From contig OZ005690.1 of the NCBI GenBank assembly GCA_963930775.1, forward strand, positions 5,874,225 through 5,938,224: DNA of 64,000 nucleotides, written 5' to 3'. The position numbers and the translations under genes were made by a program. Source of the DNA: Cliona cf. orientalis. Lineage: Eukaryota; Porifera; Demospongiae; Clionaida; Clionaidae. Numbering within the stretch: the first letter of the stretch is position 1; each line of letters begins with the position of its first letter. Under the pieces are notes generated by a model that saw only the letters and a list, made by a program, of their open reading frames with translations, made no database searches and was not told where the DNA came from. Of the stretch, positions 1-64,000 are shown piece by piece.

Positions 1-301
1 ACCCAAACAGTACCCTCCATCACAGCTTGAAGGGCTGGACTGGTTATTCACACTACCAGCACTATTTCCATCATTTGTGTATAATAATAGCTAGCTATTG
101 ATGAAGCCCACCCCCTGTTTGAGCCTAATTTTGTGTAAGATATGGCCGTTTTGCACGAGGGTATGGTACGTTGTAAGCTTCATTTCTGTTAGAGTAGTAA
201 TCACAATGACAAAGCTGAAGGTCATCCTATCACACTTAGCAACCGCTGCAATGTAATAGTAAGATGAAGCCATAGCAGTTTAAGGAAACAGCAATCACTG
301 C

Positions 302-1016
302 ATGCAGCTAGCTAAGATGCTTGAATCTGAATTCACAAGATTAGCACACGCATACGTGCAGTTATTAACGAGAAGATCAAGTATTACAAAAGAGAAAACA
401 AGGACAGACTCCAAAAAAAAGATGACTGAATCAAACAGTGGAGTTGACGTGAAGAACCTCCACGACTACCTAGGAAGAGGTGTGGATGGCAGAACACCAC
501 CTGAAACATGGCTGAGTGCACTGGATGCATACAGCCATGAAAAAATTTGAAATGTAGCTACATCCAAAAGAAGAAAACATCTCTGTGAAGCCAGTTTCAC
601 GGCATAAATCTGAATCCAGCTGCCACATGAAGAAGAGTACAACAAATGCAGAGGGAAACTTCAATGTTAAACCACACCCAGTCATGCACCTGGGAGGAAA
701 ATTGACAGCTAAACACGACACCAGCAAAATGTGGATGAGCCATAAAATTCACCACATAACGAAAAGGGTAGTAATGTATGACGACACAAGCAAAGATCCA
801 GGTACAATCATGAGGAACAATACCCACTATACCAAGTATGAATGTGAACTAAGCCAGTTCATTTTGGATCATATCGATGAATTGCAGAGAGAAGCAAAGA
901 ACGAATCTGCTGCAGATGAAGAGATGAACCTGGGGAAAGAGATAGCAGATCTTGAGGGAGAGGATGCTGTAGCTAAGCTTGAGGTTTATCTGGGCAGGTG
1001 GGCATACCCAATCTAG
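302..1016 (+). other. Two unrecognised open stretches
   Basis: Two plus-strand open stretches (302-550, 82 aa; 585-1016, 143 aa) lie in different frames. The second is rich in charged residues, and its C-terminal part (ELQREAKNESAADEE) could be helical. A possible splice donor (CAG followed by GTGGGC) sits near its end. I recognise no domain. They lie just beyond the 3-prime end of the minus-strand DIRS fossil and could be transposon-derived or part of a multi-exon gene cut by the window edge. Nothing else is recognisable in 1-300. Confidence 0.2.
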
Positions 1017-1138
1017 CTTTTTAATTGGTCGCTTTTAGATCCTTTTATGTGGACTTCCATCCCCTCCTGATGAATTGTAATGTCCTTTCTCAGGAGGTGC
1101 ATTTCCTGAGGTAATGAGTGAAACTGGGGGAAGTGTAG

Positions 1139-3040
1139 CTACTCGTTTGCGTGTAAGAAATTGTGGAAGGCAAGTATGAAGGCTGCCCAGAAAAGTGTTT
1201 TGTCAAGGGGAGCAAGTGATTGTGCTGCGAGACAGCTCACTTTTGATGACATGTAATAGCTAGTTGGAGAATGATTACGTTTGTTGTCACCATTATGATG
1301 TCTAATGGCCGTGCACATGGCAGTGGAGCAGGGGTGATTCTTTAATGGGATCTGCCACATGGTTGTCGATGTGGAAGAGATGTACTCCTGCAAGATACAT
1401 CTTAATAGTGGCATTGATAATACACTGAGCAGCTGAGTTCTGTGCAGAATTAAGTAGTGGAGTGTGAGCTAGTTCTGACACAGAGAGTGGTTCTATGGCA
1501 TACTTCTGACGAAAGGTGAGATAGACAGTTAGACTTGTTTGATATGTGCGTCTGGTTGAGACAGCAATACCAAGTGCTTTGAGCTCTGTCAGCTGCTTGG
1601 TTAGTGGAATATCAGACTGATAGGGGTGGGTATTGGGTGGGCATTGGCACTGGGAGCCAGAGAACAAAATCTTGTATGTGAACTACATTCGGGAAAGAGC
1701 ATCTGCTATTGAATTTTCAATAGCTACTGGGTGTATGGCAAATTTGAAGATGAAAATTATAAGGAAGAAGAGAGCACATTCCTGTTGGAGGGCAGAGAGC
1801 TTGACATCAGGTAGGCTAGCTTCATCTGGAATAGTGTCAAGCAGAATGCCCAGTATTGGGATGATGGTAGAAGGGCCTAGGACTTTGTCTGGTTTGAACT
1901 GCTTGGTAGAGTAGGAGCATGTATGACAAAACTTGAAGACAGGTGTCAGAGAGAGGAGGGCCAGCTATATAGGTCCCAAGTTCATCAATACCAAATACTG
2001 GTCGTCTAGCAGTATACCCACCCATATTATTGATCATATATAGTTGATTCAAGTAGCTATATCTGAATTGCCACATAAAATGGGGAAATTGTGTTCTTAT
2101 ATTCTGTCTCATCTGCTCTAACTTGAGTGTAAAAACCCAAGTGTATTGTGATACTAGGTATTAGATTGGCATCTCCACAAATGCTGGTTTTGAGACGGTC
2201 TTGCTGGTCATGTAGTTTGACATGTAGCTAAATGCTGGTCGGACCAGCGAGATGAGGGTCACTTGGGATCTGGAGGTATAAGCTAGAAAGAAGTTATCGA
2301 GGTAGCTAATGGGAAGTGTTGTACTGCGAAGTAATTTCTTAAGATCCATTTGAGTGCTTGGGCAACTAGGTTGAAGAAGTAAGGGACTTACCTCAGGCCA
2401 AAAGGGAGGCACTTGTCAATGTAGAACAGGTTGTGCCAGTGTATTCCGTGGAGGTGCCAATCCTCCTGATGGACTGTGCACAACCGGGATCGAGGCATTC
2501 TTTAGGTCAATTTTTGCTATCAGTGCTCCTGAGCCCAGATCTTGACACATTTGGATGGTGTCATCCACTGTTTTGTACTGTAGAGAGAGTAGCTAGCTAT
2601 ATATTCATGTGGATCTATAAAAATTTACTCTGTCCTACCGGGGCAGACAGGTGATTGATTAGTTGTAAGCCACCATCTTTTCTGGGGATGACACCAACTC
2701 CTGAATGGCGTAAAATTTAAGGGGGAGTGGGGAAGAGGCCAACCATTCTATGTTCCATAACCTCTTTCTTGAGGGCTTCATCAACAGTACTGGGGTAGCT
2801 ATTGGTATGCAGAAGAGAGATTTAGTGGGGTTAATTGTAAGTGTGGACCAGTATAAAATCCAATATTAAAACCATAAGTAAGAGAGCTCTGATGGCTACC
2901 TGACTGAGCGTACACATGGTGAGTTATTGCTGTGTCAGTGCCTACGTGTAGCTCTTGTGGCGGGCAAAGATTAATCAAGTTAATTAGATCATTTGCACTT
3001 GCGCTGGGCATGCACATAGCTACGTAAAACATTCCTGCTC
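1139..3040 (-). mobile_element. DIRS-type retroelement fossil (RT, RNase H, tyrosine recombinase parts)
   Basis: On the minus strand, reading from high to low coordinates, I see reverse-transcriptase-like sequence (about 2.8-2.2 kb, including an LPFGLR-type motif), an RNase H-like region (about 2.1-1.69 kb, ending in an ADALSR motif), and the N-terminal part of a tyrosine recombinase (about 1.67-1.3 kb, with STRRTYQ and IKMYLAGVHLFHI). This order is that of DIRS-group retrotransposons, which use a tyrosine recombinase instead of a DDE integrase. It is clearly broken in several places and incomplete. Its 5-prime portion is shared with the second duplicated segment at 28.2-29.0 kb, so the insertion predates that duplication. 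Confidence 0.7.
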
Positions 3041-3189
3041 TGGGACACCGTTAATTTCGGTTTATGTTAATAAATCCTCCAAATAAATGTGGTATTTCTA
3101 CTCAATACTTCAGAAATGGCTGAAACTTTCTCTTTGATATAGCTACACCTAGGTGGAAAAAACACCTTAAGCTAGGAGTGCATCATGGA

Positions 3190-3660
3190 GCAAATTGAAA
3201 GAACCTATAATAATATTATTATTATTTGCGTACCATCCTATAGCATGTAGCTATCACCAGGTACAAGGAATGCTTCACCTTCTATTTCCTACTATTTCCT
3301 GTTGAGTCAGAAACCCAATGGTTGTAAAATTATAGTACACGGATTATCATTTGGTTTTGTTTTGATCCCTTGTAGCTAGTTGACAGTGAAACTATATTTT
3401 TGCAGCAGGACATACTATAGGATATAGCTACTATGAGCGAAATGCATCAAGTCAGTATAATATGAACCTACTTCACTCAGGAAACTTAGTAGCTATAAAA
3501 ATAATATTGGATAGCCTCAGAGAGCTAGAGTAGCATGTGGAGATGCTCAAAAATAATGTGATTACACTAAAGTTATCATTTTTTTCACTCGCTTGTTTAC
3601 ATAGTATCGAGTCATATTCTGACTCCGACAGCCATGTGCCTGATAATATGTGATTTCATT
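3190..3660 (+). pseudogene. Decayed 5-prime end of a Pmp-repeat receptor gene
   Basis: This stretch resembles the region just upstream of, and at the start of, the gene at 4732. The shared blocks include AGCAAATTGAAAGAACCTAT, the CAGAAACCCAATG block, the TTGACAGTGAAA block, a TATAAAA-like box, and a signal-peptide-like piece around 3590-3650 (ATATTCTGACTCCGACAGCC against ACATTCTGACTCTGACAGCC in the gene). No long reading frame follows. The same relic is present at 29150-29700, so it is older than the 6 kb duplication. I read it as the remains of an earlier tandem copy. Confidence 0.65.
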
Positions 3661-3807
3661 GTTAACAAGATATTTATTAGAAGTACTAATAACCTTTGTT
3701 TATATATTTTACACTTTATAGCTAAGTAGCTTGTGCTTAATATGTGCATGCCATTGCATATGTAACACAGAAACACGTACTGGTATGTATAATTTTGAAA
3801 CCTCTAA

Positions 3808-4099
3808 GGCCAGACCAATTTAATTTGTTGTTGCTCGGATATTGTGAGGTAGCTAAAAATTGGAGCGAGCGATCGAAAAAAAAAAGAAAAAAAAGCGATT
3901 AATTGGGTGTAGTTATAGACCACAATCTAATTAAGACAGACTAATGTGACTATCTAGGACCAGGATATCAAGATAGAATACAAAAACCACTCTACTGTAC
4001 ATAAGCTCCACCCAACTTAATTAAAAAAAAATTTTTTTCTGTTTGCCCAAAAATTGGAGTGAGCGAATCCGTGCAACAATTTATTTAATTGGTCTGGCC
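3808..4099. mobile_element. PIF/Harbinger-type MITE in copy A
   Basis: A 292 bp non-coding element with terminal inverted repeats starting GGCCAGACCAATT, flanked by TAA on both sides. The 3 bp TNA duplication and GG...CC ends fit PIF/Harbinger. The equivalent place in copy B (near 29850) is empty, with a single TGA there, so the element inserted after the segment duplicated. The interior is A/T-tract rich and encodes nothing. Confidence 0.8.
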
Positions 4100-4682
4100 T
4101 AAGCTAACAAATTTTGTATGAAGCCGGCTTTTGGAATTCTGAAGCAGTGGAGTGCTAGCTAGAACAGCAGCCAAATGGACGTGCACATGGGCTGAAATTA
4201 ATTGTCCCCATATAAGCAGGAAGGTCAGGAGTAATGCAGTTACGTACATATTAAGTATCATGGCCATGTTGGAAAATTTTTTTCTACAAGTGAACAAGGC
4301 CTAGTTACATCATTTAGCAAATTGAAAGAACCTATAATATTGTTTGTGTACCATCCTAGTTATAATAATAAGGTGGCCAGAAGGTGGTGAAAGTACAAGT
4401 CACAGTATGGGTTATCTGTTTTATCAGCATGTATCACTGGGTACATAACACGGACTGCTTTTATCTTCCGTTTCCCTCTATTTCCAACTACGTATATAGC
4501 TTCTGTTGGATCAGAAACCCAATGCTTATAAAGTTATAGTACACAGATTAGTATCTGATTTGTTTCTTTTGTAGTTGACAGTGAAAATGTATTTTTGTAG
4601 CAGGATAGGACATTATGAGCCACTGACATCAGTATTATAATAGACCTACTTCATTAAAATTTAAGGAAGCTCATGTTGTTAG

Positions 4683-4690
4683 TATAAAAG
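4683..4690 (+). promoter_or_regulatory. Candidate TATA box of the copy-A receptor gene
   Basis: TATAAAAG lies 42 bases upstream of the start codon at 4732 and is conserved at the equivalent place in copy B (30421-30428). It implies a very short 5-prime untranslated region. This is an inference from motif and conservation only. Confidence 0.4.
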
Positions 4691-4731
4691 TGATATTGAT
4701 AACCTCAGGGAGCTAGTAGCAAAATAATATC

Positions 4732-7700
4732 ATGATAATCTGCTTTCTCATTCACTTGCTTGTAGTGTCAAGTCACATTCTGACTCTGACAGCCACCCAA
4801 GGGGTGATCTACTATGTCAAACCAACTGAGCCCTGTGCTCACAACAGCAGCAGCTGTCCATCCAATGAGACCTGTCACACAATGGACCACTATGCCAGCA
4901 ACAGTAGCCACTACTTCTCACCAGACCACATCAATGTCACACTCTACTTCATGTGTGGAGTCCACAATTGCACTCAGAACCTGCACATTACTGATCTTGA
5001 GAGATTTACTATGGCGAGCGCCTCGGGAGAAAATGATGCAACAATATACATGCCAATACCAAGGAATGTCCCAAATGATCCAGAAAATACTGGAAATCGC
5101 ACGTACATATTTGCTAATGTCATAACTGTAAGGATTAAAGATATCACAATTTTTTTTATCTCACTCAATTTTATTGGAAAGAATTCAACTTTTGAAGTAG
5201 AACATGTGGACTTTTATGGATATTCAGGGTTCTCATCATCACTGGTATCGGTCATCAACATAACCAATTCACAAGCTATTTTAGAAGACTGCAAATTTCA
5301 ACGTAACTCTTTCGTCAGAATTCAATCAAATGCTGTACTTCATATCAGCAACTGTGCATTCTCTTCATACAGTCATGCTCTGTACTCAGCCATTTTTGTC
5401 GACAATAGCACATTGAAGCTAATGGGAACTGTGACTTTCTTTAACAACACTGTTGGCAATGATCAATATTATTCGTGTGGTGGAGCAATTGCAATCAATC
5501 GTGGAGATATTTGGCAATGTAACAGAAATTACAGATCAATTTTCAGCATTACTAAAGCACATGTATATTTAGAAAGTAATTCTGCGAGCAACTGTGGTGG
5601 AGGACTTTACCTAAAATGTACGCTAATGACTGCCTATGACAATGTGAGCATGATTTTTGTTAACAATGTCATTAAAAGTAAGTATAATGATTATGGAGTT
5701 GGAGGTGGAGCTATGTACCTGATATTGAGTGATTTCAATGTTAACAATTCCGTCATACGATTCCTCAATAACTCAGCTAAAGGTGTAGCTCATGGTGGAG
5801 CTATCTATCAAAAAACACAAAGCAATATATACATTAGTGAGCATAGTGCTATTTATTTTGTTAATAATTCAGTTTCGTCTCTAGGTGGAGCAATCTATCA
5901 TCGTGACGGAGATATTATAATATCAGTTGATAAGCATTCCAGAGTGCTGTTCTACAACAACTCTGCTAGTCAAGGAGGCGCGCTCTATATACAAGTCTCT
6001 GGGATCATACAGGTTGGCAGCGATTCACGAGTTGAGTTTAGCCATAACACTGCTAAGAAATTTGGTGGAGCAGTCTATGCTTATGATCAGACCTGCCTAT
6101 TTAGGTTTGAAAGCTCATCCAGCACAGTGCTGTTTAGAGAGAATGTAGCCAAAGAAGGAGTAGGTATACATGTCTACGGAGCTAGCATCAAAAGTTGGAG
6201 ATGTCAATGTGGAGAACGTATCGTCCGCTACATACCAAGCTTAAATAGCAGTCTCTCACCGGTATCATCCAATCCAAAGAGAGTGTGTCTATGTGACCTC
6301 AATGGAAAACCACAGTGTGCTAATATTTCAAGCATGTTTATGAATTGGTTTAGAGTATATCGCGGAGAATTATTCAACATTTCTGTGGTTGTAGTTGGTT
6401 ATGACTTTGGAGTTACAGTTGGAACAGTAAATGCAGGCTTTGTGCCATCACAGAAACAAAGTAAATCAGCGCTGCATCCTGATCAATATCGTCAATTTCT
6501 CGGAAGTAGTGGACATGTACAGTGTTCCAATATTAGCTACAGTCTTTATTCAAGTAACACAGGGGAATCCTTGCATGAAGCATTATCTCTACACACCTCA
6601 AGTGTAGATGTTGCATATTCCTTTGGTAAGAGAAAGATCAAGCAAATGATTCAATACTATGAAAATAGCCACCACACATGTATTAACATTGAACTTCTTA
6701 CAGCACCTGTACTTGTTAACATTACCCTGCTCGCTGGCTGTCCACTGGGATTTACTCTCATTCTCGTAGATCAACTGTATGGCTGCAACTGTTATCCTGT
6801 CCTGCAAAACAACCATTTTGAATGTTTCATTATTGACAATGAAGGCTACCTCAAATGGAATAGCACTGTGTGGGTGAATACAACTTTTAGTAAAATTAAT
6901 ATAAGTGAGAGTGATGGAATATTACTTGCTCGTTATTGCCCTCCGGACTACTGTAAGTCAGGTGAAAAGGTTGTTAATCTTGATAGAGATCCTAACGCTC
7001 AGTGTGCCAATAATCATGCTGGTATTTTGTGTGGTGGATGTGAAACCAACTATAGCCTTGCAATTGGATCTTCTCGATGCATCAGGTGCTCCAATGACAG
7101 CTCTCTTTTATTGTTTATGTTCTTTATAGTTGCTGGTTTTCTGCTTGTAATATTTATTCTTGCACTAAATCTAACAGTTACAGAAGGACTTATTAATGGC
7201 ATCATACTTTATGCAAATACCTTATGGACCTTTAAAAACGTTTTGTTTCCTTTCAAACAATCATTGACAGTGAATGTGTTTTACACTTTTATTGCCTGGC
7301 TCAATTTAGATTTTGGAATAGAGACTTGCCTCGTAGTTGGTCTGACTGCCTTTTGGAAAACATGGCTTCAGTTTCTATTCCCTCTCTATATTTGGCTAAT
7401 TGCTGGAGTCATCATCATTGCATGTCGCTATTCCTCTCGCCTGACTAACCTCATTGGTGATAGAGCAGTTCCTCTCCTTGCAACACTCTTTCACTTGTCA
7501 TATACAAAACTTATTCGCACTGCAACAGCGATATTTGAGTTTGAGGTTTTGACACATTATCCAAATCAAACTAGTAAAAGCATCGTTTGGTATCTTGACG
7601 GAAGTCTACAATACTGCAAACATCCACACATCTATCTCTTTCTTGCTGGTCTAGCTTCTTTGATCTTCTGTCTCACAGTCACTCTCTTCCTCCTCCTGAT

Positions 7701-8211
7701 ACAGTGTTGGAGGAGAGTCTCTCACCTAAGGCTGTTGAGGTGGATAAACAAATTTACTCCTTTCTATGATGCCTACTTTGCTCCCCTCAAAAACAAACAC
7801 CATTACTGGTTTGGAACACTACTCGTGGTCAGAATTACACATTTGATATTTTTCACAGTAACATCATCCACCTCTCCACTCATTGGATTACTCCTTCTAC
7901 AATTCTCGTTGGTACTACATTTCTTTTATTTGTCGATTCAAAATGTTTATAAATCCAAGTTGGTGCGCATTCTAGAGGGTACTGCTCTTTTAAATTTAAT
8001 AGTTTTGGTTGGTTCTACTACATACACAAGAAGTGAAAAGGCTTTATTTGTGGAGGTTTCGATCGCATTTTCCTTGATGCAGTTTACTGTTATCATTATC
8101 ACAAGTTTCAGTGGAATTATCTGCAAAAGGAATCACAAGTGTTTAAGTACAAAATTTAATGGTTATCAAGTGATCAATCAAGAGATTGATTCAGGTTTCA
8201 TGAAAGAGTAG
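4732..8211 (+). CDS. Pmp-type beta-helix repeat, multi-pass membrane protein (copy A, 1159 aa)
   Basis: Single-exon gene. Residues 1-22 form a signal peptide. Residues ~236-480 carry seven repeats with both hallmark tetrapeptides of chlamydial polymorphic membrane proteins: GGA[IVL] (near 250, 289, 324, 355, 385, 415, 445) and FxxN (near 236, 309, 344, 376, 407, 436, 468). The last four are spaced exactly 30 residues, as expected for a parallel beta-helix. A Cys-rich region follows (~490-790, for example CANNHAGILCGGC), with many N-glycosylation sequons. About seven or eight hydrophobic helices span ~791-1135, ending in a short cytoplasmic tail. I infer a surface receptor or adhesin with a large extracellular domain. 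The ligand is unknown, and I cannot say whether the helical part is a true GPCR. Near the C-terminus it lacks ten bases present in copy B, which changes frame and shortens the tail. Confidence 0.85.
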   Translation: MIICFLIHLLVVSSHILTLTATQGVIYYVKPTEPCAHNSSSCPSNETCHTMDHYASNSSHYFSPDHINVTLYFMCGVHNCTQNLHITDLERFTMASASGENDATIYMPIPRNVPNDPENTGNRTYIFANVITVRIKDITIFFISLNFIGKNSTFEVEHVDFYGYSGFSSSLVSVINITNSQAILEDCKFQRNSFVRIQSNAVLHISNCAFSSYSHALYSAIFVDNSTLKLMGTVTFFNNTVGNDQYYSCGGAIAINRGDIWQCNRNYRSIFSITKAHVYLESNSASNCGGGLYLKCTLMTAYDNVSMIFVNNVIKSKYNDYGVGGGAMYLILSDFNVNNSVIRFLNNSAKGVAHGGAIYQKTQSNIYISEHSAIYFVNNSVSSLGGAIYHRDGDIIISVDKHSRVLFYNNSASQGGALYIQVSGIIQVGSDSRVEFSHNTAKKFGGAVYAYDQTCLFRFESSSSTVLFRENVAKEGVGIHVYGASIKSWRCQCGERIVRYIPSLNSSLSPVSSNPKRVCLCDLNGKPQCANISSMFMNWFRVYRGELFNISVVVVGYDFGVTVGTVNAGFVPSQKQSKSALHPDQYRQFLGSSGHVQCSNISYSLYSSNTGESLHEALSLHTSSVDVAYSFGKRKIKQMIQYYENSHHTCINIELLTAPVLVNITLLAGCPLGFTLILVDQLYGCNCYPVLQNNHFECFIIDNEGYLKWNSTVWVNTTFSKINISESDGILLARYCPPDYCKSGEKVVNLDRDPNAQCANNHAGILCGGCETNYSLAIGSSRCIRCSNDSSLLLFMFFIVAGFLLVIFILALNLTVTEGLINGIILYANTLWTFKNVLFPFKQSLTVNVFYTFIAWLNLDFGIETCLVVGLTAFWKTWLQFLFPLYIWLIAGVIIIACRYSSRLTNLIGDRAVPLLATLFHLSYTKLIRTATAIFEFEVLTHYPNQTSKSIVWYLDGSLQYCKHPHIYLFLAGLASLIFCLTVTLFLLLIQCWRRVSHLRLLRWINKFTPFYDAYFAPLKNKHHYWFGTLLVVRITHLIFFTVTSSTSPLIGLLLLQFSLVLHFFYLSIQNVYKSKLVRILEGTALLNLIVLVGSTTYTRSEKALFVEVSIAFSLMQFTVIIITSFSGIICKRNHKCLSTKFNGYQVINQEIDSGFMKE

Positions 8212-8958
8212 AAGATCCAGAATATTATTTATGAACAAAATTAGAATAATTTGAGGAGCACAGTTAGTACCTCAACAATGTTCTAATATTATTATCCTGA
8301 TCATTTTAGCCATTGTTGAGCTGTCTTAATGTTATCGTCCGACTGTGATCTACAGCACCTACTAACATACAGTATAAGTTATATAATATTATGATTATAA
8401 TTTCTATGCATTAGCAAGATGTTCTTATTCATATTTTTGCACTCGATTTTACAAAATTAATTGTAGTATAGGTATAAAGGATCGTCATATACTATAAAGA
8501 GAATTGTACAGAATTAAGACTTAGTAGTAATACAGAGGTGTGTATTATTGGACGAGAGCAAAATTTAAATAAGTGGATCAGAACCTAAACATCCCCATTG
8601 GTCTATCAGGATGTGCAATAGTGCAAGTTCAGCAAAATTTATTTGACATCGTCAAAGAGACAGATTTCTACTACTTTGTTTATAGCACTCACACTCAGAA
8701 TTATGAAACTAAAATCAGCTTATAAGTGGACATGGTATGCATATAATTTATTACATGCACATTTCCCTCTTTTCTCCTGCTCACCAGAATAAGCCATAAA
8801 AATAATGTTATTAATCAAAATTGTTGCTATTATTATGCTTATCTGATTCAATCTATAATTGGTGATCTCCATAATGATTGTGTTAGCTTAGTGTGCTTTC
8901 TCTGCATGAATCCTGTAAATCCTTGCTCCTTTGTGATGATACATGGGAATGAATTACT
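8212..8958. other. Intergenic, end of duplication
   Basis: AT-rich sequence. Similarity to copy B continues to about 8480 and then stops. No gene or repeat is recognised between there and the 3-prime end of the minus-strand NLR gene. Confidence 0.5.
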
Positions 8959-11900
8959 TCACCTAATTACAGGGGCATCTCGCAGTGTAAATCCTTCCAT
9001 AATAATAAATAATTTTATTAGATGTGTGTCTATACGTATGTTACTTTTGCATGCTGACAGGGCACTCTTCAGAGCATCTGCCATGTCACCCTGTTCTACA
9101 TCAAGTAGTAAGTGGAAAAACCCTTGCCAGTTCACAGGGTATCGACCTGATTCTGGTAGCATGTTTCCATTGGAGAGCCACTTGACCATAACTTCACGAA
9201 TCCGTCCAGACTGGTCACCGCTGTTGTTCCTTTCAATAATCTTTATCTCGGCTCCTGAGAGATGGAGTGTTTCAGCAGCCTTGTCCCAGACTGGAGCGAG
9301 GTTTCGAAGTAGACGTAAATCACGTCTCTTGTTTTCATTGTCATACCACTTTAGGAGTTGAAGGTAGCCAAGAGTAGGAACTTCATCTGGATTAAAGAGA
9401 ACAAGGATAGTAGCTCCACTACCATTACAATCAAGATCGATGCACAATAATGAGAAGATAAGCTACAATAAATGTTCAGTCAAAGATGGGCACTCACCCC
9501 ATATAGGGTCATTGGGTAGCCACTCTGGATCAGCTTGAGCTCCGTCTCCACCATATGAGCTGCTGACATCACCTCCCTGGTTGGCAAAGTGAAATGCATA
9601 TGCATCAAAATTAATGCATCACACATCATAGCAGCTGCAAACAAAATGTGTCTAGTACTGAGCTGCCAGAGAACTAAAGATACTAATGCATCTCTACATA
9701 CAGCAGAATTTGTGAGTGGTGAGATAAATGGAAGACTATGATGCTGAGTATCAAAATGTGGAAGTGACAAATAGAAGGAAAAGTGTGTGTTCTTTTTGCT
9801 ATAGTGGCTTACGATTTCTTCCAGTAAGGATTCTATGATAATATAAGATCCAAAGGACACACTGATCCGCTCAACGTGACTCAATTTCATCTTGGAAAAT
9901 GCTCTGCCATTAACCTTGTTCTCTAATGGAAAGGGAGAAGGGTTGATAATCTTTTACCAAAATTAACCATTATATCTTACTTCTAAATGATGCGCAGTCC
10001 TCATCATCCACTCCCTTTGCCTTTAGCAACTCACATAGCTCCTCTGCAGTCATGTTCACATCAAACTGAGCCGCGTCTGGACCCAATTCATCTGTAAAGA
10101 AACAGAGAGACACTATACATGACTCAGAAGATACTTTTGTGATTGCTCACACCTTGGATTCTTTGGGAAAATTCTTCCACTCTCTGTGCAAGCACTGCTT
10201 TGTTTAGAATGGGACCACTCAAAGCACTGATGATGACGCCATAAGTTGGGTTATCACTGTTAGCCACCCAGTGGAGCAGAGCAGTTCTCAGGCACTCGAC
10301 GCTGCGATGGTCACCTTGTGGGATGTCTCGCTCAATTTGCTTGATTTGTGCCTGAGGAAACTCCAGTTGACCCATGAACACAATCCAGTTAGCAGCTACT
10401 TCAGCCAATACTGCCAGAAGACGATCAACGTGCTTTGGCTTCACTTGCAAATTTGCCATGGGGGCTAAATCATCCTCTGTGAGAGCACAATGACCTTTCA
10501 TGACCTATAGATAGGAACACAAGCATTATGTGCTGTAAATCCGGAAATTTTCGTGTAACAAAACTTTCATTGGAAAATTTTTCGTGTAAAAATATTTTCA
10601 TAGGAATGACCCTGTGCCACATAGAAGCATGCGCATACGATTTAATTTCGTGTTTTTAATTTTTGTAGCTTCTATTGATTACGAAAATATTTCTACAACG
10701 AAAATTTCCAGATTTACGGTATATTGCATATGTTGTAAATTTGAGCGAATACGTGCCCATGTGACAGTAAAGATCTGTGTCACATTTAGCCTATGTAATA
10801 GTTCTTACATTGACTAAATTATATATACACCCACCTTGTGCTGAAGATTTTCAATTGCACCATTGTCCATGCTACCCTGATTCACTGCCATTCCTCCTTT
10901 CTGAGATGCAGGGCTCTCTCCAGCATTCTCCATTCCACCTGGACCTAGAGACCAACAGTTAGCTACTTATTAGATTCATTAGGACTGCCGTATTCAAACT
11001 CTCACTTTGTAGCTGCTTCACATCTTTAGCAGCTGGTAATAGTGTGGGTGCAGACAACCGTTCATGTTGTCCGGTTAAAGAGTGGCTCTCACTAGATGAT
11101 CCAAGGTTCTCCTGGAAATGGTAAATGACACATTTCCAATAAGGATACATGTAACTTCAAACATGAAAATTAAAGCCAAATTCTATTACTGCAGTGTTAG
11201 CTATAATATTATGTCTCTCCCCCTACATTTATGTAACAGTTAAACTTCCTCCTTTCCACTACCTGTGTGTAAGCCACATCCTCTCCCTGGCAGCTGCTGT
11301 TGTGAACATGATTTACCCATAACTATGGTCAAAAGAGCCCCTTATCACTCTTATGTACACAACCATTATATGCAGGTATTGCATGCCAGACCATGTCCTA
11401 ATCAGCCTACATGCTAATCAACACATTTAAGGCACACTGTATGAGCATAAGCCAGATATGGTCAGTGCATGTCACCTGATGGGTTACAGACACACAGTCA
11501 TCATGTATAAGTTACCCCTTTGCCTACACTTTGTGTTATAGTTTATAGTAGGCAAGCTCTGTGAGATAATTATTCAGCTCTACAGGAATCATCATATTCA
11601 ATCATTCGGAAGAATTGTTTGAGCAGTTGACAAAGCATGAAAGACAACATTGCACATATGGGACACTTCAGCCCAAGAGGCAATATTGTCCCTCGTGCTA
11701 TGTCAATTGCTCAAACAGTTCTTCATTGAAACATAGCAATGACCCCGTGTAATTAAGACAACAAGCTAGGAGAAAATAGTTGCTACAACTTACTATGTCC
11801 TTGTCCTGTGGAGGTGGTAGTGGACTGGGAGGAGACTTCACGAAACACTTTACCTCTTGATGTCTTTTCATTTCTTCCTTCAGCCTTCTAATCATCTCAC

Positions 11901-14857
11901 TACTGACAGGATTGTTGTCAACAGCACAGCAATCCAAACGAGTCAGTCTGGGAAAAAGCAGTGGTAGGTGATCAATCAGGACAGATACACCACTGTCATC
12001 AATTCCGTTATGGCTAAGGTCCCATGACTCTAGCTTACTACAGTGATAAGGTGATGAAGATTTGAGTTTAGTAAGTTGATCAAGAAGTTGTCTAAGATCA
12101 TCAGAAGTGATCCCACAGTGATGCAAGGAAAGCTGCTTCAAATATGGACACAAGTGCATAAAGCCAACTAGAATATGAACGCCCTCTCCAGTAAAGCTGT
12201 TGTCATCTAGATAAAGCCTTGTAATAGTGCTGCTCTGGGGCATTTGACAAAGCTGTAGCCCCACATCTCTGACTTTCTTACCTATAGTCGCATTGTTATC
12301 AACATTTAGGGAGTCAGTGTTTGGAAGACCACCTCCAGTTGTTGTCAGTTGACATCTGGACAAAGATAGTCCCCAAAGTTGGCAGTGGCTACTACTAATC
12401 ATTCTACCAATAGCTACGGTTCCCTCAAGTCCAAGTGGGTTGCCATGAAGATAAATTTCACTCATAGACCTTTCTATCACAATCTTCCCAGAGCAAATGC
12501 CATCAGCCAGACATGAAACTCCTGCATGTGGCACGGACATCATTGTCATTCAATACAAGTTTCCAAAAGTGGCATGGACCCACCAGACTCTTGACAAAAG
12601 CAGTCAAATCTAGTTTTGTCTTACTAAGTAGGATATAATTGATCTTACAAATTTGCATAGAGTGAAGTATACCAGCTGTCACTGACCCGTGGCTTTTATC
12701 TTGAGATATGCCTCTAGCAAAAGCTGATGCTCCCGGTACACCAAGGTTGTTCTGAGAAAGATCAAGAAGGGCAAGACAGGGACAATGAACTAGAAGAGCT
12801 TCAACAAAAGTAGCCAGCAGTTTACCATTTGTGTCTGCATCACTTGTGAGAGAACCATCCAAGTAGAGCTCTTGTAAGTTAGCTAATGAACCGTCACATA
12901 CTGCACCTTCTAGCTTCTGCAAACCATGAACTCCAAGGGGATTGTGAGACAAGACTAAGGATCTATTATAGGGTTTTGCTACAACAGAGCCGATACTTTC
13001 AACCCCAATCCTGTTATTACTAAGATTGATTGAATCTGGTGAATTAAAAGCAGCTGATGCTCTGTAGAAAAGATCACTCACACTCGTGTCGGTCAGTTTG
13101 TTTCCACTCAGACCAATACGCTTAATCTGCAGCTTTCCATGCTTACTGGCAAGTACATCTGTTAATGCTCTGATTTGATTCTCTCTAATGCCACTATTAT
13201 CAAAGTTGATAACCATACAACCACACTCCTGCATGTTGGATATGACATAAATTACAGCAGCACAGTCATGAGCAGTTTGAGGATGACCAAAGTCTATTGT
13301 AGTTGCATTGCTAAACATGATGCCAGTAGTGATGAAGCTGTATTTACCAAGAGAGTGAATCACTTCCTTGTTAATGGTTATATTTCTTGCTTCAAAGGCA
13401 CAGTGACAGAGAAGCAGGCTGTGATAACTGTGTGTACGTATGTCTGATAAATGCTTGATAACTTGCTTGATATCTAAATTATTTTTTTTCCACTCTTGAC
13501 TCACATGAAGGATGCCAAAAACAAATCTCCAGACCATGATAAATCGTTTTGACTTAGTGTTTAAATTTGCATTCTTTGCTAATGAACTGATATCAAAATT
13601 AGTCCTCTCTAATGGAGCTAACTCGGAATTATGTGATTGTATGATCTTAACCAATGTGTCTTGATGCTGCATCACCAGATGCAGGGCAGCAAGGTACTCT
13701 TGGAAGCTCAGATGGAGAAAGTGGAAAGATACTCCACACCCTGTTTCAAATATTGACTCAGCAGACTGCAGTAAGCCAAAGCAAAGTATTGAACCCAAGC
13801 CTTGAGGAAAGAAGTCATCAAGTTCTCGTTGAGAAAAGACAATGTGATCCTTTTCTAAGGCTTGATAAGCAAACTCACATAGAAGCCGCCATGACCGTTG
13901 CAAACCACCAGGGAGGGCATCAAAGTTAGGTAGACTCAAAACAGTATTATACATATCGACTTTATGTATATTACGAAGAATGATGTTTAAAACTATCTTT
14001 GTGTATAGCTCTGTCATGGTGGTGGGAAGGGCTTCTTCAAGAGTGCGCCACAGGTGACAAACAATGGCACAGTTGAGGGGAACACTGCACACACTCCCAA
14101 CTAGTGGGTTATATTCCAATTGCTCTAAGAGACGATCAGCCTTCTCCTTGTCACTGATAAATTCAGACTCAATATACTCTTTCATGTTCTCTTTATTAAA
14201 GCCATGTACCTCAACAAACCGATCAATGTATGGAAATCTGTGAAGTGGAGCAGAGATAGAAGGCCGGGAAGTCACTACAACTGACAAAAGGGGAAAGCTT
14301 TGAAAAAGCAGCTTATGTATGAAAGAACCTTCTAGTCGTTCAGATTCACCAAGTTCATCCCATCCATCGGCAACAATTAGCACTTTCTCTCCTTCCTCTT
14401 CTTCCAAATAACTAGCTACAGAATTGCAAATACTTTCACTAGAGTGCAATAGTTTGAACAACTCAGGAAGGGAACCTGCTGATGCAACTTCTTTCTGCCG
14501 AAGTGGTAAGAGGAGAAGCAACTCAAACTGCTGGAAGATTTTCTCATCTGCCCAGTCCTCAGAGACAGAAGTGCAGAGAGTGGTCTTACCTATACCAGCA
14601 TCACCTTCCACAAGGACCTTTCTAACTGGCTTCTTCCCACTCTCCACCATAAGGAGGTCACCATAAGCCAGGGGAGTTCGTTTAACAGTCTTATCTTCTC
14701 TACCCCTCAGCTGGTTAGTAGAGTAGTCCTCTCCTTTCTCTCTTTCCACTAACTGTAACTGAATAAGTTTGTTTGTGTGGCATGGGGGCCACTGTTTCTC
14801 ACGGTTGATGAGCCTTTCTCTGTACTTCTTTTTGATGCCAGTAACAAACTTTTCCAT
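8959..14857 (-). CDS. NLR: NACHT-LRR followed by Death, SAM and Death domains (8 exons)
   Basis: Exons on the minus strand, as I read them: 14857-11794, 11111-11006, 10944-10835, 10504-10153, 10091-9981, 9922-9813, 9576-9498, 9386-8959. All seven introns are GT-AG (58 to 682 bases) and every junction is in phase. Exon 1 holds NACHT: Walker A GDAGIGKT, Walker B VLIVADGWDEL and a VVVTSRP sensor motif, followed by ribonuclease-inhibitor-type LRRs. Exons 2-3 are a linker. Exon 4 is Death-like (WIVFMGQLEFPQAQIKQIE, then LRTALLHWV). Exons 5-6 form a SAM-like domain (EELCELLKAKGVDDEDCASF, then NKVNGRAF). The last exon is a second Death-like domain (VWDKAAETLHLSGAEIKIIE). The first ATG after the open upstream stretch is at 14857; a further 5-prime exon is possible. 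Total is about 1,450 aa. The LRR part changes frame once near 12510-12540. I infer a cytosolic innate immune sensor with its effector domains C-terminal, unlike the usual N-terminal arrangement. Confidence 0.78.
10535..10717. mobile_element. Small inverted-repeat element in an NLR intron
   Basis: The ends are inverted copies of GTAAATC.GGAAATTTTCGT, about 20 bases each, around a ~140 base interior with further inverted AAAATATTTTC-type blocks. It fills most of the 330-base intron between exons 3 and 4. The form is that of a MITE; the family is uncertain. Confidence 0.6.
11609..11724. repeat. Short inverted-repeat element in NLR intron 1
   Basis: A 116-base stretch whose ends are inverted copies of GAAGAA.TGTTTGAGCA.TTG (about 22 bases). 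It lies inside the 682-base first intron. It is probably a small MITE or hairpin relic; no target duplication could be fixed. Confidence 0.5.
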
Positions 14858-14929
14858 GATGACATGTATGCAAACACTATCCACAATATTATTTTGCAGC
14901 AGATTCCAATGGGAGATGTAAAGAGGCAA

Positions 14930-15245
14930 ATGAGGGTGAGTTATGTTGCAATATTACAATGACCAGCTGAGTATAACAACTAAATGAGTGTAAGGTAGTG
15001 GAGAAATACAATTACATTAGTATAGACAAGATGCAGGCTTATCTACATAGAACAATCTCCACATATGCATGGATAGCAAGGCATAGAAAAGCTGACTAGA
15101 AAGGTGCCAGAGTCAGAATTGTCATACAGTGATGATTCTCATCTTGGGCTTTCTAACGTTGGCGACCCTTGCCGTGTGCGTGTGTATGCATCCTGTGCTG
15201 CAACCACCATCAAAGGCTTAGTTTGCAAGCACATTTTTCATAGTA
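14930..15245. other. Upstream region of the NLR gene
   Basis: No gene or clear repeat is seen. On the minus strand this is the presumed promoter side of the NLR gene. No convincing extra exon with a death-fold domain was found here. Confidence 0.4.
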
Positions 15246-15630
15246 CAGTGTAGTCTACTTAATTCAAATCCACTTAAGATGAATTTTCGTCTAATTCAAA
15301 TTCTTTCAGATTCCCTACATAGAGCTAACATAAATTTGAATTGGTCTTTTTTCTTAATTAGAAAAATTACAGCCAGCTTTAGCATACAAACGTATACATA
15401 ATATAAATACAGAACATAGATCACATGGAGATCACTACAATCCTCCTTGAGATATGAAACTACAAGTATCTATTACCTAAGTCACTCTCAGAACAATTCT
15501 AAAGTTTCATATATGGCTGAATGCTCCATTAACAAGCATTGCAGGGTCTATGGATCTCTGTAATTCAAATTTTCGTTTAATTCAAATATTTCTCATGGAT
15601 TTTGAGATTTGATTTAAGTGGACTACACTG
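15246..15630. mobile_element. pogo/Tigger-like MITE
   Basis: A 385-base non-coding element with inverted ends CAGTGTAGTC.ACTTAA and internal repeated AATTCAAAT blocks near both ends, flanked on each side by TA. CAG-starting termini with a TA duplication fit the pogo/Tigger branch of Tc1/mariner. No transposase is encoded. Confidence 0.75.
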
Positions 15631-15837
15631 TAGTAACATGTTACAACTACACGGTACACAGCAGTAACAACTTTACACTCATGTTGGCTCTACAAAGCTC
15701 AACTATAGCCTGCAAAGTTTAATATCTCTTTCCACAGAATTCCATGCATGTATGCGCATGCAGTGACCACAACTATTTGAGTGTTGACTCTTTTCATGGT
15801 TGATGATTTTGTATGTCAGAATGATGGCCTTTCCAAA

Positions 15838-16018
15838 CTAGAGCTCTGTAGAGCACATAACCCGTGCGCATATTGCGCAATCTATAGATTTACTTTGGTG
15901 CATGGCTATATATGATTTTGTGAATTTCAGACAATATTGGAAATACTGCTTAGTTGTACTGGGGGTTCCAGTGACACTTGAAAAAACGCTCTCTGCACCC
16001 AGACGTAGCCCAGACTAG
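15838..16018 (+). repeat. Dispersed repeat, first copy
   Basis: About 180 bases starting TAGAGCTCTGTAGAGCACAT and ending near CGCTCTCTGCACC. A diverged copy lies on the opposite strand at 52608-52786. The family is not recognised. The sequence from here to 16471 holds nothing else I can support. Confidence 0.6.
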
Positions 16019-16471
16019 GAATATATGAATTTCTATCTAAGAATAGTAAGATAGCTATCTTACATTCATGATGATTGGTTCCATAGTTATATATAGGTAG
16101 TGATGTCAAACATTGGCTGGATTCGCTAAAACTTTTCTCCTCATATTTTTATCAGTGACATGGCACAAATGATATGTAAGTTTGCGCATGCTATAAATCC
16201 AATGGCGAGGCACCCAGACCACTCAATGTCATAGGGTAAATTTGGGTGCTGAACATGATGGTTTACATAGTTTTTCTCTTCAAAGACAAGTTTTTCTGAC
16301 TTTGTGCAAATGTGGACTTTCAGAACTACCATTACTTGTAATAGACCAATTATGCCATTTTTTGTATTGCTTACTCTGGAGAATGTTGACATGAATTAAC
16401 CCAGGATTGCGACATAATTAATATAGAATTAATATAGGTTGTTGCGTTCTTTCTAAGACAATTGACGATCA

Positions 16472-16834
16472 AAATAGTGCTAATAGAGGCTAGACTGGCT
16501 AGCTATGGTTGCAACCCACTACACTGTGTGCATGCAATGTCACAATGACAGAATAGCAAAGTTCTTGACTTAGAATAGCATTCAACAACAACAGAAACGG
16601 ACTGACAGACTGAGCAAAACTAGTAAAACCTAAGCACAAAACTCAACTCTAGAGGAGGGAGGCCCCTGGGGCCCTGTACACAACAATAGTAAGGCCTAAC
16701 ACAGACAAAGATAAGGCTAAAGAAGTGTTAACCATCAAGTTTTCACACTTCGTGACAAACAGGCTAAGGTATTACTGTTCATTACATAACATTTAAGTCC
16801 TAAGATGTGGTAGTCTTGTACAAACATAAACATA
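16472..16834 (-). repeat. Long terminal repeat (low-coordinate copy)
   Basis: A direct copy of 20147-20509. The exact edges are uncertain by a few bases because the flanking and internal bases partly agree. On the minus strand this is the 3-prime LTR. Confidence 0.88.
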
Positions 16835-19800
16835 CCGCCGGCCAAGACCTACGGTCTTTACAAACAAAGCTCAATCTTGAGGGAGGAGCAAGGCGAGTTT
16901 AGCGACGGATCGCTAGTAAATTCCATTGCTTGTTTTGACAGTAGCCACACGAACTAATCCATCCTTTCCGGGGTGAACTTGTATCACCTTCGCTAGTGGC
17001 CACTTAGTAGTCACGAGGTTATCTTCTTGTAAGACAACAATATCATCAACTTGAATATTGCGGGAGGGGAAATTCCACTTGTTGTGTTTTCTCAAGGCTG
17101 GGAGATACTCGTCTGACCAACGCTTCCAAAAATGGCGAACAATAGATTGGCAGAGATACCAACGTTTCAGTAGGGAGAGATTGCGATAAGAGAGAGAAGG
17201 ATCAGGAATGGATTCTAGTGGCTTTCCGATTAGAAAATGACCTGGGGTTAATGCTTCAATATTGTCATCTTCAAGAGGTAAAGGAGCTAGTGGGCGGCTG
17301 TTGAGACAGGATTCGATCTGAGCGAGAATGGTTGTCAACTCTTCAAAAGTCAGCTTAGTGTCAGCCACAACTCGTTTGAAGTGAAACTTCATAGACTTGA
17401 CAGCAGCTTCCCACAGTCCTCCGAAGTGTGGGGCACATTCAGGGATGAATCTCCAATCGATGGATTGAGCTGCACAGAAGTTTGAGATGTCTCCTTGAGT
17501 CTTTTGTTTGTTGAAGAATTCGTGAATCTCTTTCAACTCTCGGCTAGCCCCGGTGAAAATAGTTCCATGATCACTTAGAATTAGACTAGGTTTGCCACGT
17601 CGAGCAATAAAACGTCTGAGTGAAGCAATGAAGGCATCAGTAGTGAGATCTGAGACTGGCTCCAAGTGTACTGCCTTCACCGGAAGAGAAACATAGAGAC
17701 AGACATATGCCTTAACAATTACAGGCTTCCTCATGTGAGCATACTTGACTTGAATTGGACCAGCACAGTCAATCCCTATCTTATCAAACACCGGTCCTGG
17801 GGTGAGACGTTCGATTGGAAGTTGTCCAGTCATTTGTGGGGAAGGCCGTGTAGTGAGCTTGCGACAGGTAACGCATCCTCTGGTGATGGAGCGAATAAGC
17901 TTGCGACAGTTAAGAATGTGGTAACGATTGTTAATCGATGCCATGAGCAAGGTTGGACCAGCATGCAGCAATCGGAGGTGCTCCGAGCGAATGATCAAGT
18001 GAGAAAGGGGGTGTTTGTGATATAAGATGATTGGATGTTTCTTTGAATAAGACATCTTAGAATGTTGCTGTCTACCACCAACGCGTAGCAGACCCTCAGA
18101 ATCAATAAACGGTCGTAGATTGAGGAGTGGGCTAGATTTGTCAACATATGACTTCCCTTTGAGGGATTCTATTTCATCCATGAAATAATCTCTTTGAACA
18201 ATTGAGCATAAACGTAGCTCAGCTTGATATAGCTCTTGAGTAGTGAAATATGTGACATGAATTTGTTTCGTTCCTAGCTTGTGACTGCGACAATTTCGAA
18301 CGAATCGGAGCATCCAGGCAGTGATTCGTTTCAGTTTTGCAAATGAGGAGTAGTTGCTGATATTAAACAGGCATGAGGATGTGCTAGACGCGGTGTGCAG
18401 AGAAAGCTCTCTTTCTTCATCCTTTGACTCTGGAGGGGGTATGGGGAGTTGTCTAGGCCAGTGAGAGGGATTATGATGGAGCCAGCTGGGACCTTTCCAC
18501 CACAAGTCGTGTTCAAGGAGCTCAGAGGGATACATTTCTCGTGATTCCATCTCTCAGGAGCAATGAGCTCTACAATAGAAGACACACGATTACCAACATA
18601 CGTCTTGAATCTTCTTGGGTTGCCAACAAACCAGTTGAGGACAATAGTGCTGTCTGTCCATGCATATAATATGGAGCTGAGGGGTATGTTAAATACATTG
18701 TGGGTGTGGAAGAGCAGCTGGGCGAGAAGATAAGCTCCACACAATTCCAGTCGAGGAATAGTCAACTTCTTGATCGGTGCAACTTTTGTTTTGGATGAAA
18801 CTAGAGAGATTTGTGTTTTGCCGAACGTGTCGGTTATCCTGAGATAGACTACAGCTGCATAGGCATTCTCTGAGGCATCACTGAACCCATGCAACTGGAG
18901 AGAGACGACGTGTGTGCTCTTGTTGAAATAGCATCGTGGTATGAGCTTTGTTGGTAGAACATCAAGCTCTGAACGCCACTTGAGCCATTCGTCATAGATA
19001 GCTTCTGGAACAGGATCATCCCAATCAACTCTTTGTTCCCATAGCCTCTGCAACAAGATTTTCACCTTGATGATTGTGGGGGCAAACCATCCAAGGACAT
19101 CAAATGTCTTGGCAACATCAGAAACTAGGTCACGCTTTGTGACATTCTTCAAAGGGGGCAAGTTGGCAATAGTGAGGCGAAAGTGATCTGTTTGGGCATT
19201 CCATTCTACTCCAAGAGTCTTGGTGTACTGATCTGGAGAAGGGAGTGATTGGATGGGCTGGATTTCTCTAAGCTCAGTAGGAATTCGCTTGATAACGTCT
19301 GGGTCGCTAGAATTCCATTTCCTCAACAGGAAACCACCCTTGGAGAATAGAATATGTAGCTGGGTGTGCAAATCAATTGCCTCTTCTGTGGAATTAGCAC
19401 CAGTTAGACAGTCATCCACATAGAATGAGGTGTCAACGACTTTGGCTGCAATGGGAAACTCAGTGGCAAAATCAACAGCATTCTGCTTAACTGCCATGTT
19501 GGCGGCAAATGACGAAGCAGAAACACCAAAGGTCACTCTTGTCATCCGATAGTCGACTAAAGGGTCCTTGATGTTGTTCCTCCAGATAAATCGATGGAGG
19601 TCCCGGTCAGTTGGAGTCAACTCGACAGCTCTGTACATCTTGCTTACGTCAGCTGTGAGAGCGATGCGATGGAGTCGAAATCTGAGAAGTACATCTATCA
19701 GAGGAGGGTGTATTGTGGGTCCAACTAGGAGTGTGTCATTGAGCGAGACACCGTTTGAGGATTTGGCAGATGCGTCAAATACAACCCTCACCTTGGTGGT

Positions 19801-20146
19801 GGTGCTGTGTTCCTTGCGTACAGTGTGCATAGGGAGATAGAAGGTTTCCCTTGGTGGCTTTTGTAGGTCGTCTTGAGGTACAGGCTCTGCATGCTTCAAA
19901 TCAAAATACTCATTCATTACCGTTGCAAATTCTTGAAATTGCCCTTTGGCATAGAGCGAGCGTTCAAGAGAGTGAAATCTCCTAACTGCTTGTGGTCTGG
20001 ATTCACCCAATTGCTTGCTTTGAGGATTTTTGGGGAGGGGAACAATGAATCTACCACTTTCAGAGCGAGAGTGATTATCTTTGAAGTGCTGCACGACCAT
20101 ACGTTCCTCTGGGGAGAGATTCATTTGTACAAACATAAACATACCG

Positions 20147-20509
20147 AAATAGTGCTAATAGAGGCTAGACTGGCTAGCTATGGTTGCAACCCACTACACT
20201 GTGTGCATGCAATGTCACAATGACAGAATAGCAAAGTTCTTGACTTAGAATAGCATTCAACAACAACAGAAACGGACTGACAGACTGAGCAAAACTAGTA
20301 AAACCTAAGCACAAAACTCAACTCTAGAGGAGGGAGGCCCCTGGGGCCCTGTACACAACAATAGTAAGGCCTAACACAGACAAAGATAAGGCTAAAGAAG
20401 TGTTAACCATCAAGTTTTCACACTTCGTGACAAACAGGCTAAGGTATTACTGTTCATTACATAACATTTAAGTCCTAAGATGTGGTAGTCTTGTGCAAAC
20501 ATAAACATA
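20147..20509 (-). repeat. Long terminal repeat (high-coordinate copy)
   Basis: A direct copy of 16472-16834, nearly identical. On the minus strand this is the 5-prime LTR and would carry the promoter of the element. Confidence 0.88.
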
Positions 20510-21442
20510 GGTCATATACATATCAGAGTGATCAGCTATACCTACTCTAACACTGGTGCAGAGTAATTGGGGCGAGCCAAAGCGAGCCCCACACAGGTGA
20601 TGCCAATCGAGATTTTCCGTTTGTATATATATATATCTGCCGTACGTACGTCCGTCATTCTGTATATACCTGTCTTCTATTTCAATGATATACAATATTT
20701 CTTCCATTACGCACATGCGCACACGACATAGGAGTGAACACTTTGATGTGGAGAAAGAGGGCAAGCTCTGTGACATCGAGGGACTAAAAAGGAAGAAGGA
20801 CTAAGAAAACGCAGAAGCAGATATCAGTTTCAAAAGCTTAAGGAGAGCTGCAGAGACTCAGACTGAGAGGGGCAAGGCTACAGAGAAAAATTATCGTTCT
20901 AGGCAGGCAGAGCAAAATATTTTGAGTGCAGCGGGTCCATATGAGACTCCAAATTCAAGGCCCTAAAAACAAGTGACTGTTGCTAGCAAAATGATCATGC
21001 ATCTCTATGAGGTTACGCTGAACTATGAGACCACTAGCCAAGTAGCTAGAGACACATTCTAACAATATAATATAGTTTCCACTCCCTCGAGTCAATCATA
21101 AATTCTGATCTGTATACCAAATCATTTGTAGACTACTTGTGTGGGGTTCGCGGAGGCTCACCCCACTGATGTTAAAACATCTTCTCTAGTAATGCTAATG
21201 ATGAAGTGAATTTTTTGCCCTGACATCCCTACTATAGGTAGCGATTCCAGACAATCGACCTAGGCACATAAAAGCAGCTATAACTTAGCAATGGAGGGGA
21301 ATGAAAACAAAAATAAAAATCACAAGATAGCGTAGGAAGTTCTCTTTCATTTAAGCCTCGAAACAAGCGAATCGGTTGAGTACACACCTTGCAGATTTAA
21401 TTTTTAGCTCTATAGATATCATAAGCATTATTTAGAACACTG
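20510..21442. other. Non-coding, no gene recognised
   Basis: Contains a small hairpin-like GGCGAGCC...GCGAGCCCC block near 20573 and a related inverted block near 21147-21166. No coding region could be supported. Confidence 0.4.
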
Positions 21443-22510
21443 ATGATCTTTACCAGTCACACGCTTGGCCACTTAGACTTAGTTGTGCGCATGAGCAGAA
21501 AGCACAATTATCGGTATGCATATGTGTTGAGGGGCACTGTCGATAGGCGTGGCTACGGTGGCCAACAAAAAGGCACTATTTGTGACGCTCGTGGACCGTA
21601 TCCCTCGATTTCACGCACACTGAAGCCAGTTTTTCACCGAATTCAATTGATTCATTGTGATTATATCACTGTAAAGAAGGAATTGTCAGATTGATAGAAA
21701 GTTTGTTATTTCAGATTCAGATGAGTGAACAAAATTCATTAGTTGTGAAGGAGAACCACATAACAATCTTTTCCTCATTCTTAACCCGCTTTCCTACACA
21801 TTCTCGTGCCTTCTTGGTAATTAACTGTGTCCATGCATCAAATTGGTTCACTCATCTGCAACAAATGGAATGTCATAATGACTTTTCTCTTTTACTGTGT
21901 ATGAGTCGTTTAGACGCCTATATCTCGAGATATGACGATTTTTTGCAGACGTTTGCACTTAGAGTGTGCACAAAAGAGTGGAGTATGTCATACAAGGATC
22001 TGCTTGAGAAGTGTCATGTATCAGAGCTCTCTACTAGGAGGGATCACCTTAGTCTCGGCCTCCTACATAAAATCAATAATGGAGAATGCATCCTACCGAA
22101 TGCTCCTCTCTTGACCTACTCTACCACCTACTCCACTCGCTCAAATGTAGCTAATTTAATAGATATGTCTTGCCTTTTGCGCATACCAATTTGCTCCAGG
22201 GGTCATATTTTCATCGTACAATAGCATTGTGGAACTCTCTTCCTGCGTCAATAACGACCACCACATCCCTACCCTCCTTCAAAAGGCAGTTAACACACGT
22301 TCATTAAATCTTAGCTATTATTAAATTATTTTAATGTCATTCACATCATAACAATAGTACTATAATTATGTCACTCTCATACATACTTTGCACTAGTGCT
22401 TTTTCTGCACTATTTTATGTGTCCCTTGCATACTTATGCATAAATTATCATAAAGAAAACGACAACAACAACGACACGACCAATTACTTTACCCCTGCGC
22501 ATGCGCGCGG
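21443..22510 (+). repeat. Dispersed repeat interrupted by insertions
   Basis: Three pieces (about 21443-21660, 21903-21945 and 22463-22510) match, in order, one continuous ~335-base stretch on the opposite strand at 52160-52495. Here they are separated by ~240 bases of unknown sequence and by a LINE tail, so the base repeat was interrupted twice. The 3-prime end carries a CGACAACAACAACGAC-type tract followed by ATTACTTTACCCCTGCGCAT. Confidence 0.6.
21946..22310 (+). mobile_element. LINE 3-prime fragment (C-terminal tail of reverse transcriptase protein)
   Basis: The translation shows the typical C-terminal tail of CR1/L2-like non-LTR elements: ELSTRRDHLSLGLLHKI, YSTRSN, then in another frame TIALWNSLPASI and SLPSFKRQL before a stop. 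A frame change near 22190 separates the two parts. An AT-rich 3-prime untranslated stretch follows to about 22460. It looks 5-prime truncated, as LINE insertions usually are. Confidence 0.65.
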
Positions 22511-24492
<1,982 letters not shown>

Positions 24493-24539
24493 ACAACTTA
24501 CATTAAATGCCGCGAGTGTGTAAATGCCGACTCTTGAGA

Positions 24540-25320
24540 GCAATGCGCACTTCGGATTAGGATGATTATGCGGCTAATTTAACGTCCATCGGGACGGCGC
24601 GCGATATGACGTCCTGTACTTCTGCGCATGTGTGGAAAATTACGAGTGGGTGCATAGTTGCCATCGGTTTGGCTGGGACAGTCCCGGAATTTGGCCCTGT
24701 GTCCCGTTTGCCTGATTATCCCGGAATCCTGCTCGATTTTTCACAAATGGAGGTGTGGTGTGGCACAAGCATAGACTCAGTATACATCAAATTTCAGACT
24801 TGATGTTTAGTGGGCGTGGGGCAAAAGTGGGTGTGGTCCCCCAAAGCGAGCGTGGTCCGTAAATTTTCGCGTGCGCTTTGCGCGCATTAATTCTATTTTC
24901 TACTCTGTACCTGTCTCTCTTATAAACTTGGCAACTATGACGCTGACACCTGACAGACCTAGATATAGAATCTAATAATACAAATACTGATTTCTAGACA
25001 GAAATGAGTTGCATGCAGTTGTGTACGTAACTGCATAGCTACAATCCTATGTAGTTTGTAGTGAAGTAGCTAGCTAGGAGGAGTGGAGAACATCTCATCG
25101 ATATCACTACTGGAATCATCAGACGGCTCAAGATATTCTGTGTCCATACCATACAGCAACAGTTTAATACTAGCTAGCAGTTGATGATGTCTCACCAGCA
25201 GAAGCAGCTACTATAATTTAAAGTGGTGATGATTGTGTTCCTACACCAACAGGCTGACTGGTGGATGGTTCAACTGTGGGAACGATCGGTACAACTCTTC
25301 TAGTTAATTGTTGATCAGCC
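24540..25320. other. Non-coding, part transposon-like
   Basis: 24600-24890 has GC-rich ends and a CGCGTGCGCTTTGCGCGC block typical of small transposon termini, but I could not pair its ends. 24900-25320 shows nothing I can name. Confidence 0.3.
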
Positions 25321-25450
25321 TTAGCTACCATGAATGTTTCTGACAGTGTCAGCATATCCCTGATAGCCAGCACGTTCAAAAGCATCAATCAGGTTGTTAT
25401 AGGTGGCACTGGAACCGAGCTTTTGTTTCCAATTTTCCAATGCTGCTCTC
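25321..25450 (-). pseudogene. Orphan terminal exon of a Death-domain protein
   Basis: A 130-base exon on the minus strand. A CCTCCCAG acceptor is followed by RAALENWKQKLGSSATYNNL and IDAFERAGYQGYADTVRNI, then a stop. This matches the second half of a Death domain (helices 4-6) as found in invertebrate adaptor and receptor proteins. I found no matching first-half exon nearby on the minus strand up to 28 kb. It is therefore either the last exon of a gene with a very distant 5-prime part or a relic. Confidence 0.5.
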
Positions 25451-26180
25451 CTGGGAGGTCGAGAGCGGAAGGACATCACAATAATATCATCATGACATAG
25501 TGTGCATACCACAATGCATGAAGCACATAGCTACAAGTTAGGTACATAATACAAGGTTTATTTCGCTCGGGGAAGGGAGGATAAACTAAATAACCAACCA
25601 TATAAAGAATGAACTGAGGGGGGTAAAATAAACCCTGCATATTAATGATGGCTTCTTTATCAACAAGTAAAAAAAAACAATTGCATGAATAAAATTGAAG
25701 AATGAAGGAGGGATGGCAGGATCAAAAAGTACACAAACAAGCGATAATCACATCTACTAAACATCCCTACACTTGCTTTCCTCGACTAGCTATTTTGCAC
25801 CTATTAATGTGGCTGTGTTTGTTGAGCGTGGTATAATATTGAAGGCATTCAGCTCAGTGTCTTAAAACACATTAGCTATAGCTAATTTTTGTCCTTTGTA
25901 GCTATGTAATTTTTTTGGAAAAATTTCCTGGATATTTGAGAGATTTACTCAAGAAAGTAACGTATATAGAGAGAGCTTCTACTGAGAAACATTGAAATAT
26001 ATCTATATTTGTGAGTACCCCTCAAAGATACTGCAATAATAGGAGTTATGCTCAAGGATTTGTAGCTACAATTTTTTGCAGTGATAAAAATCTATAGCTA
26101 CTTTAAAATCAGTGCTATACTAAATAGTAAGTTACATGGGAAAGGCTAATGATGAAAGTAGAGTATGCATGCAGTAGTCA

Positions 26181-26548
26181 ATACAAAGTAACACCTCTAC
26201 CTCAAATTTGAGAACTTACCTCTGATAAGCCTTGATAGCTAAATGCATTTGGAAAAAATGTAATTCTTAAATTTGAGTCCCAAGTTAGAAGGTAGCTAGC
26301 CAATACAAAGTAACACTTCTTGCTCAAATTTGTGAACTTACACTCTGATAAGCCTTGAAAAATACGTTTGGCAGAAATTCACCTCTCAAATTTGAGGCCC
26401 AAGCTAGACACATAGCTAACCACATTCAAATGGTACGAAATACAGATTGATCCCAAATTTGAGTAGTAGGCTCGTATTGTACTCTCAAATTTGAGTCCCT
26501 ATGGTCTAAAGGACGTACTACAATTTGTCTGCATTGCTCAAATTTGAG
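26181..26548. repeat. Cluster of CTCAAATTTGAG palindromes
   Basis: Seven copies or near-copies of the 12-base perfect palindrome CTCAAATTTGAG start near 26201, 26266, 26323, 26385, 26452, 26484 and 26537. Part of this is a ~120-base tandem duplication (26181-26240 against 26301-26360, sharing the AATACAAAGTAACAC and GATAAGCCTTGA blocks). Spacing is uneven, so it is not a simple satellite. A protein-binding array is possible but unproven. Confidence 0.75.
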
Positions 26549-27309
26549 TTCTAATGCGTGTCCTATACTATGTGGCCAGGCAGTATAGCAATGCACTATA
26601 ATATTGATAATAGGCATGTCAGACACAAAACCTGCACACATTTAAATATTATGAAGTTTCAGGGATCATAACTACTCACTACAATGTGCTACGAACACCA
26701 AACTTGCACCACAGGCGTCAGCAAAGATAACACTACACTACAGTATCCAAAGTGTTGGGTTGTAACCACTTCCGGCATTGCAGGGCTTCAGGAAAACTCC
26801 ATAAAATACCACATACTCAACTACAGTAACTGTGGCACACAAATATTGCTGATGGATAACTTCAACTTGCTCCATGCTGCTCACTTTTCCAGGGCATTTT
26901 ATGCTTCTAGGGGTTCTTCAAGGTGCTGATTTCAAATTTTTCAGTAGTTTCAACCATTTTTGATGTATTCGGTCGAAAAGAGTTCAATCAGCATTTTACT
27001 TTGTGTAAAATAGCATGTGTACATATGAGAAAATGCGTTGAAAATATGAAAAATGAAATTTTTGGCTCAAACTACCCCTAGTTAGACTATTTCTGCCAAA
27101 AAATATGCTACATAGAAAGTGCATGCACTTTAAACTCTTTATTGCTTCTAAGGAACTTGGGGCTTGTCTTACACTTTAAGAATAGATTCCACTTCAGAAA
27201 ACAATATTATTAATATGTGCATAATGTGCATGTACATGTGTGAATATGTGTGTGTACCACTGTGAGAGTTTATGCATGTGTTTGAGTGGACATTTAAACT
27301 AGAAATTTC

Positions 27310-27400
27310 AAAAAATCATGCATGAAGTCAGCTTCTGGAATTCTGAGGCAGTGAAGTATTAGCTACAATAGCAGTCCAACCGGTATGCACACCAAATCTT
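27310..27400 (+). repeat. Third relic of the receptor upstream region
   Basis: The GCTTCTGGAATTCTGA block followed by GCAGT and an AGC-rich stretch matches 4118-4190 and 29866-29940, the upstream regions of the two receptor genes, but is more diverged. No gene follows. It may be debris of another family member or a dispersed repeat. Confidence 0.45.
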
Positions 27401-28159
27401 TTTTATTCATTAATGCATGTTAACTTCATCAGTAGAATAAGCAGAGAGGTACTTACAGGCTATATTTCAAGTTTGGAGTCAATCAGTAATATAGTTTTTG
27501 AGTTATAGGCCTCTAAAGCAATCAACATGTTACGTGCCATTCCCCTATTGGAATAGTACACACAAGCCTGGCAGAAAAATTGTGATGTTTAGAAATATTA
27601 AAAGAGCCATATCTCTGCAACCACTCAATGAAATTTTACGGAACAAAGAATAAATTGTATCTTGAAGCCTCCTTTATTATTATGTGTAGCAAAGAAAGTG
27701 TAAGGGATAACCTAAAATTTTGATGTAATATGCCTATTGATAAATAAAAACATTAATTATATTAGTAGTAAGCACAGTGTATAGCTAAATACTGTAAGAA
27801 CGTTTGTGATCTAGAATGCGTGACATTGCGTAATAATACAGTTTAATTATTGTTATATAATTATATACTCTTTGATGTAAGGACAAAGATGATTCTTGCT
27901 TGATGACTTGAGTTAAAGAGATACAATCGCCAAGATTCTCCATAGCAGATTGATCACATTTTATAGGGAAGCTAATATAAAAGTAATGAAGCTATAAATG
28001 TCATAATATTATTGCATCAATAATATACTTATGGCTACCTGCATGTGGTATGCTGTACACAGATCTTGGATGACTGAATTCAGTATTGCATTGCATAACC
28101 ATTCAGGAACCTTAATATCATATACAGTACATCCATGTTTAAATTTGAAGTAGTCAGTA

Positions 28160-28990
28160 TTTGTGTTGGTGCTGGTTTTGAGATGGTCTTGCTGGTCAGG
28201 TAGTTTGACATGTAAATGCTGGTCGGACCAGCGAGATGAGGATCACTTGGGGTCTAAAAGTCATCGAGGTAATGGAAAGTGTTGTACTACGAAGCAATTT
28301 CTTAAGATCCATTTGAGTGCCTCGACAACTAAGTTGAAGAACTTAAGTAAGGGGCTTAGCTACCTCAGGCCAAAAGGGAGGCACTTATCAATGTAGCTAG
28401 AACTGGTTGCGCCAGTGTACTTTGAGGAGGTGCCAATCCTCCTGATGGACTGAGCACAACCGGGAGGCATTCCTTAGATTAATTTTTGCTATCAGTGCTC
28501 CTGACCCCAGATCTTGACCCATTTGGAGGGTGTCATCCACTGTTTTGTACTGTAGAGAGTAGCTAGCTGTATATTCATGTGGATCTATAAAAATTTACTC
28601 TGTCCTGCCGGGGCAGACATGTAGGTGATTGATTAGTTGTAAGCCACCATCCTTTCTGGGGATGACACCAACTCCTGAGCAGGGGGAGTGGGGAAGAGGC
28701 CAACCATTCTATGTTCCATATAGCTAACCTCTTTCTTGAGGGCTTCATCAACAGTACTGGGGTAGCTATTGGTATGCAGAAGAGAGATTTGGTGGGGTTA
28801 ATTGTAAGTATGGACCAGTATATCCAATATTGAAACCATAAGTTGGCTACCTGACTGAGCGAACACATGGTGAGTTATTGCTGTGTCAGTACCTAGCTAC
28901 GTGTAGCTCTTGTGGCGGGCAAAAATTAATTAATTAGATCATTTGCACTTGCACTGGGCATGCACATAGCTAGCTACGTAAAACATTCCT
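28160..28990 (-). mobile_element. DIRS-type fossil, second copy (RT part)
   Basis: Matches the RT portion of the fossil at 2.2-3.0 kb in the same orientation. Only the RT region is present. It was carried along by the segmental duplication rather than inserted independently. Broken in several places. Confidence 0.65.
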
Positions 28991-29149
28991 GCTCTGGGAC
29001 ACCGTTACTTGATTTTGGTTTATGTTAATAAACCATCCAAATAAATGTGGTATTTCTACTCAATATTTCAGAAATGGCTGAAACTTTCTCTTTGATATAG
29101 CTACACCTAGGTTGAAAAAACACCTTAAGCTAGGAGTGCATCATGGAGC

Positions 29150-29700
29150 AAATTGAAAGAACCTATAATAATAATATTATTATTATTTGCGTACCATCCT
29201 ATAGTTATATGATGGCCAGAAGGTGCATGGTGAAAAGGCTAGCTAGCTATCTGTTTTACCAGCATCAAGCTATCACTAGGTACTAGGAATGTTTCACCTT
29301 CTATTTCCTTCTATTTCCTATTTTTCTTAGACTATTAAATTTCCTACTAGCTTCTGTTAAGTCAGAAACCCAATGGTTGTAAAATTATAGTACACAGATT
29401 ATCATCTGATTTTGTTTCGATCCTTTGTAGTTGACAGTGAAACTATATATTTTTGCAGCAGGATAGGACATGCTATGAGTGAAATGCATCCAGTCAGCAT
29501 AATATAGACCTACTTCATTCAGGAAATTTAGTATAAAAATAATATTGGACAGCCTCATGCAGAGAGCTAGAGTAGCATGCGGAGATGCTCAAAAGTAATG
29601 TGATTACACTAAAATTTTTTCACTCGCTTGTTTACACAGTATCGAGTCATATTCTGACTCCGACAGCCATGTGCCTGATAATATGTGATTTCATTGTTAA
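29150..29700 (+). pseudogene. Decayed 5-prime receptor gene fragment in copy B
   Basis: Counterpart of the relic at 3190-3660. It has the same promoter-like blocks, a TATAAAAA-like box near 29532, and a signal-peptide-like stretch near 29640-29690 without a following frame. Its presence in both copies dates it before the segmental duplication. Confidence 0.65.
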
Positions 29701-30420
29701 CAAGATGTTTATAGAAGTACTAATAACCTTTGTTCATGTAGCTATTTTACACTTTATAAGTAGCTTGTGCTTAATAATATTATGTGCATGCCATTGCATA
29801 TGTATCACAGAAACACGTACTGGTATGTATAATTTTGAAACCTCTGAGCTAACAAATTTTGTATGAAGCCGGCTTCTGGAATTCTGAAGCAGTGGAGTGC
29901 TAGCTAGAACAGCAGCCAAATGGACGTGCACATGGGCTGAAATTAATTGTCCCCATATAGATGCAGGAAGGTCAGGAGTAATGCAGTTACATATTAAGTA
30001 TCGTGGCCATGTTGGAAAATTTTTTTCTACAAGTGAACGTTTCATTTATTGACAAGGCCTGGTTATACATCATTAGCAAATTGAAAGTACCTATAATATT
30101 ATTGTTTGTGTACCATCCTGGTGGCCAGAAGGTGGTGAAAGCACAAGTCACAGTATGGGTTATCTGTTTTATCAGCATGTATCACTGGGTACATAACACG
30201 GACTGCTTCATCTTCCATTTCCCTCTATTTCCAACTATGTATACAGCTTCTGTTGGATCAGAAACCCAATGCTTGTAAAGTTATAGTACACAGACTAGTA
30301 TTTGATTTGTTTCTTTTGTAGTTGACAGTGAAAATGTATTTTTGTAGCAGGATAGGACATTATGAGCCACTGACATCAGTATTATAATAGACCTACTTCA
30401 TTAAAGCTCATGTTTGGTAG

Positions 30421-30428
30421 TATAAAAG
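30421..30428 (+). promoter_or_regulatory. Candidate TATA box of the copy-B receptor gene
   Basis: TATAAAAG lies 49 bases upstream of the ATG at 30477 and is conserved with 4683-4690 in copy A, although the surrounding bases differ. Confidence 0.4.
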
Positions 30429-30476
30429 TGATATCAGGGAGCTAGTAGCATGTGAAAATACTAAAAAAATAATATC

Positions 30477-33400
30477 ATGATAATCTGCTTTCTCATTCAC
30501 TTGCTAGTAGTGTCGAGTCATATTCTGACTCTGACGGCCGCTCAAGGGGTGGTCTACTATGTCAAACCAACTGAGCCCTGTGCTCACAAGAGCAGCAGCT
30601 GTCCATCCAATGAGACCTGTCACACAATGGACCACTATGCCAGCAACAGTAGCCACTACTTCTCACCAGACCACATCAATGTCACACTCTACTTCATGTG
30701 TGGTGTCCACAATTGCACTCAGAACCTGCACATTACTGATCTCGAGAGATTTACTATAGCAAGCGCCTCAGGAGAAAATGATGCAACAATGTACATGCCA
30801 ATACCAAGGAATGTCCCAAATGATCCAGAAAACACTGGAAATCGCACGTACATATTTGCTAATGTCATAACTGTAAGGATTAAAGATATCACAATTTTTT
30901 TTATCTCACTCAATTTTATTGGAAAGAATTCCACATTTGAAGTAGAACATGTGGAATTTTATGGATATTCAGGGTTCTCATCATCACTGGTATCGGTCAT
31001 CAACATAACCAATTCTCAAGCTATTTTAGAAGACTGCATGTTTCAACGTAATTCTTTTATTAGAATTCAATCAAATGCTGTGCTTCAAGTCAGCAACTGT
31101 GCGTTCTCTTCATACAGTCATGCTCTGTACTCAGCCATTTTTGTCGACAATAGTACATTGAAACTAATGGGAACTGTGACTTTCTTCAACAACACTGTTG
31201 GCAATGATCAATATTCTTCATGTGGTGGAGCAATTTCAATTAATCCTGGTGATTTAATATGTGAAGGAACATCCAGATCAATTTTTAGCATTACCAAAGC
31301 ATACGTAATTTTTAACAGTAATAGTGCAAGCCGCTGTGGTGGAGGATTTTACCTGGGATGTACACTAATCACTGCATTTGACAACGTGAGCATGATTTTT
31401 GTTAACAATGTCGTTAAGAGTAAGTATAATAATTATGGAGTTGGAGGTGGAGCTATGTACCTGTTTTTGAGTGATTTCATTGTTAACAATTCCGTCATAC
31501 GATTCCTTAATAACTCAGCTAAAGGTGTAGCTCATGGCGGAGCTATTTATCAAACACAAAGCAATGTATACATATACATCAGCGAGCACAGTGCTATTAG
31601 TTTTATTAATAATTCAGCTTCGTCTCTAGGCGGAGCAATCTATCATCGTAACGGAGAAGTTATAATATCAGTTGACAAATATTCCAGAATGCTGTTCTAC
31701 AACAACTCTGCTAGTCAAGGAGGTGCACTCTATATACAATTCTCAGGGATCATAAAAGTTGGCAGCAATTCAGATGTTGAATTTAGCCATAACACTGCCA
31801 AGAAATTTGGTGGAGCAGTCTATGCTTATGATCAGGCCTGCCTATTTAGTTTCAAAAGCTCATCTAGTGTAGTGTTGTTTAGAGAGAATGTAGCCAAAGA
31901 AGGAGTAGGTATGCATGTCTATGGAGCAAGCATCAAAAGTTGGGGATGTGTTAAATCTCACTGTGGAGAAAGTATTGTCCGCTATATACCAAGCTTAAAC
32001 AGCAGTCTCTCACCAGTATCATCCAATCCAAAGAGAGTGTGTCTATGTGACCTCAATGGAAAACCACAGTGTGCTAATATTTCAAGCATGTTTATGAATT
32101 GGTTTAGAGTATATCGCGGAGAATTATTCAACATTTCTGCGGTTGTAGTTGGTTACGACTTTGGAGTTACATTTGGAACAGTAAATGCAGGCTTTGTGCC
32201 ATCACAGAAACAAAGTAAATCAGCACTGCATCCTGATCAATATCGTCAATTCCTCGGAAGCAGTGGACGTGTACAGTGTTCCAATATTAACTATAGTCTT
32301 TATTCAAGTAATACAAGGGAATCCTTGCATGAAGCATTATCTCTACACACCTCAGGTGTAGATGTCACATATTCCTTTGGTAAGCAAAAGGTCAAGCAAA
32401 TGATTCAACTCTATGAAGATAGCCACCATAGATGTATTAATATTGATCTTCTTACAGCACCAGTGCTTGTTAACATTACGCTGCTCACTGGCTGTCCACC
32501 AGGATTTACTCTCATTCTCGTGGATCAATTGTATGGCTGCAACTGTTATCCTGTCCTGCAAAACAACCATTTTGAATGTTTCATTATTGACAATGAAGGC
32601 TACCTCAAATGGAATAGCACTGTGTGGGTGAATGCAACTTTTAATAAATATAATTTAAATGAGAGTGATGGAATATTACTTGCTCGTTATTGCCCTCTGG
32701 ACTATTGTAAGTCAGGTGAAAAGGTTATTAACCTTGACAGAGATCCTAATGCTCAGTGTGCCAATAATCATGCTGGTATTTTGTGTGGTGGATGTGAAAC
32801 CAAATATAGCCTTGCAATTGGATCTTCTCGATGCATCAGGTGCTCCAATGACAGCCATCTTTCATTGTTTATGTTCTTTATAGTTGCTGGTTTTCTGCTT
32901 GTGATTTTTATCCTTGCACTAAATCTAACAGTTACAGAAGGACTTATAAATGGCATCATACTTTATGCAAATACCTTATGGACTTTTAAAAACGTTTTGT
33001 TTGCTTTCAAACAAACCTTGACAGTGAATGTATTTTACACTTTTATTGCCTGGCTCAATTTAGATTTTGGAATAGAGACTTGTTTCGTAGTTGGTCTGAC
33101 TGCCTTTTGGAAAACATGGCTTCAGTTTCTATTCCCTCTCTACATCTGGCTCATTGCTGGAGTCATCATCATTGCATGTCGCTATTCCTCTCGCCTGACT
33201 AACCTCATTGGTGACAGAGCAGTTCCTCTCCTAGCTACACTCTTTCTCTTGTCATATACAAAACTCATTCGCACAGCAACAGCAATATTTGAGTTTGAAG
33301 TTTTGACACATTATCCCAATCAAACTAGTAAAAGCGTCGTTTGGTATCTTGACGGAAGTCTACAATACTGCAAACATCCACACATCTATCTCTTTCTTGC

Positions 33401-34031
33401 TGGTCTAGCTTCTTTGATCTTCTATCTCACAGTCACTCTCTTCCTCCTCCTGATACAGTGCTGGAGGAGAGTCTCTCACCTAAGGCTGTTGAGGTGGATA
33501 AACAAATTTACTCCTTTCTATGATGCCTACTTTGCTCCCCTCAAAGACAAACACCATTACTGGTTTGGAACACTACTCGTGGTAAGAATTACACATTTGA
33601 TATTTTTCACAGTAACATCATCCACCTCTCCACTCGTTGGCTTGCTACTTCTACAATTCTCGTTAGCACTACTTTTCTTTTATTTATCGATTCAAAATCT
33701 TTATAAATCCAAGTTGGTGCGCATTCTAGAGGGTGCTACTCTTTTAAATATAATGATTTTGGTTGGTTTTACTACATACACAAGAAATGAAAAGGCTTTA
33801 TTCGTGGAGATTTCAATAGCATTTTCCTTGATGCAGTTTACGGTTGTCATTATCACAAGTCTCAGTAGAACTATCTGCAAAAGGAATCACAAGTGTTTAA
33901 GTAGAAATGGTTATCAAGTGATCGATCAAGAGATTGATTCAGATGACAATATGTTTCATGAAAGAGTAGAAGATCCAGAAATTTATGAACGAAATGAGAA
34001 TAACTTGAGGAGTACGGTTAGTACCTACTAG
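30477..34031 (+). CDS. Pmp-type beta-helix repeat, multi-pass membrane protein (copy B, 1184 aa)
   Basis: Close paralogue of the gene at 4732 with the same architecture: signal peptide, seven GGA[IVL]/FxxN repeats (GGAISI, GGGFYL, GGGAMYL, GGAIYQ, GGAIYH, GGALYI, GGAVYA), a Cys-rich extracellular region, about seven or eight membrane helices and a cytoplasmic tail. It keeps a longer tail than copy A, ending in an acidic stretch (EIDSDDNMFHERVEDPEIY). Differences are concentrated in the beta-helix (for example residues ~250-300), while the membrane part is nearly unchanged. I take this as a hint of diversification in the ligand-facing part. Single exon; function unknown. Confidence 0.87.
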   Translation: MIICFLIHLLVVSSHILTLTAAQGVVYYVKPTEPCAHKSSSCPSNETCHTMDHYASNSSHYFSPDHINVTLYFMCGVHNCTQNLHITDLERFTIASASGENDATMYMPIPRNVPNDPENTGNRTYIFANVITVRIKDITIFFISLNFIGKNSTFEVEHVEFYGYSGFSSSLVSVINITNSQAILEDCMFQRNSFIRIQSNAVLQVSNCAFSSYSHALYSAIFVDNSTLKLMGTVTFFNNTVGNDQYSSCGGAISINPGDLICEGTSRSIFSITKAYVIFNSNSASRCGGGFYLGCTLITAFDNVSMIFVNNVVKSKYNNYGVGGGAMYLFLSDFIVNNSVIRFLNNSAKGVAHGGAIYQTQSNVYIYISEHSAISFINNSASSLGGAIYHRNGEVIISVDKYSRMLFYNNSASQGGALYIQFSGIIKVGSNSDVEFSHNTAKKFGGAVYAYDQACLFSFKSSSSVVLFRENVAKEGVGMHVYGASIKSWGCVKSHCGESIVRYIPSLNSSLSPVSSNPKRVCLCDLNGKPQCANISSMFMNWFRVYRGELFNISAVVVGYDFGVTFGTVNAGFVPSQKQSKSALHPDQYRQFLGSSGRVQCSNINYSLYSSNTRESLHEALSLHTSGVDVTYSFGKQKVKQMIQLYEDSHHRCINIDLLTAPVLVNITLLTGCPPGFTLILVDQLYGCNCYPVLQNNHFECFIIDNEGYLKWNSTVWVNATFNKYNLNESDGILLARYCPLDYCKSGEKVINLDRDPNAQCANNHAGILCGGCETKYSLAIGSSRCIRCSNDSHLSLFMFFIVAGFLLVIFILALNLTVTEGLINGIILYANTLWTFKNVLFAFKQTLTVNVFYTFIAWLNLDFGIETCFVVGLTAFWKTWLQFLFPLYIWLIAGVIIIACRYSSRLTNLIGDRAVPLLATLFLLSYTKLIRTATAIFEFEVLTHYPNQTSKSVVWYLDGSLQYCKHPHIYLFLAGLASLIFYLTVTLFLLLIQCWRRVSHLRLLRWINKFTPFYDAYFAPLKDKHHYWFGTLLVVRITHLIFFTVTSSTSPLVGLLLLQFSLALLFFYLSIQNLYKSKLVRILEGATLLNIMILVGFTTYTRNEKALFVEISIAFSLMQFTVVIITSLSRTICKRNHKCLSRNGYQVIDQEIDSDDNMFHERVEDPEIYERNENNLRSTVSTY

Positions 34032-34379
34032 TAATCAACAATAATATTCTAATATTATTATCCTGATAATTGTATAACTATAAATGCTGAGCTGTCTTAA
34101 TATTAATTATCATCCGACTGTGATGTACAGCGTTATAATTTCTATGCATTAGCAAGATGTTCCTTTTTTTGCACTCGATTTTACAAAATAATTAAGATAT
34201 CTTGGTATAAAATTACAGACTATAGCCTCCAACCATAATATTAATTTTTTGCGTTAAGCTATGATTACAATGCAGTCTTATGATATCTACGTTATTCATT
34301 GCTCTATAGTGGCAAATGTTATTATAAATTATTGCAATTTTGTATACCATATCATAGCCAAAAATTTTGGCGAATTTTA

Positions 34380-34632
34380 GGCCACTCCAATAAGATTCAC
34401 TGTTTCCCCTTTCATCAGAAAGCCTGGGGCATGCGGGCGGGCAGTTCATTATTCATTATTCATTATCACTGTACGTATTAGAGCGCCAGCAACATTGACG
34501 ACCTATGCCAAAGCTACTGTTAGACAATGAGATAAGAGTGGGTATACTAATACACTATAATGAATAAAATCTGGAAATTGTGGAAAGGATGCGGGCGGGA
34601 AATGGGAAACAATTAATCATATTGGAGTGGCC
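34380..34632. mobile_element. PIF/Harbinger-type MITE
   Basis: A 253-base non-coding element with inverted ends GGCCACTCCAATA.GATT and inner GTTTCCC blocks, flanked by TTA on both sides. It belongs with the elements at 3808 and 55729, which also start GGCC and have 3 bp TNA duplications. A GCGGGCGGG block lies near each inner end. Confidence 0.8.
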
Positions 34633-34708
34633 TTAATTTGGTGGTTGTAATATATATAGACCACCAAACCGCCAAATTTCCGGCTATTATGTTATAGTTA
34701 TTCACTGG

Positions 34709-34800
34709 GGGCCAAGGAATTATGGCAGTAAACGAACCGATCCCGAAGGCGCAGCCCGAGGGTGAGGTTTGTTTATGTTGCCATAATTCCTTGGCAACCA
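34709..34800. repeat. Hairpin with GCCAAGGAATTATGGC arms
   Basis: Inverted arms of about 17-20 bases (CCAAGGAATTATGGC and its complement, each followed by a GTAAAC/GTTTAT-like stretch) enclose a CCGAAGGCGCAGCCCGAGGG loop. Probably a small foldback element. Confidence 0.6.
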
Positions 34801-35640
34801 CTAATATATTTACTACTGATAGTCTAGGTTACGCATTCTGTACCTAGAAACAAAACTAACCAAAATTTGAAAGTAGAAATGAAGTGGCTAGCCAGTAAAA
34901 CTTGTAGTCCGTCACTGGACCGTCGCAGTGGCTATCAAGCTCAGTGTATGACAACCTAGATAGCTATAAACTATTCCAGAGTAGCATAGTACCTTACAGG
35001 TCAACTTTAGTTAAGATTCTCATAGTTTGTTAGTCACAGTATCCATGTATACAGCTACTAGAACTCATCCGATGGCATAAAACTTACAGACTTCGCAGCT
35101 GCTCTATAGCACTAGTTAGAGATAGCTCCTCCCACTTTGTTTACATAAGCAACCTAATTGAAATACTTGTGGTGGTGTTCTATGTCTGCTACTGTATGTG
35201 TTCTCCTGTGTGTGTGCATTCAACCTATGCTCAAGCCCCAGTACAATTTCTCAAGTTCAAATGCTGAGTTGTTTCCAAGTGCATTTACACTTGCTCAGTT
35301 GCTATGCAAGATCTCTACTGTGATTGGCTCAAGTGCCCCCCTGGGGGAAGTATGATATCTTCATATCGAACGTATTGCCCCATGGGAAGTATGATATGGA
35401 ATATAATTCCTGCTTATTACCTATGAAACAAGGCTCAGTAGTAAATATTTTATTATTATTATTTTTATGTGTCACACCAACAGAGGTGTAATAGAACAAA
35501 CAATAATAATTAAGATTATATATTAATATTAGTCACATGAAATAGTTCGAATAATATATTCAAAATCAGCATTTGAGTGTCCACTCAGTCGAATAATGTG
35601 GATGACATCTGCACACATGGCATATTGCAGCACTTATTAC
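34801..35640. other. Non-coding, no gene recognised
   Basis: AT-rich. A short duplicated GGGAAGTATGATAT block lies near 35344-35395. No coding region can be supported. Confidence 0.4.
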
Positions 35641-35817
35641 TCTCTCTGCTCCTTTATGTTCAGCTGTTATAACTCTCTTTATGGTCAAAACTACCTTATG
35701 TTCAGCTGTACTACCTTATGTTCAGCTGTTATAACTCTCTTTATGGTCAAAACTACCTTAAGGTAGTTTTGACCATAAAGAGAGTTATAACAGCTGAACA
35801 TAAAGGAGCAGAGAGAG
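35641..35817. repeat. Long near-perfect inverted repeat
   Basis: The left arm (35641-35698) and right arm (35760-35817) are inverted copies of about 58 bases. A second partial copy of the left arm (35715-35759) abuts the right arm directly, giving a perfect palindrome centred at 35759/35760 with no loop. It overlaps the 3-prime boundary of a LINE fragment. Template switching during replication or assembly could create such a form. Confidence 0.85.
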
Positions 35818-36720
35818 GACTGACAAAAGATAAACTTAACCAGATGAGAGGGACAAAGATCAGCAGAATGAAGCAGAGAGAGAGAGCGACTATGTATTAC
35901 ATTAAAAAGGCTGGGAAGCCTAGCGCAGTACGATTGTAGTGTGACTACGAGCAGGTAGCTAGCCTCCAGATTCGACACAGTAACTAATTAAAAGAAACCT
36001 CAAGAGCTCGAATTGAGGAACTGCTGAGGGACCACAGAGCTGCACCATAAAGAGATAAACAGAAGGAGTGGAATAATATTATAGGCGAGTGAGGACACTT
36101 GGTACAACACCAGAAAAAGAGATAAGAAGATGATTTGCCTTCTTGACCATATCACTGGTCTTAAGCAGCACATCATCGTCGCCGCAAAAGTTAAAGTTGA
36201 GGGTGTGTCCAAGATGACAGACTGAGTCTGAAAAAATCAACCCCTGGTTACCGAAATAAATAATTGCTGAACATGTGGTTGATAAATGAGGAGAGAAGCG
36301 GATGAGCTGTGTTTTAGCTACTGGCATTAAAGACTAACAAGTTAGAGGTAGCAAAGGACTCACAATAGCGAAGCATGATGCGTAAGGCAGCTGGGGAAGG
36401 AGCAAGTAAAACAAGATCGTCAGCATAACATAAAGCATCAGCAAAGAGATCTTCCATTGCAGTAATAACCAACGCCAAGTTCAGATAACTCTACAAGAAG
36501 GTCATCCATGTACAAAGTAAAGAGAATATGGGATAGTACCCCACCTTATCTAACTCCGTTGATTGTAGGGAAATTGAATGAGACATGAGTATCCCGGTGC
36601 ACAGACATTCGTTGTTCTCTGTACCATGAGATGATATATGGTAATATGAGCTGTTTCAGAATAAAGTTTGAATTCGCATTAGACTTTAGATATAATATTT
36701 TGTCTACGTACTTCCTAGTA
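35818..36720 (-). mobile_element. LINE reverse-transcriptase fragment
   Basis: Minus-strand translations in changing frames give typical non-LTR RT sequence: an NGVRQGG-like region near 36560, then KTQLIRFS, FSDSVCHLGHTLNF, MVKKANHLL and VPSVLTRL (36.3-36.08 kb), then SLYGAALWSLSSS and ASLFNVIHSRSLSLLH (36.05-35.85 kb). It lacks the endonuclease part. Several frame changes and stops make it a dead copy. Clade is CR1/L2-like by eye only. Confidence 0.65.
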
Positions 36721-36985
36721 GGTATAGAGCATAATTGTGATCATGTGTCCACAGCATGCAGTATGCATATAGGTACTGGATAAAGATTTCACTATCATAC
36801 AGGTTTTGCTTTTGATCTTTGGTAGACTCTAAGCTAGCTATAGCAAATCAGACAGATCATCTATGCATGGATATATGCATACAATATGTCACATAGTATT
36901 ATTAGCTATGGTGCATTGTAGTATGGAAGCCATACACATGAAAGGAAAAACTGTTACTCTAAATGCCATACTGTACTACATGTAA
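36721..36985. other. Non-coding AT-rich spacer
   Basis: Between the LINE fragment and the hairpin block. Nothing recognisable. Confidence 0.4.
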
Positions 36986-37085
36986 AACCACAGTGCTCTA
37001 TTTTCCCTAATTGGGAAAATAGAGCACTGTGGTTGGAAAATAGAGCACTGTCATGCCAATTAGGGGAAATAGAGCACTGTGGACA
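36986..37085. repeat. Hairpin built from AAATAGAGCACTGT units
   Basis: CACAGTGCTCTATTTTCCC is followed at once by its reverse complement, and then by two further direct copies of AAATAGAGCACTGT. It lies directly downstream of the exon at 37158-37508 on the minus strand. Confidence 0.8.
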
Positions 37086-37157
37086 ATTGTCATCATTGAT
37101 CTGGAGTATTGAACAGCAAAAAAGCAGCAAATTGAGAATCATGATTTATATTTTCAC

Positions 37158-37508
37158 CGCCCAAGCATTGTTCTTTTTCGTGTTATCGGGAACTACGCCT
37201 TTGGCTGCATCACAGAGCTTCTCAGATGTTAAAGGGGCAGCGAATCGAGGCTTTTTGGAGGACAAAGACAACTTTAGTTTCTTCTTGGGAGGGCTAAGTT
37301 CCTTGTCAAGCCATCCTTCGGGAAAGAAGCTGGGATCATTGGCGATATAAGCTTTGAGTTCCTCGAGCTCCATACTTTCGACCTTCTTATACTCTTCGCT
37401 GCTTGTAATCTTCTCCCAAACTCCTTTCACTATGCAGCCGTTTATAAGTTCGGTATTTTCTTCTTTCTTGCTATGGGGAGCTATGAAACTAGAGCTACAC
37501 TCAGCCAT
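37158..37508 (-). CDS. Solitary first exon, Crypton/DUF3504-type recombinase-like protein
   Basis: Open from ATG at 37508 to a possible GT donor (GCG followed by GTGAAA), 117 codons. The N-terminus is Ser-rich. The middle has ELEELKAYIANDPSFFPEGW, then a Lys-rich stretch, and the end reads APLTSEKLCDAAKGVVPDNT plus KKNNAWAV. The last part resembles the start of the SAM-like domain preceding Crypton-derived tyrosine recombinase (DUF3504, QRICH1/ZMYM2-type) proteins, which commonly read KGxVPxNTKKxxxWA. No downstream exon is visible. It is framed by hairpins at 36986-37085 and 37579-37746, so it may be a captured or stranded exon of a transposon. Confidence 0.45.
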
Positions 37509-37578
37509 TTTGCTCAATGCCTTTTTTCAAAAGCAAATGTGACCCCGGAATTTTTAAATTTCTGATCCCATACTACAA

Positions 37579-37746
37579 ACCAGTTAATGCACCGTATATG
37601 CTCGTACTCTATGGAAATTATTGCACTCGGGGGTAGGTCTCGAAGTTTCATATAGCACTCGGCTGCGCCTCGTGCTATATGAACTTCTCGACCTACCCCC
37701 TCGTGCAATAATTTCCATAGAGTACTCGCTACAGTGCATTAACTAG
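37579..37746. repeat. Long hairpin (arms about 80 bases)
   Basis: The arms begin with AGTTAATGCAC and include TACTCTATGGAAATTATTGC and a GGGGGTAGGTC block, in opposite orientation around a short CTCGGCTGCGCC loop. It lies just upstream of the minus-strand exon 37158-37508 and could fold in transcripts. Confidence 0.85.
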
Positions 37747-38048
37747 TACGTGTTTGTTGTCACAGTTCATGGTTATGACAATGACAATCAATGAGGATGA
37801 CTAGAGCATGTTAATAATAAATAAATTATTCATGCGCATGTGATGATGGCATGACCATATAAGCGGATTTTTAAATGTATTCGTTAAAATGTATGTAAAT
37901 AGTCACAAAATCAAGGTGTTTACCAGTCTAACATAATATACACCCCATAAACTGCTGATGCATGTACACTTATTAAGTCAAGAGAGAGCCTCAAGTTATT
38001 GTTCGAGTTGTAGTAATCATTCATTCAGATAAAGCATAATAATAATTG

Positions 38049-39160
38049 GTTATGGAAGCTCTTTTTCTATCTGACCCAGATAAGGATTTGAGAAGAAGGG
38101 CTGGAATTACTGATGATCCTAAGTAGAAGTTCAAGCTGTCTTTAACCGGCACTATTCTCACATCAATATTCATATTAACAGTAAATTAAATGGTCCTATA
38201 GCTATATATTATATGCTTCCGGCTGACAACCCTGCCACCAATATCACTTAGCTATATCCAATCCACCCCCAACAAATCACCCATTCATGTGGTTAATCTC
38301 AAATGCAACAACTCGGTCAATAAAATGTTCAATATTGTCATATACGGTCGATGTGAATGCCCAAAAGCTCTCCCAGGCATGAACGCACATCTCATGACCA
38401 ATCTAGCGTGCAAATCATCAAATCTATATTATATCCTGACTTGCACAACTATGCTAGATATCTATGACTATTCAAGTACTCCGAATAAAGAACAAGCCTC
38501 TATCTGTCAAGTTTGCTCACTCTTGTGACATGGCCATGGTTAAATTCTCTGTAACAAGCACAATAATATCAAAAGTTGAACATCCCAAAGTTTTCATAAA
38601 CCCCTTTATGTCAATTGCAGAAAGAAAATACTCCTCAAGGAGAGCAGAGCCCTTACTGATAGAAGAGTCAAGAGAAAGCTCATTTAATTTACTAACCGTG
38701 AAAATTCAATTTAGCTACATAGACAAAACCAAAGTAAGTTCTGCAAATGAAGACAACTTCGTTCAACATCAACAACCACAAATCAATTATTCCCCTGAAT
38801 CAATGTCGGGTCCACAAACGAGGAACAGCTAGAGTCAAAGGCCGCAATCACCTGAGAGACCTCACTCAAACTCACCCCTGCCCACCAACTCCAACTGATT
38901 AGCATCTCTTAACTTATATACTGATCCCAATTCATCCAATCATTCTGAAATTGATGCAATAACAAAGTAACAACCAATAATTACAACCATACATATACAA
39001 TCACTTGCTGCTAGCTACCTTAACATTAGAAGTCTAGTAAATAATCATAATAATTATGTCTCCTCTTCTGATTATGATGCTATTTGTGTTACAGAGATAT
39101 GGCTTATGGAGTCTAGCTATCCTTGATCAAGAAATGCTTCCTATAAATAATACAGGGAGA
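38049..39160 (+). mobile_element. LINE fragment, 5-prime part with endonuclease start
   Basis: From about 39010 the translation reads as the beginning of an APE-type endonuclease: YLNIRSLVNNHNNY, YDAICVTEIWL. Reading breaks off at 39160, where the 12.3 kb insertion begins, and resumes at 51447. Upstream (38.05-38.85 kb) are open stretches of up to 122 aa that I do not recognise; by position they could be an ORF1. Confidence 0.55.
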
Positions 39161-39235
39161 ACAGTATCCATTTAAGATCCGGAATATTTTTTTTCCGGAT
39201 TCTGTAAAAATTTACACTTTAAAGAACCGAGGGTG

Positions 39236-40130
39236 GCTTAGGATCTAAGCCACCCTCGGCTTAGGATCTAAGCCAGTACCATCAGCTTAGGATCTAAGCC
39301 ACGCTCCGCTTAGGATCTAAGCCACCCTCCGCTTAGGATCTAAGCCAACCTGCGCTTAGCTTAGAATCTAAGCCAGTACCATCAGCTTAGGATCTAAGCC
39401 AATTTCCGCTTAGCTTAGAATCTAAGCCAGTACCATCAGCTTAGGATCTAAGCCAACCTCCGCTTAGCTTAGAATCTAAGCCAGTACCATCAGCTTAGAA
39501 TCTAAGCCACCCTCCGCTTAGGATCTAAGCCAACCTCTGCTTAGGATCTAAGCCACACTTGGCTTAGGATCTAAGCCACTCTCCGCTTAGCCATTTTCAG
39601 CTTAGAATCTAAGCCAGTGCCATCAGCTTAGGATCTAAGCCACCCTCGGCTTAGGATCTAAGCCAACCTCCGCTTAGCTTAGAATCTAAGCCAGTACCAT
39701 CAGCTTAGGATCTAAGCCACCCTCCGCTTAGGATCTAAGCCAACCTTCGCTTAGCTTAGAATCTAAGCCAGTACCATCAGCTTAGGATCTAAGCCACCCT
39801 CCGCTTAGGATCTAAGCCACTCTCAATCCGCTTAGCCATTTTCAGCTTAGAATCTAAGCCAGTACCATCAGCTTAGGATCTAAGCCACCCTCAGCGTAGA
39901 ATCTAAACCAACCTCTGCTTAGAATTAAATCATGATTGGCTTAGATCCTAAGCAGAGGGTAACTTAGATCCTATTTATGGCGCTGGCTTGATGGTGGCTT
40001 AGATCCTAAGCCGAGGTTGGCGTAGATCCTAAGCTGATGGCTCTGGCTTAGATTTTAAGCTCAGAATAGTGCTACATGTAAGTGGAGAGTGGCTCAGATC
40101 CTTTGAGTAGGAATTACAGCTTAGGATCTA
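39236..40130 (+). repeat. Left terminal array of CTTAGGATCTAAGCC units
   Basis: Dozens of copies of a unit built on the near-palindrome GGCTTAGGATCTAAGCC, separated by short spacers such as ACCCTCCG or AGTACCATCA. The higher-order order of spacers repeats. From about 39940 the units point the other way and degrade. Confidence 0.92.
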
Positions 40131-40279
40131 AGCCGCCACTGATGTTGGCACAATAGCTTACCTTATAAGCCACAAACTACTTGAGCATAACCACTTTGCC
40201 TACTTGAGATACAAGCCACGTGGTCAGCAGCTCACCACCAAGACCATTAAACTATTATTATTCGTGTTTGTGAGACAAT

Positions 40280-43200
40280 TTTGTCACAAATCATCTTGTT
40301 TCAATCCATTTTTTTTTGTTCATTTGCATTTATTATGATAATATTAAATATTTTCAAGTTATGTTGTATTAAACATACACATATTTTGGTACGTTTTAAT
40401 AATTAAATCCCCTTTCTTGAAATCAGTCCACTACAGCTAGTACACACCTTTGTTATGGTAACTTTTTGGTCTCATTTATACACCCAACACTTTCTAGGTA
40501 ACAAAATTAGACCAGTACCTTTGTTTTTGTGTCTATATTCATAATCTAGAGTGGTGTAAACAGTAGACATGGCATTGGTGACTTCTGTGTCTGTGTATTC
40601 TAAATTTCTATGTACGTACATATACGTACATTCACAGTAATCGGTACAATTTTTATAGCTTTTTAGCCCTCAATTCTTCACACATGATCTCTGAAGTTCC
40701 AAACTTGAACAGTACCTTTGTCTTGATGTTAACAATCATAATTCTAAGTTTCATTGACTGGCGATGTGGTTGAAGCATGTTCTGCACATGCAAGTATGAG
40801 AATTCATGTGCACATGTATGTATATTATTCGGTAAAATTTTCATAGTTTTTTAGCTCTCAATTCCACATACAACATCTCTGGAGTACAAGACTTGACCAG
40901 TAGCTTTGTTCTTGTGTCTATAATTATAATCTAGAGTGGTGTAAACAGTGGACATGGTATTGGTGACTTCTGTGTGTGTGAGGATGAGCATTTTGTGTGT
41001 ATACTACTTCATATTAATCGGTACTACATGTACACATATTGTAGCTTTTTGGTTTCACTTGTACACCCCACACTTTCTAGGTACCAAAACCATACCAGTA
41101 CATTTGTTCTTGTGTCTATAACCTTAATCTAGAGTGGTGTAAACAGTGGACATGACATTGGTGACTTCTGTGTGTGTGAGGATGAGCATTTGTGTACATA
41201 CTTCATGTTTACTTAATCGATACCGTACACATCTTGTAGCTTTCTTGGTCTCATTTGTACACCCTACTTTTTCTAGGTACCAAAATCAGATCAGTACATT
41301 TGTTTTGTGTCTATATTCATAATCTAGAGTGGTGTAAACAGTGGACATGGTATTGGTGACTTCTGTGTGTGTGAGGATGAGCATTTTATGTGTACTTCAT
41401 GTTAATCGATACTGTACACATGCATCTCGTAGCTTTCTTGGCCTCATTTGTACACTCCACACTTTCTAAGTGCCAAGGTCAGACCAGTACTTTTGTTCTT
41501 GTGTCTATATTCATAATCTAGAGTGGTGTAAACAGTGGACATGGTACTGGTGACTTCTTTGTATGTATTCTAAGAATTTTCTATGCAATCAGCTACATGT
41601 AGTACGTATATACACATTTCTTGCTTTTGAGCTCTAAATTCTTCACACGACATCCCAGAAGTTCCAAATTTGATCAGTAACTCTATCTCAATGTTAACAA
41701 TCATATTTCTAAGTTTCGTCGACTGGCGATGTGGTTGAGGAATGTTCTGCATAAATTATGTGAGTATGAGAATATCCTGTGCATATGCATTCACAGTAAT
41801 GGGTGCAATTTTTAGAGATTTTTAGCTCTCAATTCCACATGCAACATCTCTGGAGTACCAGACTTGATCAGTACATTTGTTCTTGTGTCTATAACCATAA
41901 TCTAGAGTGGTGTAAACAGTAGACATGGTACATTAGTGACTTTTGAGTGTGTGAGGATGAGTATTTTGTGTGTACTTCATGTCAATCGGTACTGTGCATA
42001 TCTTGTAGCTTTCTTGGTCTCGTTTGTACACTCCACACTTTCTAGGTACTAGAACCATACCAGTACAGTTGTTCTTGTGTCTATAACCTTAATCTAGAAT
42101 GGTGTAAACAGTGGACATGACATTGGTGACTTACTCTGCATGTGTATTCTAAGAATTTTCCATGACATTGTGTGTACACACATTCACAGTAACCAAAATA
42201 CAACTTTCATAGCTTTTTAGCTCTTAATTCTTTCAACATCATCTCTAAACTTCAAACTTGAACAGTATCTTTGTCTTGATGTTAACAATCATACTTGTGA
42301 GTTTCGTTGACTCGCGATGTGATTGAGGTATGTTCTGTACATGTGAGTATGAGAATATCCTGTGCACATGCAATCACAGTAATCGGTACAATTTTTATAG
42401 CGTTTTAGCCCTCAATTCCACATACAACATCTCTGGAGTGCCAGACTTGATCAGTATCTTTATTTTGATGTCTTTTATCATAACCTAGAGTGGTGTAAAC
42501 AGTAGGCATGGCATTGGTGACTTTTGAGTGTGTGAGGATGAACATTTTGCGTGTACTTCAAGTTAATCGATACTGTACACATCTAGTAGCTTTTTTGGTT
42601 TTATTTGTACACCCCACACTTTCCAAGTATCAAAACCAGATCAGTACCTTTATTTTGATGTCTATATTCATAATCTATAGTGGTGTAAACAGTGGACATG
42701 GTATTGGTGACTTCTGTGTTTGTGAGTATGAGCATTATTTTAGTGTGTACTTCATGTCAATTGATGCTGTACACATCTTCTAGCTTTTTTGGTCAAATTT
42801 GTACACCCCACACTTTCCTAGTATCAAAACCAGATCAGTACCTTTATTTTGATGTCTATATTCATAATCTATAGTGGTGTAAACAGTGGGCATGGTATTG
42901 GTGACTTACTCTGCGTGTGTATTCTAAGTTTCCATATTATGTGCATACATCAGTATTTGGTACAATTTTCAAAGCTTTTAAGCTCTATATTCTTCACACA
43001 TCATCTCTGAAGTTCCAAATTTGATCAGCACCTTTGTCTTGATGTTAAAAATCATATTTCTGAGTTTCGTCATCTGGCGATGTGGTTGAGGCATGTTCTG
43101 TACATGTGAGTATGAGAATTTCCTGTGTACCTGCATGCATTCACAGTAATAGGTCCGATTTTCACAGCATTTCAGCTCTAATATCTTAATATAACATTCC

Positions 43201-45945
43201 TGAAGTTCCAAACTTGGTGAGTACCATTGATTTGATGTTAATAATCATATTTCTGACTTTCGTTAACTAGCGATGTGGTTGAAGCATGTTATGCACATGT
43301 GAGTATGAGAATTACCTATAGCACATGCATGCATTCACAGTTACTGTAATCGATGCAATTTTTAAGTAGCTTTTTAGCTCTCAATTCCACATACAACATC
43401 TCTGGAGTACCAGACTTGATCAGTACCTTTGTTCTTGTGTCTATAACCATAATCTAGAATGGTGTAAACAGTGGACATGACATTGGTGACTTTTGTGTGT
43501 GTGAGGATGAGCATTTTGTGTGTACTTCATATTAATCGATACTATACACATCTTGTAGCTCTCTTGGTCTCATTTGTGCACCCCATACTTTTTAAGCATT
43601 TAAACCATACATGTAACTTTGTTTTGATGTCTATATTCATAATCTAGGGTTGTATAAACAGTAGACATTGTATTGGTTACTTCTGTGTGTGAGAGGATGA
43701 GCATTTTGTGTGTACTTCATATCAATCGATACTGCATGTACATGTACAAATCTTGTAGCTTTCTTATGGTCTCATTTGTACACCCCACACTTTTTAGGTA
43801 CCAATGCAATACCAGTACCTTTATTCTTGTGTCTATATTCATAATCTAGAGTGGTGTAAACAGTGGACATGACATTGGTGACTTCTGTGTGTATGTATTC
43901 TAAGAATTTTCCATGTGTACACACATTCACAGTAATCCTACAATATTTTTGTAGCTCTTTAGCTCTCAATTCTTCACACAACATCCCTGAAGTTCCAAAC
44001 TTGATCACCCTACTCAAAATGGAGCACCTGAAACATGCATGTTTCAGCACATTTCATGCATGGAAGCGACTTTCATGCGTTTTCCATGCATGTTTCAGGA
44101 TAGTTTATGCATGGAATATACTTTCATGCATGTTTCGTGCATGGAAGCTACTTCCATGCATTTTTCATGCATGAAACATGCATGAAAGTGTATTTCATGC
44201 ATGAAACATGCATGGAACATGCATGAAAGTATAAAACCCGTGTGATAGATATACCATGCATGAAACATGCATGAAACGAAACATGCGTGAGATTTTATCA
44301 CTCCTGAACCATGCATGTTACATGCATGAAGTTCCACATTACATCATACTGATTAGAAGCAGCTGCTTTGCAGATTTGAAAGTGTGAGACACTGTGAAAC
44401 CTTTAGTGCTCCAAGGTAAGTAGCTACTATATAGCCTAACTTGAACACATTGTTTTGTATACCCCATGTAAAATTAATTTCCATAATTATAGTGTGGGTG
44501 TAAGTTTATTTGGCTGGAAGAGTGTAAATAAAAAGAGCTTCTTTAGTTTGAAAGTTATCCCCAACTAGCATTACAGATATCAAGGTTACAGATAAGAATG
44601 TGGTCCCTTATTTCAGTCCTCAAACTCACCTTGGGGTCTCAGTGCTAGTTACTGAAGTATCCTATAATATGTAAAAGACCAAATGGCGGGGGGGGGGGGG
44701 GGGGGGGGGGGGGGGGAGGGCCAGTACGTATACAATGCCATGTAGCTATGTGAATACTGAATATGGTTTAGCTGCTAATCAGTGGGTAGTAACATACTGC
44801 TGAGATATTCATATACCTGTAGCTTTTTTGGGGACAGAATGTGTATACCTTTAATTGCTATAAAAATTATGCAAGTGCTGCTCTAAATCTCATATCTTAA
44901 AAATTACAGCATAATATGCATGTCCATAGGTGCCAACAAGCTTTGTCTATTTTCCTTAAAGCCAGTATCTATATACATATCTATAAAGAGCATACTTGCC
45001 TATGCATTACAGATATCAGTGCCTTATGCTTACAGCAAGTATAGTATAAGTACTCTGTCCAAGGGTTATTAAAATATGCCTATAGCTGTACTGTGTATGC
45101 ACACATGAATGGAATATCCCAGTATCATGGAATGCATGCGCTTGTACTACGCATGGAATACGCCTGTATCACGCATGGAATACACATGTACCACGCATGG
45201 AATACGCCTGTATCATGCTTGGAATACGCTTGTACGACGCATGGAATACACCTGGAACATGCAGGTTTCATGCATGAAATATCCATATTTTTCATGCATG
45301 GAACATGCATGAAACATGCATGAAATTTAGGCACCAATCCATGCATGTAACAGGCATGTCCCATACCTGAAAAACGTCCCAAATCCCTGCATGTTACATG
45401 CATGTTTCAGGAATCATGCATGTAACATGCATGAAATTTCGAATTATTCAATATTGTCACTGGAAATTTCATGCATGGAACTTTCTGGATTTGGGCGCAT
45501 GAAATGTGCTGAAACATGCATGAAACATGCATGTTTCAGGCGCTCCATTTTGAGTAGGGCAGTATCTTTATTTTAATGTTAATCATCTTATTATTTCTGA
45601 GTTTCATTGACTGGCGATGTGGTTGAGGCATGTTCTGCACATGTGAGTATGAGAGTTTCCTGTACACATGCATTCACAGTATAATTAGTACAATTTTTAT
45701 AGCTTTTTAGGTGTCAGTTCCACATACAACATCTCTGGAGCACCAGACTTGATCAGTAACTTTGGTGTTATGTCTATAACCATAGTCTAGAGTGGTGTAA
45801 ACAGTAGACATGGCATTGGTGACTTCTGTGTGTGTGAGGATGAGTATTTTGTGTGTACTTCATATAATATTATTAATCGGTACTGTACACATAATATTAT
45901 CATTGTAGCTTTCTTAGTCTCATTTGTACACGCCACATTTTTACT
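40280..45945 (+). repeat. Left arm: array of ~195-base units
   Basis: Consecutive diverged units share the AGAGTGGTGTAAACAGTGGA block, a TTGGTGACTTCTGTGTGTG block, a TAGCTTTCTTGGTCTCATTT block and a CAGTACCTTTGTTCTTG block. A sister type instead has GCTTTTTAGCTCTCAATTC and GACTGGCGATGTGGTTGA. The two types alternate irregularly. The same array runs in reverse orientation at 46070-50260. The 1.55 kb module at 44008-45559 interrupts it. Confidence 0.88.
44008..45559. mobile_element. 1.55 kb ATGCATG-rich TIR module, copy 1
   Basis: Inverted ends CCCTACTCAAAATGGAGC, then CCTGAAACATGCATGTTTCA. Both flanking ~300-430 base zones are packed with CATGCATG palindromes in the contexts GAAACATGCATGAAA and GTAACATGCATG. 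A unique ~760-base centre contains a run of about 29 G. It sits in a ~195-base unit with CA present on both sides, whereas the uninterrupted unit has one CA. It encodes nothing: its reading frames are Met-His-Ala-Cys artefacts. Confidence 0.82.
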
Positions 45946-46069
45946 TTACCTCTGTATGTGCTCACATGTTGTGCTAAATAGGCTGTGAGAGAGGATGTTA
46001 ATTTCCAATTAAGCTATGAAGTGCGTGCACGTGTGTGTGAGTGTGTTTGTGTGTGTGTGTGACGTGAGT

Positions 46070-49000
46070 GGGTTTACACCACTTTAGATTATGAATACAG
46101 ACATAAAAACGAAGGTACTGGTCAGGTTTTGGTACCTAGAAAGTATGGGGTGTACAAATTAGACCAAAAAAGCTACAAGATGTGTACAGTATCGATTGAC
46201 ATGAAGTACACACTAAATGCTCATCCTCACACACACAGAAGTCACCAATACCATGTCCATGCACTGTTTACACCACTCTAGATTATGGTTATAGACATCA
46301 AAATAAAGATACTGATCAAGTCTGGCACTCCAGAGATGTTGTATGTGGAATTGAGAGCTAAAAAGCTATAAAAATTGTACCGAGTACCGTGAATGCATGT
46401 GAACAGGATATTCTCATACTCAGATGTACAGAACAATCCTCAACCACATCGCCAGTTCACGAAACTCAGAAATATGATTGTTGACATGAAGATAAAGGTA
46501 CTGTTCAAGTTTGGAAATTTATAGATGATATGTGAAGCTAAAAAGCTATGAAGGTTAATTGTACCTTGGTTACTGTGAATGTGTATACACACATGGAAAA
46601 TTCTTAGAATACACACGCAGAGTAAGTCACCAATGTCACGTCCACTGTTTACACCATTCTAGATTATGGTTATAGACACAAAAACAAAGGTACTGATCAA
46701 GTCTGGTACTCCAGAGATGTTGTATGTGGAATTAAGAGCTAAAAAGCTATTAAAATTGCATCGATTACAGTAACTGTGAATGCATGCATGTGCTATAGGT
46801 AATTCTCATACTCACATGTGCATAACATGCTTCAACCACATCGCTAGTTAACGAAAGTCAGAAATATGATTATTAACATCAAATCAATGGTACTCACCAA
46901 GTTTGGAACTTCAGGAATGTTATATTAAGATATTAGAGCTGAAATGCTGTGAAAATCGGACCTATTACTGTGAATGCATGCACCCTACTCAAAATGGAGC
47001 ACCTGAAACATGCATGTTTCAGCACATTTCATGCATGGAAGCGACTTTCATGCGTTTTCCATGCATGTTTCAGGATAGTTTATGCATGGAATATACTTTC
47101 ATGCATGTTTCATGCATGGAAGCTACTTCCATGCATTTTTCATGCATGAAACATGCATGAAAGTGTATTTTATGCATGAAACATGCATGGAACATGCATG
47201 AAAGTATAAAACCCGTGTGATAGATATACCATGCATGAAACATGCATGAAACGAAACATGCGTGAGATTTTATCACTCCTGAACCATGCATGTTACATGC
47301 GCAATATATGCATGAAGTTCCACATTACATCATACTGATTAGAAGCAGCTGCTTTGCAGATTTGAAAGTGTGAGACACTGTGAAACCTTTAGTGCTCCAA
47401 GGTAAGTAGCTACTTTATAGCCTAACTTGAACACATTGTTTTGTATACCCCATGTAAAATTAATTTCCATAATTATAGTGTGGGTGTAAGTTTATTTGGC
47501 TGAAAGAGTGTAAATAAAAAGAGCTTCTTTAGTTTGAAAGTTATCCCCAACTAGCATTACAGATATCAAGGTTACAGATAAGAATGTGGTCCCTTATTTC
47601 AGTCTTCAAACTCACCTTGGGGTCTCAGTGCTAGTTACTGAAGTATCCTATAATATGTAAAAGACCAAATGGGGGGGGGGGGGGGGGGGGGGGGGGGAGG
47701 GCCAGTACGTATACAATGCCATGTAGCTATGTGAACACTGAATATGGTTTAGCTGCTAATCAGTGGGTAGTAACATACTGCTGAGATATTCATATACCTG
47801 TAGTTTTTTGGGGGACAGAATGTGTATACCTTTAATTGCTATAAAAATTATGCAAGAGCTGCTTTAAATCTCATATCTTACAGCATAATATGCATGTCCA
47901 TAGGTGCCAACAAGCTTTGTCTATTTTCCTTAAAGCCAGTATCTACATATCTATAAAGAGCATACTTGCCTATGCAGGAGCACAGTGCCTTATGCTTACA
48001 GCAAGTATAGTATAAGTACTCTGTCCAAGGGTTATTAAAATATGCCTATAGCTGTACTGTGTATGCACACATGAATGGAATATCCCAGTATCATGGAATG
48101 CATGCGCTTGTACTACGCATGGAATACGCCTGTATCACGCATGGAATACACATGTACCACGCATGGAATACGCCTGTATCATGCTTGGAATACGCTTGTA
48201 CGACGCATGGAATACACCTGGAACATGCAGGTTTCATGCATGAAATATCCATATTTTTCATGCATGGAACATGCATGAAACATGCATGAAATTTAGGCAC
48301 CAATCCATGCATGTAACATGCATGTCCCATACCTGAAAAACGTCCCAAATCCCTGCATATTACATGCATGTTTCAGGAATCATGCATGTAACATGCATGA
48401 AATTTCGAATTATTCAATATTATCACTGGAAATTTCATGCATGGAACTTTCTGGATTTGGGCGCATGAAATGTGCTGAAACATGCATGAAACATGCATGT
48501 TTCAGGCGCTCCATTTTGAGTAGGGCAGGTACACAGGAAATTCTCATACTCACATGTACAGAACATGCCTCAACCACATCGCCAGATGACGAAACTCAGA
48601 AATATGATTTTTAACATCAAGACAAAGGTGCTGATCAAATTTGGAACTTCAGAGATGATGTGTGAAGATCTTAGAGCTTAAAAGCTTTGAAAATTGTACC
48701 AAATACTGATGTATGCACATAATATGGAAACTTAGAATACACACACACAGAAATCACCAATACCATTTCCACTGTTTACACCACTATAGATTATGAATAT
48801 AGACATCAAAATAAAGGTACTGGTCTGGTTTTGATACTAGGAAAGTGTGGGGTGTACAAATTTGACCAAAAAAGCTACAAGATGTGTACGGTATCGATTG
48901 ACATGAAGTACACACAAAATGCTCATCCTCACACACACAGAAGTCACCAATACCATGTCCAATGTTTACACCACTATAGATTATAAATATAGACATCAAA

Positions 49001-50260
49001 ATAAAGGTAGTGGTCTGGTTTTGATACTTGGAAAGTGTGGGGTGTACAAATTAGACCAAAAAAGCTACAAGATGTGTACAGCATCGATTGACATGAAGTA
49101 CACACTAAAAATTAATAATGCTCATCCTCACACACACAGAAGTCACCAATACCATGTCCACTGTTTACACCACTATAGATTATGAATATAGACATCAAAA
49201 TAAAGGTACTGGTCTGGTTTTGATACTAGGAAAGTGTGGGGTGTATAAATTTGACCAAAAAAGCTACAAGATGTGTACGGCATCGATTGACATGAAGTAC
49301 ACACTAAAATAATGCTCATCCTCACAAACACAGAAGTCACCAATACCATGTCCAATGTTTACACCACTATAGATTATAAATATAGACATCAAAATAAAGG
49401 TAGTGGTCTGGTTTTGATATTAGGAAAGTGTGGGGTGTACAAATTAGACCAAAAAAGCTACAAGATGTGTACAGCATTGATTGACATGAAGTACACACTA
49501 AAAATTAATAATGCTCATCCTCACACACACAGAAGTCACCAATACCATGTCCACAGCTGTTTACACCACTATAGATTATGAATATAGACATCAAAATAAA
49601 GGTACTGGTCTGGTTTTGATACTAGGAAAGTGTGGGGTGTACAAATTTGACCAAAAAAGCTACAAGATGTGTACGGCATCGATTGACATGAAGTACACAC
49701 TAAAATAATGCTCATCCTCACAAACACAGAAGTCACCAATACCATGTCCAATGTTTACACCACTCTAGATTATGGTTATAGACACAAGAAGAAAGGTACT
49801 GATTTGATATTGGTGCCCAGAAACTGTTGGGTGTACAAATGAGACCAAAAGCTACAAAATGTGTACAGTATCGATTGACATGAAGTATACACAAAATGCT
49901 CATCCTCACACACTCAAAAGTCACCAATGCCATGCCCACTGTTTACACCACTCTAGATTATGGTTACAGACACAGGAACAAATGTACTGGTATGGCTTTG
50001 GTACCTAGAAAGTGTGGGGTGTACAAATTAGACCAAGAAAGCTACAAGATGTGTACAATAACATTGAAGTATATACAAATGCTCATCCTCACACACACAG
50101 AAGTCACCAATGCCATGCCTACTGTTTACACCACTCTAGACTATGGTTATAGACACAAGAACAAATGTACTGGTATGGGTTTGGTACCTAAAAAGTGTGG
50201 GGTGTACAAATGAGACCAAGAATGCTGCAAGATGTGTACTATACCGAAATAGTTACACTC
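46070..50260 (-). repeat. Right arm: inverted array of ~195-base units
   Basis: The same units as the left arm in opposite orientation. 48730-49750 is an especially regular stretch in which neighbouring units are nearly identical, indicating recent local amplification. Confidence 0.88.
46983..48525. mobile_element. 1.54 kb ATGCATG-rich TIR module, copy 2
   Basis: Nearly identical to 44008-45559 and in the same direct orientation although it lies in the opposite arm. It is flanked by CA on both sides within GCATGCA/CAGGTACAC. The matching empty site is visible in the left arm near 43131. The G run here is about 27 long. Confidence 0.82.
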
Positions 50261-50689
50261 AAAATCCTCATCTATATGTGTACATTGAACAGATTTAATA
50301 AGCACTGGATTTATTCCTAGTTATTGATTAGCATCATTCAACACACTAAATCTTGCAAGTTTTAATATTATTATGGTAGTTATCATAATTGTCCCCTATT
50401 AAGGGATTTTATTAAAATTCACCAAAATAGGTGTATGTTCATAACATAACTTGAAAATACATTATAGTAAATGCAAATGAACAAAAAAAATCCCTGCATA
50501 GAAGTCAACAGCATACAATGTAACAATAGTGCTCAGGTACACTGAGGTACATACTTTAATTAATGGTCTTAGTGATGAGCTGCTGACCACGTCACGTGGT
50601 TTGTATCTCAAGTAGGCTAGTGGTTATGCTCAAGTAGTTTGTGGCTTAATTATAAGGCAAGCTATTGTGCCAACATTGGGGGTGACTTA

Positions 50690-51395
50690 GATCCTCAGCT
50701 GTAATTCCCAAGTCATGACTGGCTTAGACCCTAAGCTGATGGAATTGGCTTAAATGCTAAGCTGAGAATGGCTTAGATCCCAAGCTGAGGTTGTCTTAGA
50801 TACTAGTGGCTTAGATCCTAAGCAGCTGAGGTTGGCTTAGATTCTAAGCCAAGGTTGTCTTAGATATTAGTGGCTTAGATCCTAAGCAGCTGAGGTTGGC
50901 TTAGATTCTAAACCAAGGTTGTCTTAGATACTAGTGGCTTAGATCCTAAGCGGAGGTTGGCTTAGATCCTAAGCGGAGGGTGGCTTAGATACTAGTGGCT
51001 TAGATCCTAAGCTGATGGTACTGGCTAAGCTAAGCGGAGGTTGGCTTAGATCCTAAGCTGATGGCACTGGCTTAGATTCTAAGCTAAGCGGAGGTTGGCT
51101 TAGATCCTAAGCGGAGGGTGGCTTAGATTCTAAGCTAAGCGGGGGTTGGCTTAGATCCTAAGCGGAGGGTGGCTTAGATTCTAAGCTGATGGTACTGGCT
51201 TAGATTCTAAGCTAAGCGGAGGTTGGCTTAGATCCTAAGCTGATGGTACTGGCTTAGATTCTAAGCTAAGCGGAGGGTGGTTTAGATCCTAAGCTGATGG
51301 TACTGGCTTAGATTCTAAGCTAAGCGGAGGTTGGCTTAGATCCTAAGCCGAGGGTGGCTTAGATCCTAAGCTACCCTCGGTTCATTAAAGTGTAA
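50690..51395 (-). repeat. Right terminal array of GGCTTAGATCCTAAGC units
   Basis: Reverse-oriented counterpart of 39236-40130, with the same spacers (GATGGTACT, GGAGGTT, GGAGGGT). Neighbouring super-units are nearly identical, so the array has been homogenised. Confidence 0.92.
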
Positions 51396-51446
51396 ATTTT
51401 TACAGAATCCGGAAAAAAAATATTCCGGATCTTAAATGGATACTGT

Positions 51447-52035
51447 TGGAGGTGGATCGAGTGTTGATTGCCACAAAAGACCCTATTCCTGTTTCCTCTA
51501 ACTTTTCCAATAATGCCCCTGAAATCATAACAAACAGTCAGGCTGAATCTTCGTGAAATCACCCTCAGCTGTGTCTACCTTCCCCCAGTTCAAGCAACTC
51601 CAACATGAATGATGTTATTTCAACCTGATACAAAATTAATTATCGATACCAACCCATTGGCTGACACCATCTTTGTGGGTGACTGTAGTATCGCGAGGCG
51701 ATAGCAAGTTTTAATATAATTACTGAGAATGACAGACGCTCAGAATCTTCTAGAACTAGGGCACAAATAAGCATGCGCACAGTAGTACAATTAACATTAC
51801 ATAGGTAGCTATATAGCTAAAGCACTGAATAATTGCGCGCGGAGGGGGATCAGGAGCCTGGTTCGAGGCTAGTGACTTCAATCTACCAGATGTACAGTGG
51901 GATATTACACTATCCTCAACCTCCTCAACATCACTGTATGCTTTCTGCGACTTAATTTGTTTTAGATAACTCACTGACACAATTAATTAACCATCCTACT
52001 CATGTAAAGGGGCCGGAATGGAGTACAGGGTTCGA
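51447..52035 (+). mobile_element. LINE fragment continuing after the foldback element
   Basis: Continues the endonuclease interrupted at 39160: VLIATKDPIPVSSNFSNNAP, then VYLPPV-like and FVGDC-like pieces. A ~180-base foreign stretch (about 51690-51865) follows, and then SDFNLPDVQWDITLSSTSST. The GDFN and LPDIQW motifs are typical of CR1/L2-type APE endonucleases. Stops and frame changes show it is dead. Confidence 0.6.
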
Positions 52036-52053
52036 ACGTAGTTGTATATCTTT

Positions 52054-52168
52054 GAGTTATGTGATCCAGCAAAGGATTAATTGGACTAGACAGAATCGTA
52101 ATTATTAGTATTGGCAAGTAATATCCTGCTGTAGCTAGTAGTCAGATTCAAGGTTAATTGTTTATTGG
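52054..52168 (+). repeat. 115-base direct repeat, left copy
   Basis: Begins GAGTTATGTGATCCAGCAAA and recurs at 52783-52897 with one difference that I can see. The two copies bracket 614 bases of dispersed-repeat sequence. Confidence 0.9.
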
Positions 52169-52495
52169 ATGCGCAAGGGGTAAAGTAATCGGTTTTGTCG
52201 TTGTCGTCGTTGTTGTCGTTGTCGTCGTGAGCACAAAAATCGCCATATTTCGAGATGTAGGCATCTAAGCGACTCGTAAGCACAACGAATCAAACGAATT
52301 CGGCGAAAAAATATCTTCAGTGTGTTTCAAATCAATGGACACGGTCCACGGGCGTCACAAATCGTGCCTTTTTTGTGGCTAACGTAGCCACGCCTATCGA
52401 CAGTGCCTACTCAATGCATAATGCATGCCCATTGTGTTTTCTGCTCATGCGCACAACTAAGTAGCCAAGAATATGACTGGTAAAGATCGTCGAAA
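52160..52495 (-). repeat. Dispersed repeat, continuous copy
   Basis: Opposite-strand, uninterrupted match to the three pieces at 21443-22510. It includes the CACTGTCGATAGGCGTGGCT block and the GTCGTTGTCGTCGTTGTTGT tract. Family unknown; length is SINE-like but no tRNA-type head was seen. Confidence 0.65.
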
Positions 52496-52607
52496 TTAAT
52501 AATGCTCTATAGTCCATCCATATCCGCTGACGGAGCTGTCTGCAGGCCCTATGGCTATACTATTACAACAAAATATTGGAAGTATCAGTTCATATCTCCT
52601 AGTAGTC

Positions 52608-52786
52608 TAGATCTGGTGCAGAGAGAGTGCTTTTTATCACCGAGACCTCTGGTGGCCACATACAATTAAGCAGCACTTCCACTAATTTTCTAAAGTTCAC
52701 AAACTTATAGCCATGCATACAAAAGCAATTCTATAGATTGCACAATGTGCGCGCGGGGTATGTGCTCTACAGAGCTCTAGTTGAGT
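52608..52786 (-). repeat. Dispersed repeat, second copy of the 15838 family
   Basis: Opposite-strand match to 15838-16018, sharing the AGAGCTCTGTAGAGCACATA and CTCTCTGCACCAGA blocks. Confidence 0.6.
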
Positions 52787-52897
52787 TATGTGATCCAGCA
52801 AAGGATTAATTGGACTAGACAGAATCGTAATTATTAGTATTGGCAAGTAATATCCTGCTGTAGCTAGTAGTTAGATTCAAGGTTAATTGTTTATTGG
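52783..52897 (+). repeat. 115-base direct repeat, right copy
   Basis: See 52054-52168. It is too long for a target-site duplication and lacks obvious LTR termini. Confidence 0.9.
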
Positions 52898-54324
52898 TTC
52901 CCATTAGGTACAGGCCGAATGCCGCAAGATCAAAGGTCAAGGATCACTTGGTGACTCCTCCCCCATATCCCCTCCCCTATAGCCCTGGATCGCAGCCCTG
53001 CACCGTTATCGATCCCACAGCCTCGAACCCTATGTTGACCAGCCGGAGACACTGAGTATGGCGGGCAGGGGTCCCTCGATGGCAGGGCATCTTCAAGATA
53101 GCTTAATTATTAGTCTAGTCTGGCAACCAGCCCCTTCACAAGAAAGGGCTGGCACCCAGACTATCAATTTTAGTCACCTAGCTAAGCAAGTCATGATTCC
53201 AAGAGTATACTCTTGATGATTCATACAGTGAAAGTGAGTGAGAATAAGTTTTAGACTTATAAATGACAGCATGAATGTTCATGTCTTATCAAAACTTTGA
53301 TGGGCATTTATAATGATGCCAAATCCCTTAATTTGGGGGTGGGAACCAGGAGCCCATGACTCTAAGATATGCCGGTAGTAATGATTATTTTACTGCAGAA
53401 TTTGGTGCCAAAATTTAATTTTGATGGTAGCTAGTCAATAGTTCACTTTTGGTCTGTAGCTACTTAGTAAACATCACTAGTACTATGACATCAAATTCAG
53501 TTTGGAGAGGCACCCATATTCTCTACCACTTGTAAATAACAAGGATCCAAATAATTTATGTGTTTAGGCCAGGAAAAAAAATATATTTTAGTTTCTCAGG
53601 CTTTTTCAGCTAGGAAATGATGCAGGCGGGCGGGTTTTTTTTATTTTTTTGGGGCGTGGTCCATCACTAACCACGCCCATTTACCGCCGACCTCGTGCAA
53701 AAAAAAGTTTGAAAAGTGACTGGTCTTAGTTAATCTATAGTTTCTTATAGCTTAGCCATCAAAGAAGCAGTTTTGAGAAGTCAGATTCTGCCAGAGAGTG
53801 GCAAGGCTGATGCTCAAACACAGCAAGCCAACAAGATCGAGCGTCACACTTACATGTACGTAAGCCTTGACCTTCAAGCCGAACCTAGAGGCAGTGCAAG
53901 TTCACACACACATACGCACTCACTCACTCACACTACAAGGTACAGTGCGATGGGGAGCATTCTGAGAATCAGACGTGTTCATCAAGAATGGTCACTGGAC
54001 AAAGAGAGATTTCCTCACACAGTTTTTGTATACAAAATATGAAGGGCACACGATGTCCCTTTCACTTATCCATACTACAGGAAACTACACATTTTAGGTA
54101 GTGTCTCAAGTAGAGGATAGGGCTGAATTTCCTACACATATCATGTACCAGAGGATTTATGAACTATCATACTGTACTGAGGAAATTTTTAAGGACATAT
54201 CAGGTATCCTGACGAAAAAATACATGAAATCAATAGTTTTCAACAATGACAATACACTACAAAAATACAGCATACATACACTATACAGCAACACTAGTAC
54301 AGTCATAATATTATGTACACAGTC
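52898..54324. other. Non-coding stretch with one small hairpin
   Basis: 53113-53160 is a hairpin (TAGTCTGGCAACCAGCCC and its near complement). A polypurine/T-rich block with CCACGCCC lies at 53580-53690. 53773-54042 is open for 89 codons with a His-Thr-rich low-complexity part; I do not recognise it. Confidence 0.35.
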
Positions 54325-55230
54325 TATGGAGCTTAATCTGTGCCAAAAATACAACTTCAGCTAAAGCTACCACTACTGCTACTTCATCCTAATTCGCTAC
54401 ACCATCTGCTACTGCATCCGCGTTTCGCTGTCCGCTACTGCATCCGCATTCAGCTGTCCGCTACCGAGTCCGCTACTGCATCCGCATTCGGCCGTCCGCT
54501 ACCGAGTCCGCCACTGCATCCCCATTCAGCCTTCCGCTACTGCATCAGTATTTAGCCGTCCGCTGCTGTGTCCAGTAGACTCAGATCCATTAAAGCGCAT
54601 GTGCATAATATTTAATATAAGATTGTACCTCGCAAGCGAAGTTCTCGCACGCAGCATAATATACGTGGCATGTATCAATGGTGACGATGGTTACTAGCTA
54701 TATTATAGAGATCTAAAATCTGTGTGCTATATATATTATACTATTATAGCTACACAAATTGCTGAACAGTCGACGTTCACACTTTTATGTTCATGCACAG
54801 TCTTACCATAACATGCATGGCCTGCAGTGGTGGGCGTGGCTTCCATATCCTCTATAATCATTATAGTAACCATCTTTTTACAATGGCAACAACCAAATGG
54901 GGGACGAAGCTATTAACCGTCACCATTGATGCATGTCACGTCTGTTATGCTGCGTGCAAGAACTTCACTCGCAAGGTACAATCTTGTACGCGCATGCGCT
55001 TTAACGTATCGGAGTCCACACAGATACAGTAGCGGACTCAGTAGCGGACGGCTGAATGCGGATGAAGTAGCGGACTCGGTAGCGGACACAGTAGCGGACG
55101 GCTGAATGCGGATGCAGTAGCGGACAGCGAAACGCGGATGCAGTAGCAGAGGGTGTAGCGAATTAGGATGATGTAGCAGTAGTGGTAGCTTTAGCTGAAG
55201 TTGTATTTTTGGCACAAATTAAGCTCCATA
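54325..55230. mobile_element. 0.9 kb foldback-like element with repeat-bearing arms
   Basis: Inverted ends TATGGAGCTTAAT.TGTGCC, then AAAAATACAACTTCAGCTAA. The arms (~400 bases) contain tandem ~24-base units with GTAGCGGACGGCTGAATG and inner inverted blocks near 54600-54690 and 54895-54990. ACAGTC flanks both sides (54319-54324 and 55231-55236), a clean 6 bp target duplication. Non-coding. It has the same design as the 12.3 kb element but different sequence. Confidence 0.82.
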
Positions 55231-55728
55231 ACAGTCACTAAATATGATCAACCTTAGTTACATATCGCCGTTGTCATAGCTTCTGGTAACTTGGTCACAT
55301 TCACTCTGTATTGAGAAATAAATACACACAGGGTTCAGTACATTAATCTGTAGCATACATTGTACACATTCAGTAATTCTGGGAGGGTTATGGCTCAAGT
55401 ATGGCACACATTCGTACCATGACAGTTTTGCCATGCGGAAATGAATTTGTATTGGGTGATGACATCACGCACAGTTGCTCTATAGGCAGCTATACTTTGT
55501 ACATGGTACATCCTTCCAAAAACAAAGTTCAGTAGCCTCACATGTATTAAACATTATGAATTTACCAATTATATAACTTTGATGTAAAGCCACAAAGCAA
55601 CCGTCTGGTACTGAACAGCTCCAAACCCAAGTTCCTACTAACACCACTCACTGGTTCACCTGGTAAATTACTTTGTATGGTTTAAACAGTTTCATAGTTA
55701 TTCTATCAACTTACCAGATAATAACTGA

Positions 55729-56415
55729 GGCCACTACGAAGAAATACCTTGTTTCCGGTAACCCGACAATGGCTTTGCAGAGTGAGTCGGTCGGTCGGTT
55801 CGTCAATAGGCCGGCGCCCGCCACTTTGGTAGCCACGCCCACAATCAGGGATAACCACACCCCTGCGTAGGTACCATAAATCGTATGTACTTACAGCCGA
55901 AGTCGTTCACCAGCACTCCCACGTCGTTTTCTAGCTCAGTATCTATCCAACTGCTCCCAGGTTTAGAGGAACACTTGACTACAATATCTTCATGAACCAC
56001 GCACTCTCCATCGGGTTTCACCCGTTCAAAAAGTTGTGCAAGTGTGGTCGTGTCTGGAACTTTGAGGAGTCTATCACGAACCAGAATCTTAGCCCCACTC
56101 ACCACGGACGCGCAGATGCCTACAGAAGTCATGGCGTGGTCTCGGTCTCCAGCTGAGCTGTGGGAGCTACGACGGCGTACGTTGTCAGTATGCACTGGCG
56201 CGCACTGGCATATATGGAGGTGATGTCAGCTGATTTTTATGAACATCTGCGCATGTGTAAATCCCGAACTATGGCGCCAATTGGGCAAGGCATGGGCGGT
56301 CACACACCCCATTGACCTTTATACTCTGTGTAATTATAATAAATGACACACCCCCCGCAGGCCATTCAGTGGGTCGGTCGGGTTACCGGAAACAAGGTAT
56401 TTCTTCGTAGTGGCC
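55729..56415. mobile_element. PIF/Harbinger-type element carrying an exon-like ORF
   Basis: A 687-base element with 39-base inverted ends starting GGCCACTACGAAGAAATACC, flanked by TGA on both sides. The ends are perfect or nearly so, suggesting youth. No transposase is present. It carries a GC-richer interior with a minus-strand exon-like ORF (55895-56132). Confidence 0.82.
55895..56132 (-). CDS. Exon-like ORF inside the Harbinger-type element
   Basis: ATG at 56132 to a consensus donor (GCT followed by GTAAGTAC), 79 codons. It contains ASVVSGAKILVRDRLLKVPD, TTTLAQLFERVKPDG and DIVVKCSSKPGSSW. I do not recognise the family. The first part looks like a ubiquitin-like or TE-associated fold (strand, then KVPDTTTL), but this is only an impression. 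It could be the first exon of the autonomous parent element or a captured host exon. Whether it is expressed is unknown. Confidence 0.35.
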
Positions 56416-56811
56416 TGAGGCCAAATCGCTTTCAAGTTCACTCATGATAGCTCACGATACTGTCACAAAAAGTGGCAGCCTGACCGTGCACACCATCATC
56501 CTGTGTATAAAGGTAAAAATTAATAATTATGTAGATCTTGCCAGTTATTACAGCATACCCCATTTCTCACATTTTGCTTCTGCATGTCGATCTGGAAGCT
56601 TGTCACGGTGCCATACTACGAACAGAGGGTACAGCTCCATCTGCAGATATAGATCTGGGGACGAGACTAAGCGCTGCATCAGCACAATTTGAAATGAATG
56701 GCACATGCATGTCACGTGATCGTTAGGGCCCATGCGTTGGACTCCGCCCATACCATACAGGGCTCAGTAGAGAGATTGCATGAGTAAGTGAGAGTATTAA
56801 ACGAGACATGA

Positions 56812-57235
56812 AGAGAGCTGTCAAGATGTCTCATCTTTCGGCAGCAGCCTGTCAAGATGTCCCATCTTTCGGCAGGTAGCTAGCCTTGTGTGAGAAGAGA
56901 GGGGCAACGATGAGCCCAGCCAGAGAGCTGTCAAGATGTCTCATCTTCGGCGGCAGCAGCCTGTCAACATGTGTCAAGATGTCCTATCTTTCGGCAGGTA
57001 GCCTTGGGTGAGAAGGGACTCTGGCTTTTGGGGGTGACGATGAGCCCAGCCAGAGAGCTGTCAAGATGTCTCATCTTTCGGCAGCAGTCTGTCAAGATGT
57101 CCCATCTTTCGGCAGGTAGCTAGCCTTGGGTGAGAAGGGAGCTTGTGGGGGCAACGATGAGCCCAGCCAGAGAGCTGTCAAGACTCTCATCATTCAGCGC
57201 AGCAATTTAGTAGCCTTGTATGAGTAGAGAGCGGG
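56812..57235 (+). repeat. Minisatellite, ~110-130-base units
   Basis: Four units start near 56812, 56922, 57052 and 57169, each with AGAGAGCTGTCAAGATGTCT, CATCTTTCGGCAG and AACGATGAGCCCAGC blocks. Units differ by small indels, including TA versus TAGCTA at 56877-56882 and the equivalent site near 56999. Confidence 0.9.
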
Positions 57236-57379
57236 CCCAACCACTTCTTGCATCATAATTATAGCTAGCGGGAGAAAGTGTGAATTTGGAAATGTTAGTG
57301 ACACTTCATGTAGCTATCCACCAGCACAGATAACACAACAAGACAACAAGTTTCATGTGTACACAGAGTGTGAATGATA

Positions 57380-57505
57380 TATGTTAGTGACACATGATCT
57401 ATCCACTAGCCTAAGAAACTATGCAGTATACTTCATGAGTGCAAAACGTACAGGAAACTTCACTCTCCACTAGTCTAAGAAACTGTGCAGTATGCTTCAT
57501 GAGTG
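57380..57505 (+). repeat. Short tandem duplication, ~70-base unit
   Basis: The CCACTAG.CTAAGAAACT, GCAGTAT.CTTCATGAGTGC and GGAAACTTCACT blocks are repeated. A further unit is split by the TIR element at 57506. Confidence 0.7.
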
Positions 57506-57856
57506 CAGGGGCGTAGCCAGGATTTTAGAAAAGAAGGGGCAAGATTGTGCGCGAAGCGCGCGAAAATTTTGACCGGAAACCACACCCACTAATTAAATTA
57601 CGCGCTCCGTTTTGTGCCCTTTGAACTCATCAAACATTCGAGATTCCAGACCAGACACTGCTCGATCGAGGCATAGCTCGAAAGTTTGTTTACGGATAGC
57701 TTTATAGTCAGCTTTTCTGTGATGATTTTTGACTCTGAAGACTGCTGTAACAACTTGGTGCTGGTATTTATACGGTAAGAAGTGATAAATGTGACATGAC
57801 TCTGGGAAAAAAGGGGGGGCAAATGCCCCCTGTGCTCCCCCCTGGCTATGCCCCTG
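57506..57856. mobile_element. TIR transposon, non-autonomous, CAGGGGCGTAGCCAGG ends
   Basis: A 351-base element with inverted ends CAGGGGC.TAGCCAGG and GAGTG on both sides. The interior has a GCGCGAAGCGCGCG block. The terminus type is widespread among hAT-like non-autonomous elements, but the flanking repeat seen is 5, not 8, bases, so the superfamily is left open. Confidence 0.65.
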
Positions 57857-58589
57857 GAGTGCATGTACAAAAAACGTAGCTACAGGGAACTTCACTTGGA
57901 CATCCACTGTACGTTTTCTGTAGTGCAGGAAATTCCACTTTTTGTCCAGTGGGTGAAAGGCTTCACAGAACATGCACCGAGATAAGTGGTCCTAAGTAGG
58001 TCATACATGTACCCGGTGTAGATGGGAGACCTTACACACGCTAATATACAATTTTCACTCCTCAGACAGAGAGAGGTCAAATTACACTTGATTGGACATA
58101 CCACATACTTTGTATTTGTGGCGGCCGGTGATCCATGCATATGTACCCACAATACTGCAGCCAGATATTGTCAAGTGCATAAGAAAGAGTGCTTGCAACG
58201 CCTTATCTTTAATTTACTATCATTAGAAATGAAATTTTAGGAAATTCATATTTGACCTTGGATGGTAGCTAGGTGTGGGAGGGATGCGTTAAATCAATAA
58301 CAGTGGCTAGCTAGAGTGAAAAACGTACTACACACGAGGTGGCTACATGCATGGCAGATTCAGAAGCCACACTTTGGCACACAGCCTATAGCTACCAATG
58401 CAAACGCACATCTTATTTATAATCTGGGCCTGTTACAATCCATAGTGTGTGATTATTTACTACCACAATTCCAGTATAGGCTCACTGCATTGGTCATGGC
58501 ACCTAGCTACAAACAATAACTACAATTTCAATAATAGCTATGTAGCTACATATATTTTCATTACCTTGGTCTCCTCTCTTTCTTGACCA

Positions 58590-58745
58590 ACTCTCATCCT
58601 CCCTCTCTCCGTCCCTACCTCCCTCCATCCATCTTACCCTCCCTCCCTCCGTCCCTACCTCCCTCCATCCCTCCCTCCCTCCCTCCATCCTTCCCTCCCT
58701 TCTTCCCTCCATCCCTCCTATTCTCCCTCCCTCCCTCCCTGTCTC
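58590..58745. repeat. CCCTCC polypyrimidine tract
   Basis: Irregular tandem CCCTCC/CCATCC units. The Pro-Ser and Gly-Arg reading frames through it are low-complexity artefacts. Confidence 0.95.
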
Positions 58746-59319
58746 CTTTGCCTGAGGCAATGCAGCAATACCGAAGACACACACATAAGAGTGTGCATCA
58801 AACAATGGGACGGGATGGCTGCCCATAGTAAACAATACTGGTACTGGTGCAAAGAGGGTGGCTGGTTAATAATGGTGGACATCTACTACTAGCTACGTTG
58901 CATAAAAGAACTTGTGAAGGGGGGTAGCTAGCCACCCCATCCTCCCCCCCCCCCCCCCCCCCCACCCTGGATCAGCCCCTGACTCCAGTCCAGCCTTGTT
59001 CATACTATAGACCATCATGGGACAAAGCTAGAACACCTTGTAGCTACTTGTACAAATCCCTTCCCTCTGACGTCGCAAAAAGTAGATTCTGACTCAGGTA
59101 TTATAATATTAGCTATGCAATCATATTTAGCTATTTGGCTTCCACAAGTCGGATCATTGTTGTGTTTGCAAACTTGAAATTAATATCAATGTGCCTGATG
59201 AGTTTATGGTGTGTATGTCTTCCTAAAGGGAATCCTGGGGTCAAAGGTCAGCCTACATATGGCTCACTTACAGCACATATCTTTTGCTGGCATTAATGTC
59301 ATCCCACAATTTTACATTC

Positions 59320-59700
59320 ATTGTTTATATCTGGGAAGGTTTTACGTGAGGTTAAAGTCCATCTGTATGAGCAGTGTGTTGTTGCAGTATTATCAGCCCA
59401 CATAGCTACCTATACATTGTAGCTATATTATTATATCTAGGGAGATTTTACGAGAGGTCAGAGGTTATACATAAATCACCCCCTGATTATTTTGTTGGTA
59501 AGTCGGTATTACATGGGAAGATTTTACGTAAGAACTTTGACCTTACGTAAAATCTTCCCATATAAAGTAACGAATGTAAACACTGGGAATACTTTACATG
59601 TGACGTAAAATCCTCCCATGATTAGATCATGGCAGAAGTCACGTAAAATCTCCCCATGATTAACCCAAGGGAGAAGTCACGTAAAATCTTCCCATGATAG
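59320..59700. repeat. Cluster of TGGGAAGATTTTACGT repeats in both orientations
   Basis: Seven or so ~20-base copies of TGGGAAGATTTTACGT or its complement occur near 59330, 59440, 59513, 59542, 59604, 59640 and 59678. The pair 59513-59532 and 59542-59561 is a perfect 20-base hairpin. Several copies sit next to ATGAT. Origin unknown. Confidence 0.75.
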
Positions 59701-60750
59701 AAACATGGCATTTTTCCTACTTTTATGTAAACATCTGTAGGACTGCTGAGAACCATAGTGGGTTAACCCACAAAATTTAGCTAATGTTGAATTAGCCCCC
59801 CAAATCTTGAAAAAATTAATGTGTCTCATGAGCTGCAGAAAATTCACATTTCTGAAAAATTCAGTAACTTGGTAGAGTAGCTACAATGTATGGTTTTTAA
59901 TACATTTTTGGGCTTTTTAGACAATTCCCCACATTTAATTTGGGGTTAGCCCACTATATGGCAACATGATAGTGCATTCCTGCATACTATAATGCGTTGC
60001 TAGGTGAGGCACCCTTAAGAATACAATTTGTAACCTGAACTAATTGTGATGACTTATACTGCAAAGATTCATACATTCCATAGTAGCTACCGTACTTAAT
60101 CTAATACTACGTATGGAAAAAAAATTAATTTCAATTTTGAAAAACGCGCGATTTTCTGGTAAAGGTCGTCAATCGCTCCGTATATATACGTTATGAGAAT
60201 TCGTGAAATGCTAATTTCTTACGCCGGTTAGATTGGATCATACGTTGTATTCGATTAACTACGGTATAGCTGGCTAGCTAGCTCTATAGACTGTAAAAAA
60301 TAAAGTCATTTCAATCCAACGATCTCAATTTCATTTCAACATAACAAAGTTCGTTGGAGACTCACTGATTATATGTTTCAGTAAGCAGAGTGCATGAATA
60401 CATGCAGAGGAGGATAAATTATTCTTAATGGCTGGTTAAACCTAAGGTATAGCTACTCAGTTTTAATGTATAGCTATACCTCAAGTATCTACTGCAGCCT
60501 TTGCACAGTCGTAGCTAGACTTGATCAAGTTGATGTCATTGAATGAAATACATAAATTTAAAGAGGTCTATATAGCTCTATTATAGTATAGGGAGTTTGC
60601 AATAAGAGATACCATATTATATCATAAGGAAGACAACTTTCAATTGAACCCAGCAACTGGAAGAATACTATCAAGAGCAAGTCACAGCAGAGCTCCACAC
60701 TATACCTTTTGAAACTGCATAACTAGGGCTGTACTTTGAGTTATAGTAAG

Positions 60751-62859
60751 ATGTTTACTGTGTTCTTCATTGCATGGGTGGGTTTCTCTTTTTTAGCTCA
60801 CAAGTTAGCAAAATACTATTTTCAGTCCGTCTCAAGACTCCATGGCAACGAAGACACTACAGTTTCGAGTTTATTGACTTGGGCAGCTATACTTGTGACT
60901 GGTGTGCAACTTGTGAGCTGTGGCATGTTGGCATTAGTCAAAGTACCAAAACGTGACACAAAGAAGGTTAAACAGCTCTCGCTTGGTGTGATGTTCATGG
61001 TTTCCATTCCACACATGTTTGGTACGCTGATGACTAACTACAGCATGGCACTGATTCCAGCTGCATCTACACACCTCATCAAAGTCATGGAACCTATGGT
61101 TACTGCAGGTATAGCCTGGCTCATCGTAGGAGTCACGATCTCTAAGCCTAAACTACTCTCCCTGGTATTGGTGCTAATTGGTGCTGTTGGAGCATCTTTA
61201 AACCCGCATAGCACTTTCCTCGCTGACACAGCCTGGCAGGGAATACAATTTGCACTGCTTTCAACCCTAATGTATGCAGCAAGAAACGTCACCATAAAAT
61301 ATCTTCTTGGAAGTAGTGTCATTTTTGAGGCAGCAACAATGGGTAAAGTTTCACTTATAGGAGCAATTACACTCTTGCCTCTTTGCATAATTGCGTGTGC
61401 ATCAGTAACCATCCTTCAGTGGAATATGGTGACCTTAGCAATACTAGGCGGATCTGCCCTCTGTCATGTGGCCTACACCTACATATCCACCTGCGTTATC
61501 CTTCAATATGTAACTGTCATTGGACACGCACTTGCTAATGTGGCAAAGCGTGTGCTGGTGATTGTTTTGCTCTATCTATTTGGCCAGCAGTATTATCTGT
61601 CACCTTTCTTTGTTGTGGTGTGTTGTCTTGGCCTATTTTTGTACATCAAGAATTCTCAGGCTACTGCTCAGGAGGCTTCGGATTCGCAAATAAGAGAAAT
61701 AACAATCAGCACTTCTCTGCGTCAATCTCATCGTATTATGATTACTGTGATACTTGCAGTCATATCATTGCTACTAATCAGTTTGGGACTGACTGCAAAC
61801 AATGCAAAGACAGTTGCAGTTACTACTACAGTATCACAGAATACTAGACAATCACAACTGATTGAACACCCAAATTACACAGACAGTACCATGGAGTCAA
61901 TGCTCAATGCTTCCACCACAGTTCATGAAGCTCAGAAAATTCAGCTGCAGATCTACAAGGAACTGATAGGTCATTACGGGAAAGCTATCCTGGTTGGACT
62001 TGCTGATCATGAGAACTTAGGTGATTCAGCAATATCTGTTGGTGAATTTGAGGCCCTCGATAAGCTAGGGATCGAAATTGTTTATGCCTGCTCGGATATT
62101 GAATGTGGCGAGTTTGAGGAGGCAAAAGAAGTGGTTAATAATGTATCAGAACCAGTTGTGGTGCTAGCATCAGGAGGAGGGAACTTTTGCAATTGGATAT
62201 CTGGATGTGCTCTACGTGAAAAGCTGATTCAAGCATTCCCTGACAGAGATGTGTTAGTTTTTCCACAAAGTGTTAAATTTGACGACAAACAACAGATGGA
62301 AACACATGCTGATGTTATGAACGTGCATCCAAATGTGACGTATCTGTTTCGTGATCATCAATCTTACGACATCATTGTCAATTCAGGAATCTTCAAGTAC
62401 AACAAAGCTGTTCTCTGTCCAGATGCAGCAATGCAGATAGGAATGATACAACCCACAACTATACCAACTCATGATGTTGTATGGTTGAAAAGAAAGGACA
62501 AGGAATCTCTTTATTCAGAACTGCCCACATTTCCTAGAAACCTGACAATTGTTGTTGAAGACTGGGTGGACACAAGAACACCTAAAGGACAGAATATCAA
62601 GGAAACATCTTACAAGCGGTTAATGACTGGAGTTAAGTTTCTGTCTCGAGGTAAAGTTATTATTTCTGATCGGCTCCATGCCCACATTCTTTCGGTATTA
62701 ATGGATAAACCAAATGTAATACTCGATAACACATACAAGAAGGTGACAAGTTTTCATAGTACGTGGACACCAAGTGTTGATAACGTACTAGTTGCATCAA
62801 ATGTAACAGATGCCATTGAGAAGGCACAGTATTTGTTGCATAAGTATTACAGTAACTGA
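60751..62859 (+). CDS. Fusion of TPT/PEP-translocator-like transporter and polysaccharide pyruvyl transferase (702 aa)
   Basis: Single exon. The first ATG after an upstream in-frame stop is at 60751 (A at -3). Residues ~1-303 form about ten membrane helices of the triose-phosphate-translocator/drug-metabolite-transporter family (SNPHM-like and NYSMALIPAASTHLIKVMEP in the middle; AKRVLVIVLLYLFG near the end). An additional helix (~329-347) precedes a linker with sequons at ~375 and ~386. Residues ~410-700 match polysaccharide pyruvyl transferases (PS_pyruv_trans): NLGDSAISVGE (~422), ASGGGNF (~473), FPQSV (~504), PDAAMQ (~557), SDRLHAHIL (~639), KVTSFHSTW. Ten helices plus one would put the enzyme in the lumen, in keeping with the sequons. 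Inferred role: import of PEP into the Golgi and transfer of pyruvate ketal to glycans. Substrate and location are not proven. Confidence 0.88.
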   Translation: MFTVFFIAWVGFSFLAHKLAKYYFQSVSRLHGNEDTTVSSLLTWAAILVTGVQLVSCGMLALVKVPKRDTKKVKQLSLGVMFMVSIPHMFGTLMTNYSMALIPAASTHLIKVMEPMVTAGIAWLIVGVTISKPKLLSLVLVLIGAVGASLNPHSTFLADTAWQGIQFALLSTLMYAARNVTIKYLLGSSVIFEAATMGKVSLIGAITLLPLCIIACASVTILQWNMVTLAILGGSALCHVAYTYISTCVILQYVTVIGHALANVAKRVLVIVLLYLFGQQYYLSPFFVVVCCLGLFLYIKNSQATAQEASDSQIREITISTSLRQSHRIMITVILAVISLLLISLGLTANNAKTVAVTTTVSQNTRQSQLIEHPNYTDSTMESMLNASTTVHEAQKIQLQIYKELIGHYGKAILVGLADHENLGDSAISVGEFEALDKLGIEIVYACSDIECGEFEEAKEVVNNVSEPVVVLASGGGNFCNWISGCALREKLIQAFPDRDVLVFPQSVKFDDKQQMETHADVMNVHPNVTYLFRDHQSYDIIVNSGIFKYNKAVLCPDAAMQIGMIQPTTIPTHDVVWLKRKDKESLYSELPTFPRNLTIVVEDWVDTRTPKGQNIKETSYKRLMTGVKFLSRGKVIISDRLHAHILSVLMDKPNVILDNTYKKVTSFHSTWTPSVDNVLVASNVTDAIEKAQYLLHKYYSN

Positions 62860-64000
62860 GGAATATATGCCTGAGCTGCACTGCACACTAGAGAGAATTC
62901 AACAATATTCATTATAAATACGTAAACAATGATGTCGTCAGCACTATAATATAATAGTACTATTAAACAATAATTATTCCCTTGCACCTTTGGAACCAGC
63001 TAGCTAGCTAAAATAGTATAGCATTATTATGTATGCGAGTACGTCACCACAAAATTGTTAGGTTATAATAATATTATTAAAGATACTTCAATTACAATGA
63101 AGCACTATAGTGCAAAACCCTCGGCGCAAGAGCAATAGCTAGTCTGTATACCCTTGCAACCAGGCTAGTCTGCATATGTGACCAACTGTGAGAAAAGGGA
63201 CCATTTGGGACCATTTGGGACTTTGTGTTTGTCGTATGTATAGCTTGTACTAGCATGCATAGAGGATAATGTATATATATTCTGTAGGTGTATCCACTCT
63301 TTGTTGATGTCAATACGCTGATACAAGTAGCTATACTCACTACTATATAATTGTAGAAAGCAATGTCACGATAGAAATATATCTTGTTTCATACTAACAT
63401 GAATGGTCGCTTTTCTCATAGCAGGTCACATATTGCAAATTTGCCAAATAACACTGTACAGTGTACAGCTAGCTCTAGTTAACAGTTGTAGAGAGTAACC
63501 ACAAGAATGCAGTTATATGGATTGTATGCAATTAGGTAATTCGGCCGAGCGAAGCGAGGTTTATACTCGGATCGATCGAATTTTTATACGGTTTCTTTGC
63601 GAGCTTCGAAAACTTCGTTCTTGCTTGCTAGAGGGAGTCCAGCTCCATCGCCGGCTCCAAGGATGTCAAACAAAGTGACCTACTTTCACGAAGATTGAGG
63701 GCAGCCACAAGTCCACGGTCGTCCCGGTGTCTTCAAGTGTCCAATGTACAGACGACTAAATCGACAAAAGTAACTAACTACACTAGCATTAAGATACTGT
63801 AACGTGTACATATACTGTACTATAATAATTATTACATATCATGCATTGTGCAATGACATAATAATATTGGCTGAAAAGAATTTTCAATATTTGCTGATTA
63901 TGAATAAGCATGTACACAAGGTAATACCTAAAGTCATTCATTGGTGGCTCATCTGGGTATAAGTATCTACTCTATAATTGTACATAGCATAATATTATTA
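62860..64000. other. Downstream non-coding region
   Basis: AT-rich with no gene recognised. 63541-63600 has a CCGAGCGAAGCGAGGTTTAT block shared with 23612. A tandem GGGACCATTT duplication lies near 63199-63220. Confidence 0.4.

Follow-up and report, generated by a model that had tools for sequence, protein, structure and literature searches.

The window analysed is a stretch of 64,000 nucleotides from the demosponge Cliona cf. orientalis (contig OZ005690.1, positions 5,874,225 to 5,938,224 of the forward strand), and the gene described here occupies positions 60751..62859 on its plus strand. It is a single exon encoding 702 residues, in which a TPT transporter domain is followed by a membrane anchor and a pyruvyl transferase domain. 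The translation contains no internal stops, and a run of 703 open codons would arise by chance with a probability of ~1e-20 at the window's base composition. Pfam profile searches placed TPT (PF03151) at residues 47-298 (64.1 bits against a cut-off of 30; E 1.7e-17; profile positions 32-290 of 291) and PS_pyruv_trans (PF04230) at residues 422-660 (67.6 bits against a cut-off of 25.3; E 2.2e-18; profile positions 1-278 of 280), both in the one frame. EamA, a related transporter family, also scored above its cut-off on part of the N-terminal half (30.2 against 28.2 bits). An initial annotation, made from the letters alone, had assigned these two domains to one polypeptide and had named the motifs GDSAI, GGGNF, FPQS and SDRLHAH; the HMM searches agree with both assignments, and all four motifs were found in the translation.

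The genes neighbouring the fusion, which include NACHT/LRR genes, a weak Death-domain frame, a Pao retroelement and Chlam_PMP repeat proteins, fit an animal genome. A pattern for the silicatein active site, in which a serine replaces the cathepsin cysteine, matched four times in the genome, compared with no matches for the reversed pattern. Three of these matches lie within 5 kb on one contig, in frame in cathepsin-like exons with CGASYAF. The fourth, on contig C19, reads CGACYAF and retains the cysteine. The silicatein-like exons indicate that the host is a siliceous sponge.

Two PF04230 loci were detected by profile search in the 216.8 Mb genome (149 contigs), both of them this fusion, and a protein search with the transferase half likewise returned two loci (in each search, both of the two first-look candidates were scored). 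The second copy lies on the minus strand of contig C15 and encodes 700 residues, with 663/700 identical. Overall synonymous divergence between the copies is 0.116. The dN/dS ratio is 0.16 over residues 1-300 and 0.15 over residues 401-700, and both halves are under purifying selection (dN/dS about 0.15). Alignment of the two copies delimits an interrupted shared block at about 59745..63094 (plus strand). Apart from the fusion gene, this block contains one ORF of at least 80 residues, which is antisense to the fusion gene; a second such ORF starts at 63092, at the edge of the block.

A 19-residue hydropathy scan yielded 12 peaks, ten of them within residues 1-299. The strongest of all (2.88) falls at residues 329-347 and marks TM11 (61735..61791, plus strand), the extra helix that had been noted between the two domains. 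It is preceded by a linker (residues 301-328; 61651..61734, plus strand) that joins TM10 to TM11 and is predicted to be cytosolic, and followed by a predicted luminal stem (residues 348-373; 61792..61869, plus strand), both delimited by hydropathy and copy comparison. Two of the ten transporter peaks are weak: peaks 4 and 6, at 1.09 each, do not exceed the 12th peak (residues 469-487; 1.12), which lies in the transferase beside the GGGNF motif and is taken for a buried strand. Among the loops of the transporter part, the two richest in basic residues, 64-75 (six Lys/Arg) and 300-328 (four Lys/Arg), are both on the predicted cytosolic side, and loop 20-44, predicted to be luminal, carries two. 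With an eleventh helix added to the ten of the transporter, the transferase is predicted, from hydropathy and homology, to face the lumen, and the extra helix of the initial annotation is likewise a prediction, from its hydropathy peak. Of eight N-glycosylation sequons, six fall in the C-terminal half, which is predicted to be luminal, and all eight positions are common to both copies. An AlphaFold model from a three-row alignment (mean pLDDT 46.1; pTM 0.32) was too poor to use. Fission-yeast Pvg1 is described as a type II membrane protein (PMC4872226), and the simplest account of the extra helix is therefore an anchor of the Pvg1 type that came along with the transferase in the fusion. The order of membrane helix, short stem and catalytic domain is the same in the S. 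pombe enzyme.

The transferase domain spans residues 374-702 (61870..62856, plus strand). The sole solved pyruvyl transferase found by sequence was Pvg1 (PDB 5ax7), which matches residues 374-697 with an E-value of 9.8e-46 and an identity of 37% (MAFFT) or 34% (BLASTP). Residue roles were taken from passages of PMC4872226 and PMC10435577; numbering the printed Pvg1 chain with an offset of 53 brings each of the ten residues named there onto the expected letter. Eight of the ten are kept (H101, N103, D106, R217, R266, R337, H339 and K361), in keeping with the retention of catalytic residues that the initial annotation had proposed; the remaining two are changed, Y165 to Trp and H168 to Gly. Asp425 (62023..62025) aligns with D106, which has an acceptor or catalytic role (PMC4872226), and Arg581 (62491..62493) aligns with R266 and with CsaB R207 of the catalytic loop (PMC10435577). 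The PEP-binding residues R217, R337, H339 and K361 correspond to Arg534 (62350..62352), Arg641 and His643 (62671..62679) and Lys664 (62740..62742), respectively, all on the plus strand. D425, R534, R581, R641, H643 and K664 are the six residues expected of a Pvg1-like ketal pyruvyl transferase, and all are in place. CsaB of Paenibacillus alvei has equivalent PEP-binding residues (relevant sections of PMC10435577). An identity with CsaB is ruled out by the equivalog model TIGR03609 (NCBIfam), which scored 18.6 bits against a cut-off of 213.1. The initial annotation had likened this half to bacterial EpsO-like enzymes, and as worded we reject that description: Pvg1 is the best solved match and outscores the eight bacterial rows examined, EpsO itself not being among the sequences compared. 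Taken as a whole, that earlier interpretation is partly supported.

The eight bacterial rows comprise two Bacteroidales loci (L017 and L018) and six plasmid loci (L025-L030). A scan of genome contigs gave two loci, both in one Bacteroidales genome, and a plasmid tblastn search with the transferase half matched 106 records, of which six were compared. One phage record matched the transferase half only, and no relatives came from viral contigs, whether the query was the full-length protein, its transferase half or either of two alignments. The eight rows score 86-144 bits at 26-32% identity, compared with 161 bits for Pvg1; the five alphaproteobacterial relatives, at 115-144 bits, place bacterial kin close behind Pvg1. 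Equivalents of D106, R217, R266, R337, H339 and K361 are present in 8/8 rows. Unlike the fused sponge protein, the bacterial rows are stand-alone ORFs of 303-355 residues, several of them beside glycosyltransferase genes.

It is possible, at somewhat less than an even chance, that the gene came from outside animals, either as a bacterial transferase or already fused in an alga or another protist, and that the sponge has since retained it. Both copies are intronless, in contrast to a further TPT gene in the genome that seems to be split into several exons; the bacterial relatives score only somewhat below Pvg1, and a Pvg1-seeded search described in a review returned mainly bacterial sequences (PMC6801904). 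However, retroposition would likewise yield an intronless gene, the best match found is fungal, and the transporter half had no plasmid match at E 0.01 among 72,556 records. The tree of the transferase half depends on a single row. In the 11-row tree, the sponge rows and Pvg1 grouped in 1% of 200 bootstrap trees, with Pvg1 paired with the very long branch of L029 (Lactiplantibacillus); with L029 left out, the sponge rows and Pvg1 group at 76/83, subject to a long-branch warning. The term "pyruvyl" is absent from the main text of a paper on horizontal gene transfer in Amphimedon (PMC4784904). Horizontal transfer, which the initial annotation had raised, retroposition and vertical descent may each account for the gene's origin.

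The nature of the acceptor is addressed by one of the two changed positions. Gly485 (62203..62205, plus strand) occupies the column of Pvg1 H168, a residue implicated in acceptor selectivity (PMC4872226). Wild-type Pvg1 acts only very poorly on LacNAc; the authors ascribe this to H168, and the substitutions H168A and H168C improved activity on this acceptor (PMC4872226). A one-residue gap lies four columns before the H168 position, and the other placement of this gap would bring Cys486 into the column; neither Gly nor Cys is bulky. The change is suggestive of a LacNAc acceptor. In the eight bacterial rows the same column reads H (4), F (2), A (1) and N (1), so four of the eight also lack His, and Gly alone is no proof of LacNAc. 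The aggregation factor of the sponge Microciona carries Gal(4,6-Pyr)b1-4GlcNAcb1-3Fuc (PMC7828597; PMC6801904), a pyruvylated carbohydrate that was described in 1993 (reference in PMC7828597), and the acceptor in this glycan is LacNAc-type. Together with the H168-to-Gly change, this glycan makes the acceptor idea more specific. By analogy with Microciona, a different sponge and the one in which the glycan is known, the Cliona fusion may serve the pyruvylation of an aggregation-factor glycan. The adhesion role of the Microciona trisaccharide is itself debated, because one AFM study, conducted under non-physiological conditions, saw no self-binding of the pyruvylated form (PMC7828597).

There is a sizeable minority chance that the fusion does pyruvylate glycans and that its acceptor lies outside the aggregation factor, on N-glycans, on other glycoproteins or, as in Aplysia, on glycolipids. 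The sequence itself names no acceptor, and excerpts of two reviews record pyruvylation of glycolipids in a mollusc and of N-glycans in yeast (PMC6801904; PMC6994554). Against this, sponge glyconectins bear sulfated and/or pyruvylated hexoses (PMC7828597), and the genome encodes many Calx-beta domains. The latter are clustered on contig C19, with at least 165 matches (150 of 973 candidates scored). Calx-beta domains are a feature of aggregation-factor genes.

The TPT (triose-phosphate / phosphoenolpyruvate translocator family) membrane domain, supported by Pfam, hydropathy and one solved structure, is encoded at 60889..61644 (plus strand; residues 47-298 by Pfam). The sole solved relative found was 5y78 (phmmer E 3.4e-6; about 25% identity), deposited as a putative hexose phosphate translocator. 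We take 5y78/5y79 to be Galdieria GsTPT, a plastid-type protein. Lys111 in TM4 (61081..61083) aligns with the Lys of the 5y78 motif THxxKxxEP, and Lys266-Arg267 in TM9 (61546..61551) aligns with its Lys-Arg pair; K111, K266 and R267 are thus invariant between the two proteins. A His of 5y78, which presumably has a substrate role, is Thr92 in the sponge protein. Apart from the low identity, the two differ in that the sponge protein carries a fused enzyme and 5y78 carries none. In GsTPT2, Lys and Arg residues of TM4 and TM9 coordinate phosphate, according to the relevant section of PMC6508934. The retention of this Lys / Lys-Arg phosphate site supports a phosphorylated substrate and does not single out PEP.

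In a rival reading, the transferase works as we propose and the transporter half moves a different phosphorylated compound, such as triose phosphate, 3-phosphoglycerate or a nucleotide sugar, or has turned into a Golgi-retention scaffold, with PEP entering by another carrier. We consider this unlikely, if not negligibly so. The TPT family has a broad specificity, and identity to 5y78 is only 25%; the phosphate/phosphoenolpyruvate translocator subfamily model TIGR00817 missed its cut-off (56.9 against 317.9 bits). The genome also contains further TPT matches elsewhere, including one gene that matches piecewise, apparently in several exons, and that looks to us SLC35E1-like. However, the transporter half is under purifying selection of the same strength as the transferase (dN/dS 0.16 and 0.15) and retains the Lys and Lys-Arg of the phosphate site, and the attached enzyme belongs to a family that uses PEP. 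Dedicated Golgi PEP carriers serve the same step in yeast, and one of these, Pet1, belongs to the TPT family. Our preferred reading is a PEP-transporting N-terminal half.

The two copies show no gap events over 2109 aligned coding bases, 300 linker bases included, compared with 10 gap events in 480 aligned bases of the upstream non-coding flank and 13 in 391 aligned bases of the downstream flank, part of which extends beyond the shared block. If the linker gained gaps as fast as the upstream non-coding flank, ~6 gap events would be expected in it (P ~0.002 for the observed zero). No GTRAG splice donor occurs in 61600-62000; in-frame GT-AG pairs are present (114), and there is no intron in the frame of either copy. 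With the linker free of indels in both copies and the GTRAG donor absent, the junction is very probably translated. Residues 301-400 have a dN/dS of 1.18 (11 non-synonymous and 3 synonymous changes), and the linker appears to be a loosely constrained spacer. An artefact, whether a pair of neighbouring genes, an intron spanning the junction or a pseudogene in decay, would find some support in this faster evolution of the linker, but it is very improbable and we reject it as largely refuted by the identical unbroken frame in two diverged copies, the missing gap events, the lack of a GTRAG donor at the junction and the purifying selection on both domains. The frame at 60751-62859 is confirmed as a real single-chain fusion, as had first been claimed from its uninterrupted ORF.

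Pyruvyl transfer consumes PEP and frees phosphate, and TPT-type antiporters swap phosphorylated compounds for phosphate. We favour, with moderate confidence, the interpretation that this gene, encoded twice, specifies a Golgi PEP/phosphate antiporter that feeds its own attached pyruvyl transferase. The N-terminal TPT-family module, with ten predicted helices and both ends cytosolic, would import PEP into the secretory lumen, probably that of the Golgi. The 11th helix would act as a type II anchor, as in Pvg1, and set the C-terminal transferase in the lumen, where it would convert PEP and terminal galactose into the pyruvate ketal and phosphate. The freed phosphate, which a TPT antiporter naturally takes as its counter-substrate, would then leave through the same antiporter, so that donor import and by-product export would form one closed cycle within a single protein. 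The topology here is predicted, and we infer the PEP specificity, the Golgi location, the acceptor and the biological role. In fission yeast, the corresponding functions are divided, Pvg1 being a stand-alone enzyme that relies on the separate transporters Pet1 and Pet2 for its PEP (relevant passages of PMC4872226 and PMC6801904). The sponge protein would share with these Golgi PEP transporters the proposed role of supplying PEP to a luminal pyruvyl transferase. More tentative is the fuller proposal that one polypeptide imports PEP, passes it to its own luminal transferase, exports phosphate and is the dedicated enzyme that makes pyruvylated LacNAc as an epitope for sponge cell recognition; in that complete form we hold it to be rather doubtful.

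Among the open-licence papers listed in our literature search, none named an animal pyruvyl transferase gene or a fusion of a transporter with a pyruvyl transferase. A 2019 review of non-vertebrate anionic glycans, in its relevant passages, names the yeast genes and gives the sponge glyconectins without an enzyme (PMC6994554). The fusion architecture may already be present in eukaryotic protein databases without comment. Were a transporter naturally fused to the very luminal transferase that consumes its cargo, supply and use would be coupled in a single chain, an unusual arrangement. If the proposal is true, the C-terminal domain on its own would pyruvylate LacNAc with no need of the H168 substitution that Pvg1 requires, and Pet1 could be replaced by the N-terminal half. 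The locus offers a concrete, intronless and easily cloned candidate for the enzyme responsible for the pyruvylated sugars involved in sponge cell adhesion.

The window also holds a pair of long open reading frames on the forward strand, at 4735-8211 (1158 aa) and 30480-34031 (1183 aa), both with Chlamydia PMP-type repeats (PF02415), a repeat first described from bacteria. The two frames are closely similar to one another and constitute an animal gene pair; the C-terminal part of each is hydrophobic and multi-helical, as judged by eye. NLR-like gene pieces with NACHT, NLRC4_HD2 and LRR domains, and near them a weak Death-domain frame that scored below its cut-off, lie on the reverse strand at 11698-14953 and 8959-9462. 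Pieces of a Pao-type retroelement (A17 peptidase, a weak reverse transcriptase, H2C2 zinc-binding and DUF5641) occupy 16913-20154, also on the reverse strand. Several repeat families are found at 56000-59750, directly upstream of the duplicated block, and these repeats have many copies genome-wide, with at least 141 matches (40 of 3705 candidates scored).

Elsewhere in the sponge assembly, three silicatein-like exons with the serine-type active-site motif CGASYAF were located within 5 kb, on both strands, on contig C12 (3668500-3676000). A fourth, related site on contig C19 reads CGACYAF, the cathepsin-type cysteine form. C19 additionally carries dense Calx-beta domain arrays at about 156-447 kb and 2.97-3.0 Mb, which are candidates for aggregation-factor gene clusters.
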